Of a stretch of DNA of 64,000 nt, positions 1 through 64,000 are shown in pieces. Under the pieces are notes generated by a model. It was not told the origin of the DNA and searched no databases. It worked only from the letters and a program-made list of their open reading frames with translations. Each line of letters opens with the position of its first letter. The first letter of the stretch is position 1. Origin of the DNA: Pyropia yezoensis (taxonomy: Eukaryota > Rhodophyta > Bangiophyceae > Bangiales > Bangiaceae). Location of the stretch: positions 27,628,894 to 27,692,893 of the forward strand of contig CM020618.1 of the NCBI GenBank assembly GCA_009829735.1, written 5' to 3'. The position numbers and the translations under genes are program-made.

Positions 1-3000
1 CATGGCGGGGGGACGATGCGTCGTACAGCTTGTCGCGGGGGGACGCCAACGCCTGATCAGCGTGGTGCTCATGTGCCTAGCACTTCGTAGCCACGTGACG
101 ATTGCAGTGAAGCGAGCACGAACGCGAACTCTCACCAGTGGTAGTCTGTTTATTTCTTTGCAATGTCTCAATCATTTGCCTCTGGCAATCCATCCCGACT
201 CCTTGTCGGAGGGTGTGGGTCGGCTAACAAGGGGCTTCGCAAGTCTCATCAGACTACAAAGTGTGCTCTTCAGTCCCGACAACACGAGGTCAGATGGCAG
301 TGGGGCCGCCTTTTCCAGGGGTACTTCCTCTTAGTTCGGGCCGAACACGCCTAACCGCGGCCTGCAACCGACGTGCTGCCAGGCCCAAGTGCTTGTGCGA
401 TGCTTGTCAAGTGTTGTTAGATGGTCCTGAAAGACGTGTTAATAAGAACACACTTTTTATTACATCTTCTGGTACGCACCGTCGCTGCGCGTCTTGTCAT
501 ACCATCGTAATCGTGTGGGGGCAACGTCTAGGGGCATTGCCCAAGCCACAAAGAAAAGGACAATAATAAACCGGCCTGTATGGGGGTGTGGAGGGGGGTT
601 CAGGGGGCCACTTGACAAGCCGCGCACAAGCTTTTCATGCAAGAAACAGGCTTGTAGTGGATCCCGGTGTTAGCACCACTGCGATGGGGCGGGCGTGAAT
701 CGGTCGCGGCGTAGGCAACAAGGGGGGTGTGGGAGGCATGGGGCTGGGCGCCTCGAAAAAGGCTGTGGCGCACCGCGCACCAACCCGACGGCGCTCTGGT
801 GCAGGCAAGCCTGTACAGCCTTGCTGGCGGGGAGGTGCGCCATAAAAACTTCGCCCCCCTACGCCTGCTGCTTCTCCAACCGGCGTGCATCTTTTCAGGG
901 GTGCGCGTGCACTCCTGTTCTCGTCGGTGAGGGGCACCAGTAGTCGCCTGCAAAACCGGCCGTGTCTTTTGCGGGGGGAGCAAGTGCAGCCCTGCGACGG
1001 TTGGTAGAATACCTTCTGTTGGGGGCGCTAACAGACTGCACCCGCTGAGTGGGCCTCAGTGCGCTTTTCCATCGCTGTTGCACCTCACGCAGCCTGTTCC
1101 ACGCGACAAGGTCGGGCGAGAGGCGGGGGAAGCGCCCGGTCAGGCGACTGGCTGGCCAGGTTGCCCCAGAACAGGACAAACCCGCAGGACGCGCACGGCC
1201 CCCCCAACCACGCCAACCTGCCAGGCGCCCCAGGACGTCCAGCCACACAGCGTCGACCAAACGGACGGGCTCCTCACCTGCCAATGGCGGCACCCAGTGT
1301 GGCACATTTGACCACAGACAATTCGCTCCCCGTCCCGGTCCCTTCTGCGGAACGTCCTTGACCTCAGCGAATTGTTACTATTGCATTGTTGCAGCTAACC
1401 CCATTTTCGCAGTTAACATCAATAAAGAGGTGGGGAACAGCTAAGCAAAACGCCATTGGCTGATCCTCCACATACCCGCACGTCATTGGCTCTCGCTTTT
1501 TGCTATGTCTGTGCCCAACCGACTAAAGTTCGGACGGCATTCACGGTCCAATGGAGGGAGGAGCGGAAGGGCGGATAGGCGCGAACGGTGCCATGTGGGC
1601 AGGGTGGGGGGGACGTGTTCCGCTCTGTGCCCTCATCGTTCGCCGTCCGCCCGCCCGACCACACGTGTGTGGTGTAGAATGGTCCTTCCAGGACGGGTGG
1701 CCGGCAAGCCAACGAGAAGGTTCTGGGAGCCCCGGCCATGGGGGGGAACAAAACTCAACCAACTCCATCAGGGAGTGATCTGTCAGGAAAGGGGTACTGG
1801 GGGGCACGGCGGTTGGACGGCGCGGTGGTCTGACATCGCGCCCTGGGCTACCAGCGGGCTTCTGCGCTGCTGCGGCCGTGGCGGTGCCCCCACCCAGGCA
1901 TGACCACCAAGCCAGGGCGTTCCGACAGACACACGTGTCTGCCCCGAGGGGTGCGAGTCGGGGTCCCCCACCAGGAGCGGGCCGATCGCCCCAATATGGG
2001 GGCCATCACTTGCACTTCCCCCCACTACACTGTTTATTTGCCCGCTCGCCTCTCTCGTCGGCCGTCGATCATGGTGGTGGCGCAGATCCTGCCGCCCACC
2101 CGATCCAGTGCCCAAAACAGCCCCCCGCCCCCTTTTCGTGGCGCGTATGGAGAGCCGGCTGTCATCAGGCCCGTCGGGGGGCGACGCCCGTCGGGGGGCG
2201 ACGCGGCCGCGGCCGCGGGGGGTGGCGGATTGGGCTTTTCCGCACACCCCCCGCTCCCCGCCAGTGTGAGCGACTGTCATGCTTTGGACCCTTCCCCCAG
2301 CCACGATGGCACACCGTCGCTAGGCGCGCGACCACGGCGGCGGCTGAGCGAGGCTGTGGGGGGGGGGCGCGCACTCGCCCTCACCCTCGCTCTGCCCCTT
2401 CCCAAACCCCGCCCCCGCGCCCCTCCTGGCAGGCCCACGTGCTCCGAAAAACCACCCCGCTGTTCTCCTCCTCTTCCCCGACCCTCCTCGTTCCATACCA
2501 ACCGCGTCCATCCCCTCCTGGCCGGTCCTCCTTTGGGATCGTTTCGGCGACGATGCCGCCTTCCCCCCCCTGCCACTCTGCCCTTGGCACACACGCGTGA
2601 TGAGCGAGTGCCCCCCGGGGGCCCCATCCGCCCCAACCCGGGCGAGCGGCCCAGACAAGGTTTTTTTAGGAGTGTTGGGGGGCTGGTTCGGACGAGGCGG
2701 CCGCCTCCCCCCGGACCCTCCCGGATGCGTGCCACCTGCCTGTCCAGGCCACTGGCAGGGGCAGCGGCGGCACACCCCCGGGAGGACGGGCGCCGCGCGA
2801 CCAATTTTGCCTCTCTGGTGCGCCCCTGGACGCGGAGGGCCGCCGCCAAGGAGAGCAAACGCGCGGCTGGTGCATGGCCCCCGCGGCACGCAACGTCCCC
2901 CCTTCCCTGGTCACCACCCCCTCCACGCGTCCAGACGATGCAAGATCCTCAACGGGGAGCGCCAGAGCGAAAGAGACACCAATGGTGTGGGTGCCCCGCC

Positions 3001-3890
3001 GCTCACCACGCCGGCGGTCGCGGGGCATCCCCCCCCGCACCCGCCCCCTCCCCCCCACACCCCTCACCCGCGCTCAACAGCCTGCTGCTTACCACCGATT
3101 CCGTGCGTTGGGCTCCGCTGTCGTCGCTGCTGCCGCCGCCGCCGTCGACCGCCGCCTGTGGGCCGTGGCAGGGACAGGCCGCTGGCACGCCCACCCATAT
3201 CCACCCCCCCGCGGCTGTGTGGCCACGCGCTGGGGTGGCGGGGGCGGCGGCTATCCAAGGGTCTCGGCCCGCTGACGGCCTTTTGGCCACACGGTCGGCG
3301 GTCGGCGCCGCGCCCCCCCACGCAGGCCACGCCAGGAGGGGAGGACGCGGGTCGGGGGAGGGCGGGGCCGGGGGGCCCACACCTCCTTCTTTTGCCTCTG
3401 GCACACGCCCCCCGCGCCTCCGCGTCCCATGTGCTCTTCCCCTGCTCGCACTCGGCCCGCCTCCGCTTACTCGTCCTTGCAGGCCTTGCTGGCAGGGATG
3501 GTAGGGGGGGGCAAGGGGGGGGGGGCGTGGGTGGCACCCGCCCCCCCCCCCCCCCTCCGGTTTCCGGCGGCCGGACATTCCCAGGCCGCCACGCTGGGCA
3601 CACCAGACCCTACCACCCGACCAGCTGGGTGCGAGAGCGTGCGGCTGGGGCGAGCGGGCTGTCTGCGTCGGGCGCCCCCACACTGCCGGCGTGCCGCCGA
3701 GGCACACCCCCGTCCGTGTCCTGCGGCCGCCGCCACGTCTCCGGGTCGGGTGGGGCTGGGGAGGGGGGCAGCGGGTGAGCGCCGTGCGGCGCACTGGTTG
3801 GGGGGGCGGCCGCGCAGGGGGCTCGGCGGCGGGCCGGGGGTTCGCTGAAGAGCGGCCGGCGGTCACCTGCCGCGGACCATGAAAGCATTC
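1..3890. other. GC-rich low-complexity spacer without a supportable gene
   Basis: Long runs of C and G, proline/glycine/arginine-rich readings in every frame, and overlapping open frames on both strands are what this base composition gives by chance. The longest open frame (1,900-3,504, +) has no recognisable domain and is mostly proline, arginine and glycine. A 17-bp tandem duplication lies near 2,168-2,201. AATAAA-like words occur near 1,420 and 562. The stretch may include the promoter and 5' UTR of the glycosyltransferase gene starting at 4,126, but no TATA box stands out. Confidence 0.6.
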
Positions 3891-4125
3891 AGTGCTTATC
3901 TTGTCCTGGCATCGCGCGGCACACCCGACTGTACCATCCGTTCATAACACCACCCCCTCCTCACCCCCCCCGTTCACTGCTACTTCCCCACCGCACTACC
4001 GTCACGGCGCATACCCCCCCCCTAACGCGCTTCCCCACCACTGGAGTCGGCGACAGCACTGGGGGATTGGTGTTCCCCCGCCTAGGCTACGAGGACGGTT
4101 TCCTCCGCCCGCTCCCTCCCCAGCC

Positions 4126-6506
4126 ATGACGGTCGCCGAGGATGTCATTCGGCTCACCATCATCATTGCCCAGTACCTCACCTGTTCGGTGTTTCTCCTC
4201 TTCCTCATCCACAAGCTGCTGATGCTGACCTACTACCCCTTCATCACCAGGAGGGACCCTGTAGCAGGGAAGCTCCCCGATGAGAGGCCATTTGTGACGG
4301 TGCAGCTGCCCTGCTTCAACGAGGCCGCCGTCATTCGCCGCGTCATTGACGCGTCGTGCTCGATGAAGTGGCCGCGCGACCGGTTTGAGGTCCACGTGCT
4401 GGACGACTCGAACGATGTGACGGTACGTATGGGACGGACGGTACAGGTGGGCGACGGCGCCTGCTTGGGCTTGCCTGCGCCCTCGATGATGGGGGCGGGT
4501 GGGGCGACGAACCAGCATGGGCGGATGGACCGGCGAGCGGGCCAGCAGGGCTGTGTTGTGTCGAGCTGTCGTTCGAGGGGAGGGATGGCCATGCTTTTGG
4601 TTCTGCCAACGTGGTCCAGTGGCCTGGACATGCTATTTTGCGTCAGCCATCTAACCCTCTGTACCGCATTTCCCTTTTGACTGTCTTGGCTTCTCTGTAT
4701 CTCTCACGCTCTTTTTCGTATACCCGTCCCTCACAGACGGCCATCTCCGAGGAGGCAGCCCTCTACTGGCGGAACCGAGGCACCGAGTGCCGCGTTATCC
4801 GCCGCCCCGTGCGGACTGGCTACAAGGCGGGCGCTCTGCAGTACGACATTGACAACGAGGTGCACCCCGACTCGCAGTTTTTCCCTGTCTTTGACGCGGA
4901 CTTTTGCCCCGCCCCCGAGTGGCTCGAGACCATCATGCCCTACTTTTTTGACGAGGCAGGCAACGACCTCGAGAACCTGTCCATGGTGCAGGGCCGGTGG
5001 GCGTACCTCAACGCTGACCTCAACATCATTACGCGCATCCAGGAGCTCATCCTCAGCGGCCACTTTTTCATCGAGCAGATCTTCCGCAGCCGCACAGGGC
5101 GGCCGTGGAACTTTAATGGCACCGCTGGGGTGTGGCGGCGCGCGGCCATTGCGGCGGTGGGCGGCTGGGAGCACGACACGATTGTGGAGGACAGCGACCT
5201 GTCCATCAAGTGCTTTGACGCGGGCTTCCGTGGCGTCTATGTGCGCGACATCACGGCGCCGTCGGAGCTGCCGACGGCCATTAGCGACTACCGCTCGCAG
5301 CAGACGCGGTGGATCAAGGGCTTTGGCCAGCTGTTTGCCAAGCGCGCCGGCATGGCGCTGACCTCCCGCAACACCAACCTGGTACACAAGGCCGAGTTCC
5401 TCTTCCACACCCTCCCCAGCCTCTGCTATGCCGCCACCGTGCTCTTCCAGCTCTACTTCCCACTGGCCATCTTTGTCAACACCAACTTTTCCTGGCCGTG
5501 GCTGGGCGTCAACCTGGGCGCCCTCGCCATCTTCTGGGCCTTCTACACGCTCACCCTCTACCGGATGCTCGGCTTCTGGAAGGGCCTCGCCAACCAGTGG
5601 CGCATTGCCGGCATTATGGTGCTATGCTGGGGCCTGTCGCCGCTACTGGCCTACGCATTTGTGGAGGGCATGTTCTCCCACGATGCCACTTTTACGCGGA
5701 CGCCCAAGCGTGCCGCGACCGTGTCGGCGACCGACTCGATGTCGACCAACGTGACGGGCACCAGCCAGTCTGCGTACAATGAGTCGGATACGTCTGAGGT
5801 CGGGGTTGCTGCCCGGCCGGCCCCGACACCCCGCACCGACGGCAGCCAGCCGTCTCCCCAGACGTCGGAGCACTCAAGCGCCGTCGGGGAAATGGCTTCT
5901 GTGTCGGGCGCCACCACCCTCACCGCCATGACATCGTCGCTGACGTCCGAGGGCGATTCGAGCGGCTCGCTGACCAAGAAAGTCCAGTCGTCAGCTAAGT
6001 CCTCCTACTTCACCACCAAGATCACCTTCCTGCCCTTCTTTGAGTTTGCCGTTGCCATGTGGTCCCTCTTTGCGGCCGTGGCCGCCGTCTTTGGCCTCGC
6101 CGGCGCGCCCATCCACGAGAACTTCAACCGGGGCGTCCTGTGGCTGACCGCCGTGGCCATCTTTTCGACTGGCTGCGCGGTGGGGCTGCTGTGGAGCAGC
6201 CTGGGTGCCATTGGCGGCATGATCCAAGGCCTGTACATGGATTTTACCGCCAACCGCGAGACTTCCGCGACCGCGTCGGCCGAGGCGTCGGACCCGTCGA
6301 CGGACATGGACATGTCCCCCACGGACGTGCCCAACGTGGCGCCGGACCAGTCCACGTCGTCGCTATCCCTCTTCACCGCCATCCCTGCGCCGGTGGACGA
6401 GGAGGTGGCGCCCGTGTCGCGGCTGCCAGCGTCGGCCGCGCCGCCCGACGTGGCGATGGCGACCAGCCTCAGAGGGCGTGGCGGCATGACGGTGGTCGAA
6501 GTATAG
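4126..6506 (+). CDS. family-2 glycosyltransferase, CslA-like (mannan/glucan synthase type)
   Basis: Processive GT2 membrane enzyme, predicted to build a beta-linked glucan or mannan from nucleotide sugar at the Golgi or plasma membrane. Two exons: 4,126-4,422 and 4,737-6,506, with a GTACGT donor and TCACAG acceptor, phase 0, giving 688 aa. Residues 11-34 form an N-terminal membrane span. The first Asp pair is in VLDDSND (93-94), GYKAGAL follows at 127-133, the DAD motif is at 152-154, the catalytic Asp is in IVEDSD (about 251), and QQTRW (287-291) is the QxxRW product-site motif. Several C-terminal membrane spans follow. They are interrupted by a Ser/Thr-rich loop (roughly residues 420-510), and the tail is also Ser/Thr-rich. 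The GYKAGAL and VLDDS motifs match CslA/CslC-type synthases better than CesA. The start is the first ATG preceding the conserved domain. The donor sugar cannot be told from sequence. Confidence 0.88.
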
Positions 6507-6509
6507 GAG

Positions 6510-8780
6510 AGGTTGAGCACGGCCATAACTGATGCTACCCACGCGGTGTATTTTATTTTCTAAATATTAATCCTTTTAATGTACGCACCAATCACCGCCG
6601 CGGCTGTCGCGACCATCGGGGCGCAAGAAGCGGTTGAACGTAGCGGAATCGCATTGCAGAGGGGGCTTTTGGTTGTCAGCAGCAGCTGCTGCCTGCAGGT
6701 GGTCGTCCCAGTGCGCTCTGTGCAGGGGAACACTGTTCGTACCGACGTCTGGCTTTTTCCCATTGTCGGACGTGCGCGGTGGGGTGTCGTGGCACGTGCG
6801 GCGCGGGGTGGGAGGGGTAAGACCCGATGCCGCCAGCCAGCAGGTCCTGTCGGAGGCTCGCACCATTAACACGCCAACCAGCTGGTGGCGCCGCAGTCGT
6901 CGCGCCCACCCACGCGGGTGGTCGATGGCGCCAGAGGTCGGCCACCCATGCCCCCTCCCACCGTCCACCTCTCCCACACCACTTATACTCCACCGACCAG
7001 CCACCCGACGCCTGTTCTGCAGAGGTCTTTTTTGCGCGCCGCGCGCGTGAGCGCCCGCGCCCAAAGCTGTGCGCACTCCCGCCTCCCCTCCCCCTGCGCT
7101 CGTCCGGGAACGGCGGATGGGGGGGGCGGCACCCGGGGGGGGCAACGCGCTCACCTTGGGGCATCTAGGGCGTGTGCTGGGGACACCCGCGCGTCCTGGG
7201 AACCCCCACCCGCGACACGGGGGCGCCGCTCCCTTGGACGTGCGGCCGGGGCGGCGCCGCATCAAGCCGCGCCGCGTGCGGCTGCGGGACGGCGTCCGGT
7301 CCGGCTACGCCCCGCCACGAGGCGCCGCGCCGGTTGGGCAGCCATCACGGTGACAGCAGCCCTACCCACCGACGGCCGCTGCCTCGGCGCCTGCCGCGGT
7401 CCCCCCCCCGCAAACCTACCCACGCCCCCCCACCGGCCTACCGCCCCCTTCCCTGATCCGGCAACGGCAAGAGCCGCCCCTCCGCCCCCCCGTGCCCCCC
7501 AGTGCTGGTGATCCACCGCCCGCCGCTGGTCCGCTCACCCCCCCTGCCCCTTCCCTTTCCCCGATTTTTTTCCACCAGCCGCCCCTTTGTCCACCGCACA
7601 CCCGCGGGTGAGAGGGGCGGGGGGGAGCCGTCCTTCCCACAACCGCCGCGCCTCGCGGGTCGGGGTGGCGCATCCCCAGAGCCGCGCCACGCGGGGGTCT
7701 GGGAGGGGGTGGGTGGGCGGAGGGGCACACGCGCCCGCCTTGGTTCGTGGAGGGAGGGGTGGGGACGAGACTGGTCCCCGGCGCATTGGCCCGCTCACGC
7801 GGTGCCGGAGGGGGAGGGGGCCGTTTCCGCCACACTCCCCCCCCCACAGAGCCCCCTGCGCCCCCCCCCCCCCTGCGCCCCCAGCCCCTTCCCCGAGCGC
7901 AGCCGACGATGGGGTGAACTGGATGGCCACGGGGGGGGCACTGGTGCGGGTGAGCACAGGGTACGGTACCGCCACCCGACACAGTGTCCTTCCCAGCCTC
8001 CCACCGTCTCTGCCTTGGCAACAAACCTTCCCCCCCGCCCCCCCCTATCTCCCTCCCTCTTTCTTTCTTCAATGCCATCCGCCCCACTGCTTTCCCCTCC
8101 TCGCTTTCAGTATCATCCTCGGATCACGGAAACCCGGGGGGGGTGAGTTGGTGAATACTACAATGGGCAGGTGAACGCGAGGCTGTCGTCCCCACCTTGC
8201 GTGCCCCACAAGTTTGACAGTACCGCATCCGATATAGCATACATAAGAAACAGGGGGGAGAGGAGGTTGAAGAGGCGTCAGCCGCTCCCACACACCCTGT
8301 CCTCCGACAACTCGTGGGGTCCCAATGGGGGACCTTCTCGCTCCTCACGCGCTCCCCCCCCCCCACTCCCCCCCCCCCTTCCCCTACGTTTTCATCGTCT
8401 GAAGAGGTAGACGACAGAGGCTGGTGGGCCAAAAGCTGACGGCGACTGCGCGCGGCGCAGCGTCCTTGTCAGAGGGGACGACGGCACTGTCCCCCCTCGC
8501 CCCAACCCTCTTCCCAACCAGCCCCCTCTCCCCCCCCATGCGTGTGAGCGTCTAGGCGCGCCGTCGCGCCTCCCTGAGCCCCGGGACAGTGAATCGCCAA
8601 CGGCGGCCGCGCTGTTGGGCGGCCGCCCCGTGGCAGGGCACACGCACGACCAGGCGGGGGGGCGCAGAGCAGACCAGACTGGAAGGAGGCTCCCGGCCGG
8701 GAAGACGCGTGACACCCTCGCTCCCCCAACTCGCGGTCACCGAGTGAATCCGCGGCGCTGTTCCCCTACCCCCCCACCCT
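6510..8780. other. GC-rich spacer, nothing recognised
   Basis: Short overlapping Pro/Gly/Arg-rich frames on both strands, C and G homopolymers, and no domain. The first 60 bases hold an AT-rich patch (TATTTTATTTTCTAAATATT) that may be the 3' processing region of the glycosyltransferase gene. Confidence 0.5.
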
Positions 8781-8783
8781 TTA

Positions 8784-9120
8784 GGGCACAGCCACCAACG
8801 TGGGCTATCAGCAGATTCACCACTATTGCTGATCATATTTTTCGATACGTAAGTCGGACTTGTGGTTCGTGAAAATTCTGGAAGCGTAACAGCCAATCAG
8901 AGCGCGTTCTCGTTGGCCTGAGAGTCTCAGCTCAAGAGCTATCGCTCGACCAAAAGGCACTGCTTTGGCTCGGCGATAGCTCAGAGCTATCGTGCGTCAA
9001 TTTCGTACAGGTCTCTGATTGGATTATCTCTGATAACAAAGACCTGGCATTCTTCCATGTAACGTTACATACCAAATAGTTTCGGCTTTCTTCCGATAGC
9101 CCACGTTGGTGGCTGTGCCC
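8784..9120. mobile_element. Tourist/Harbinger-type MITE, 337 bp
   Basis: Non-coding element with perfect 26-bp terminal inverted repeats: 8,784-8,809 begins GGGCACAGCCACC and 9,095-9,120 is its reverse complement. It is flanked on both sides by the 3-bp direct repeat TTA (8,781-8,783 and 9,121-9,123). TTA target duplications with GGG-starting termini are the established hallmark of PIF/Harbinger elements and their Tourist MITEs. The interior is AT-richer than its surroundings, contains ATTGG/CCAAT words and a repeated GATAGCTC palindromic motif, and has no ORF. A PIF/Harbinger transposase that could in principle act on such ends is encoded at 16.1-17.9 kb, but the two termini have not been matched. 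Confidence 0.88.
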
Positions 9121-9127
9121 TTACCTT

Positions 9128-9579
9128 CAGTACCCCGAATTTTGTCTCATGGCGACAATAACACCAACAGACCCTCAACAGGCCAATGGCATGCCTCAGA
9201 TGGCGCACCACTGGCCAATGAGTGCTCCGCGTTAGTGTGGAAACACTGCGATATGAGACTTTCTCGAGATTTCTGCCCACATCGAAGAGGGAACAGGCAT
9301 CCCAGGAACCAGCTGCGACCTCTCCCAATGCTCTTGAGTGGATCGGGCCGAGATCGAGGGAAATCCGCCGAGATCGTGAGAGAAAACAACAGCTATCTGG
9401 CCAACCAGCGTTCGGTACCAGATCCGCCGCGACTGCAGCCAATCATCGCCTGATCAACAGGAAAGCCCCACAGCACGCTATTGGTCCGCTGCGAGCTCCC
9501 AGCACTTGGTTGGCTCATGGCCTTGTTGTCACGCTGTTGCTCTTGTCTCCATGAGACAAAATTCGGGGAACTCCAATAC
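9128..9579. mobile_element. MITE of a second family, copy 1, about 450 bp
   Basis: Terminal inverted repeats include CCCCGAATTTTGTCTCATGG near 9,133-9,152 and its reverse complement near 9,549-9,568. Weaker inverted similarity extends outward for about 8-10 bp. It starts within 10 bp of the Tourist-like MITE. The interior is non-coding and rich in CCAAT/ATTGG motifs. A diverged copy with matching termini and matching interior blocks lies in opposite orientation at 56,608-57,046. No clear target duplication was identified, so the superfamily is unassigned. Confidence 0.78.
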
Positions 9580-9984
9580 ATGGTCCCTTTTTACCGTGGG
9601 TGGTGCGCGCATGAATTCTGACAGCATGGACTGGCCGACCGACCGCTGCCAGTCCTTCCCGTCGACGAATGTGTGTCGGCAGGATCGGCCCGCGGTGAAG
9701 GTCAAGGTGTCCAGCGGGAGGTGCCTCTTCTGTGCGCTGCGGCACGCAACAACGAGTGTCCTGTCGAACGAGCTACTGTCCTCCAGGGCCACAGCAGATA
9801 TAGCTACTTGGTCTTCTCTGCGCCACGCTCCTTCGTGGACATTTACTGACGGTAGCGTCACTGACCGCGACACCACCACCTCCGCCCCCCCCCCCGTCTT
9901 CATCCCGCCCTTTCCCTCCAGCCTCTTCAGAAACCTCCCGACCCTCGTCTCGTCCGCTCCCTCCTTCCGCCTCGGCCACTTTGG

Positions 9985-12504
9985 TTATTTGGCGCTCATG
10001 GAGAAGAGCAAGCTCGCCGGGTTGGACTGCGTCCACACGCGCACTCCCCCGCCCTCCACCTCTGAACGCAGCGTCCCCCGTCGCCACATGCGGATGTTAC
10101 CACTAAAGCTGCTCGCGTCGCGGCCAATGAAATGCTCGGCAAGGACGCATGCCCACAGGTCCACCATGCTCGGCCCGTACATCCAGTCGACGGGGTGGGC
10201 GTCCACCGCGGCAGCGGCCGCCGCCGGCGTCACCGCAGACGCCGTCGTGGTACCCGCGGTGCCGTTGCCGCCTGCCGCGCCTGCCGCGACGATGGCGGCA
10301 GTAGCGGCGGTGGCGGCCGCCACCACGGTGGCATCAACGGCCGCCATAGAGGCGGCGCCGCCCAGCGCCGCCTCCCGGCTATACCAAAACACCTTGCGCC
10401 CGTACTTGGCACGCAGCGCCGCCGCTGTGCCGGCCGACGCGAGCGACGAGGGCGTGAACGCAACGTAGATACCCCTCGCGGCGGCCAGCACCGCCTTGCC
10501 CCGCACCGCCGCCATCCCACCGGGGCTGTTGTTGTAGATGCCCCCGTCCACAGGCACCGCGTTGGCCGTGCCATTCATGATGAAGACGGTGGCGTTCTCG
10601 ATCGCCGCCAGTGCCGTAGCCACCACGGTCGACACATTGACATGCTGTGCTTCCCCCGGTAGAATGCGGAGGTGGACGGCCACCAGCCCCGCCCCGACGG
10701 TGGCTTCGGTCGGCTTGGGGGCTGTCGGGGAGGCTTCAGAGGCAGCGGCGCCCCCCTCTCTTCCAAACGACGCGAGCACCGCCACAGCCGCGTTGACGAT
10801 GCGGGGAGTCGGGGAGAGGAAGGAAAAGAGGGGTGCCCGGCCACAGCTCCCCCCACGCCAGGCGGCCCCTCCGTAGTAGGCGTGGTCCACCGCCAGCACC
10901 CCCCCGTTTGGGAAGTCACGGCCGCCGGCGAGGACGGCACGCACCCACGGGGCGACCGTGGCCTCCCACATGGACGCTCCGCACGGCAGCGGCAGCACCT
11001 CAGGGGGCGTCGTCGGGCCTGGTGACGGCGGCGGTGTCGCATGCACGACCGTCGCGTTGGGCGCGTACAACCGCATGCCCGCGCCCGACCGGATGCCCGG
11101 CGCAAGGAGGATGGACGGCGCCGCGGCAAACGCCGCGCCAACGGCCGACGCGCCAAACGCGGCAATGGAGGTGGTGACCAGCCCAGGGGCGGTGGCGAGG
11201 ACGGCGCCCGAAAAGTACCCGCGCGGCCCGATCAGCGGCGGCTGCGGCGCGTTACACACCCGTCGGGGTCGTTGCGGCGGCGGTGGCGCGGCCGCCGTCG
11301 CCGATGCCACCATTCCCCGGGTGGCGCTCGCCCCAGCCGCCGTCGCCCCTACCGCCGCCGCAGCGGCGGACGACATTCCCTCCTCAGATGCCAGCAGCGC
11401 TTGCAAATCTGCACACGACTCGGTGCCTCCCTCGACGGAGGGAATGACGAGCGTCGCGTCGAGCTCCGCTGCGAGCGCCGCGGCGTTGAGAAACGATACA
11501 AGCTGGTTGTTAAGCTGCCCATACGACGCGTCATAAACGACGTGGGTGGGGTAGCACCGGCCGGAGCGGCAGGCGGGGGGGGGCGGCGTCGATAGCGGCG
11601 GTGGCGGCGACGGCCGAGGGGGGGGGGGCTCCGCCCCCCCGCCGACGCCATTGTCGCCGTCGCCGTCGCCGTCGCCGTCGCCATCGCCGTCGGCACCGTC
11701 GCCGTCGCCGCCGTCACCGACGCCGTGGCCGCCGTCGCCATCCCGGGGTGCGTCGTCGGTGCCCACCACGCGGCGCAAAAACGCCGGAACGACGCTCTTC
11801 CCCACCACCGCCGCATCCACCAACGCCAGCGCCTCGACCGCGTCCGCGGCGGCTTCGGTAGACGCGGCATTAAACGCGTCCGCCTCGATGGCGGCGCGCC
11901 CACTGGCCAGCGTCTGTACGACGTGGAGCATCGTCAGCGCAAAGACGGCGGCGAGGAGGGCGGTCAGCACCCGCCCGCTAGAGAGGGAGGGGTAGGGGAT
12001 GCGCCATTGCGAGCTACAGCACAGGCGCAGTCGCGCACAGGCGAGGGGGAGGGGAAAGCTTGGGGGGGGGGCGTTACAAGCAGCACCAGTGCCTCTACTG
12101 GAGCCGCCAGTGCCGGCCCCGGCGCCGGGATGATCAATGATCGTTGCTAACGGGGGCCCGGGCCTAGACTCGACCTCACCCCGGCTGCCGCCACCGCCGC
12201 CGCCGCTACCACCGCCGCTGACGCCCCCGCACTGGCAGCCGGCCGTCGGAAGGCAGCCCTCTGCCGCGTCCGTGGCGCCCTCTCGCAGTGGAGACGTCGG
12301 GGGTGACCGGCGGAAAGGCATGGCCGAGAGCGGCAACGGCGCGATGGACAGCGGAGCCGGAGACGACGGGGACTCCGGCTGTAGCGGAGACAGGGGTGGC
12401 GGCGTTGTCGGCGGCGGTGCCAACTCGGCCAGTGGGTCGCGCCCCGAGAGCGGGCGTCGACGGGGTTGGCCATCCGACGGCAGCCACCACGCGCGGTACA
12501 CCAT
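9985..12504 (-). CDS. O-fucosyltransferase-like type II membrane protein
   Basis: Single-exon 839-aa reading frame starting at a true ATG. A Pro/Ser-rich cytoplasmic N-terminus (1-160) precedes one hydrophobic span (about 178-198), as in Golgi type II glycosyltransferases. A low-complexity stem follows, with an Asp-Gly dipeptide run (about 255-285, coded by GTC/GCC-type hexamers near 11,650-11,720) and a Pro run. The lumenal domain opens with YGQLNNQLVSFLNAA and TLVIP (about 328-355), the nucleotide-sugar site pattern of the GDP-fucose O-fucosyltransferase family. It continues with VHLR (about 608) and ends with AEHFIG..SSFSGNI, the usual C-terminal motif. Alanine-rich inserts make it longer than typical members. 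Acceptor unknown. The exact start is uncertain because the N-terminus is low complexity. Confidence 0.72.
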   Translation of the reverse strand: MVYRAWWLPSDGQPRRRPLSGRDPLAELAPPPTTPPPLSPLQPESPSSPAPLSIAPLPLSAMPFRRSPPTSPLREGATDAAEGCLPTAGCQCGGVSGGGSGGGGGGSRGEVESRPGPPLATIIDHPGAGAGTGGSSRGTGAACNAPPPSFPLPLACARLRLCCSSQWRIPYPSLSSGRVLTALLAAVFALTMLHVVQTLASGRAAIEADAFNAASTEAAADAVEALALVDAAVVGKSVVPAFLRRVVGTDDAPRDGDGGHGVGDGGDGDGADGDGDGDGDGDGDNGVGGGAEPPPPRPSPPPPLSTPPPPACRSGRCYPTHVVYDASYGQLNNQLVSFLNAAALAAELDATLVIPSVEGGTESCADLQALLASEEGMSSAAAAAVGATAAGASATRGMVASATAAAPPPPQRPRRVCNAPQPPLIGPRGYFSGAVLATAPGLVTTSIAAFGASAVGAAFAAAPSILLAPGIRSGAGMRLYAPNATVVHATPPPSPGPTTPPEVLPLPCGASMWEATVAPWVRAVLAGGRDFPNGGVLAVDHAYYGGAAWRGGSCGRAPLFSFLSPTPRIVNAAVAVLASFGREGGAAASEASPTAPKPTEATVGAGLVAVHLRILPGEAQHVNVSTVVATALAAIENATVFIMNGTANAVPVDGGIYNNSPGGMAAVRGKAVLAAARGIYVAFTPSSLASAGTAAALRAKYGRKVFWYSREAALGGAASMAAVDATVVAAATAATAAIVAAGAAGGNGTAGTTTASAVTPAAAAAAVDAHPVDWMYGPSMVDLWACVLAEHFIGRDASSFSGNIRMWRRGTLRSEVEGGGVRVWTQSNPASLLFSMSAK

Positions 12505-14000
12505 CTATGGGAGAAGGGGCTGGGGGAGGGAAGGGGGTGGGGGGGGGGAGCAGGTGGGGGAGTAGGGTCGAGTGGCTTGCAGCACCGCGGCGGCTCCCTC
12601 CCTCCACCGTCCCGGTGTGGTGGCGGCGGCTCAATGGGGGGGGATGGGGGGGCGCGGTCGGCGCGATCAGGCCAACGGCGCCACTCGACCCGTCTCTGGG
12701 GAACCGGAGGAGGCAGGTGGCTGTGCTCGACACCGCCCCCCCCACCACCCCCCCCCCCCGCTCACTCTCTTGGTCCTGCCTCCCCCAACCGCACACGCCC
12801 CCGAGTAGCGCAACCCCCATTCCATCCGTCACCACCCCCCCACAATCCATCCGTCCCTCCCTGCCAACGTCGGCACGTGACCCCAACCAACGGCACCGTA
12901 ATAGCCACCAAGTCGTCACTGCGGGCCTCGGCTCGCCATCAGCCGGCAGCGAGGTTACGGTGCTGACAGCCCGCGGCACGCCGTACACTCTCCCAATCCT
13001 ACCACCCACTCCCCCCAATACGTCCCCCCACAGGGGCAGCCCCCGTCGAGCCCTCCCCCCTAACCCCCACTCCCACCCGCTCCTCACCATCGATCCCTCC
13101 CTCCCTCCCAGCGTCGGATTGCTACCCCCCGAGGCCGCCGCCACTGGCAGTCGCGTGGTCAACGTGGGCCTCGGTCGGCTCGACCAGCAGGCAGCGAGGC
13201 AATAGCGCTGACAAGCCGCGTCACACCAACGAACTGTCCCCCCTCCCACCAGCCCCATGATGCGGCCTTGAACGCTCGCCGAGGTGTGCCACCGAGCCAC
13301 CCCAGAGGGCGCCGCCCATGGGACATAAAGAAAAAGCCCGCACCCGCAGCCGTCAGTGGTGTGCCTTACGGTGCTGTGCAGGAGGGGGGGGGAGGGGGGG
13401 CCGCCAGCACCGGCCGCCGCCGCCGCCGAAGAGCTGCTGCCGTCGGCGCCGGCGAGGCCGCAATAAAAGGGGGTGACGACGGACGCTGCTGCAGAGGCAG
13501 TCGCCATTGTCAGTGCCGCCGCCGGCCGTCTGCCACCGCCACCGCCACCGCCACCGCCACCGCCACCGCCACCGCCACCGCCACCGCCACCGCCACCGCC
13601 GCTGCCATTGCCACTGCGGCCGCCACTGCGGCCGTCACCGAGTGCTGCCTGCCGGCCGCTGCCCGAGCGACCATGACCGTGCATCCATCGTCAGTGCGCG
13701 AAAATGATGCTGGGCGCCACGGAGAGCGCGCCGCCGTCCGCCAAGCGCGCGGCGGCCAACCAGCCGAGCCCGCCAGGTGGGTACGGGAAAAATTGTTCTC
13801 TCCGACGTGGGCCGGCTTGCGAAGCATGCCTCAGCAGAGTCGTGCAGAAGCGAGGCGTCGGGGTTAGGCCTCCAGCAAAGATCTTGGTCTGGATCACTCG
13901 GCAGCCGCTTGGGCCTCGCTCTTCCCAAGGACCCTACCATTGCGGGCAAAAAGAGGGGGGGGGGGTGGGGGGCCAAGGCCTGATTAGTTCAACAATAAAA
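12505..14000. other. spacer with CCACCG microsatellite
   Basis: No gene recognised. Open frames here read as glycine, proline or alternating Ala-Thr/His-Arg repeats and are by-products of the GC-rich repeat at 13,532-13,600. AT content rises after about 13,980, where the transposon cluster begins. Confidence 0.5.
13532..13600. repeat. (CCACCG)n microsatellite
   Basis: About eleven consecutive copies of the hexamer CCACCG, with related GCCGCC words on both sides. It produces the artificial Gly, Pro and Ala-Thr runs seen in several frames. Confidence 0.95.
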
Positions 14001-14007
14001 ACCCTCT

Positions 14008-14118
14008 ATTAGATGGTTTTTGTCGAAAAGTTGTGACAGTCTCGTGGATATCTCGACCGGATAAAGAGAGCGAGATACTTCCACGCACATTAGACGGCAG
14101 CATGGATCGGAAAACCTC
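14008..14118 (+). repeat. left inverted arm of the DNA-transposon cluster
   Basis: Diverged but ordered matches to the reverse complement of 21,218-21,313: ATTAGA.GGTTTTTGTCGA, then GTGGATATCTCGA, then GGATCGGAAAAC.CCT. The outermost part also forms a small hairpin (AAAAACCCTCTA..TAGATGGTTTTT). It may be the terminal inverted repeat of the PIF/Harbinger element or of a larger composite element. No clean TWA target duplication was seen. Confidence 0.6.
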
Positions 14119-14627
14119 TTCCCACTTGTGATAAAAAGGGGGCTTTTATCCACAACCCGTGGATATGCGCACCCCCCCTGCTGGGGCGGTCAGAGGACGA
14201 TTCACAGTTATTGCCTGCTTAAGTCAGGTCTCAGGATCTAAGACACGCATGGGAAAGAAATTATTGAGCACTTGACATAGAATCGTACGACACTTGAAAG
14301 CGGACGGAAGGTACTGATGGTGCGTCCGCCCTTTCGTGCCTGGTCGAGGCGCGCCATTTCTGGTTACGCGCACGCGGTCTTCCTTGGTACCTGTTCCTGC
14401 TGGTGGGCGGGCGGCGCGGCGCCGGTAGACGGGCTACCACTGCCCATGAGGGTGCCCCAGTCTGCATTAAACACACGCGACGCATCGCTGTTTCTTCCTT
14501 CTCTTTGGTCCTCTTGCGCCTGCTCTGTTGCCTGCCTCCCGGTTCCCTCCCCCACACACACCTTCGCCCATTGCCCACTCCCCTTGCTCCCTGGCCTGCC
14601 GTGGTTCCTCCTCCCTCTCCCAAGACA

Positions 14628-15683
14628 ATGACGAGCGCGCGCTCGCCTGCGCCGGCCAAGTCGCGCGGCGGCAAGCGGTCGGCCGCGTGCAAGCCCACCA
14701 CCCCTCGGGCCAAGAACTTCACCCTCGGTGAGCGCATGGCTTTGCTTGCGGCGGCGCGTGACCACTGGACTGAGTTCCGTGGCCGCCGCACTGGGGACAA
14801 GACCCGCCGCACCGGCAAGGAGTTGGTGGGCGCATTTGTTGCTAATGTGCCTGCGGACGAAAAGGCGTACGCTGCCACGCTCGACGCGACGGCGCTGGAC
14901 AAGAAGCTGAAGGATCTCCGCACGAGCTACGACGTGGCCCTCAAGGAGGCTTCTGGGTCGGGGGCCAGCACGTCTCAGAAGGAGGACGCTGTCATCAAGG
15001 TTGGCGGAGCCATCGTTTTCGGCATGGCCAAAGCCGTTTTTGAAGAATGCCCTGTTTCAAACGAGCGCACGGTCCGTGAACCCGTCAATCTTTTGAGCTC
15101 TGACGGGGGGGCGGGAGTGTCGCGCGAGGGTGGGGGGGGCGGGGGACCTCGTGGGGCGTGGGGGACCGAGGGGTCGGCGGGGGCCGCGGTGGCTGAGGAG
15201 GGGGGCGAGGGGGCCGATGGTGCCGCGGCGCCTGGGGGGGCGTGCGGTCCCGGGAATGCGGGGGAGGTGGCTGAGGTGGAAGGGGCCGCGGGGGAGGGGG
15301 GGGGCAGCGGGAACGCGGAGGGAGCTGCCGCTGAGACGGACAGTGACGAGGACGGCTCCTCCAGCGACGGTCACGAGACCACACCTGTCGCGAGTCCGCC
15401 CCCGGCCACCGCGCCGTCTGTTGTTCAGACGGCAGCCGAGCTTGAGGCGCAGGCCAAGGCCAAGCAGTCTAAGACCCCCAAGAAGGACAAGAAGGAAACG
15501 GCTGCCAGCGTCTTGCGCGAGTACCTACAGGCGAAGATGGCTGACGGGCCGCCTGGCGCGGGTGGTCACGAGGCCGGTAGCGCGGCCGGTACCGGTGGGC
15601 CCCGTGAGGCGAACGTTGGGGAGGTGCGTCTCGCGGTGGTGAATCTTCTGAATGCTTTTGCGGAGAAGGCTCGTGGCCAGTAG
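14628..15683 (+). CDS. Myb/SANT-like DNA-binding protein of a PIF/Harbinger element
   Basis: 351 aa, single exon. After a basic start, residues about 27-105 (FTLGERMALLAAARDHW ... LDKKLKDLRTSYDVAL) form a trihelical Myb/SANT-like domain with spaced Trp/Leu/Tyr residues, as in the accessory proteins that PIF/Harbinger transposons encode next to their transposase. These are known to bind the transposase and transposon ends. A long Gly/Glu/Ala-rich disordered segment (about 150-275) and a basic Lys-rich helix follow. The gene is convergent with the transposase at 16,067-17,928, the usual two-gene arrangement. The ATG at 14,628 was chosen because it directly precedes the domain; the open frame upstream (from 14,403) has no conserved content. 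Confidence 0.7.
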   Translation: MTSARSPAPAKSRGGKRSAACKPTTPRAKNFTLGERMALLAAARDHWTEFRGRRTGDKTRRTGKELVGAFVANVPADEKAYAATLDATALDKKLKDLRTSYDVALKEASGSGASTSQKEDAVIKVGGAIVFGMAKAVFEECPVSNERTVREPVNLLSSDGGAGVSREGGGGGGPRGAWGTEGSAGAAVAEEGGEGADGAAAPGGACGPGNAGEVAEVEGAAGEGGGSGNAEGAAAETDSDEDGSSSDGHETTPVASPPPATAPSVVQTAAELEAQAKAKQSKTPKKDKKETAASVLREYLQAKMADGPPGAGGHEAGSAAGTGGPREANVGEVRLAVVNLLNAFAEKARGQ

Positions 15684-16066
15684 GCCCCTCTCAACTTTGG
15701 AAGCGCCGTGGCACTGGTGGGGCATGGACCGATATATGATTTGTGTCCTTGGATGGCGTCTCCAGGTGAGCCCCATTGTCATTCTGTCTTTGGCGTTCTT
15801 GTTCCATGCCCCCGCCACCACCTCCCTTTTTCAGTGCCCCTCCCTTTCTATGAGCCTCCACGTTTTCTCATGCAACAACGACAATACGAAAACAGATAAC
15901 CAGTCGACCCCCACCTCCCAGCCTCCCACATCCCCCGCCTCCCGCACCCACGTACCCTCCCCGCCCCAGCTCCTCAAAGTCCACATCAGCCACCTCGCAC
16001 TCGAGCCGTTTCTCAGACGGCCACCCACGGCAGCCCCAGGGCCTTCACAATCTCAACCCGCCGCGC
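15684..16066. other. spacer between the convergent Harbinger genes
   Basis: The 3' regions of the Myb-like gene and the transposase gene. No further gene seen. Confidence 0.5.
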
Positions 16067-17928
16067 CTACCCCGCGGACAGCAAAGTGTCACTACCCGCA
16101 CTTGCCATCGGGCTGCTGCCAGGCTGCTCGTCCGGGACCTCCAGATCTGCGTCGTATGCCCCGTCCCGCGCCTCCAAAAAGTTATGCAAAGCGACGCAGG
16201 CCTCCTGCACGGACGCAGACAGGCCAGCATGCGCGTAGATCATCCTCAAAATGTGCCAGCGTCCTTTGAGACGCCCGAAAGCATTCTCCACAACGACGCG
16301 CATTTTTGCATGCAGATGGTTGAAGCGCCGCATGGTTGCCAGGTTAGGGCCGTGCATATCGACCTCCCTGAAAGGTGTTATCTGTAGCATGCCAAGAATG
16401 GATGAAAGAAAAAAGGGGGGGGGCGGGCATCATGTTCCAAAAGAGTGCAGGAACAATAACGGGATGCAACCATGCAGTACAGAGAGACCGGACAAAGAGG
16501 CGAGCGTATTCCAGCAAAACGATGCGGCACTCGAGTGCGCCGCACAGCTTTCAGCGGTCAGCGGCCAGCCTCACTGTACGGTCTGCACAGAGCAAACCTT
16601 GGTCCGGCCGCGATGACCACCACCCACCCCACCGGCCCCTTCACTCGCGACTTCTCCCACACTGCGCCCCTTCGCCCCTCCACCTCTTCGGGACCCTACC
16701 CGGAGCAAAAACGGGATGGAACGTACCAGGAACGGCGTCAGACCAAAGCCCGGGTCACCGAGTATGAACTCCTCGGCAGACAGTGGTCGAAGGTCACCGT
16801 CGGGTAGCAACATCGCCTGGAACCACGAGCGCCCCTTCAACGCGGTTGAGTCCCCACGGGATCCCGGAAACCCGCCCACAAAGTAGCGTATACGACGAGT
16901 GTCCGAAATGGCCAACAAAAGGAGCGAAGATGTGGCATTCTTGTTTGTGTAGTCCTCCTTGTGCTCTCCGAATGGGGTCAAGAGTAGAGTGTGGCAGCCA
17001 TCAACCGCCCCGCAACTGTGCCAATCGAAGCAAAAGCAGTATGAGAAGAGTTGTATCAGAGTGAGATATATTGCTCAGGGTATGGTTGTATCCACCCAGG
17101 GTCCGCGTCCCCCGTCTGTCGCTCTCGACCCACAATCCTGTCGGTCTGCAAAGAGAAGAGTCATTGGAACGCAAAGAAAAACGTACAGACCCTGCCACCC
17201 GTCAGGTTCCCCCCCGTCAGCTAGGAGACGTCCGTGCATATTTGCCGGCGCTCATCTGGCCCTGGCCACGTGGGAGCAGGGAGGCCAAGGCAGAGAGCCT
17301 GTACGACCGGGGTGCAAAACTTCCCAAACGTGGACGGGGCCACGTCCACGGCTCTCGCGACGACCCGCTGCCGCCCACCCTGCGCAAGCCAGAACAGAAC
17401 AGAAAATACGCGCCAGGCCGGTGGGAGAGCCTCTGGGCCGCGCCGGCCGCGTGGAAGAAGAGGTTCAGCCAGCGCCACGACCTCATCGAAATGAGTCGGG
17501 GTCATGCGCACATCACGAAAGAAAGATCCACTCTCAATGCTCTTCTTATAAAAGCGCCCAACAAGGTCGCGAGCGTGGCGCGCAGCCCGGTTTCCCTGGC
17601 CACAGATATCCGTGAGGTCGGCCAGTTCCGCCATCTCGAGCAGCTCGTCCGCATCGCCCCCCCTCACCGCACCCGCCCCCAACGCCGATGAAAATGAAAC
17701 AAGAACGCTCTCAATCTCGGCCCACTGGCCGCTCGCACTCGAGTCCGTCGCGCGGAGCAACCCCACCACCCTTGCAAGCCACGCCCCCAGTGGCTCGTCC
17801 GATGCAACGGAGCACAGGCCGAGGGCCGCCTCCTCCACGGAGAGTAAAGCGGCAAGCTCCCGGAGCTCGGGATCGTGCCCTCCGGCAGCCTGCAGGCCCT
17901 CCAATGCATCGCCCGGAAGATGGGCCAT
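16067..17928 (-). CDS. PIF/Harbinger DDE transposase, multi-exon
   Basis: Cut-and-paste transposase of the DDE_Tnp_4 type. Exon 1 (17,928 to about 17,230) carries an N-terminal region and the helix-turn-helix block (MTPTHFDEVVALAEPLLP ... VDVAPSTFGKFC) ending at WPGPDERRQIC. The exon 17,015-16,727 begins just before GAVDGCH (first catalytic Asp) and contains YTNKNATSSLLLLAI and LGDPGFGL (second Asp). The exon 16,381-16,067 carries ITPFREVDMHGPNL and VENAFGRLKGRW (catalytic Glu). The 16,726-16,382 intron has a GTACGT donor and CTACAG acceptor, phase 0. Between exon 1 and 17,015 a 50-nt exon (17,145-17,096, acceptor TTTGCAG) fits all reading phases and would give about 450 aa, but its donors are weak. 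The catalytic triad looks intact, so the protein may be functional. The ATG at 17,928 avoids an upstream poly-Pro stretch coded by a G tract. Confidence 0.8.
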
Positions 17929-17974
17929 CACGCAAATGCAACTGCACAGGGGCAGCACACCGCAATATGGTGGA

Positions 17975-17998
17975 GGGGGGGGGGGGGGGGGGGGGGGG
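17975..17998. repeat. G24 homopolymer
   Basis: Twenty-four consecutive G just upstream of the transposase start on the minus strand (C24 in its leader). A likely length-polymorphic site and a risk for sequencing error. Confidence 0.95.
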
Positions 17999-17999
17999 C

Positions 18000-19052
18000 G
18001 GGGTACAACCGGCGCGAGGATAATGGCCAAATCAACTGCGGGGGACTGGGAGAGGTGGTGTCGGCGAACGAGTGCGCGCGGCACACTGGTGGATGGCAGC
18101 GGCTGACGGTCCAGCGAGCGGGCGTCTCGCAGTTGGTTCCACATTGGTTCAAATCAGATGCACAGTGTCCAGGCAAGTCGTCGCATTTACTGGCTCCGAC
18201 ACCGGCCTCCAACTCAGGATCTGGAAGACCTCCGAGAGGTGTCCCAGACTTGGGCCCTTCGCCAAGTCGGAAGGTGGCTTTTGAGACCACCTACATATGA
18301 AGTGGGATTTAAGTCGATCCCGTAAGTCAGAAAATCGTGAATCGGGCTCAGGCCAGTGTCAGAGAGGGACTTAAGGGAGGTGTGACAATTTTGTGCACGA
18401 AGCACCGCGCGTGTGCAGGGGTTCTATGTACCCGTGCTGCTGGTTTCGCCGTCCTCCGTTGGTGCCCGCGTCGCTGCGCGTGCCGCAGCAGAGCGTTGCT
18501 CTCTCGGTTGTCATGGGCACAGGCGCAGTGCCTTGGGCCGGGGGCAGTGCCGGGGGCTCCTCGCCGGTTGGCTCAGCGTCCTGTGGTCCAGTGCCCGTGC
18601 AGGCAGAGACTGAGCAGAGCACTGAGGATACTGGAGATGTGCGCCACACACGAAAGGAGGGCAGGCTTGAAAGTGAGAGAGTGGGCGAGCTTCTACCTAG
18701 CCGAGCATAGCACGCCCGCCCTCGGTGGACAGAGCACGACGACTACCTAGCTGTGAAGGTTGTTGTTCGCGCAGGTGCCCACGTCGCTCCGTATCCCGAG
18801 GCCACAAAGCGCTTCGCTGCTTCCGTGTACAGCTTCATCAAGCACCCTCAGGCCACGCTACGCACGGACGGCAAGAAGCTGCGGGATCGCTGTTACCTAC
18901 AGAAGAACCAGTTTGCTTTCGAGGACAAGAACGGGCCGCTCAAGCGAGACGGGGACCGAAACGGAGACTGGGGCGGGCACAAGGGAGGGGTCGAGGGCGG
19001 GGACGAGGGCGAGGGCGGGGACGAGGGCGAGGACGAAGACGGGGCGGTGACA
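18000..19052. other. transposon-internal or flanking DNA with one small ORF
   Basis: Contains an ATG-started ORF 18,753-19,067 (+, 104 aa: MKVVVRAGAHVAPYPEATKR..., with a Lys/Arg-Gly-Asp/Glu-rich tail) of unknown family. It runs into the pogo left terminus, so its last residues come from the transposon. If the inverted arms at 14.0 and 21.3 kb are one element's ends, this is the subterminal part of that element, interrupted by pogo. No function can be assigned. Confidence 0.35.
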
Positions 19053-19252
19053 TATGAGACACGGTGATAAATTCGCATCTGGGGGTGTAAATTCGCATTT
19101 TGAGACGAGGCCGGGAGAGGGAGCAGTACACCAAGAGAGAAACCGAGAGCGCACAAACATGCAGAAAAAATTGCGTCACACAAGATCCGAGCGCACGACA
19201 CTGTGCGCCTAATCAGGGCCTTCCTGTGGGGTAACGAAATATTAGATTCTGG

Positions 19253-19322
19253 AGAGTCGGAATGGAGCCCGGGCCCTCGAGAAGTAAGCGGAATGGCGCG
19301 CTCAAACCACTAGGCAACGGGG
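19253..19322 (-). ncRNA. tRNA-like sequence (possible degenerate tRNA or SINE head)
   Basis: On the minus strand the stretch reads TTGCCTAGTGGTTTGAGCGC, then about 25 nt later CCCGGGCTCCATTCC. These resemble pol III A-box and B-box regions at tRNA spacing. The B box departs from GGTTCGANTCC, so a working tRNA is unlikely. It lies inside the pogo element, between the transposase stop and the left terminus. It may be a tRNA-derived SINE head or chance. Confidence 0.3.
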
Positions 19323-19371
19323 TGAAATCTCTGATATCACGAGCCAGATTTAGGCTTTTGTCCCCATCTCA

Positions 19372-21025
19372 TTACGAGTACCTACCTTTTATGTAAACCG
19401 ATCGGTGATTATGTATTATGCTACACTTCCCATCACCGAGCTTGAAGCAATTCGGACAAACACAAAAGGAGCCACAGGGGCATACAGACCAACCCGCCCC
19501 CTTTCGGTGGGTGCGTGTTCTACACAGACGGCACGTAGCCCGGACGCGCTGCCTCCGCTGCTCCTCTTTCTCCTGGGCGGCCTTCACCTTCTCTGCGTCC
19601 TTGGCGGCGGCCTTGTCCGCCTTGGCTGCGGCAGCCGCTGCGCTGGCAGCCACCTCCGCGCGGTGCGCGTCCTGCAGATCGCCGCCGCTGTATATGTGCC
19701 CCTTCTTGACCGTAGCACGCCCCGCCACAACGGTGCGCGAGTCCGTAGGATGCTGGTCAAGGCATTGACGGATGACCAGAGCGGCCGCCGCGCGCGCCAG
19801 GTCAGCAACGTCGTCCTGGGGGAGGTCCATCCCGAGGCTGCGGCAGGCGAGGTGGAGCACGCGCTGACGGTCGAAAGGCACGAGCCCAACGGACTTAAAA
19901 AGACGCCCTGATGGTGGTGGGGGCGAAGGCAATCCTCTCTGCCTCTTACGCCGCCTGCAGCGCGCGATCACGGGTAGGCTGGCTCGTCAGCAGAGCGCGG
20001 ACAATCTTCTCCTCCGACAGGATGGGCACGTGCGTCTTGAGCACTGCAAAGCACATGTCATCCAGCATCTGGAGGAAGTGGGAGGTGTTGGCAACCAGCC
20101 ACCAAAGGTGCACGTTGTACTTGAGCGCCGACCGCACCACATCCACCTGCTTGTGGGACTGCAACTGGTCGCCCAGCAGCAAGCAGTCCCGCCCGGGGTT
20201 GCGGAGCTGCCACTCCCCACAAGACAGGTCCATCACGGCGGAAAAGGTCGTCGAGTCAATAAAGCCAGACTCAGTCCACCCGTAGTAGCGCGGCCATGAT
20301 GCACGCGTGCGGGTCTGGCAGCGAGAGAGCACGAAGCTGCTGGCTGCTGAGTCCTCCTCACCAAACCGACCTCGGAAGATGTACACGCTGAGGAACGGGG
20401 CCCCATCGCCACCCGCAAAGGACAGCAGGCTTGCCACAGTGGCGCCACGGGTGGTTTCCACGTTGGCCCGCTCCCGCTCAGCCGCCTGCACGCGCTTGAC
20501 CGCCAGACGTTTCCCGCCCGCCACCAGGCGGCATTCGTCGTAGTTAAAGACGGCCGATGGGGGAATCTTCCGCTCCGTGATAAACGCATCCAGCTGGTCC
20601 ACCCAGGAGATAATCTCGTTGAACACGGAGGAGGAGTTGCGCTTGTCAGAGAGTGCCTTGCATGTGCGAGTTAACAGGTCCTTCCGGTGGCGCTTGACCC
20701 AGTCCCGCGCCCACGTCGAACCCACCTTCTTGCCCCATAAGTCCTCCATCAAGGCAGCCAGCTGGGACCGGGTGAGGGAAAAATTTGCGTGGCTGAGCGC
20801 CTGGGCAGCGTAGACCAGCACGCGGTCCTCCGTCGCGGTCAAGACCGAGTTGCCATAGTGCTTGTCGTGCTGCTCGCGCCCGCGGTAATAAGTCGTCCGC
20901 ACCTTGGACACAGAAAAGCCCGACGCGGCAGCAAAGCGGGCAAAGACATCTTTGTCCGCCTCTCCATCGGCTACAGCGGCCAGCATCCCCGAGAGTAGCT
21001 CAGCGGTTTTTATGGAGGGGTCCAT
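19372..21025 (-). CDS. pogo/DDE_1-family transposase with Cys-rich C-terminus
   Basis: Transposase with an N-terminal HTH/CENP-B-type region (about 60-130, including WARDWVKRHRKDL) and a DDE_1 catalytic domain. The acidic residues are D163 (FNYDECRL), D286 (LLLGDQLQSH) and D322 (HFLQMLDDMCFAVLK), the DDD pattern of pogo. The frame breaks near 19,950. A 64-nt intron, 19,971-19,908 (GTGATC..ATCAG, phase 1), restores it, joining ..TSQPT to ..RLFKSVGLVPFDRQRVL, the usual end of the domain, for 529 aa in total. An Ala/Lys coiled segment and a Cys cluster (CRLC ... CPCGSFCVCPNC, zinc-binding in appearance) follow. All catalytic residues are present, so it could be active. A frameshift instead of an intron is possible. 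Confidence 0.82.
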
Positions 21026-21217
21026 GGTGATGAAGAGCGCGCTGGATGACGAAAGAATCGGGACACCGTGGCACCTGGATATTGCGAATTTACACCCCCC
21101 GATGCGAATTTATCACCGTGTCTCTACAGGGCAACCCGACGAGTACTGTATTGGAATCGAAACCCACAACCGCAAACTCCATCAAAAAACGGATCGACAA
21201 AAACGCTCTGAGCGCAG

Positions 21218-21313
21218 GAGTTTTCCGATCCGCAGCCAGCGTTGCTGCAGCCCAAAATGTCCACGAGATATTCTCGAGATATCCACCAAACGGATCGACA
21301 AAAACCCTCTAAT
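21218..21313 (-). repeat. right inverted arm of the DNA-transposon cluster
   Basis: Reverse-complement partner of 14,008-14,118. It carries the words GGATCGACAAAAAC twice (21,191-21,204 and 21,291-21,304) and TCTCGAGATATCCACC. It lies 92 bp outside the pogo right end. Confidence 0.6.
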
Positions 21314-21319
21314 GAGGTC

Positions 21320-22590
21320 GAGGACTGACGGCTTGATCGTGCGAAGGTGGACGCTCCGAGGTGCGGGCAGCGCTTTTCATTCGAAAAAAGAAGTCAAAGC
21401 ACGCCACACGTCGGTCAACGACGGCGGACCGCTGTACGCGGTCACCCACGGGAGCATGCCGGCACGCATTCTCTAGATAGACTTGGCATAGTTTCATTCT
21501 CTGGTGGTGGTTTCCCGGCCATGCACAGTGGGTCTAAGACCCTGTTCCTTAGAAACCTGCAATCGGCTGCGCGCATCCGTTTTTCCGCGTATTCGGCTGT
21601 TGGTTTGTGCAGAAATTGCGCTTGAATTGCTCATCTGGACACTTTTTCCGCTCTGGCAAACAACGAAAGTGCTGCCAGCGCGACACTGGCTTGCGTAGAA
21701 CAGTCAAGTATGATGCACGGTGGAACATGAAGAAGCAGAGAAATTTTGCGCGACCAATGCTAGCACTGGCTACGGTCTTCTCCGGCATTGCCAACGTCGT
21801 AGCTGGGGACCAGCTCACACGTAGGAGGGACCATGCTGCCGAAGCATCACATGAGGCATTTCCTTGACGTTGTTGATAAAGACCATCTGTCAATAAATGC
21901 ACAGCCACGCAAGGAGGTTGCTGACAGTGGTTGTCATCGCATCAAAGACGTTGCTCTGACAAACACGTCCTTTGTCACAAAGAAAATGTGAAACGCTGTT
22001 GAGTTATTTTTTTTAACCTGAGGATATGACCGATAGACAAACGTTTTAGATGAGGAGACCGACCGTGACGTGCTCGTCGTAATGGTCAGAAAAAAACGAC
22101 AAACAACGATATCCCCAACAAAGAGCACGTTCTCTGCGACGAAATCGGCCTTCACTGTGAGAAACGCCCGCTCAGACGTGCGCCCCGTGTCTCCATGGTG
22201 CGTCCCCGCCCACTCGTCAGCTGGCTAGGAGGGTCAAGCAAAAGCCTCTACCGAGCTTGTTGGCCTATCCCTCTGCCGGTCAATACGCTTATATACTGCG
22301 CTGTTCGCATCAGCCCTATCCTCGGTCGCGCCCTCACTGCCCGCGCGCGCACCCCCTCGGTGCCCTCGCGTGCAGGGCGGACCCACACAGCAGCCTCAGC
22401 TCCTCGGTCCGCACGCCCTCCCCCCCGGTGCGCCCCTCCGCGCGCTCACGCGGCGTGCCTGTCCGCGCGCCCACCCGGCGCGCCCGTCCATCCTCGTGCC
22501 CTCCCCGACGCAACGCCGTGGTGCCCGTCGAGTTCATCCGCTCCGCTCCTTCCGCGCCCTCAGTGCCGCCCGATGGTTGGCCGGATCAGA
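21320..22590. other. spacer, nothing recognised
   Basis: Mixed composition, with GC-rich CCGCGCGCCC-type sequence after 22,330. Short open frames only, with no domain and no repeat ends seen. Confidence 0.5.
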
Positions 22591-22592
22591 AA

Positions 22593-22745
22593 GTGAGAGA
22601 GACAAGCTCAATGCACTTTGGTCAAATCCCAGGAAGTGAGAGAGACAAGCTCGATGCACATTGATCAAGTTCCAGAGGGTGAGAGAGACTAGCTCGATGC
22701 CCATTGGTAAAATTCCATAGGGTGAGAGAGACTAGCTCGACGTAG
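22593..22745. repeat. 43-bp tandem repeat, about 3.5 units
   Basis: Units start at 22,593, 22,636, 22,679 and 22,722, exactly 43 bp apart. Each begins GTGAGAGAGAC.AGCTC and carries ATTG or TTTGGT about 25 nt in. The last unit is partial. It is non-coding and sits between the GC-rich spacer and the remains of GypE. Confidence 0.9.
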
Positions 22746-23159
22746 CCACGCCGCCCGACGGGGCGCCCCCCGCCCCCGCCGTCCCGTTCCCACAGTCGCT
22801 TAGTGCCCCGCGCCATGCGGGGCCGACGTTGGGTGGAGCAAGGTCAGTCGGCGGGCAGGCACGCGCACACTCGCGCACACACACACGCCCCGACCCCGCG
22901 CCCACTCCACACAGCACACGCCAACGGCGACGGTTGCGTACTCTTGGGGGAGCGGAGGAGGGTCCGGGGAAGAAGAAGGGTGCCCAGGGTTTGGGGGTGT
23001 GCAGTGGGGGTGAGCTTGACGACGGTGGGCAGGTGGTCGAAGGTAAAGTGGTCTTTGCCTGGGGTCGCGGGCTCGATGGTCGATGGTCTGCCCCCCTCCT
23101 TCCTCTGCCCTCGCCCTCGGTCACTCTGTACATATACCCTCGGGGGTCTCTCAGGAGGC

Positions 23160-25640
23160 CCTCCGCGTAGTCCCTCAAAGGTCGGGCACCAGTTGCCTTG
23201 AAATCGGCGGGGGTGGTCACCCCCTCTCTCGCAGGGCGTGTTCAGAGGGGCTCCATGGCCGTTCGAGGACCCGGCGTCGGCACGGGTGCTTGGCGTGGCC
23301 ATGAGATTGGTCTTGTACAGTAGTCCTTGCCGAAACTGGGACATAAAATTCCGGTTTCGGTCGCAGACGATGTCCACTGGAAGTCCGAAGGTACGGTAGA
23401 CATGGTCGTGGAACAATAGCGCGACACGTCTGGCGCTTGTCTCAGGCTCCGTGGGTGCCAGTCTAATCATCTTGGAGAGCCGGTCCACGACGACCAGCAG
23501 TCCTTTGTGGCCGCGGGCAGTCACCGGCAGGGGCGTGATAAAGTTCATGGAAATACTTTGCCATGGCCGGCTCGGAGGATGTAGTGCTTGCAACAGTTGT
23601 AAGGGGGCTTGGGTAGTGCTCTTGAAACGTTGGCAGGCGTCACAGCTCTGCACATAGTCCTTGATGTCTTGTCGCATCGTTTTCCAGTAAAACCTGGCGA
23701 CGAGGTCTTTCGTTGTTTTGCGTACGCCCATGTGACCCTTACTTGGAGTATCATGGTAGTCGTGGAGGATGGCCTGACGAGAACGGCCACTTGGGACGCA
23801 AACGTGGACATACCTCGTGAGGAAGGGGCCATCCCGTTGAAAAGGGATCTTAGGGTTCATGATGAGGTCGGTGAACTCGGGGTCATCAGCATAAGCGGCT
23901 AGTAGGCTTTCTTGGTATTCTTTGTTCAGCTCCAGGTGTGACACGTTGTTGACGGGTTGTATCTTCTCATCTTCTTCGTGAACTTCGGTTTTGGCGAGGA
24001 TGCTATTGTGGCACAGTTGCTCTTGGGATTTGTCTAAAGTCCGAGCAGACCAAGTGATTTAGGTCGCTTTCTGCTTGGGCTGCTTGGGTAACACAGGTTT
24101 CTTGACTTTCTTGGGTTGCTCCGGGACACTCTTGGGTTCGTTCGGTTTCTTGGTGATCGCGAAAGCTTTTTCGAGCACGCGAGAAAGCAGCTCCGCATTG
24201 GCTTCGACGCGGGGCTCGGCTCCTTCGGTGCTTCGCGAGAGTGCGTCAGCTACTGCGTTCTTTGTTCCCGGGACGGGCACGATCTTAAAGTCCTACTGCT
24301 CCAGCACATCCAACCAACGCACATGTTGGTCGTTCAACTTGTCTTGAGTTTTCAGGTAAGGCAGGGACTCGTGATCAGTGAGGACGTCGAAGCTTCGTCC
24401 GTGTAGAGAGCACCGCCAGTGTCGAATTGCTTTTACAATCGCCAAGAGCTCTCGCTCTCGGATGGTGTACCGCTGCTCGTGGATGTTCAGCGTTTGGGAA
24501 AAAAAAGGCGACAGGACGGCGTCCCATTCCGTCGTCCTGCTCCAAAATAGCTCCCACTGCCCAACCACTCGCGTCGGTGGAAAGCACCACCGGAAGCTCA
24601 GGATCAAAGGCACGAAGCCCCGGAGCGCTCATGACCTTCCCTTTGATAGCGAGGAAGGCGTCTTCTCAGGGTGACGTTCAGTCGAAGTCGACATGACTCG
24701 TCAACCCCGTCAAAGGCCCTGCCTGAGTAGCCATATCCTTGATAAACCGACGGTAAAAGTTCACCATTCCCAAGAATGATTGCACATCGCGCTTGCTCGT
24801 TGGAGTCGGCCACCTCTGGATAGCCCCGATGTTGACGCCCTCCATCTCGAAGCCAGTTGCTGAGACGACGTTGCCAAGGAATTCAACAGAGGTTCGGCCA
24901 AACTTGCACGTAGAGGTCTTGGCGAAGAGCTTGTGCTCATTAAGCTTATCCAGCACTTGCCTTAGGTGCCGTATGTTTTCGACCTTCGGCTTGCTGAAGA
25001 TGAGGATTTCATCCAGGTAAGCCGACACAAACTGGTCGATGAAGGGTCTAAAAATGTCGTTGACTAAGTTCACGAATGCTGCAGGTGCGTTTGTGAGGCC
25101 GAACGGTGCGACCAGAAACTTAAACAGGCCGTACTTTGTTCGGAAAGCTGTCATAGGGATGGACTCGGGGTCGAGGCGGATCTGATGGATGCGCGAGCGA
25201 AGGTCCAAGGTTGTAAAGATCGACACTTCGCGGAGGTTGCCAAAAGTCTCGTCGATCCGAGGTAGGGGGTAGCAGTCCTTGACCGTTTGTTTGTTCAGGG
25301 CTCGGTTGTCGATGCACAGGCGCAAGCCACCGTCCTTCTTGGCTGCAAATAGTACCGGAGCTCCCCACGGTGATGTGCTTGGTTGGATAAAGCCTTTCTC
25401 GATCAGTTCTCGGATATGGTAAAGTAGCTCTTGGCTCTCTCACTCGGACAGGCGATATATGCCTTTCTTGTGGGGTTTGGCTTTGTTGGCCTACTCAATC
25501 TTGAAACGAGGTCGGCCGCGATCAGGGGGAAGTCATTTGGGTAGATCGTCAGGGAAGACGTGTTGGTACCCGAGGAGTACATTTTGGATGTTTTTGACGC
25601 GTGAGGCTGGGCCCACTCCCGTGGTGTTCAATTCAAACAG
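23160..25640 (-). pseudogene. GypE: decayed Ty3/gypsy pol (RT-RNase H-integrase)
   Basis: Minus-strand polyprotein broken by stops and frameshifts. From 25,640 downward: the linker VFPDDLPK with nonsense codons, then RT (SPWGAPVLFAAKKDG, CIDNRALN, PFGLTNAPAAF). The catalytic box reads AYLDE instead of YLDD. RNase H is split over two frames (STDASGWAVGAIL, RERELLAIV, LTDHES). Integrase has an HHCC zinc finger (H..GHMGV ... CDACQ) and the core, where the first catalytic Asp is Asn (MNFITPLP) and the second is in VCDRNRNF. The region that should carry the Glu (HPQT.G..ER) is lost by a frameshift near 23,300. No LTR or gag was found. It belongs to a gypsy lineage different from GypA-D. Confidence 0.85.
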
Positions 25641-28600
25641 ACCAACCCTTCAAGCGGCGCTCAGACGATGAACGCGCCACCGAGCACCCCTCCGACCCAT
25701 GTGTCACACTCCAAGACGTACCACGGCCGTCCCTGAATTTCCATCTCCCACCGCCGCGGCCCTCGCCACGCGCCGCGCGAGCTGTCCCAGCGCCCGCCTG
25801 CGGCGCACCGCTGTGGTGCCTCAAGCGGACCGCGGCCGCCCAGGGATGATCGCCCCGGTCCTGGACGGCTTCGGGTGGAGCAGAAGAAGGGAAGGAGTGT
25901 GGTAGGTCTCGAAGAGTTAGCGGGAGAGCCTGGCGAGGCAGCAACATCCGGGCGACGGCCAGAGGAGAGGCGGGTGAACGCGCCATCCCGTCGTTGCCTG
26001 CGGGACTGCTGTGCACAGCGCGGCATATGAGCCACCCTTCTGGCCTCGACCCCGCGGGCCTGCGCCGCCGCTGCGTTCAAACTTCCTGTCGCAGATCCAT
26101 CGGCAGGCGCAGCTGTTGCGGGGATTAAAGTCGTGAATTTCTCATGAATTTGCTGACTCAAGTGCTGCCGCGGGGGGGCTGCCGCGAACTGACACTGTCG
26201 CAGGATGCGGCACGGAGTGGCTTTTACAAAGGCCACTTCTCGCCGCATCCCGCGGCAGCTTGATTTCGCGGCACACAATGCAGGACACGTGGACAGCAAC
26301 AGACAATCCCAGAGAGCCATAAAGTGTCGCGAACTCGCTGCCACAACCTCAGATGTGTCCCGGAACGACCGTGTGCCCCACAGGCGGCGGGGGGGAGGGG
26401 CGGAGGTGATGATGGCGCACAAGAGGGGCAAGGTCGCTTGGTGCACAGGAGGTGTAAAGGCACCAATGTCGGCGACCTCTCTCCGCTGAAGGGATCATCC
26501 CGCCACCGCAAGTGGTCGATGCGGCCGACAATGAGGCCATCAGCCGTCCGCTGACGAATGCACCACTCCACTTGCGATGATCGCTGCTGACACAGCACAC
26601 GAAGGACCGTAGCAAGCGCCTCCCATTCACACGTTGCTCAATAGGAAAAGTACGACTTCACGCGTTGCACAAACACATTTGAGACAACGTTTATCGATCC
26701 ACATGCATGCCAACATGCTGCGCCTCGTTGCAACCCACTGCAGTGGCACATTGTTAACTTAGTTGAAAGGTCCATTCGTCCATTGCCGTGATCAACCACG
26801 ACAACAAGAAAGCCCAGTCACCCCCGAGAAGTAGACACCCTATCTGCTCTCTGCCTCTATAACTGCACTCCCCCTCTGACTGCCACCACCCAGCGCAGAT
26901 ATCATTGAGCGAACCATCTTGAGATGACGCTTGTTTTCAAGTAGCTCACGCGTCCTCTCACGACCTAGTACATTTGGTCGCCTGGGTCCTACCCCGCAGA
27001 ACCATTCCGATTCGGGTGCCGCTTCGCCCTCAACAAGAGAATCACCGGAAATAAAGCAGTCAAGTTCCATCCAAGCGTAACAGATAGGTGCATCCTGGGG
27101 CCAATCGCTGCAATCGAGAGTGGTACGAGACAAGAGAGCGCATTCAAACAGTCCCTCAATAACTAAGTGCCTCTGGGTCGCCCCTCTCAATCACAAGGCG
27201 CCTCGTCGTCCCTTCCCACGCCCATTATCTCTTGCTCTCAAGAGCGAGGGTGTACTCACCCACGACCCTCCTTGGACTCACATGTACTCCGCAGCCGTCG
27301 GCCCTCCGCGGTACAAGCGACTATGCCTCCTTTGCCGCGTGTCAGTCGGACAGCGCATCGTCAGACGAGAACTTTTTCCGTGTCGGCACCACAGAAAAAG
27401 AGCAATGGAACAGAGTCGTCAGAGCAAGCTCCCACGTACTGGCGCATGTGTTGGTAACGCGTTGCAATAAGCGTTGGTGCGATTGTTCAGAAGATTCGGA
27501 CGCTTGAAATCCCGACGCCCCGGCAACTTTCCCATAGCCCTGTCCAGACGGGGCCGCGTCTTCCTGTCTCCCTCCTCTCTCTCCCGGATCAGTTCCAAGA
27601 TATCTCCATCGTACGAGCCGTTGCAAAATGCCTCAACGGTCGATCAACCGGTTCTGAATGAGCCGCAAGCAGGTGCACAATAAGAGTCTCAGAGAAGGAG
27701 CGCAAGAATGCAAAATAAATCTTTGAAGCGTGAGAGGGGGGCGCATGACAACGTAATGAGCTACCTCATAGAATGTGACACATGCTCGCGGCGACCGACC
27801 GAATGCGTCGGAGCAGGGGCGGGGCAAAAGGCACGGGAGCCGATTTTATCCAATGTAGCACGATTTGTCACCATATCTATGCATGTGCGCCCCAGATGAC
27901 AGTCAGAGGAAGACGGGCGCTCCGCCAGAACTCTGACTGGACGAAGCGGAAGACGATCTGAAGATCTAGACTCGCCCAGAAGCCTTGGCGATTCCGAAGT
28001 ACTGCCGGACTCAACTCACTCGGTAGTAAATGGCCGTCAACAGCGGACAGTGTGACTGTCAATGTTTGCTGATAGTTTACTTGATGATATCTCGTCACGG
28101 AGCTCTTTGCGCAGTCAACCTCATTTCCTGTGCTCATCCTATGGGAAGGAAAAGGGGAAACAAGCAGTCAGCGAGGGCTTCAAGCTCCGCCGCATTTCGA
28201 GCAGTGTCTTAGAGCATTCGTGACTGCCGTTCGCAGTGCACTACTTTGTGGCTTCTAAGCTTTCTCGCTGCAAGCAATGAAATGCGACGACTTGCCACTC
28301 TTCGGTAGAAATTGTGTGCGAGATCTATCTGCTTCCGCGCGTGGAAGGCGATCTCTCGTGGGCTACTACGCGTGAATCGTGTGGTCAGGAGGGGAGCTGA
28401 GGCTTCCCAGCGTCCGCGAGAGGTGCTCAGGAGAGCTGGAACGATTGGTCCCGTTGAAAGCAATGTGCCCGCAAGGGCGGGGACTCCCCGCAGCGCTCAG
28501 GTGACATGGTTTTGACAAACCAGGCAACAAGGTGCGGAGGGCGGGAAGAACCGGATACGCGGGGCGGCCATTTTCGCGCGAGGAGCGGGGATGGGTGGGG

Positions 28601-29517
28601 GGGGGGGGCTCGACCTCAGCAGAAGAAGGGGGGGCGGGGGTGGCGGGAGGGCTGGTGATAGAGATGTTATACAGGACTCAGTTCGTTGTGTGGATCATGA
28701 CTGGGACGACTGAGTGCTGTGCTATCGTCTCTTCGACCTTCCTTCAGCTATGAACGCTGGTTCGAGCGACGTTGTGAGACTGTAGCTTCTTTGTGGGCTC
28801 CTTTGTGCGCTGAGGTAGACCGGCGTGTCTTGTATTCACAGGACGATTTGTTTTCTCTTTTTTTTGTCTGGTCCTCAGTCTCTGCATGTCACGTGCTTTC
28901 GCTGTATCTTGTGGTCTCGGTGCGCATAGTCCTGCATTTGGCACTCGTCAACGAAGGGAAAGCCTGTCACCATAATGGCGTCGATGGACCGCTCGGAAGG
29001 GGCTGCTGGACATGTTCAGGTTTTTTTTCCCCGCGTGTCTCTTCCCCGCGAAGCGTACAATGGGCGTGACCGATGCAGATTGAGGCGATGTCTACAAGAC
29101 ATCGCCTCATTGGGAGTTGTGTACGACCTTACATCTGTCGAAAGACACCTGAGGGGGTGGAGGGCGGAGACGGAGACGCAGTGGTGAGTCATAAATCACC
29201 GTCGCCGTCTGCATAGCTGCCGCTGGCTGTGCGGCTGGTTCCAAGTCGCTGCCGCGTGGACTTCGTCGTTTTCTTGCCTGTACCACCCCTGAGATGCGCT
29301 TCCGGGGCGCCGCGTGCAATCCGACCAGTAGTCTTTACCCGACAAGCTTCGTCCGGTTCCGTGCAGTGCTCTATGATCAGGAATGGCGCTCTTGGAGCAC
29401 TTGATGAGGACATGAAGTGTTCAAAGGAACTGGTAGAAGGAGTCAGCGTGGCTATTCCCATGAATGGGTACGGTTTTATTTTATATGATGGAATGAGACT
29501 GGATGGGGCTGTTGCGG
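25641..29517. other. spacer, no supportable gene
   Basis: Composition becomes more balanced after 26.6 kb. Several frames of 60-260 codons exist on both strands (for example 25,661-26,446 minus), but none shows a domain, compositional signature or conserved motif that I recognise. A run AGGCGATGTCTACAAGACATCGCCT near 29,083-29,107 is a perfect palindrome-like hairpin. Confidence 0.45.
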
Positions 29518-29522
29518 CCGGT
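29518..29522. other. target-site duplication of GypC, left
   Basis: CCGGT, directly next to the outer end of the GypC 3' LTR at 29,523. The same 5 bp follows the outer end of the GypC 5' LTR at 52,823-52,827. Confidence 0.7.
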
Positions 29523-29770
29523 TGTAGCACAATAGGGAACCGTCGTAAGTCCACTCTCAGGGAACACTCACCAGGGGGGATCGGCAACAACGTCACCGGG
29601 GGGCCAAGGATGCTGTCCTTGGAGCGCAAGCCACGGCACCAAGATGGAAGCCCAAATGGGAGGGGCTTGTTGTTCTACCATGGCCGGCGGTGGATTAGCC
29701 GCCGGCCCCCTCGTTATAAACCCTCGGAGACACCACTAACTACCCTCCACCCCAAGATGCAAGTCCCTAT
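29523..29770 (-). repeat. GypC 3' LTR (R-U5 part recognisable)
   Basis: On the minus strand it aligns throughout with 40,830-41,074 (the GypC 5' LTR), from ACTT.CATCT.GGGG to the terminal TTGTGCTACA, with many substitutions but constant order. The U3 portion, expected up to about 29,885, does not align convincingly with the 5' copy. The element seems old, or U3 has been rearranged. Confidence 0.75.
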
Positions 29771-30351
29771 CCGCCCCTCAGATTCGGCCCGTCCTCGGGT
29801 GGATTTGCATTCGGCTTTCCGAATGTAAGTGTGTCGCGCGACCGTTTACCAATCGGGTGGGGCTTCGCGCCCTGTCGCGGCAGACACCCTTTTCCGGGGT
29901 TGATTGAGGGGTGTGCCCCCCTCTGTGTGGCGCGCAATCGATCCGTTTTCCGGACCGTTGAATTCCCGATGCGGGTTTTGAGTCACGACCCCCTCTTCCG
30001 GGGAGTGGTGCCAGCGGATCCGCCATCAGGCGTCTAGTGGTAGGGACGCCCCTCTCCGGTGGGCGAGTATGTGAGGGCCGGGACTGCCCGCGTTTCGCAT
30101 GGGCGGCTGCGGGGTGACCCCCTTGATTACCCCGTGTGGGGGCGTGGCCCTGGCCCAGGTGCCTGGGTTGAGCGCCCTCGTAGCTCTGTGGATGCGGGCC
30201 GTCCCGCGTTTCCGTATCGCCCGTGCCGGGTTCTGCGGTCATAAGCGCGGGTGCCCGCGCTTCCATGGCTCGTACCTGTTCTCACACCGTACCGGGTCGT
30301 AGCCGGCTGCGGCTTATTGGCACGGGAGACCCCTCCTGCTCCGGATTCACC

Positions 30352-31038
30352 ATGTCTCACCCCCAGGTTCCCGGGCATGCGGAAGATCTCCTTTTCAAGA
30401 GGGAGATGGAGGACGACGCGCCAGTCGCTCCTACTGCCTCCGAGTGCTTCCTGGCGAGCTCGTCGGAGGACGACGAGGATAAAGTCACCATCCGCGTGTC
30501 GGCGGCTAGTCCGACGGGCGGGCTGTCGTCGGTGAGCAGGGGCACGACGGTGCCGTCGGGGGGCGGTCAACCGCGTGTAGCGGCGTCTCTTCCTGCTACT
30601 CCGGCTGCCCGGATGGGGCCTGGAGCCGGTGCCTGCTCGGCTCTTCCTCAAGCTGGTGCGGCCGTTGAGGTGAGTGGTAGTGGCGGCGCCCCGCCCGGTG
30701 TGGCGGGTCAAGATGGTGCGGGCGCCCGCCCGGCCGGTGCTCCGGCCGTCGGGGCGGCAGAAGTGCCTCCCCAGTACGTCTCAGGGGTGACGTCGTCGGA
30801 TGGGGTCGGAGGTGGTGTACTAGCCGCGGTGCCGCGGGCTTCGGCGGTCATGAAGTACCTTCTCCGATGGCGGTGGACACGGGGAGCTACTCCGGGCGGG
30901 TGCCCGCCCTTCTCCTTCCTCCTCGGCCCCGCGCGCCTGTGGTGCCGGCACATCTGCCGGCTGGGCTTCCGCCGGAGCCGGCGATCCTCCCAGGGCCGGC
31001 CCGGGTTGCCCCGGTACCAACCGGTATCCCGGCTTTGA
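30352..31038 (+). CDS. ORF antisense to GypC between pol and 3' LTR
   Basis: 228-aa frame from an ATG in a good context (CACCATGTC). It begins MSHPQVPGHAEDLLFKREME, with an acidic Asp/Glu-Ser patch (ASSSEDDEDK), and then turns Gly/Ala/Pro-rich. No family recognised. It is antisense to GypC and lies between the pol stop (31,271, -) and the 3' LTR, the same place and orientation as the antisense ORF of GypA. Further open frames (30,867-31,187 and 31,130-31,348, +) may be frameshifted continuations. It could be a chance frame in GC-rich DNA. Confidence 0.4.
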   Translation: MSHPQVPGHAEDLLFKREMEDDAPVAPTASECFLASSSEDDEDKVTIRVSAASPTGGLSSVSRGTTVPSGGGQPRVAASLPATPAARMGPGAGACSALPQAGAAVEVSGSGGAPPGVAGQDGAGARPAGAPAVGAAEVPPQYVSGVTSSDGVGGGVLAAVPRASAVMKYLLRWRWTRGATPGGCPPFSFLLGPARLWCRHICRLGFRRSRRSSQGRPGLPRYQPVSRL

Positions 31039-31270
31039 GTACTTCCCGGGGGTATCCCCATTTTGACGTTGACGGCGCCCTTCCCGCCCATGGCTGGGCT
31101 GAAGTCGGCGTCGAGCTGGCGTCGCAACCATGGTGTCATTTCGGGCGCGTTTCGCACAGACAGAACGTGTGCGTTGCAGACCGGTAACGGTCGCGCGCCG
31201 GTGTACACTCTTGTGCGCCTGTCCTTGTGGCAGGAGGGGCGGGAACCCCGAGTTGGTGTTGGTTGGGTTG

Positions 31271-31423
31271 TTACAGGAGGCGGCATCGCCTCATGTAAGG
31301 CATGAGGAGCTGGCGGGGTATATTCGCCGCCTGTTCCTTTGTGGGTAGGTCGTATCCGACCCACATTACTTTGACGTACCAGGGTTCTGGTAGGTCCGCG
31401 TCGGAATGTCCGACGATGCTCTC
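31271..31423 (-). pseudogene. GypC pol C-terminal piece: chromodomain
   Basis: Continues the GypC pol frame that is cut at 44,836. With one copy of the 5-bp duplication removed, HLVES joins to IVGHSDADLPEPWYVKVMW, followed by VGYDLPTKEQA and a TAA stop. The pattern (aromatic-Val-Lys-Val-x-Trp-x-Gly-Tyr) is that of a chromodomain, as at the C-terminus of integrases in chromoviruses, where it directs insertion to marked chromatin. The frame is open and in phase across the join. Confidence 0.75.
31419..31423. other. CTCTC target duplication next to the 5' LTR of GypA
   Basis: Its partner is not at the other end of GypA (ACGGT there) but beside the 3' LTR of GypB, at 44,832-44,836 (GAGAG, the reverse complement). 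Confidence 0.75.
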
Positions 31424-31892
31424 TGTGGCAGTATTGACCCCCAGGTAGGGGGGCAACACGTGCCATGCAAGGGGCGGCAGGCCACTAGCCTGACCCGTTC
31501 CTCCCCCTGCATTTGGGTCCGTATTCCCTAACTTTGGGATAGTTAGCTTAGTAGTAAATCCAACTTGGATTTGAGGGTGTTCTGCATTTATCGTCTTGAA
31601 TTTTCGTGTGGCCCGGTGGGCAGGTGCTGGGGTGGGAGATTCTGAGTGGCGAGATTCTGAGGGGACCCTGGGGGGATAAGGGGAGGGACAGCGGGGCTTG
31701 GCCCTGCGTCCCCGTCCCGACCAAGAAACTGTTGGTCCACACACCATCCTCTTGTTTGTCAGTGGGGGGTTTGCCCCACAACAGGGACAGAGTGTGTGCG
31801 ACTTGCACTTCTTCCGGTTCCCCCGACACGAGAGGCAGCCCTTGTACACCGCCCCAACTTGGGTGTCGTGTGTGCAAGTGGTTTTTGCCACA
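31424..31892 (+). repeat. GypA 5' LTR (469 bp)
   Basis: Starts TGTGGCAGTATTGACC and ends TGCCACA, so its ends are 7-bp inverted repeats. Near its end it reads GTGTCGTGTGTGCAAGT, a variant shared with the GypB 3' LTR. Its U3 side shares other variants with the GypB 5' LTR. Confidence 0.93.
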
Positions 31893-31894
31893 TT

Positions 31895-31912
31895 TGGTGG
31901 AGCAGCAGGGGA
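31895..31912 (+). promoter_or_regulatory. primer-binding site of GypA
   Basis: TGGTGGAGCAGCAGGGGA, two bases after the LTR. It begins TGG, complementary to the CCA end of a tRNA. The same site occurs in GypB (52,241-52,258, minus, last base changed), GypC (41,076) and GypD (59,443). The tRNA species is not identified. Confidence 0.85.
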
Positions 31913-32011
31913 CAGAGGTAAACTTTACCTCCGGGTGCACCCGGGTGTAGGGGGCCCTCTGTCTCAGAGGAACGGTGGACTTGGACCGTGTCATACGGAT
32001 CGTCAGCCAAC

Positions 32012-33958
32012 ATGGCTAGTTCTGACCCCCCGTCGTCCGGGGAGTACACGGGTGACGCACGTACTTCAGTGCCTTTGAATACTGGTGAGACACAGGTAGG
32101 TTTACCTGGGGTCGCAGAGGGACTGGAGGTCCCTCAAGCCAGCAGGACTGGAAGTGCGGGCGGGCAACAGGCCACCCCGACTCAGTCGGGAGTTCACTCG
32201 GGTGACATTTCTGATGTGGGTGGGCCAAAGTCTGGCCACCGTGTGGTACACTCAACGGGAACGTCCCAAGGGGTGAGGACTGTCCCCGCGGGTTCCACTC
32301 GGGTTGGAGCCAACTTTGGCTTGGAGCCGTCGCCAACTAGGCTTTCGGAGGACGGCGGACCTCCGTTGGTCGGCGATGGGCTCGCGCCCATGCCCCCGGT
32401 TGAGACCCCTGAGGATCGTGCTTACCCCTCAGGTGGACTCCCGGAGGCGGACCGAGACTCAACTGGAGTCGTCAATCCACTCCTCGCGGAAGCTGTCCGT
32501 CGGGAGGCGACCAATGTGTTGCGGCAGACTTTGCCGGACCTGGTGGTCACGATGACGAATCCTATTCTGAATCAGATTGTGGCGAGTTTGCCAGATGGCC
32601 TTAATGTCCAGACCGGATTGGGGCTTTCGAGCCCGCGGGCACAGGGGGAATCCCTCCTCACGCTTATCTCGGGTCGCCCCGAACAGGGGGCGACACCTGT
32701 GACTCCCAAAGAGGGAGCCACACCATACTCGGTGGGGCATACGCCCTTTATGGGGGAGTTCCCCCCGGCAACGCCGGCGGCTACACCAAGCGCGCCGCGC
32801 CGGACTACAGGCACTGAGGGTGAACTTACCCCAGTGCCCCAGCGGCTGTTCCGTCAACGTGAGGTGCCGCCCAAGGTCCAGGTAGCCAACCCGGTCTACC
32901 AGAGGATCTTTGATTGTGAGACCTACGCCCTCCACAACAAGTCGGTGGCGTATGGTCCTGACCAGGCCCGAGCCATGCGCCGTGCCAAGAAGAATGCACT
33001 TCACTCTTTTGGGCACAAAGCGGAGTGGGATGGAACTCCCCCCCTCCGTGTCTTTGAGTTTCTACGTCGTTTCACAAAAGCCTGTGACGACAATGCCATA
33101 AGTGAAGGCATGGCTTTCTATATGCTACAGGAGTTTACGAAGGGTGACCTCCGGACAGAACTTATGTCCGTCATGCCCAGCTCCTCAAGTGGAGGCGCTG
33201 GGGAGGTGACGTCCTATTTGGACCTCGTCAACTGGTTGTTGAGAGCCATGGTGGATGAAGCAGCGTTGGCTTCTCAAGTTGAGGAGTTTACTCAAGCCAA
33301 CCAGGAAGAGACTGAGGACGAGTTGTCTTTTGCGGAGCGAGTTCGTAAGCTCAACAATCTTTGTAGGTTTCTTCATCCACAAGCTGTGGTGAAGAGTCGG
33401 TTTGTGGAGGGACTCCATTGGTCAGTCCGGATGGAGACCCGGGAGCATAACACTGCCCGGGCGACCCTGGCCGAGTTGGCTAGGTTCGCCTACCGCAGAG
33501 GTGAGGCCTACCGCAAGTTGCGGGAGGAACAACGCCAGGAGCGTCAGGCCGAGTTGTCCGAGGAACGCGAGGAGGCGCGCCAGGCCAGAGAGTTGAGAGA
33601 GGCACGCCGAATCCGCAAGGAGCGGGTAGTAGCTGCCGTGGGAGCTTCCCAGGGTACTTCTCCGTCTTCCCCAGTCGGGAAGACCCCTCCGGGAACTGAC
33701 AATCGGTGTTGGAACTGCAACTCCGATGGACACTGGGCATATGATTGCCCCAAGTTGAGTAAACGCATTCAGCAACTTGTTAGGAATGCGAGTAAGAAGT
33801 CGGCTACGAACGAAGTACGTTCACGCCGCGAGGGTAGACCTCGACCGGTAGTGGCGGTCGCCACACCCTCGGCGGAGGGGGCGGACACGTCGTCCTCGGA
33901 CTCGTCGTCTTCCCCTTCGCCCTCGGATTCAGACGCCAAGTCGGCGGGAAACGAATGA
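32012..33958 (+). CDS. GypA gag
   Basis: 648 aa, intact. The N-terminal 280 residues are Pro/Gly/Thr-rich and probably disordered. The middle (about 300-480) resembles a retrotransposon capsid (FEFLRRFTKACDDNAISEG, YLDLVNWLLRAMVDEAALA). A charged coiled segment (EEQRQERQAELSEEREEA) precedes one zinc knuckle CWNCNSDGHWAYDC (about 567-580), and the tail is Ser/Asp-rich. The start is the ATG at 32,012; the frame is open further upstream but lacks ATG. It forms the particle and packages RNA. The last codons contain the slippery site GGGAAAC. Confidence 0.92.
   Translation: MASSDPPSSGEYTGDARTSVPLNTGETQVGLPGVAEGLEVPQASRTGSAGGQQATPTQSGVHSGDISDVGGPKSGHRVVHSTGTSQGVRTVPAGSTRVGANFGLEPSPTRLSEDGGPPLVGDGLAPMPPVETPEDRAYPSGGLPEADRDSTGVVNPLLAEAVRREATNVLRQTLPDLVVTMTNPILNQIVASLPDGLNVQTGLGLSSPRAQGESLLTLISGRPEQGATPVTPKEGATPYSVGHTPFMGEFPPATPAATPSAPRRTTGTEGELTPVPQRLFRQREVPPKVQVANPVYQRIFDCETYALHNKSVAYGPDQARAMRRAKKNALHSFGHKAEWDGTPPLRVFEFLRRFTKACDDNAISEGMAFYMLQEFTKGDLRTELMSVMPSSSSGGAGEVTSYLDLVNWLLRAMVDEAALASQVEEFTQANQEETEDELSFAERVRKLNNLCRFLHPQAVVKSRFVEGLHWSVRMETREHNTARATLAELARFAYRRGEAYRKLREEQRQERQAELSEEREEARQARELREARRIRKERVVAAVGASQGTSPSSPVGKTPPGTDNRCWNCNSDGHWAYDCPKLSKRIQQLVRNASKKSATNEVRSRREGRPRPVVAVATPSAEGADTSSSDSSSSPSPSDSDAKSAGNE
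33946..33952 (+). promoter_or_regulatory. -1 frameshift slippery site GGGAAAC at the end of GypA gag
   Basis: In gag phase it reads G GGA AAC, the canonical X XXY YYZ arrangement, one codon before the gag TGA (33,956). A -1 slip enters the pol frame, but that frame has TGA at 33,964, four codons later. GypB has the identical arrangement. Confidence 0.7.
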
Positions 33959-33966
33959 CCCTTTGA

Positions 33967-36900
33967 GCTGGTCGTCCGAAGCTCACAACGGCAGCCTCGG
34001 CCAAGTGGGCCCAGAGGACGAATCAACCGTGCCGGATACTGCGGCGACCTAAGGGAGTCCGCCCACCGCGGGTAAGACTCCCCAAGAACGTAAACCCACG
34101 TCGGGTCATCGCGGTGCTGACGGGTGAGAACTTCCAGGTGGTTGGACGGGTGCAAGTTGCCCCCGGCCGTGCCTGCTGTGCCCGTATCGTACTTGATACC
34201 GGGTCAGGAGCCTCTTTGATACGCAAGTCGCTATTACCAAAGGAGATAAAGCTCCAACGCTGGAGGCCCAAAGCTGACCATCTGATCGACATCAATGGTG
34301 GGGTACTTCCCATCGTTGGTGCCGTGACCCTACCAACTAGGTTGGGGACCCATGAGGTCGACGTGACCTATGATGTAGTTGAGAATATATCGGTACCCCT
34401 GCTTCTGGGTACCCCTTATGTTGTTACACAAGTGCCTTTGATTTGTGGCCCTGAGTACTGGGTCAAGTTGATGAATGGTGAGACCATCCCCATCCTTGGT
34501 AAGGGAAAGTCTGTGGCTCCTGTGACAGTCTCACAGTCGAAGCCTGTTTGCTCTGTGAGGGAAGGGTTTACTGCTACCCTGCGTTTAGCCCGTAAAGTCA
34601 CGTCGCCCCCCAACTCGGTGGTGCACGTTGACGTTGTAACTGATTATACGGGGAACGGGCTGGTGCACCCTTACCCCCGTCTTGCTCGCAAGCACCAAGT
34701 GCATATTGCCCTTGGCACGATGGAATCCAAAGTCGGAGACCCGTGGAGGATCCAGGTGATGAACCTGAGCTCGTCGCCCCAGTACTTCAAGTCGGGAGCC
34801 AAGTTCGACTATATCGACCAACACGAGGGACCGGTAGTAGCGGTCACCCTCAACGCGGGCGCAAGTAGCGATCCGAAGTCCGGAATGGAGAAGCATCAAG
34901 CCAGGTCGGCCGCCTCTCCTCGGCCCCATGTGAACATGGAGGGTGTTCCCCCCAGGTTGAGGGTTCAAATTGAACGCCTCTTGGACCAATATCACAAGTT
35001 GTGGGATGGTCAATTGGGACTCACGAGAGCTACCCAACACCGGATCGAGTTGAAGCCCGGTGCACCCCCTATACGCCAACAACCGTATAGGGGAGGACCC
35101 CGTTCAAGGGCCCTCGTTAAGGAGCAAGTTGCTCGCATGGAGGCCCTCGATGTGATTGAGGCCAGCAACGCCGAGTGGGCGAGTCCGGTGGTTATCGTCC
35201 CCAAAGTTGATGGGACCCCACGGTTCTGTATCGACTACCGTCAGCTCAACGAGAGCACGGTGAAGGACAGTTATCCCCTACCTAGGATGGACGACTGTCT
35301 GGACTCTCTGGGGGAGGCGAATGTGTTCTCTACCCTGGACGGTAACGCGGGGTACTGGCAAATTCCCATTGCCCCGGAAGACAGGCATAAAACTACCTTT
35401 ACCTGTCACTGTGGTACCTACCAGTGCAAGCGTCTACCGTTTGGCCTGTGTAACGCGCCGGCAACCTTCCAGCGCGCTATGGACATGATTCTGGCCGGAG
35501 TACGGTGGCAGATCTGTCTCGTGTACCTAGACGATATCATTGTGCTCTCCCGAAGTCCGGAGGAACACATTGGCCATCTTGGCCAGGTGTTCAAGCTACT
35601 TGATGACGCCGGTGTGTCACTGAAAGCGAGTAAGTGCCACCTCTTCACTCAAGAGGTGGAATACTTGGGACATGTTGTCCGTCCGGGGCGCCTAAATGTC
35701 AATGAGAAGAACTTGAGGGCCATCCGTAAGGCTAAGTACCCCCGGACTCAGACCCAGATGAGGAGCTTCCTCCGGATGTGTAACGTGTACCGACGTTTCA
35801 CCAAGGGCTTGGCCAAGGTGGCGAAGCCGTTGAATGGGCTGATTAGCTCAACGCTACCGAAGCACCTGCCTCCCCCAAGTCGGGTGGAGCAGGATTCCTT
35901 TGAGACTCTTCGGGACCTTCTGCTGAAGCCCCCCATCTTGGATATTCCCAGGTTGGGAGGCCACTACATCCTGGATGTGGACGCTAGCTACGACCAACTT
36001 GGTTGTGTGCTGCTTCAGCAGCAGCCGGACAAGGAGTACTTGCCGGTAGGATACTTCAGCAAGGGGCTGAACTCGGCCGAGAAGAACTACCGAGTCACCG
36101 AGTTGGAAGGACTCGCAGTGGTGTGGGCGGTGACGTCACTTCGTCACTACCTGGAGGGTGAGAAGTTCCTCATCCGCTGTGACCACCGCGCGTTGTAGTT
36201 CATCTTTAAGACGGACTGTACGAACACTCGTCTCAATCGGTGGAGGGTGCGACTGGCACCCTTCAACTTTGATATTGGGTACCGACCTGGCAGGCAACAT
36301 GCCCTTGCCGACGGCCTCTCTCGGGTACCTACCGAGGAGCTGGACACTAACCCAGTCGATGAGGACATCCCCATCGTGGGGGTCGTCACGCGCTCGGGTC
36401 AGGCGTTGAACCCCGAGGCGCCAGGGAACAAGAAGTACTTGCCCCTGTCCCTGGACGAGGTGGTGAAGGCCCAGGCCGAGGATCCCTTCTGCAAGTCGCA
36501 GAGGGATACACTGGATTTAGTGGCGCAGACGCGGTTCTTCCTGGGAGACGATGGCCTTCTCATGAGGAGGGGGGTATTCCAGGGGACCGAACAACTTGTC
36601 GTCCCCGCGTCCCTCAAGGGCAGTATCCTTGAGAGGGAGCACAACGCTCCCACGGGTGGACACCTGGGGTCTAGTAAACCGTACCAGACCCTGAAGACCA
36701 GGTACTACTGGCCGTCCATGGTGGTGGACAATTTCAGTTGGGTGACTGCCTGCGCAAGTTGTGCGCAGAACCGTCTGATGGAACGGCGGCCTAGTACGGC
36801 TATGCTATTGTTCCCGGCCAAGGAGCCCTTCGCCGCGTTGGCGATGGACATCCTTGGGCCACTGCCAGTGACCGAGGAGGGCAACCAGTACCTGCTGGCC

Positions 36901-37938
36901 ATCTGCGATCGCTTCACAAAACTTACGCGAGCGATCCCACTGGCAGAGATCACGGCCAGGTCGGTCGTGTCAGCCTTTCTAGATCACTGGGTTGCCGCGT
37001 ATGGCATCCCGGACAGTACACTATCGGACAATGGACCGCAATTTGCGTCCGTGCTGTTTCAGGGAGTGCTGGATATGTTGGGGGTTAAGGCAAACTATGC
37101 CACCCCCTACCACCCATAAACTAATGGGCAGGTGGAGCGCTTCAACAAAACTATTGTTCGGCAGCTGCGCCACTATGTGAGCGAGCACGTGAAAACGTGC
37201 GACCGATACATTTCTATTCTTACGACTGCCTGCAATTCGCAGGTTCACTCATCCACCGGGGAAGTACCCCTCGCTTTTGTGACCCCCCGTCGCGTGCGGT
37301 CTATTGCTGTGCGGCGGTCGCTCCCAACTAGGGAGGATGGTGGCAGTACGCCTACTCCTACTGAGAGTAAGGCGGAGTTCGCTGCTAGGCTTGAACACCT
37401 CATCCCTAAAGTCAGGGCTGAGATGGACAAAGCACAAAAGCGCTACAAGCGTACCTTTGAAAAAAAGGTGCGCAATGCTAAGCATGTACCCTAGCAGGGT
37501 GACTGGGTACTGGTTCACTCACACACCCCAACTGGGGGTAAGATGGTATTCCGGACGAAGGGGCCGTACCAGGTCCTTCGTACTGATGGGCGGCGCTTCA
37601 CCATCGAAAGTGACGATGGGGTCCGCACAGTGAACGGACAGGACGTGGTCAAAGTTGCACCACCGCCTGCAGGCGACCCAGCTTGGGCGCGGGCGCTGGA
37701 AGCGTGGCGCCTGCCCTCGCTGCCTGCGGCCAAACAGGGCCCGCAGGAGTACGTGTTCGATAAGTTCATCGACCACGGCTGGGATGAGGACACTAACCGC
37801 CTCATGTTGAGGGTGCGTTGGTTTGGCTACAAAGTCAAATTTGATACGTGGGAATATGTGGAGGACCTTCCCGCTGAGAAGGTCCGGGCATACTGTGCCC
37901 GGCATGAGATAGACCCTAGCAGCCCTCCCCCAACGTGA
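33967..37938 (+). pseudogene. GypA pol: protease, RT, RNase H, integrase, chromodomain
   Basis: One continuous frame (-1 relative to gag), interrupted by stops at TAG 36,196 (Gln in GypB), TAA 37,117 (in YHP*TNGQVERFN, shared with GypB) and TAG 37,492 (Glu in GypB). Protease active site LDTGSGASL near 34,193. RT has FCIDYRQLNES, LPFGLCNAPATFQRAMD and YLDD (near 35,524). RNase H has DVDASYDQLGCVLL, ELEGLAVVWAV and RCDHRAL. Integrase has the zinc finger (REHNAPTGGHLG ... CASC), AMDILGPLP, SDNGPQF and GQVERFN, all DDE residues present. The C-terminal chromodomain is at about 37,745-37,915 (EYVFDKFIDHGWDED ... LRVRWFGYKVKFDTWEYVED), so this is a chromovirus-like Ty3/gypsy element. The domain order is complete, so this copy is recently broken. 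Confidence 0.92.
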
Positions 37939-38049
37939 GGGAAGGCCGAGTAACAGTGCCAAGAGAGTGCTTCAAATCGGAGTGGTACGCAGAGTGACTT
38001 TTAACTACAGCCCTAACCCTCACACTCTCACAACAAAGGCAGCTGCCAA

Positions 38050-39993
38050 CTAGGCATGCATGCGTGACTCTCCAGCCCCACGACCCTCGCCCTCACGTGG
38101 AGGCGAGCGGCGAGACCCACGGCGATAACGCTCCCCACCCGTCGGAGGGGGCGGCGGCTCCAAGTCGGACCCGTCGCGCCCCTCACGATCGCGCAAGTGG
38201 CGACGACCGCGGCTACCCTTCTGCTTGGTCTTGCGCGCAAGTTGGCGACGCAGACGCCGGACCGACTCCGACTCTGACGGAGTCGAGGACTCCGAGACGG
38301 AGTAAGACAACTCGTCTTCCGATACGGAGGGAGAGCGCCGCGAGAGTCGGCGTCGACGGCGAGGAGGCGAGTATGCCCGGCTCGCACGACGTTGGCCACG
38401 CCCAAGTGGGGCTGTCTGGGGCACAATAGCCCCGATGCGAGCCAACTCGGCCGTCATAAACTCCGCCACCGACTCGCAACTCGCGGTCGCCACTGCAGTA
38501 CGAACGCGCTCCTCAAGTTGAGGAGTCTCGGAAGTTTGAAGGGTTGCGGTCGACGCGGCCAACCAGGAAATGGTGCGCACCAACGTGGTGATCATCATCT
38601 CTGAGGTTAGAGGCATGGGCGGTAACACCAACTTGGGGTATACCGTCAGAACATTGGCCCCCAAGTTGGGGGACACCGGGGTGGACGACTCAACGGCCAC
38701 GCTAATCGGAATGTCCCCGTGCGGCTGGTAGGGGAAAGGAGGAAGCGGAGGGGCACGCCGAGGTGGCGGGACCCGGGTGTAACTGCGACCCCGACTTGGG
38801 GCCCCCGCAGTAGGTTGAGTCATATGGTCATCATATGAGGGCACGGCCATAACTATGGGCTTGTCCGGGGGTGGCGCAGTGTGGCGATCCACTCCCGGGG
38901 CATACGGGTAGTCCCCCATGCCCAACCCCTCGCGAAGGACCACATGGCCGTCGTCAAGTTCACGAGCGACCCACACAAACTGGCTAAGTGCGCCATCGTC
39001 CTTGGGCCCACGAGTGGGGCGGCGCAACTTGTGCTCAATGCTCTCCCACTCGGTAAACTTGTGAACGCGGAGCATCTCCTCAAGTAGGGTGAGTTGTCCT
39101 GATGAGCACCCCTCAGCAACAAGCTGAGAGGTGAGCTGTTCCAGACCTTGGATAAGCCGGAGGGGGAGGTGCCAGAGCATCCCCCGCGGCTGAACACAAG
39201 ACACCCAGGTCGACATGACCTCGAGGAGCCACTGGGTGGCCAACATGGCCCACACCAGGTGATCTGGGCTGGCCGTCAACATGACGGAGCCGAAGTGGTC
39301 GAGCAACCGAGGTAGCAACGCCGGGCACCCGTAGGGGACCTCAACTTGAGGCCACCACTCGGGCTTCTTCGGGTAGTACTGCTCCTTACTGGCAGCGGAC
39401 TGCTCCGGAAACTCAAGTTGAGCCGAGGTCACCAAGTAGGGACCTCGCCGGAAGTCCTTCTCCATCCGCACATCAAAGTGATGAGTGTGCGGATCGGCCT
39501 CGTGAAGGTACGGGGGCCGAGTTGCCACCGCGTCTCACGCAGAGGTCGGCAAGTCGCCGGGACCCGGGATAGTTCCCCCGCGGTCCACCATGGCCTTGGC
39601 ACGCTGTACATCTTCGACCTGCTCGTCGTCCAGGAAGGCAAACTGGTCCGTCCTGACGCCAGCAGGGAACCCCAACCTACGGGGATACTTCTCCCGTAGG
39701 CGGTCCCATACCCGACCCATCGCTGCGCCAAGTCGGCCACAGCGAAGAACAGTCAACCCCTCCTCATATAGAGGCCAAGCGGGGTAAAACCACAGCCCCA
39801 AGGCCTCACGTGGGACGACGCGGCCCGCCTCCGGGGGAGATCCCGCCGTCAACCCAAAGCCGGGTGACGCGGGAGCCCCATCCCCCGGAGCGATCGCGGA
39901 GCCCCCGCCGGAAGTCCCGGCGGGCGCTACACCGTAGGAGGTGTCCTACATACGTTCGTCAAGAGAGTCTGTCTCCACTCCCGGAGTAGCCAT
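38050..39993 (-). pseudogene. antisense ORF of GypA between pol and 3' LTR
   Basis: Frame of 648 codons on the strand opposite to gag-pol, starting ATG (39,993) and read as MATPGVETDSLDERM. It has in-frame TAG at 39,948-39,946 and TGA at 39,537-39,535, both also present in GypB. The longest open part (from about 39,528) encodes a Trp/Leu-rich domain (YYPKKPEWWPQVEVPYG, LVWAMLATQWLLEVMSTW), a Pro-rich linker and a very basic Arg/Ser tail (RRRRRLSRRSPSVSEDE). No known family recognised. Additional antisense ORFs in this position are known for some plant Ty3/gypsy lineages. Its length, conserved codon content and position argue against chance; its function is unknown. Confidence 0.6.
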
Positions 39994-40316
39994 GGCTCTC
40001 CCCAAGTTGGGAAGAGACGCCCTGGCTAGAGCGGTCCGAGAACCGCCTCGAGTTGAGGGGGACTCGGATGATGGGTAGACGGGTGGCCTCCCCAGCGTGG
40101 GGCGGCCCCGTGGACGGTGAAGGGGAGGTGGTGGTGATGGTGAAGTGTGAACCGAGAAGAGCAAGCTGCCGAGTGGGCAAGCTTGAGGAGAGGGGCGGTC
40201 AACGTGACCGCCTCCACATCCACGTTACGTACTCGAGGGGTGACAGCAAGTCGCGCCCCCAACGCCGAGACGTGCGTTTACGCACCCCCTCACAGGGCCG
40301 ACCGGGTCGGTCGGAA

Positions 40317-40331
40317 GTGAGGAGAGGGGAG
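40317..40331 (+). promoter_or_regulatory. polypurine tract of GypA
   Basis: GTGAGGAGAGGGGAG directly before the 3' LTR: the plus-strand primer for reverse transcription. The same tract flanks the GypB 3' LTR in inverse orientation (45,306-45,320). Confidence 0.8.
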
Positions 40332-40800
40332 TGTGGCAGTAGTGACCCCCAGGTAGGGGGGCAACACGTGCCATGCAAGGGGCGGCAGGCCACTAGCCTG
40401 ACCCGTTCCTCCCCCTGCATTTGGGTCCGTATTCCCTAAGTTTGGGATAGTTAGCTTAGTAGTAAATCGAACTTGGATTTGAGGGTTTTCTGCATTTATC
40501 GTCTTGAATTTTCGTGTGGCCCGGTGGGCAGGTGCTGGGGTGGGAGATTCTGAGTGGCGAGATTCTGAGGGGACCCTGGGGGGATAAGGGGAGGGACAGC
40601 GGGCCTTGGCCCTGCGTCCCCGTCCCGATCAAGAAACTGTTGGACCGCACACCATCTTTTTGTTTGTCCGGGGGGGGATTGCCCCACAACAGGGATAGAG
40701 TGTGTGCGACTTGCACTTCTTCCGGTTCCCCCGACACGGGAGGCAGCTCTTGTGCACCGCCCCAGCTTGAGTGTCGCGTGTGCAAGAGGGTTTTTCCAGA
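40332..40800 (+). repeat. GypA 3' LTR (469 bp)
   Basis: Begins TGTGGCAGTAGTGACC. Its last bases are TTTTTCCAGA rather than TTTTGCCACA (two substitutions). Near the end it reads GTCGCGTGTGCAAGAGGG, as in the GypB 5' LTR, whereas its U3 side (TAGTGACC, TTTTTGTTTGTCCGGGGG) matches the GypB 3' LTR. It is followed by ACGGT. Confidence 0.92.
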
Positions 40801-40805
40801 ACGGT
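40801..40805. other. ACGGT target duplication next to the 3' LTR of GypA
   Basis: Its partner is beside the 5' LTR of GypB (52,730-52,734, ACCGT on the plus strand), not at the other end of GypA. Confidence 0.75.
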
Positions 40806-41074
40806 AACTGGCAGTTACGTATGACCAGAGGGACTTACATCTCGGGGTATAGGGTAGTTAGTGGTGTATTCGAGGGTTTGTAACGAGGGGGCCGGCGGCG
40901 AATCCACCGACGGCTATGGTAGAACAACAAATATCTCCCGTTTAGGCTCCCACCGTGGTCCCGTGGTGCGCGCTCCAAGGACAGCGACCTTGGCCTCCCG
41001 GTGACGTTGTTGCCGATCCCCCCGGGGGAGTGGTCCCTGAGAGTGGACGTGCGACGGTTCTCTGTTGTGCTACA
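40806..41074 (+). repeat. GypC 5' LTR, inner part
   Basis: Aligns with the minus strand of 29,523-29,770 and ends TGTGCTACA one base before the primer-binding site TGGTAAAGCAGCAGGGGA (41,076-41,093). The first 93 bp of this LTR lie at 52,730-52,822 on the other strand, beyond the GypB insertion. Confidence 0.75.
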
Positions 41075-41299
41075 TTGGTAAAGCAGCAGGGGACGGGTTT
41101 CCGTCACCCTTGTGGTGACGCCGTCTTCGGCACTGGCACACGGATAGGGAGCCGGTCCTTTTCTTGTACTCGTGGTGTTGCGATCTGGTTGATTGTGTTG
41201 AGTGGCTACATTTGACTGCGATCTACTGTTACTCTTCTCAACCTACCCCCTCGCCCCCTTTTTTGTGGTGACCGTTTCGTCGGTTGACTGATTGTAACT

Positions 41300-42142
41300 A
41301 TGTCTACCCAAGAGACGGGGAACGCTCAAGATGACGGATTGGCGTCGACGCCGTCCCCGGGGGTGAACACGGGAACCGGGATCGGCAACCCGATTGACAA
41401 CATTGAGACGCCGATGCTCTCCGGTGCCGGATCGACGTTTGGTACGGCTCGGACGGCAGGTGGTGGCGGCCCGCCTCAACCGTCTTCGGCTGACCTCAAT
41501 CCGCCGCCACCTTCACCAAAATATTCCCTGATGGCATCATTGGCTCGCATCGAGGCCCGGTTCACCGGACTCGACGCACGTCAAGAGCGTACGGAGGAAA
41601 CAATGGCGGTGCTGATGTCAACACGCCACCCGACGGTACCCCGTCGTGTTCCCCCCACACCGTTGCGGTTTGAGCCGGCCGGACTACCTTTGGAGTCTAC
41701 CGGGGTCGTCCCCGGTGCAGCTACCCGCGGACAACCCCCGGACACGGCGGGGTATGGATCCGACTCGTCAGCCGAGTTGGAACGGAGCCACACAGAACGC
41801 TACGCTCGGAGTACCCGGAGCGAACTTCGCGGACAGAGCCCGGCGGATACTTACGCCGGAGCAGGGTCGGCTATGGGGGGGGGCGGTACCCTATCGCAGT
41901 ATCCCCACGACGGAAGAAGCCATGCGCGTCGGGAACCCGACGTGCCGACGCCGGAAGTACCAGCTTCACTGGTACAAGCTATGACAGCACAGTCCGCCCG
42001 TTACTTGTTACCTCACAGGCATCTGCAGAGTCCAGTCCGACCTCCAAACATACAAGCGCCATGGGTTGACCATGGCCAACGGTATCGTAGACATCCCAGC
42101 GGAGGGGTCGTCACTGCTCGTGATGGCGAACTATCGCCGTAA
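41300..42142 (+). pseudogene. GypC gag, N-terminal remnant
   Basis: ATG-started frame beginning MSTQETGNAQDDGLASTPSP: Gly/Thr/Pro-rich, with a short helix (SLMASLARIEARFTGLDARQ) like the N-terminal part of related gags. No capsid core or zinc knuckle is present. The end of the frame (after about 41,990) overlaps the pol remnant out of frame, so gag C-terminus and protease were removed by a deletion. Confidence 0.6.
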
Positions 42143-44836
42143 GGCAGTCACACTTCCGAAAGGGACTATCCTTGGGATCGCCGAGGTCTACGAAGGAGAC
42201 ATCCTTGCCCCTGACGTGGAAGGTCATGTGGAACCACTTGAAGTACTGGCGGTCGCCGAAACCACCGAACTGGAGGAACCCGACATCGGGAAGCCTAGTC
42301 GACCACCAGTTCCGGCGAACATTCCGCCGAAGGACCAAGAAGCCTTGAAGGCCCTGGCCGAGGCTGACCTCGACCACCTTTCCTCTTCGGTAGCCGAAGG
42401 GGTACGACGGATGCTAAGAAAGCATGAAGTCAAGTGGACCGGCGGGGCCCTGGGTACCATTGGGGCAACCCAACACCGTATGGACCTAGTACCAGGCGCA
42501 CGACCCGCCCGGTCGCAACCGCACCGAGCGGGACCTATGCAACGAGAGACCGTTGACGGAGACGTGAAGAGGACGAGCGAAGCTAAGGTGATTCGACCTT
42601 CGATGTCGGAGTGGGGCGCCCCAGTCGTCATCGTACCGAAGAAGGATCAAACCCCTTGGTTCTGCATCGATTATCGACGCCTCAAGTTGGTCACCAAGAA
42701 AGACTCATACCCTTTACAAAGGATGGATGAGTGTATCGACTCCCTGGGGGAAGCCACAGTGTTTACCACTATCGACTGCAATGCCGGGTACTGGCAGATC
42801 CCAGTGGCGGAGAAGGAAGTCCCGAAGACAGCGTTCGTCAGTCACAGTGGAGTGTACGAGTTCATAAGGATGCCCTTCGGATTGTCCAACGCCCCCGCCA
42901 CATTCCAGCGGGCCATCGACATTATACTGTCGGGAGTGAAGTAGCGTACCTGCCTAGGGTACCTGGACGATGTCATCGTCTTCTCGCGTAGCATGGATGA
43001 CCATGTGCAGCATGTCGTCGGGTTGCTCACCCTCTTGCGGAACGCCGGGGTAACCCTGCGTCTCAAGAAGTGCGCCTTCTTTCAACAGACCGTCGAGTAC
43101 CTGGGTCACCAGATCACACCAGGTAAACTGGGAGTACTCGAGGCTAATACCCGGGTACTCCGGGATGCGCAATACCCGACCACCCAGACACAGCTGACGA
43201 GCTTTCTAGGGACGCGTAGCGTATACCGACGGTTCGTCAAGGACTTCGCTCGTATAGCAAAACCGTTAACGGTTCTTACAAGCAGCACCTTGCCAAAGGT
43301 ACTCCAACCCCCCTCGCCGAGCGAGGGAGAGGCATTCGAATTGCTCAAGTAAGCCCTGCTAGCCCCACCCGTGCTTGCGTTGCCGCATAGACGCGGGACC
43401 TTTGTCATCGATGTCGATGCATGCGATACCCCAGTGGGGTGCACCCTGTTACAGGGAGAGACACTCATCGGTACCGATAATGTTATCGCGGACCTACGAA
43501 GATACCCGACAGGTGGACGAGGACATCCCGGTGGTACCGGTTTGCATGGTGGGTAACGCCACCCAAGGTATGGTTGACCATACCATGGCACACCGCGCGT
43601 GCCCACTGACTCTCGCGGACTTCCGCGAGGCACAGGCCAATGACGATGACTGTAGACGCCATCGCGCTAACCTCCTGGCCGGCACGGCCGGCATCTTTTC
43701 CGAGAACACGAGATCCCTGCAGCCGGACACCCGGGAGGCTCGCGCATGCTCGCAGGGATGCGAAGGTTCTTCTACTGGCCAGCAATGGCCGTCCACGTAA
43801 TCGACCAAGTGCGGGGATGCCACCCGTGTGCACGGAATCGTATGAGCGTTCATAAGCGGGCATCCGCCTTGAAGCTACTCCCTCCGGATGGGCCCAACGA
43901 GCAAGTCGCTATCAACATACTCTGGCCACTTCCGGTACCGGAAGAAGGGAACAGGTACATCCTGGTCATGTCTGACCGCTTCACCAAGCTGTCACGAGCG
44001 GCGGCCATTCTGGATGATACGGCATACACCGTCATGAACTCATCGGTTGACCACTGGATCAGTGCTTACGGAGTGAAGAACCAACTCCTCTCCGACAACG
44101 GAGCAAACCTGACTTCAGCATTCCGCACTAAGGTCATGGGCATGTTCGGGTTCGAACCACGTCGGGCGTCCGACTACCACCCGCAAACCAACGGGCAGGT
44201 GGAGCGGTTCAACCGCACCATCGTCAAGGTGCTCCAATGCTACGTGGCAGAGCACACGAACACGTGGGACAGGCTCCTGTCCGTATTGACCCTGGCATAC
44301 AATGCCAGGTCCCACCGGAGCACGAACATTGCACCACTGGAGTGGGTCATGCCAATGGGCGTCGGTTACCTGACGCTGCCACCGGGCAGATGCACTCGGT
44401 ATGACATACCGAAGGGTCGTCCGGCCGAGCGGATCCACCTAGCTTGGTTGGCCAAGCTATCGTGGATGACAACTAAGCTCAAGGGTGCCCTTGAGCGAAC
44501 TAAATCTTGATACAAGAAGAACTTCGACGCCCGACTACGGGTGCGCAACGCGAACCTGGTGACAGGTGACTGAATCTTTATCAGACACCAGAAGTTCCGA
44601 GGGAACAAGCATATGCAACCGGTCAAGGGACCGTATCAGACACTACACAGAAGTGATCACTCTGTCATCCTCCACTCCGATACGGAGATACAACACATCA
44701 ATCTGAATGATGCCACACCGGCTCCGAAGCCGAAACAGCCTCAGCCGGCACCGGCTGGGTTGCTACATGAAGCTCTTACAACCCACCGGTCAGATGACCT
44801 GGTGGGGCCGGATGGAATCCCACACCTGGTGGAGAG
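42066..44836 (+). pseudogene. GypC pol remnant: RT, integrase, start of chromodomain
   Basis: Broken polyprotein. RT has WGAPVVIVPKKDQTPWFCID, MPFGLSNAPATFQRAID and YLDDVIVFS; a TAG at 42,942 replaces a Trp. A stop at about 43,350 follows FELLK. RNase H is reduced to FVIDVDACDTPVGCTLLQ and then deleted. In integrase, from about 43,746, the first catalytic Asp is Asn (INILWPLP), while SDNGANLTS and HPQTNGQVERFN are kept. The frame is lost near 44,510 and reappears at 44,613 (QPVKGPYQTLHRSDHSVIL, the integrase C-terminal domain). It runs to HLVES at 44,836, where GypB's LTR begins; the chromodomain continues at 31,423 (-). Confidence 0.85.
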
Positions 44837-45305
44837 TGCGGCAAGAGCAACTTGCACACACGACACCCAAGCTGCGGCGGTGTACAAGAGCTGCCTCCCG
44901 TGTCGGGGGAACCGGAAGAAGTGCAAGTCGCACACACTCTGTCCCTGTTGTGGGGCAATCCCCCCCCGGACAAACAAAAAGATGGTGTGTGGTCCAACAG
45001 TTTCTTGGTCGGGACGGGGACGCAGGGCCAAGCCCCGCTGTCCCTCCCCTTATCCCCCCAGGGTCCCCTCAGAATCTCGCCACTCAGAATCTCCCACCCC
45101 AGCACCTGCCCACCGGGCCACACGAAAATTCAAGACGATAAATGCAGAAAACCCTCAAATCCAAGTTCGATTTACTACTAAGCTAACTATCCCAAACTTA
45201 GGGAATACGGACCCAAATGCAGGGGGAGGAACGGGTCAGGCTAGTGGCCTGCCGCCCCTTGCATGGCACGTGTTGCCCCCCTACCTGGGGGTCACTACTG
45301 CCACA
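44837..45305 (-). repeat. GypB 3' LTR (469 bp)
   Basis: Element ends TGCCGCA instead of TGCCACA. Outer flank GAGAG (44,832-44,836) = CTCTC on the element strand, pairing with GypA's 5' flank. Together with about 1 kb of internal sequence it forms an inverted repeat with the GypA 3' end around 40,801-44,836. Confidence 0.92.
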
Positions 45306-45643
45306 CTCCCCTCTCCTCACTTCCGACCGACCCGGTCGGCCCTGTGAGGGGGTGCGTAAACGCACGTCTCGGCGTTGGGGGCGCGACTTGCTGTCACCCC
45401 TCGAGTACGTAACGTGGATGTGGAGGCGGTCACGTTGACCGCCCCTCTCCTCAAGCTTGCCCACTCGGCAGCTTGCTCTTCTCGGTTCACACTTCACCAT
45501 CACCACCACCTCCCCTTCACCGTCCACGGGGCCGCCCCACGCTGGGGAGGCCACCCGTCTACCCATCATCCGAGTCCCCCTCAACTCGAGGCGGGTCTCG
45601 GGCCGCTGTAGCCAGGGCGTCTCTCCCCAACTTAGGGAGAGCC

Positions 45644-46390
45644 ATGGCGACCCCGGTGGTGGAGACCGACTCTCTTGATGAATGTATGTAGGACACCTCC
45701 TACGGTGTAGCGCCCGCCGGGACTTCCGGCGGGGGCTCCGCGATCGCTCCGGGGGATGGGGCTCCCGCGTCACCCGGCTTTGGGTTGACGGCGGGATCTC
45801 CCCCGGAGGCGGGCCGCGTCGTCCCACGTGAGGCCTTGGGGCTGTGGTTTTACCCCACTTGGCCTCTATATGAGGAGGGGTTGACTGTTCTTCGCTGTGG
45901 CCGACTTGGCGCAGCGATGGGTCGGGTATGGGACCGCCTACGGGAGAAGTATCCCCGTAGGTTGGGGTTCCCTGCTGGCGTCAGGACGGACCAGTTTGCC
46001 TTCCTGGACGACGAGCAGGTCGAAGATGTACAGCGTGCCAAGGCCATGGTGGACCGCGGGGGAACTATCCCGGGTCCCGGCGACTTGCCGACCTCTGCTT
46101 GAGACGTGGTGGCAACTCGCCCCCCGTACCTTCACGAGGCCGATCCGCACACTCATCACTTTGATGTGCGGATGGAGAGGGACTTCCGGCGAGGTCCCTA
46201 CTTGGTGACCTCGGCTCAACTTGAGTTTCCGGAGCAGTCCGCTGCCAGTAAGGAGCAGTACTACCCGAAGAAGCCCGAGTGGTGGCCTCAAGTTGAGGTC
46301 CCCTACGGGTGCCCGGCGTTGCTACCGCACAGTATGCCGGGACCTTCTCAGCGGGAAGGTCCTCCACATATTCCCACGTATCAAATTTGA
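45644..46390 (+). pseudogene. antisense ORF of GypB, truncated
   Basis: Counterpart of the GypA antisense ORF: MATPVVETDSLDECM, then TAG (45,689), the second open part to TGA (46,100), and a third part to about 46,320. There a deletion joins it to sequence antisense to the chromodomain. Both stops are at the same codons as in GypA. Confidence 0.6.
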
Positions 46391-49300
46391 CTTTGTAGCC
46401 AAACCAACGCACCCTCAACATGAGGCGGTTAGTGTCCTCATCCCAGCCGTGGTCGATGAACTTATCGAACACGTACTCCTGCGGGCCCTGTTTGGCCGCA
46501 GGCAGCGAGGGCAGGCGCCACGCTTCCAGCGCCCGCGCCCAAGCTGGGTCGCCTGCAGGCGGTGGTGCAACTTTGACAACGTCTTGTCCGTTCACTGTGC
46601 GGACCCCATCGTCACTTTCGATGGTGAAGCGCCGCCCATCAGTACGAAGGACCTGGTACGGCCCCTTCGTCTGGAATACCAACTTACCCCCAGTTGGGGT
46701 GTGTGAGTGAGCCAGTACCCAGTCTCCCTGCTCGAAGACGTGCCCAGCATTGCTTATCTTTTTGTCAAAGGTACGCTTGTAGCGCTTTTGTGCTTTGTCC
46801 ATCTCAGCCCTGACTTTAGGGATGAGGTGTTCAAGCCTAGCAGCGAACTCCGCCTTACTCTCAGTAGGAGTAGGCGTACTGCCACCATCCTCCCTAGTTG
46901 GGAGCGGCCGCCGCACGGCGAGAGACCGCACGCGACGGGGGGTCACAAAAGCGAGGGGTACTTCCCCGGTGGATGAGTGAACCTGCGAATTGCAGGCAGT
47001 CGTAAGAATAGAAATGTATCGGTCGCACGTTTTCACGTGCTCGCTCACATAGTGGCGCAGCTGCCGAACAATAGTTTTGTTGAAGCGCTCCACCTGCCCA
47101 TTAGTTTATGGGTGGTAGGGGGTGGCATAGTTTGCCTTAACCCCCAACATATCCAGCACTCCCTGAAACAGCACGGACGCAAATTGCGGTCCATTGTCCG
47201 ATAGTGTACTGTCCGGGATGCCATACGCGGCAACACAGTGAAGGATCGCAGATGACCAGAGAGTACTGGTTGCCCTCCTCGGTCACTGGCAGTGGCCCAA
47301 GGATGTCCATCGCCAACGCGGCAGAGGGCTTCTTGGCTGGGAACAGTAACATAGCCGTAGTAGGCCGCCGTTCCATCAGACGGTTCTGCGCACAACTTGT
47401 GCAGGCAGTCACCCAACTGTAGATGTCCACCACAATGGACGGCCAGTAGTACCTGGTCTTCAGGGTCTGGTACAGTGTACTAGACCCCAGGTGTCCACCC
47501 GTGGGAGCGTTGTGCTCCCTCTCAAGGATACTGTCCTTGAGAGATGCGGGGACGACAAGTTGTTCTGTCCCCTGGAATACCCCCCTCCTCAAGAGGAGGC
47601 CATCGTTTCCGACAAAGAACCGCATCTCCGCCACTGTATCCAGCGTATCCCTCTGCGACTTGCAGAAGGGGGCCTCGGCCTGGGCCTTCACCACCTCATC
47701 CAGGGACAGGGGCAAGTACTTCTTGTTCTCTGGCGCCTCGGGGTCCAACGCCTGACCCGAGCACGTGACTACCCCCCCGATGGGGATGTCCTCATCGACT
47801 GGGTTAGTGTCCAGCTCCTCGGTAGGTACCCGAGAGAGGCCGTCGGCAAGGGCATGTTGCCTGCCAGGTCGGTACCCAATATCAAAGTTGAAGGGTGCCA
47901 GTCGCACCCTCCACCGGTTGAGACGAGTGCTCGTGCAATCCGTCTTGAAGATGAACTGCAACGCGCGGTGGTCACAGCGGATGAGGAACTTCTCACCCTC
48001 CAGGTAGTGACGAAGTGACGTCACCGCCCACACCACTGCGAGTCCTTCCAACTCGGTGACTCGGTAGTTCTTCTCGGCCGAGTTCAGCCCCTTGCTGAAG
48101 TATCCTACCGGCAAGTACTCCTTGTCCGGCTGCTGCTGAAGCAGCACACAACCAAGTTGGTCGTAGCTAGCGTCCACATCCAGGATGTAGTGGCCTCCCA
48201 ACCTGGGAATATCCAAGATGGGGGGCTTCAGCAGAAGGTCCCGAAGAGTCTCAAAGGAATCCTGCTCCACCCGACTTGGGGGAGGCAGGTGCTTCGGTAG
48301 CGTTGAGCTAATCAGCCCATTCAACGGCTTCGCCACCTTGGCCAAGCCCTTGGTGAAACGTCGGTACACGTTACACATCCCGAGGAAGCTCCTCATCTGG
48401 GTCTGAGTCCGGGGGTACTTAGCCTTACGGATGGCCCTCAAGTTCTTCTCATTGACATTTAGGCGCCCCGGACGGACAACATGTCCCAAGTATTCCACCT
48501 CTTGAGTGAAGAGGTAGCACTTACTTGCCTTCGGTGATACACCGGCGTCAGGAAGTAGCTTGAACACTTGGCCAAGATGGCCAATGTGTTCCTCCGGACT
48601 TCGGGAGAACACAATGATATCGTCTAGGTACACGAGACAGATCTGCCACCGTACTCCGGCCAGAATCATGTCCATAGCGCGCTGGAAAGTTGCCGGCGCG
48701 TTACACAGGCCAAACGGTAGTCGCTTGCACTGGTAGGTACCACAGTGACAGGTAAAGGTAGTTTTATGCCTGTCTTCCGGGGCAATGGGAATTTGCCAGT
48801 ACCCCGCGTTACAGTCAAGGGTAGAGAACACGTTTGCCTCCCCAAATGAGTCCAGACAGTCGTCCATCCTAGGTAGGGGATAACTGTCCTTCACCATGCT
48901 CTCGTTGAGTTTACGGTAGTCGATACAGAACCGTGGGGTCCCATCAACTTTGGGGAACATAACCACCGCGCTCGCCCACTCGGCGTTGCTGGCCTCAATC
49001 ACATCGAGGGCCTCCATGCGAGCAACTTGCTCCTTAACGAGGGCCCTTGAACGGGGTCCTCCCCTATACGGTTGTTGGCGTACAGGGGGTGCGCCGGGTT
49101 TCAACTCGATCCGGTGTTGGGTGGCTCTCATGAGTCCCAATTGACCATCCCACAACTTGTGATATTGGTCCAAGAGGCGTTCAACTTGAACCCTCAACCT
49201 GGGTGGAACACTCTCCATGTTCACATGGGGCCGAGGAGAGGCGGCCGACCTGGCTTGATGCTTCTCCATTCCGGACTTCGGGTCGCTACTCGCGCCCGCA

Positions 49301-50040
49301 TTGAGGGTGACCGCTACTACCGGTCCCTCATTTTGGTCGATATAGCCGAACCTGGCTCCCGACTTGAAGTACTTGGGCGACGAGCTCAGGTTCATCACCT
49401 GGATCCTCCACGGGACTCCGACTTTGGATTCCATCGTGCCAAGGGCAACATGCACTTGGTGCTTGCGAGAAAGACGGGGGTAAGGGTGCACCAGCCCGTT
49501 CCCCGTATAATCAGTTACAACGTCAACGTGCGCCACCGAGTTGGGGGGCAACGTGACTTTACGGGCTAAACGCAGGGTAGCAGTAAACCCTTCCCTCACA
49601 GAGCAAACAGGCTTCGACTGTGAGACTGCTACAGGAGCCACAGACTTTCCCTTACCAAGGATGGGGATGGTCTCCCCATTCATCAACTTGACCCAGTACT
49701 CAGGGCCATAAATCAAAGGCACTTGTGTAACAACATAAGGGGTACCCAGAAGCAGGGGTACCGATATATTCTCAAATACTCCATAAGTCACGTCGAACTC
49801 ATGGGTTCCCAACCTAGTTGGTAGGGTCACGGCACCAACGATTGGAAGTACCCCACCATTGATGTCGATCAGATGGTCAGCTTTACACTTCCAGCGTTGG
49901 AGCTTCATCTCCTTTGGTAATTGCGACTTGCGTATCAAAGAGGCTCCTGACCCGGTATCAAGTACGACACGGGCACAGCAGGCACGGCCGGGGGCAAGTT
50001 GCACCCGTCCAGCCACCTGGAAGTTCTCACCCGTCAGCAC
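46065..50040 (-). pseudogene. GypB pol
   Basis: Open from the protease (LDTGSGASL) through RT (YLDDIIVFS), RNase H (RCDHRALQFIF, where GypA has a stop) and the integrase zinc finger and AMDILGPLP, 967 aa down to 47,137. A deletion of about 70 bp at 47,240-47,250 shifts the frame and removes the second part of the integrase core start. The downstream part (47,093-46,065) carries ERFNKTIVRQLRHYV, the C-terminal domain and a chromodomain with FDKFIDHGWDEDTNR, then reads out of the element's normal end into deletion-joined sequence. The codon before TNGQVERF is TAA, as in GypA. Confidence 0.9.
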
Positions 50041-50195
50041 CGCGATGACCCGACGTGGGCTTACGTTCTTGGGGAGTCTTACCCGCGGTGGGCGGACTCC
50101 CTTACGTCGCCGCAGTATCCGGCAGGGTTGGATCGTCCTCTTGACCCACTTGGCCGAGGCTGCCGTTGTGAGCTTTGGACGGCCAGCTCAAAGGG

Positions 50196-52146
50196 TCATT
50201 CGTTTCCCGCCGACTTGGCGTCTGAATCCGAGGGCGAAGGGGAAGACGACGAGTCCGAGGACGACGTGTCCGCCCCCTCCGCCGAGGGTGTGGCGACCGC
50301 CACTACCGGTCGAGGTCTACCCTCGCGGCGTGAACGTACTTCGTTCGTAGCCGACTTCTTACTCGCATTCCTAACAAGTTGCTGAATGCGTTTACTCAAC
50401 TTGGGGCAATCATATGCCCAGTGTCCATCGGAGTTGCAGTTCCAACACCGATTGTCAGTTCCCGGAGGGGTCTTCCCGACTGGGGAAGACGGAGAAGTAC
50501 CCTGGGAAGCTCCCACGGCAGCTACTACCCGCTCCTTGCGGATTCGGCGTGCCTCTCTCAACTCTCTGGCCTGGCGCGCCTCCTCGCGTTCCTCGGACAA
50601 CTCGGCCTGACGCTCCTGGCGTTGTTCCTCCCGCAACTTGCGGTAGGCCTCACCTCTGCGGTAGGCGAACCTAGCCAACTCGGCCAGGGTCGCCCGGGCA
50701 GTGTTATGCTCCCGGGTCTCCATCCGGACTGACCAATGGAGTCCCTCCACAAACCGACTCTTCACCACAGCTTGTGGATGAAGAAACCTACAAAGATTGT
50801 TGAGCTTACGAACTCGCTCCGCAAAAGACAACTCGTCCTCAGTCTCTTCCTGGTTGGCTTGAGTAAACTCCTCAACTTGAGAAGCCAACGCTGCTTCATC
50901 CACCATGGCTCTCAACAACCAGTTGACGAGGTCCAAATAGGACGTCACCTCCCCAGCGCCTCCACTTGAGGAGCTGGGCATGACGGACATAAGTTCTGTC
51001 CGGAGGTCACCCTTCGTAAACTCCTGTAGCATATAGAAAGCCATGCCTTCACTTATGGCATTGTCGTCACAGGCTTTTGTGAAACGACGTAGAAACTCAA
51101 AGACACGGAGGGGGGGAGTTCCATCCCACTCCGCTTTGTGCCCAAAAGAGTGAAGTGCATTCTTCTTGGCACGGCGCATGGCTCGGGCCTGGTCAGGACC
51201 ATACGCCACCGACTTGTTGTGGAGGGCGTAGGTCTCACAATCAAAGATCCTCTGGTAGACCGGGTTGGCTACCTGGACCTTGGGCGGCACCTCACGTTGA
51301 CGGAACAGCCGCTGGGGCACTGGGGTAAGTTCACCCTCAGTGCCTGTAGTCCGGCGCGGCGCGCTTGGTGTAGCCGCCGGCGTTGCCGGGGGGAACTCCC
51401 CCATAAAGGGCGTATGCCCCACCGAGTATGGTGTGGCTCCCTCTTTGGGAGTCACAGGTGTCGCCCCCTGTTCGGGGCGACCCGAGATAAGCGTGAGGAG
51501 GGATTCCCCCTGTGCCCGCGGGCTCGAAAGCCCCAATCCGGTCTGGACATTAAGGCCATCTGGCAAACTCGCCACAATCTGATTCAGAATAGGATTCGTC
51601 ATCGTGACCACCAGGTCCGGCAAAGTCTGCCGCAACACATTGGTCGCCTCCCGACGGACAGCTTCCGCGAGGAGTGGATTGACGACTCCAGTTGAGTCTC
51701 GGTCCGCCTCCGGGAGTCCACCTGAGGGGTAAGCACGATCCTCAGGGGTCTCAACCGGGGGCATGGGCGCGAGCCCATCGCCGACCAACGGAGGTCCGCC
51801 GTCCTCCGAAAGCCTAGTTGGCGACGGCTCCAAGCCAAAGTTGGCTCCAACCCGAGTGAAACCCGCGGGGACAGTCCTCACCCCTTGGGACGTTCCCGTT
51901 GAGTGTACCACACGGTGGCCAGACTTTGGCCCACCCACATCAGAAGTGTCACCCGAGTGAACTCCCGACTGAGTCGGGGTGGCCTGTTGCCCGCCCGCAC
52001 TTCCAGTCCTGCTGGCTTGAGGGACCTCCAGTCCCTCTGCGACCCCAGGTAAACCTACCTGTGTCTCACCAGTATTCAAAGGCACTGAATGACGTGCATT
52101 ACCTGTGTACTTCCAGACGACGGGGGGTCCGAACAAGCCTTGTTGG
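50196..52146 (-). pseudogene. GypB gag, start codon lost
   Basis: Nearly identical to GypA gag over its whole length (capsid region, coiled segment, CWNCNSDGHWAYDC knuckle, GGGAAAC before the stop). The ATG used in GypA is AAG here (52,139-52,141), and the first residues differ (ACSDPPSSG replaced by a shifted reading). The frame stays open, so a downstream start would be needed. Confidence 0.85.
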
Positions 52147-52260
52147 CTGACGATCCGTATGACACGGTCCAAGTCCACCGTATCTCTGAGACAGAGGGCC
52201 CCCTACACCCGGGTGCACCCGGAGGTAACGTTTACCTGTGTCCCCTGCTGCTCCACCGAA

Positions 52261-52729
52261 TGTGGCAAAACCCTCTTGCACACGCGACACCCAAGTTGGC
52301 GCGGTGTACAAGCGCTGCCTCCCGTGTCGGGGGAACCGGAAGAAGTGCAAGTCGCACACGCGCTGTCTTTGTTGTGGGGCAATCCCCCCACGGACAAACA
52401 AGAAGATGGTGTGTGGTCCAACAGTTTCTTGGTCGGGACGGGGACGCAGGGCCAAGCCCCGCTGTCCCTCCCCTTATCCCCCCAGGGTCCCCTCAGAATC
52501 TCGCCACTCAGAATCTCCCACCCCAGCACCTGCCCACCGGGCCACACGACATTTCAAGACGATAAGTGCAGAAAACCCTCAAATCCAAGTTGAATTTCCT
52601 ACTAAGCTAACTATCCCAAACTTAGGGAATACGAACCCAAATGCAGGGGGAGGAACGGGTCAGGCTAGTGGCCTGCCGCCCCTTGCATGGCACGTGTTGC
52701 CCCCCTACCTGGGGGTCAATACTGCCACA
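52261..52729 (-). repeat. GypB 5' LTR (469 bp)
   Basis: Begins TGTGGCAGTATTGACC and ends TGCCACA (element strand); the PBS follows two to three bases later (complement at 52,241-52,258). Its outer flank on the element strand is ACGGT. Confidence 0.92.
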
Positions 52730-52822
52730 ACCGTGACCAATACGGACTCCCAAATTCAAAGTTGAGGGATAGAAGTAGGCCCCCTAGATTAGGGTCACAA
52801 TACGGTCATCCATATTGCTACA
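52730..52822 (-). repeat. GypC 5' LTR, outer part
   Basis: Element strand starts TGTAGCA at 52,822, matching as an inverted repeat the TGCTACA end at 41,074, and is followed outside by the duplication CCGGT (52,823-52,827) shared with 29,518-29,522. Joined to 40,806-41,074 it gives an LTR of about 362 bp. Confidence 0.65.
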
Positions 52823-52827
52823 CCGGT

Positions 52828-53466
52828 CCCGGTCGTCGTCTCTGCCAGCTCAAACCCGCGGCACTTTCCTTTCTCTGACCTGGCTCATGCGAACAAGTGC
52901 AGCGCGATTCACTGTTTACAGGAAAGTACAGAAGCTCGCGCAAAGAACCGATCAGGAATTCTTGTTCAGATCTGACACTTTGGCGAATATGCAAGCTTGT
53001 TGCAGCCTACATACGGCGCATTTCATGCAACATGCAGCACTTCGTAGCTCGATGGCAGCAAAATACCGCGCACTGCACATGGTCCGAATCGCCGACAATG
53101 ACCCGTGCTCCTCACGCAAGTAGAAGCGAAGCCCCCGCACCACCGCTCTGGAACGCCGCGCAGGAACCATTCCCGCCTCCCTTTGTAGGGCAAACACATC
53201 TTCCCCAGCTCTTCCCCCTTCCATCGGCCAGGACGACTAATCTCCTTGAACGGCGACATGCACACCACACACCCCACGAACGGTTGCGCATCAGACCTCT
53301 TCCACCCGTCCGTCGTCTGCACAAGGCCCCACACCTGGGTTGTGGCAGAGGTGGAGGTCAGCGCCGTGATGTCAAAAAGTCGTGAGGAATGGCTTGCAGC
53401 GCCCGGTGGGGGGGGGGAGGGAGTGCACCGCCTCCCCATTGATGACCAGAGGGGCGTGGTGGGGCG
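52828..53466. other. spacer, nothing recognised
   Basis: Short open frames on both strands with no domain. A frame at 52,897-53,385 (+) has no recognisable features. Confidence 0.5.
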
Positions 53467-53936
53467 TGTAGCAGAACTGGCCCCACGCAGGGGGGGCAGA
53501 GCGCGCCAAACTGGGACGGGGGACAACTGGTCTGACACGTTCCTCCCTTTGCACTTGATCCCGAATTTCCCTCAGTCTGGGATACTTTGCTTGATAGTAA
53601 ATCCAACATGGATGGGAGGGATTTCTGCACTTTATCGTCTTGAAATGTCGTGTGGCCCGGTGGGCAGGTGCTGGGGTGGGAGATTCTGAGTGGCGAGATT
53701 CTGAGGGGACCCTGGGGGGATAAGGGGAGGGACAGCGGGGCTTGACCTCGCTTCCCCGCCCCGACCAAGAAACTGTTGGACCACACACTATCTTCTTGCT
53801 TGTCCGTGGGGGGATTGCCCCACAACAAAGACAGCGCGTGTGCGACTTGCACTCCTTTCGGTTCCCCCGACATGGGAGGCAGCCCATGTGCACCTCCCCA
53901 ACTTGGGTGCTGGGTGCGCGAGCGGTTTTTGCCACA
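53467..53936 (+). repeat. solo LTR of the GypA/B family, diverged
   Basis: Starts TGTAGCAG (family TGTGGCAG) and ends TGCCACA, 470 bp. The central block, from GTGGCCCGGTGGGCAGGTGC onward, is very close to the GypA/B LTRs, while the first 100 bp are diverged. No gag/pol or PBS adjoins it. Flanks GGGCG and AGGCG are a near-match 5-bp duplication, as expected for a solo LTR left by LTR-LTR recombination. Confidence 0.85.
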
Positions 53937-53941
53937 AGGCG

Positions 53942-56600
53942 CCGCGGCGCGCATTGCGGTCAGCGCCGCCTTGAGCTCCTGTTTGAGGGGGGCAGGACAG
54001 GAAGACAGCAGCGAGGGGGCGCACGCTCGTCAAGGGCCTCCCTGTGGCACAGGCAGGGCTTTGCCGTGGTATTTACTAGCTCAAACAAAAGCCATATTTC
54101 GCATCGGACGGACGGGTCGTGCTTGACAAAGGAAAAACATTTATTTATCGTTATTTGTGAGCTCCTGCCAGCTCTCGGGGAATGTGCGCATTACACAAAC
54201 TAATCTCAAATGAGCATGGACAACGCCGCGAGCTTAGCCGTTGCACTTAGGGCAAAAAGCGAGTCTACCGAGGATTCCCGCAGTATTCCAGCGGCGAGTG
54301 GAGCGGAACCAGCTCAACATGATAAAATATGGGGTGGTTGGGCTCTTTGTGGAATTCACGCTGTGGTCGTGTCGTCTGGATATACAACTCCGCCTACGTA
54401 GCTCCCCGCGCGAGGGATCCAAAACATGTGCTACGAGGGCGCCGTCAAACTCACTTTTCCCACGCGTCTTCATGCTCGGACATAGAAGTTCAACGTACTC
54501 GCAACTCATCGTCCGGCTCAAACTCAAGCGTACCGAAACATGGATGGCATCGCTACTATTCAAACATAGCATAAAACGAATAAATGAAATCATCAATAAT
54601 CGTTTTATTTAACGCCCTCCCAAGGACGATGTATTACTTCACACCAGGGGTTGTCGAGCGTAGCACTATTGGTCAAGCGCACGAGTATTGATTAAATTTG
54701 GAAATCAACGAACGAGTATCAGCGTGACGGTGACTGCGAGCTGGCGACTTTTCTCCAAGTCGCGAGAAAGAGCGTGCTTTCCTCATGTATGCTTCTTCCA
54801 TGATATCGGGCAAGCGAATTGCCAAAAACACCGCAAAAATCGTACCGGGAGCGCACGTTTTGGCGAGAATGGTTAGAACAGAGGCTCACAAAGACTTCTT
54901 CAGCGCCGTAAACTCCTCAATTGATCTCAACTCAGCTGATAACCGTCCCAGAAACGATGGTAGTTACGCGATGGCCGTTATGTTTTGCCCGACAGCGTAC
55001 CTGGCAAGTGTACGCATGAGCATGGTACTGTTGCGCACAGTGCGCTCGCTGGAGTGCGCGCATGCGTACCAGGCACCTTTAGATTGTCTCACAGCGTATG
55101 TGTAGTACTCTAAGAGAACACGCGCGCAATACGCTTGTTTTGAGTATCTACGCGTGGTAACCCCTGCTTCAAACCTCAGGTCGCAATGTACCCGCACGAA
55201 AACTGCAGACAAGATGAGAAACTTGCCAGTGGCCGGCAGCACCATCTTGCGCATAAAATAAGGATGTCGCGCTTTCCTTCGGAGAACTCCAGCTTTCTCT
55301 CGGAACGCAGACATGTAATTTTTCTTCGTGAGCTCCATTTACACTCAGACCTCCCAATCTTTGTCCCGCAGGTATGGTCTGTAACGTGGGACGGTATCTT
55401 CAAAGCCTCTCGAGTAATGAATCATACATGTATGTGAATTAATGTCTTTAAGAAATTGTTCGCCCTTCATTCATTTTCATGAGGGCAAACGGTGTAGAAT
55501 AGGTCTCGAAATAGGTCGAGGTGGTATTGCTGATCTCTCAGTTGAGTACAGCAGAAATATAGCTATTGGTGTGCGTAATGAGAACGTGGTCCCAGTCCTA
55601 GTCCCCCCAGGATAATACTCGAGGATCGACAATAATGAGCAGAGGGAACCCAGACCAATCTTCAGTAGGTGCTCGAAGTGACGCCGTCGCGCAAATCGAC
55701 CCTCGATTTTCGGCTCAGGGCCAGGAGATCAACCAAGCCAGTAAAAAGCTGTTTCCCTCCATAGTTTTCTCTCCCGATGGGGAGAGAAAATCCGAGTCCG
55801 TATCACCGAAGTAAAACGGACGGCTATTCCTGATCCCCGAGTCGATGTCTAGAGGACAACGACTGGAGGTTTTTTTTGGTCCTTAACTTGAGTTCGCCTG
55901 TATCCACAGTAATTCAATGTGGTTCCTATATTCAATGAGCGGCGCGCTCGAATTCCTGGCCAGATTGTGGGCCCACAACAACTAAATGAATGTTTTTGCT
56001 GGATCGAAATATTCTCGAAGTTCTCATAGCGTTGCCATCAACGTTGCTCCAGACAATGAACGGCGTGCAGACAATAAACATGTCAGTTGGCAGATTTTGG
56101 AGAGGAGGACTAAGGATGTGGAATCAACTGAAGGTGACGCGAAGATGACAAATACACGCCCAGGAGTATGAAAACACTCTCTTCTCATGAAGCGTACGAG
56201 ACGATGCGAAGTTTGTGTTTGCAGAGGAAGTGCAGGTCGGCTCTTGTGCGTGACTCCCTTGCTGAAATCAGCCAGTCTGAGTTTCCATGACACGACACTG
56301 CGCCCAGAAAAGAAAGGAGGGCATCTGGGGTCAGCACAACGGTTCACATTGGTGTGCTTAAAACATACACCGGTGGCACTCTCGAAACAAAAAAGGGCGT
56401 GAGAGAGACCGGCTGATCGGCACCTGGGGTGAGGCGGGATGGGAAAGAGCATTCGCGTCATGCAGGACGAGATGCACAATGAGCTCCTCTTTCTCACACA
56501 CGTTCTTTTCTCGGGTTTATCCTCCGTACTTCATGTTCCTTCGTGGTGTAGCAAAGCCAATCAATTGTCCGTCATATGCAGTTTTAATTGGGTGTGAAAG
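53942..56600. other. AT-richer spacer, nothing recognised
   Basis: Composition is clearly less GC-rich than the rest (54.1-56.6 kb). Frames of 60-150 codons (for example 54,241-54,612, +) show no domain. No transposon ends were found here. Confidence 0.45.
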
Positions 56601-56607
56601 CGCGTAG

Positions 56608-57046
56608 AATACTGCAGTTCCCTGAATTTTTTCTCATGGCGACAACAGCAACAGTGCCACAACAGACCGTGAGCCAATCGCGTGCTGACAGCTGAGAGCC
56701 GACCAATAGCGTGCTGGTTTGGCTCCATGGTCGTGAGCAGCCGATGATTGGCTGCAGTCACAGCGGATCTTTTTCCGAACGCTGATTGGTCCGAGCACTG
56801 TTACTTTGTCGGGCGATCTCGACCGCTTTCCGTTTATCTCGGCGTGATTCACTCAATGACAGTGAGAGAGGTCGCAACTGGAGGTCTTCCCCGTTCGACG
56901 CGGCCATAAGTCTCGAGAAAATCTCATATCGCACTGTTTGCACAGCAACGCGGAGCAGTCATTGGTCAGACGTGCGTCATATGAGGCATGCCATTGGGCT
57001 GGTCTTGTTGTCGTCCCAATGAGACAAAATTCGGTGCACTGCAATA
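56608..57046. mobile_element. MITE of the second family, copy 2, inverted
   Basis: Termini match copy 1: left GCAGTTCCCTGAATTTTTTC and right, as reverse complement, GCAGTGCACCGAATTTTGTC. Interior blocks match the reverse strand of copy 1 (CCAATGGCATGCCTCA, AGTGCGATATGAGA.TTTCTC, TGACCAATGA). Many ATTGG/CCAAT words; no ORF. Confidence 0.78.
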
Positions 57047-58793
57047 ACATTATTTATCTCGCAACGGACCTGGAAATCCTCTTGTGCTCAGCTGTCTCTG
57101 ACTAATATAGATGTCGCATTAAGTTTCGTACTCTTGCGAAACAGTGCCGCAACCGCAGATACCTATGGCCGAGTCAGACACAAATGCCATGTGTCTCTGT
57201 CGATTTGTGGCATCCATACAACAATGATGTCATCATGATCGTGCGCGTCTTTCGGTCGCCCTTCGTGCCCTCACCAACGTCTTCGAACGCTGGTTTCATT
57301 TTTTTAAGGCGACGGGAGCGTGCCGCTGGAGAAGGCTCGTGTGATGCCCCTTTTGTAATGGCAGGCAGGTTCCTCCCAAATGGGGTTGGCGGGGGACGGG
57401 GGGGGGGCGGCGATGCCGGTTTACCCCGGTTTGGTGAGTGGCGGCGGGCTGACGGCGGTGCCAGCATTTACGGTGGCGGTGGCGGCGGTGGCGGCGGTGG
57501 CGTCGGTTGTGGAGGCGGCGGTTCTCGCCGATAATGGTAGTGGGGGCCGAGACGGTGGCAGTCAGGGCCGAGACGGTGGCGGCCTCCAACCACGGCGGTC
57601 GCCTCTCCGACAGAGCGCCGCGTCGGCCGGTCTCCACGCGAGCGCAAGCTTGTCGCGCAGAGTGGGGGCGAAGTGGGGGGGCGAAGTGGGGGAGCAGCAA
57701 CACAGCGCAGCAGTGCTTATCGCCTGTCAAAATTTGCTTGCTTTTTTGGGAAGTTCTCGAGAAAAACCCTGCATAAAACCTGCATCGACCCCCCCTCAAG
57801 GCATCATAGACACCGCTTTTACCCCCGTTTCATGCTTTCTGCCTGCAACAGCTCGGGCGATTGGTAGTCGCCACCTTCCCAAAGGTGTATTCCATATAGC
57901 TAGGCCGGTTTGCACGTCCCATGTTTGACCCGCTATAGCTCCGAAGCTACTTCTTTTTCTTACTCTGCTCTTCTTTCGAAGGGAAGCACAACTCACAGGC
58001 TTTCCGATTCTGCGCCGAGCTGGGGCATTCGCTGTATAAGGAAAGTGTGAGAAATATTTCTGCGCTACGGGCCTCACAAAATCGTGGTATTTTTTGCACT
58101 GAAAGAGCTCGTGACAGTATACAAGCAACTCTCGACCAGTGGCATCTTTGCGAAACGTGTTAGGACGCGACTGGTCGCAATTTTTTGGCACCAGTGGGTC
58201 GTCTCCCCAGTTCTGCGCCGCAGGAGAGGGCGAGGAAGAAGCGCCGTTAGATCAGGCAGACGAGAGGCTTCTGACCCAATTGCAACATCAAATCTGGTCC
58301 ATGCAACACATGACGGGGGCTACCTTACGTCCAAGTCCAACTTGAGCCTGCCCGCTCAGTCCAGAGATCCCACCTTGATCCACCCGCGGAGTGCCCGCCT
58401 TTTTTGATCTTCAGCATCTCTGACCAGGTGCCCCACAGTGGGTCCCAGAGACGCCTCGTCACGCACCCCGCACCCGATTCCCGAGCACTGCGCACCCTTG
58501 CCGCGGGCACGCGGGGCTCGGCACTATGCCTTCCCCTCGGCGTGTAACTGCGGCCGCGCGCACGAGGGACCGCGCGGTGGGGCGCCTGACCAAGGAGTGT
58601 GCGGTGATTATCGCTAATGTGCGCGCATTCTTTGAGCGGGAGCGCAGGGCGGGGCGCGCGTCTGGACTGCATCGTGTTGTCCAGCGGACGGTGGACGCGA
58701 CGGGGGTGAGTGAGCGCACCGTGCGGCGCGTGGCTGAATAGGGGCACGCAAACAGACTGCCCGGCGGTGGAGAGGCACCCACGCGGACCTCAC
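57047..58793. other. spacer with GGT/GGC low complexity
   Basis: A GGCGGTGGC-type repeat lies at about 57,470-57,530. Open frames across 57,184-57,928 are low complexity and overlap on both strands. A 71-aa frame at 58,526-58,741 (+; MPSPRRVTAAARTRDRAVGR) looks basic and helical, but no family is recognised. Confidence 0.45.
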
Positions 58794-59438
58794 TGTGGCG
58801 CTGTGGCCCTCAGGTACCGTTGGGACCCGGGAGGCTGACTTGGGACCCGGCTGGCAGCGTTAGGTGGAACCACGCGCTGGCTTGGGATCCCTGCATCGGT
58901 GGCCCGGGGCAGTGGCGACACGCCCGGTGCCCTGATTGGTCCCTCAGGGGCGGAGGACTTGCCCGGTTGGGGCATACTGACCTTCGGGTTATTTGTTTGA
59001 TTTTTCGCATCTGTTTTCCTTGCGTGATTTCGTGCCTTTCCCCTTTTTCCCATTGGGTTTTTTTGGGGGATTGACATTTGTGTGTGGGGGGATTTCGCTT
59101 GCTTTTCGTGTGTTGGCCCGGTGAGCGGCCGGTGCCTTGCTGGCACTTGGCCCGCTGGGGGCGCCCTCTGGGGGCCTCGCTCTGGGCCCCTGGAGGGGCC
59201 AGGGGGGGAGGTTCTTGAGGGGTGCTCCGGGGTTCTCCCCGGGGCCATCTTGTAAAATCAACAGTGCTTTGGGTTCCTTCTCCCTCGGGCTTTTGTCCTG
59301 TTTACCTTTGCCTCGTATCGTGGCGGGCGAGTGGATCAGCAAGGGCTCTTACCTGCTCCTTCCTGGACTCCGGACTGTGGTCTCTGTGTGAGTGGTTGTG
59401 GTTTGTGGTTTCGGGAGCCTGGGTTCCATTACGCTACA
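58794..59438 (+). repeat. GypD 5' LTR (left border tentative)
   Basis: Right border CGCTACA at 59,438, four bases before the PBS. The left border is guessed at TGTGGCG (58,794), a near inverted match to CGCTACA. The second LTR, which would prove it, is outside the window. Confidence 0.45.
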
Positions 59439-59442
59439 TTTA

Positions 59443-59460
59443 TGGTGGAGCAGCAGGGGA
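59443..59460 (+). promoter_or_regulatory. primer-binding site of GypD
   Basis: TGGTGGAGCAGCAGGGGA, identical to that of GypA. Confidence 0.85.
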
Positions 59461-59579
59461 GGTCTATACTTCTCTCCCGTATCGGGACAGCCCTTTCCTT
59501 TCTCGGTAGCGTTTGGTTCCTTGGTTCCTGTTTCTGGTAACGAGATCTTTTGGTTCAGGTCGAGTACCGTACGGCCAAC

Positions 59580-61286
59580 ATGACGGACCCTGTTCCCTCG
59601 GGAGGTCGGGGCCGTGGTGCGCCGTCGGACGTTTCTATGGTTACTCCCGCTGGTCGCGGTCGTGGCGGTCCCTCGGGTCCGTTGGGCCGTGGCGGAGGCG
59701 GGCAGACAGGGATTCCGCGTCGGGGGACAGAGCCCCCGGGTGGGATTCGGGCTACTATGGGTCAGGATTTACGTCGGGACACGGGTTCTGAGACAGGGAC
59801 CCGAGTTCCACCTTTGGCTCCTGTTGCTGGGTCCCAAGACATTGTTACTACTCTGGAAACGTTTCGAGATGAGATTTTGGCTACTGTTTCCCAGGCCCTG
59901 AGCCAGAGTCCTGCTGGCCAGGGTGGGTCCCATGATACCAGTCATTCCAATCGTTCCCGTTCCCGCCGTCGTCGGCGTCGTCACCATTCCAGCGGTTCCT
60001 GTACGTCCTCTTCCTCGGGTACCACGTTTTCTTCTGTCCTGGATGAGGAGGACCTTGGGACCCCTGAGTACCCACGGACCGAGCCCCAGGTCATCAAGTG
60101 TTCAGATGATCGCTTTGCTCGGGTCCTAGATTACCGTACGTACAGTCTGAGGAACAAGAGGGCTACCTTTGGGACACGTGAGGCACGTAAGATGGGACAG
60201 GTCGCGAGTAACATGAAACACTCTTTCGCTGGGTACCCTAATTTCTCTGGTAAGGAGGCCCTGAAAGTGTTCACGTGGCTCCGCAAACTGGTAAAGGCTT
60301 GTAACGACAACGCGGTCTTCGAGGGCATGGCCCTTTATGCGATCCCACATTTCCTTTCTGGTGACGCGGAACTACGGTACACACGGGCCCTTCCGGATTC
60401 CTCCAGCGCGTCTGGTGGCTCCTCGATCACAAGTTACCCAGAGGCCGTTAACTGGTTCTTAGAGACGTACGCAGAGCCCCATGCGCTGGGCCTGGCTCAG
60501 GACAGGTTCAGTCGGGCCGCTTAGGAACCAGACGAGGGCATCAAGGCCTCCGCGGTCCGTCTCCGGGGCCTTACGGAACTATGTCGGAATATCCATACCG
60601 AGGGCACCATGAAACAGCAGCAGATCCAAGGGCTCCCTGAGTACCTGCGCACTGACGCGTTTGTCTACAATGTTCCCGACCGTACGTACCAGCAGTTGGT
60701 TACTTTTTCTGCGGGCAAGTACAAGGCAGCCACGGACGTTATTAAGATGGCCCAAGGGTCCTCTTCGAGTAAGGCTGGTCCCTCTGTTTCCGCCCGCAGG
60801 CCTACTGATTTTCGGGCTAAGCCCACCCCGGACCCGTCACCGTTAATGGCAGTCAATCCTATGGGCCCCTCGACGATCCTTAAGGGCCCCCTTGACAAGG
60901 AAACTGAGAAGAACGGGTCGGGCCAAGTGTTTGGGTTCAAGGGATCCGCGCCCCAGTTCGTGGGGGTACGTACCATGGATAGCCGGCGCCCGTACCGTTG
61001 TTACCTTTGCTGGGAACCGGGCCACATGGCCCATCAATGTTCCATGTTATCCGAGGCCCAACGGAAAGCGGTTATCCAGGCCCGGGACTCGTTCCTTGCG
61101 GCTGCTCGGGGCCGGAGCCAGAGTACGGAGGTCAAGCCCAACGCGGACCGTCAGTTCCATCGCCAGATACGTGTTGCCATGGTCCAGGCTCCGTGCGAAG
61201 GGATCAATATGTCGGATGATGAGGCGGACCAAGTGTGCCATGTTACCGTTGGTTCCCAGGAGCCGGGACCCTCGGGAAAAGAGTAA
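59580..61286 (+). pseudogene. GypD gag with one in-frame TAG
   Basis: Frame of 569 codons from ATG (59,580, MTDPVPSGGRGRG) to TAA (61,284), with a single internal TAG at 60,522 between FSRAA and EPDEG. The N-terminus is Gly/Arg-rich, followed by an Arg/His/Ser stretch. The capsid-like core resembles GypA gag (RTYSLRNKRATFGTREAR, FTWLRKLVKACNDNAVFEG, SYPEAVNWFLETYAEPHALG). One zinc knuckle CYLCWEPGHMAHQC lies near residue 475. Everything else is open, so the stop is recent or read through. The slippery heptamer GGGAAAA lies just before the end. Confidence 0.88.
61274..61280 (+). promoter_or_regulatory. -1 frameshift slippery site GGGAAAA at the end of GypD gag
   Basis: In gag phase it reads G GGA AAA, then GAG TAA. 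A -1 slip continues as AGA GTA ACG and stays open through the whole pol. About 8 nt downstream a G-rich run (GGGGGGTGGA) can pair with TCCCCTCCCC (61,307-61,316), a candidate stimulatory hairpin. Confidence 0.75.
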
Positions 61287-64000
61287 CGGGGGGTGGATCC
61301 GAGAGGTCCCCTCCCCATCGTCGGGACAGTACCTGCTCGTTTGCAACCAAGCTGGGGTTCTCGAAGATCTTCAAGGGCCCCATTGTACCTGTTCGCTTTG
61401 AGTCTCCTATTGTTTTGCCCACCCCTTGTTCCTGTTTACCCTCTCTGGCACGGCGGTCCAAGTCTGGGCTCCGACGTCGATCGGGAATGAAGAAGCCATA
61501 TGGGTTCAAGGGCACCATGCTTGTATTGCGTAAGAGGAACTTCGCTTTGAATGCTTTTGTACGTTTGGACCAAGAGGACCCCAAGGAAACGACAGCCATT
61601 TTGGACACAGGTGCCGGACCCAGTGTGGTACGCGAGGACATCTTACCCTGTGGATGGCAACGATTGGCTTCTAGGGCTCCTAAGTCTACCCATGTTTGTG
61701 ACGCTTCCGGGCAACTGCTCAAGGCCCGGGAAGTCCTGGAACTATCGGTCATTGTCAACGGGAAGCCGATGGAGTTTGAGTTCCTTGTCGTCAGGGCCCT
61801 TTCTGTCCCATTGATCCTTTGGAAGGACTTCCAAACGGAACATGTCAAGGCTATCTACCCTGGGACCGAGTCGGTCCTTTGGAACCTTGGGTTCCTGTCC
61901 TACGCCAAGAGAACCCGGGAGGGCAATGCTCAGAGCGCTTTTCCCGCCAAGGGCAACCCTATCCGTCAAGATCCCTCGGCCCTGTACCTGTCCAAGGGCG
62001 TGACTTTGGCTCCCCGGTCCCTACAAGCGGTTTATGTCAAGTGTGGTTCCAATGGGAAGTGTTTATTGTACGAGAGGCCCCACAAGATGGCTAAGAAGGG
62101 GCTCCGTTTACACAACGCACTGGCTACGATACGGACCCGACGGGACTTTCGGATCCATGTTATGAACATCTCGGACAGGGCTGTCAACCTGCCCAAGAAC
62201 TTTGCCGTTGGCGTGGCCATACCGTACGATGGTCCCGTGCTCGAGGTCCCTGCGGATTACTTGTCGGCCCCTAGTGAGGGGGCTGCACCACTTGTCACCC
62301 TGGGGCCAGAGCAAGGGAACCCGTTGAGCCAAGCGTCGGCACCGGGGGACGTGACTCCCAAGGGACCCGCCGGAACCACGGTCCCTGAGCCGGACACGAC
62401 GGACAAGAAGCCTGATGGAACCCCGGTCCAGATGCCCAAGGTCGCGTATGATTTGATCCCGCCTGAGCTACACCAGGCTGTACGCGAACTTTTGGACCGT
62501 TACAAGGACCTATGGAACGGGCAACTGGGACGCATTGATGTGACCCCTCACCGGATTACCCTCAAGGAAGGGGCCAAACCCATTCGGTCCCAACCGTACC
62601 GTACCGGGCTCCATCAACGGGACTTCATCAAGGAACAAGTGGAAAAGCAGACCCGGCTCGGGGTTATTGAACCGTCCCAGGCTGAGTGGTCCTTTCCGGT
62701 TGTGTTGGTCCCGAAGGCCGATGGTACCCCTAGGTTCTGTGTGGATTACCGGCGCTTGAACGAGGTCACGGTTAAGGATACCTACCCGTTACCGCGCATG
62801 GACGATTGTATCGATTTCCTGGGAGAGGCTACCGTGTTTTCCATGCTGGACGCCAACTGTGGGTACTGGCAGATCCCTGTGGCTCCTGAGGACCAAGACA
62901 AGACTACGTTTACCTGTCACGAAGGAACCTTCAGATACATCCGGCTCCCATTTGGTCTTACCAACGCCCCGGCTACGTTCCAGAGGGCCATTGATATGAT
63001 CCTGTCTGGGGTTAAGTGGATGACGTGCCTTGTGTACCTGGATGACATAATCGTGTTCTCCAAGGACCATAAGGAGCACCTGGCCCATCTGGAAGAGATC
63101 TTTGGGTTACTGACTAGGGCCGGTGTTTCCCTCAAGGCTACCAAGTGCTTTTTGTTCCAGGATGAGGTTGAGTACCTCGGACGCATTGTTCGTAAGGGTC
63201 AACTCCGTGTGAACGAGACGAACCTGGTTGGGCTCCGGGAAGCTAAGACCCCAAGGACCAAGAAGGACCTTCGCAGTTTCCTAGGGATGTGCAATGTGTA
63301 CCGGCGCTTTGTCAAGGACTACGCCAAGGTAGCCCGACCCCTATTGGCCATGACCAGTACCAAGGTCCCAGACCCGTTACCACGGTTTACTTCGGCCCAG
63401 ACGGACGCTTTTGAGGAGCCCAAGTACCGTCTGACCCATACTCCCGTTCTGGCTCTTCCGAAACGCACAGGTCAGTACATCGTGGATACGGATGCTAGCG
63501 CTACCCAGATTGGGTGCGTTTTGCTACAGGACCAAGGGGACGGGGCCTACAAGCCCGTGGGTTACTGGAGCCGTGTGCTGACTCCGGCTGAGTGTAACTA
63601 CAGTACCACGGAACGTGAGTGTCTTGCTGTTGTTTGGGCTCTGTTTCTGTTACGACCGTACCTTGAAGGGACACGCTTTGTGGTACGAACGGACCATACG
63701 GCCCTGAAGTGGATGTTACATATGGACGGGGCCCATGGACTTTTGGCCCGCTGGCGCCTTCGGCTGGCAGAGTTCCAGTATACCTCTGAGTCCCGTCCCG
63801 GGCAACATCATCACGCAGCGGACTTTATGTCACGCTTGGATACCACGGGATACGACAGGGGCCCTATACCTGACGAGATACCCTCGCTGTTGACCTTGGC
63901 AAACTTTGTCACTGGTTGGACCCGGCCGAACTTTAAGACAGGCACACGGTACCCTCCTCTGACAGTGGACAGGATCCTCAAGGCCCAAGGTCAGGACCAG
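61281..64000 (+). CDS. GypD pol: protease, RT, RNase H (partial at window end)
   Basis: Open in the -1 frame from the gag end to the last base. Counting from the first ATG (61,487), 838 codons are seen. Protease LDTGAGPSVV (Asp about residue 40), with a beta-rich region after it. RT has FPVVLVPKADGTPRFCVDYR, LPFGLTNAPATFQRAID and VYLDDIIVFS (YLDD at about 517-520). RNase H has DTDASATQIGCVLL (about 665), TERECLAVVWAL and RTDHTALKWM. The expected integrase and chromodomain lie outside. No stop or frameshift is visible, so this is the best-preserved pol in the window. Known for the family: Gag-Pol is made by -1 frameshifting and cut by the protease. Confidence 0.93.

Follow-up and report, generated by a model that had tools for sequence, protein, structure and literature searches.

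The closest described system is inversion 2z3 of Drosophila buzzatii, for which PMC2775673 reports exchanged target-site duplications and chimeric copies of Galileo. The locus described here, from the red seaweed Pyropia yezoensis, resembles Galileo 2z3 as described there in having copies in opposite orientation, exchanged duplications and a single target copy in the uninverted order; it may resemble it in chimerism too, which the data support for GypA and not for GypB. Unlike Galileo, which that account presents as a DNA transposon with 7-bp duplications and an inversion checked in non-inverted chromosomes, the P. yezoensis elements are LTR retrotransposons with 5-bp duplications, the inverted segment of 4 kb lies inside another element, and the uninverted order is known from paralogous copies only. 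Two other papers (PMC7251063, PMC2672092) deal with Ty3/gypsy elements and with gene conversion or recombination between LTR elements, judging by their titles and listed terms. A literature search for exchanged or swapped duplications returned Drosophila only, which is no proof that red-algal cases are unpublished, and Pyropia occurred in none of the papers among the matches listed for a looser search. The probable retrotransposon-mediated inversion in P. yezoensis is a clear fresh example of an already known genome change. Few loci document a rearrangement so fully: of its three nested duplications one has stayed intact and two are crossed, and there are relatives elsewhere in the P. yezoensis genome that preserve both original joins.

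The window, that is, the whole stretch of 64,000 nucleotides that was analysed, corresponds to C1:27628894-27692893 of a 107.5-Mb genome (contigs C1, C2 and C3 of 43.6, 34.3 and 29.4 Mb, respectively). GypA, a Ty3/gypsy-type LTR retrotransposon of 9,377 bp, occupies 31424..40800 on the forward strand, with LTRs at 31424-31892 and 40332-40800. GypB, a 7,893-bp member of the same family, lies at 44837..52729 on the reverse strand, with its 3' LTR at 44837-45305 and its 5' LTR at 52261-52729, and the two elements form inverted arms that are 95-98% complementary. A domain search detected a zinc knuckle, reverse transcriptase (RT), RNase H and integrase in GypA (RVT_1 and RNase H in 34114-36198, integrase in 36247-37119), and a single frame of GypB (47137-50040) carries RT, RNase H and the zinc-binding domain of integrase; both elements have the Ty3/gypsy order of RT, RNase H and integrase. 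A match to Chromo, the domain looked for as the mark of a chromovirus, was seen in one GypB frame (E = 0.0013, 19.1 bits) and fell under the cut-off of 25.1. LTRs of the family have TG..CA ends and are accompanied by a short duplication of fixed length, the exception being the end of the GypA 3' LTR, which reads AGA and not ACA. GypA contains 1,412 bp (37899-39310, corresponding to point 46326 in GypB) and a further 71 bp that are absent from GypB. Since the LTR spacing of GypA (8.90-8.91 kb) was found in eight other same-strand pairs, the absence of the 1,412 bp looks like a deletion in GypB.

The first-pass annotation had described the short flanks of the two elements as crossed, and on re-reading, all four borders proved correct to the base. 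CTCTC precedes the 5' LTR of GypA (31419..31423, outer copy of duplication 1) and follows the 3' LTR of GypB, where it reads GAGAG on the forward strand (44832..44836, inner copy). ACGGT follows the 3' LTR of GypA (40801..40805, inner copy of duplication 2) and precedes the 5' LTR of GypB, where it reads ACCGT (52730..52734, outer copy). Neither element has matching flanks of its own, and the pairs match crosswise. The length of 469 bp given earlier for each of the four LTRs was confirmed, and their alignment contains no gap columns. By our own arithmetic, the chance of two 5-mers matching crosswise is about 4^-10, taken as a single test. Controls were the five pairs with both LTRs retrieved, from the eight same-strand pairs about 8.9 kb apart; in these ordinary full-length elements the two flanking 5-mers were identical in four of the five pairs and agreed at four of five letters in the fifth. 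As ordinary full-length copies have matching 5-mers, crossed flanks are not the normal look of this family. Identical 5-mers also bordered three of four LTRs classed as solo, L070 being the exception. Unmatched flanks arise in other ways too, as in the same-strand pair C3:20131053/20134289, 3.2 kb apart, which is flanked by TGGCC and CTTCA.

Identical copies of CCGGT are present at 29518..29522, adjoining the LTR end TGTAGC, and at 52823..52827. GypA and GypB are therefore both nested inside one older Ty3/gypsy-type element, GypC, with CCGGT as its target-site duplication and its outer frame intact. The extent originally proposed, 31419..52734, was sound as to the borders of GypA and GypB and left out this host; the full feature runs from 29518 to 52827. 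By sequence comparison, the 3' part of GypC lies on the reverse strand at 29523..31423 and comprises interior sequence and a truncated 3' LTR (29523-29768). The first 93 bp of its 5' LTR, the portion outside GypB, are found at 52730..52822, also on the reverse strand. The rest of the 5' LTR (to about 41074) lies on the forward strand in the inner segment, 40801..44836 (4,036 bp), together with regions matching RT and integrase. The 246-bp LTR stretch 29523-29768 is 86.6% identical, in opposite orientation, to 41074-40829, and the LTR ends of GypC are TGTAGC and GCTACA. Judged from L010, the GypC 3' LTR lacks, at 29768, roughly the initial 116 bp of the full LTR.

The GypC family is large, with at least 40 matches, the window included. 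We fetched 12 GypC loci, which may represent only 10 copies (L013/L014 and L017/L018 are possible halves of one), and compared the left flank, the inner segment and the right flank with each locus separately, counting matches of at least 60 bp. In six of the 12 (L010, L011, L012, L015, L016 and L020), position 44836 is followed directly by the reverse complement of 31423, the two overlapping by exactly 5 bp. L017 is compatible with this join, L009 has a gap, L013 runs into a different LTR some 30 bp further along, and L014, L018 and L019 do not cover the junction; a further GypC copy, in L070, has the join too, with alignments that overlap by 6. The right flank continues into 40801, again with a 5-bp overlap, in five of the 12 loci (L010, L013, L016, L018 and L019), the remaining seven being without both sides visible. 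With the same threshold of 60 bp, the joins of the window itself were found in none of the 12 loci. The 5-bp overlaps are the two duplications, and paralogous GypC copies have a single target copy within contiguous, uninverted sequence. These joins and overlaps show that the inner 4,036 bp are inverted in the assembly, at both ends, compared with the order that existed when the two elements inserted. An inversion of this segment had been predicted from the crossed 5-mers, and it is now supported as well by both junctions in other GypC copies and by the intact CCGGT. The assembled locus consists of three nested insertions with the order of the inner segment inverted.

The two LTRs of one insertion are expected to be identical at the start. 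We compared the 5' and 3' LTRs of GypA (A5, A3) and of GypB (B5, B3) with 47 distinct copies from 74 loci, having omitted 11 repeats of the same place, the 4 focal loci and the 12 GypC loci. At seven sites A5 reads CATCATT, as in 9 of the 47 other copies, and A3 reads TCATGCA, as in 5 of the 47, all seven sites being different; this set was picked for variation in the family and among the four focal LTRs, and a set of 17, comprising all sites polymorphic in the 47 other copies, is fairer. On the latter, four of the five control elements showed 17/17 matches between their LTRs, and the fifth, with matching flanks, 11/17. A5 and A3 match at 9/17 sites, and 450 pairings of a 5' LTR with a 3' LTR, the true pairs among them, average 10.6, which supports GypA as a probable chimera with LTRs matching no better than unpaired ones. 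In contrast, B5 and B3 match at 14/17, which is as good as in the crossed pairs (13/17 and 15/17). At the last six polymorphic sites (from 443), the crossed pairs have 11 matches out of 12 and the present pairs 6 out of 12. Four-way site patterns favoured the present pairing at no site and the crossed pairing at two; a further five sites joined A5 with B5 and A3 with B3, a grouping that points to conversion between the facing LTRs. Six rare states, each found in at most 2 of the 47 other copies, are common to A3 and B3, which are also the closest pair among the four LTRs, with 15 differences; the crossed pairs differ at 18 and 25 sites. Mean differences to the 47 copies were 12.1 for A5, 19.1 for B3, 21.7 for A3 and 21.3 for B5; the nearness of A5 to the family would be surprising for an LTR as old as B3, and we offer no explanation for it. 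Dating by LTR divergence was rejected because the divergence is distorted by A3-B3 conversion and by the patches that B5 has in common with a neighbouring LTR. Facing pairs of this kind carry the warning that LTR divergence is no insertion clock.

Sequence has been exchanged between GypA and GypB. The two elements have 219 differences over 7,893 aligned sites (mean 2.8%), and a stretch of 1,676 bp (32296..33971 on the forward strand; 50183-51858 on the GypB side) is identical between them. When the differences were placed at random in 20,000 trials, the longest identical run was 568 bp. A second identical run, of 561 bp, extends into the 3' LTRs (40043..40603 on the forward strand; 45034-45594 on the GypB side) and falls just under the random maximum. 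Within 32174-33373, 13 states are common to GypA and GypB and absent from 25 other copies, with no sites private to GypA and one private to GypB; in 31424-32173, the corresponding numbers are 0 shared, 5 private to GypA and 19 private to GypB. Given the difference-free 1,676 bp and the shared private states, mutations that arose after insertion have been copied between the two elements, recently. We regard the longer run as a tract of recent exchange and a candidate site of crossover and the shorter as a putative second tract, and either could mark the crossover. Searches with 3-kb segments for the crossover position did not separate relatives of GypA from relatives of GypB. When a copy of the CATCATT type and another of the TCATGCA type were brought into the comparison over 35.33-36.90 kb, 28 sites grouped GypA with GypB, and 1 fitted an upstream crossover.

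These observations suggest a history that begins with the insertion of GypC, which duplicated CCGGT. GypC was then entered by two younger elements, both from another family and oppositely oriented: one went into the interior (duplicating CTCTC), the other into the 5' LTR (duplicating ACGGT). Homologous, ectopic recombination between them would have flipped the intervening 4,036 bp, swapping the flanks and leaving both elements chimeric, and gene conversion has also moved sequence between GypA and GypB, at least once recently. We consider this whole history, of nested insertions, inversion by ectopic recombination and conversion, to be quite probable. As in an inversion of ectopic origin, homologous copies in opposite orientation stand at both breakpoints and the target-site duplications are exchanged. 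Recombination between two inverted insertions had been put forward in the first-pass annotation; the inverted order was borne out, and recombination as its cause is a reading drawn from the LTR haplotypes and the shared private mutations. We infer that a single reciprocal crossover between GypA and GypB made the inversion and that the living alga carries it. The locus indicates that, in a red seaweed, neighbouring retrotransposons in inverted orientation recombine through conversion and, probably, through crossing over as well.

The main rival to this history is an error of assembly: the true order would be uninverted, and the 4-kb segment, enclosed by inverted repeats of 8-9 kb with about 97% identity, would have been flipped by the assembler. 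The 1,676-bp identical tract offers a place for such a switch, the resulting order would be identical to that seen here, and a 4-kb flip is under the size normally corrected by BioNano and Hi-C scaffolding. Long reads, however, are able to span a 9.4-kb element plus its flanks, and the window is free of any N, although neither point is decisive; on balance, we judge an assembly flip unlikely. According to PMC7423979, PacBio contigs (N50 of 340.8 kb) formed the basis of the assembly, and BioNano and Hi-C data were applied afterwards; the paper names the deposited PacBio reads as SRR10489006-SRR10489010.

A biological route to the same flanks is crosswise integration, in which two cDNAs each join one end at each site, giving an inversion and swapped duplications without homologous recombination. 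It predicts that the LTRs within each element were identical at birth, whereas the GypA pair matches at 9/17 sites against the mean of 10.6 for unpaired combinations. Later conversion could have produced this mismatch in GypA, and the LTRs of GypB do match at 14/17; even so, we hold crosswise integration to be very improbable. That the elements are unrelated and their flanks coincidental, or their borders misread, found no support and is hardly credible, since both empty sites occur joined, with 5-bp overlaps, in other GypC copies and the outermost duplication, CCGGT, is preserved.

Among the 95 places in the genome with LTRs of this family, two further inverted pairs lie less than 15 kb apart. 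The pair C2:917213 / C2:921503 has the 3' flanks ATTCG and GAGAC; GAGAC follows the 3' LTR of the minus element and also precedes the 5' LTR of the plus element (C2:908303-921969; L023, L039, L077), as an inversion predicts, with a chance of about 1 in 1,024. The 5' LTR of the minus element is absent at its predicted place; 56 letters there match the forward strand of the GypA interior (35885-35940), and so a plus-oriented copy sits at that place. A pattern search for ATTCG before the LTR start returned 9 hits at up to one mismatch; all were inexact, and all lay away from the C2 locus. One of the two duplications, GAGAC, is crossed at this locus. The two 3' ends of the pair have 33 shared private states and 13 differences in 1,949 columns. 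When copies were ranked by shared private states, L033/L059 came first with 55 sites, yet they have 559 differences in 1,891 columns, and we take them for misaligned divergent sequence. It seems doubtful that facing pairs of the family act as recurrent inversion switches, flipping back and forth and polymorphic among strains or cells, also at C2:908303-921969. Another LTR pair in opposite orientation, 3.9 kb apart, is located at C2:33563721-33568094 (second LTR at 33567626).

Other repeats were noted in the window. A related LTR, D, 83-85% identical, lies on the forward strand at 53467..53936 and has short patches in common with the 5' LTR of GypB (52261-52729), which is in the opposite orientation. 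The patches cover LTR sites 178 and 180, and sites 361, 362, 368 and 370, and probably reflect local gene conversion. The flanks of D, GGGCG and AGGCG, match at four of five letters, and D may therefore be a solo LTR. Inverted repeats at 9125-9578 and 56612-57046, 47 kb apart, are diverged (about 77-83% identity) and probably belong to another repeat family.
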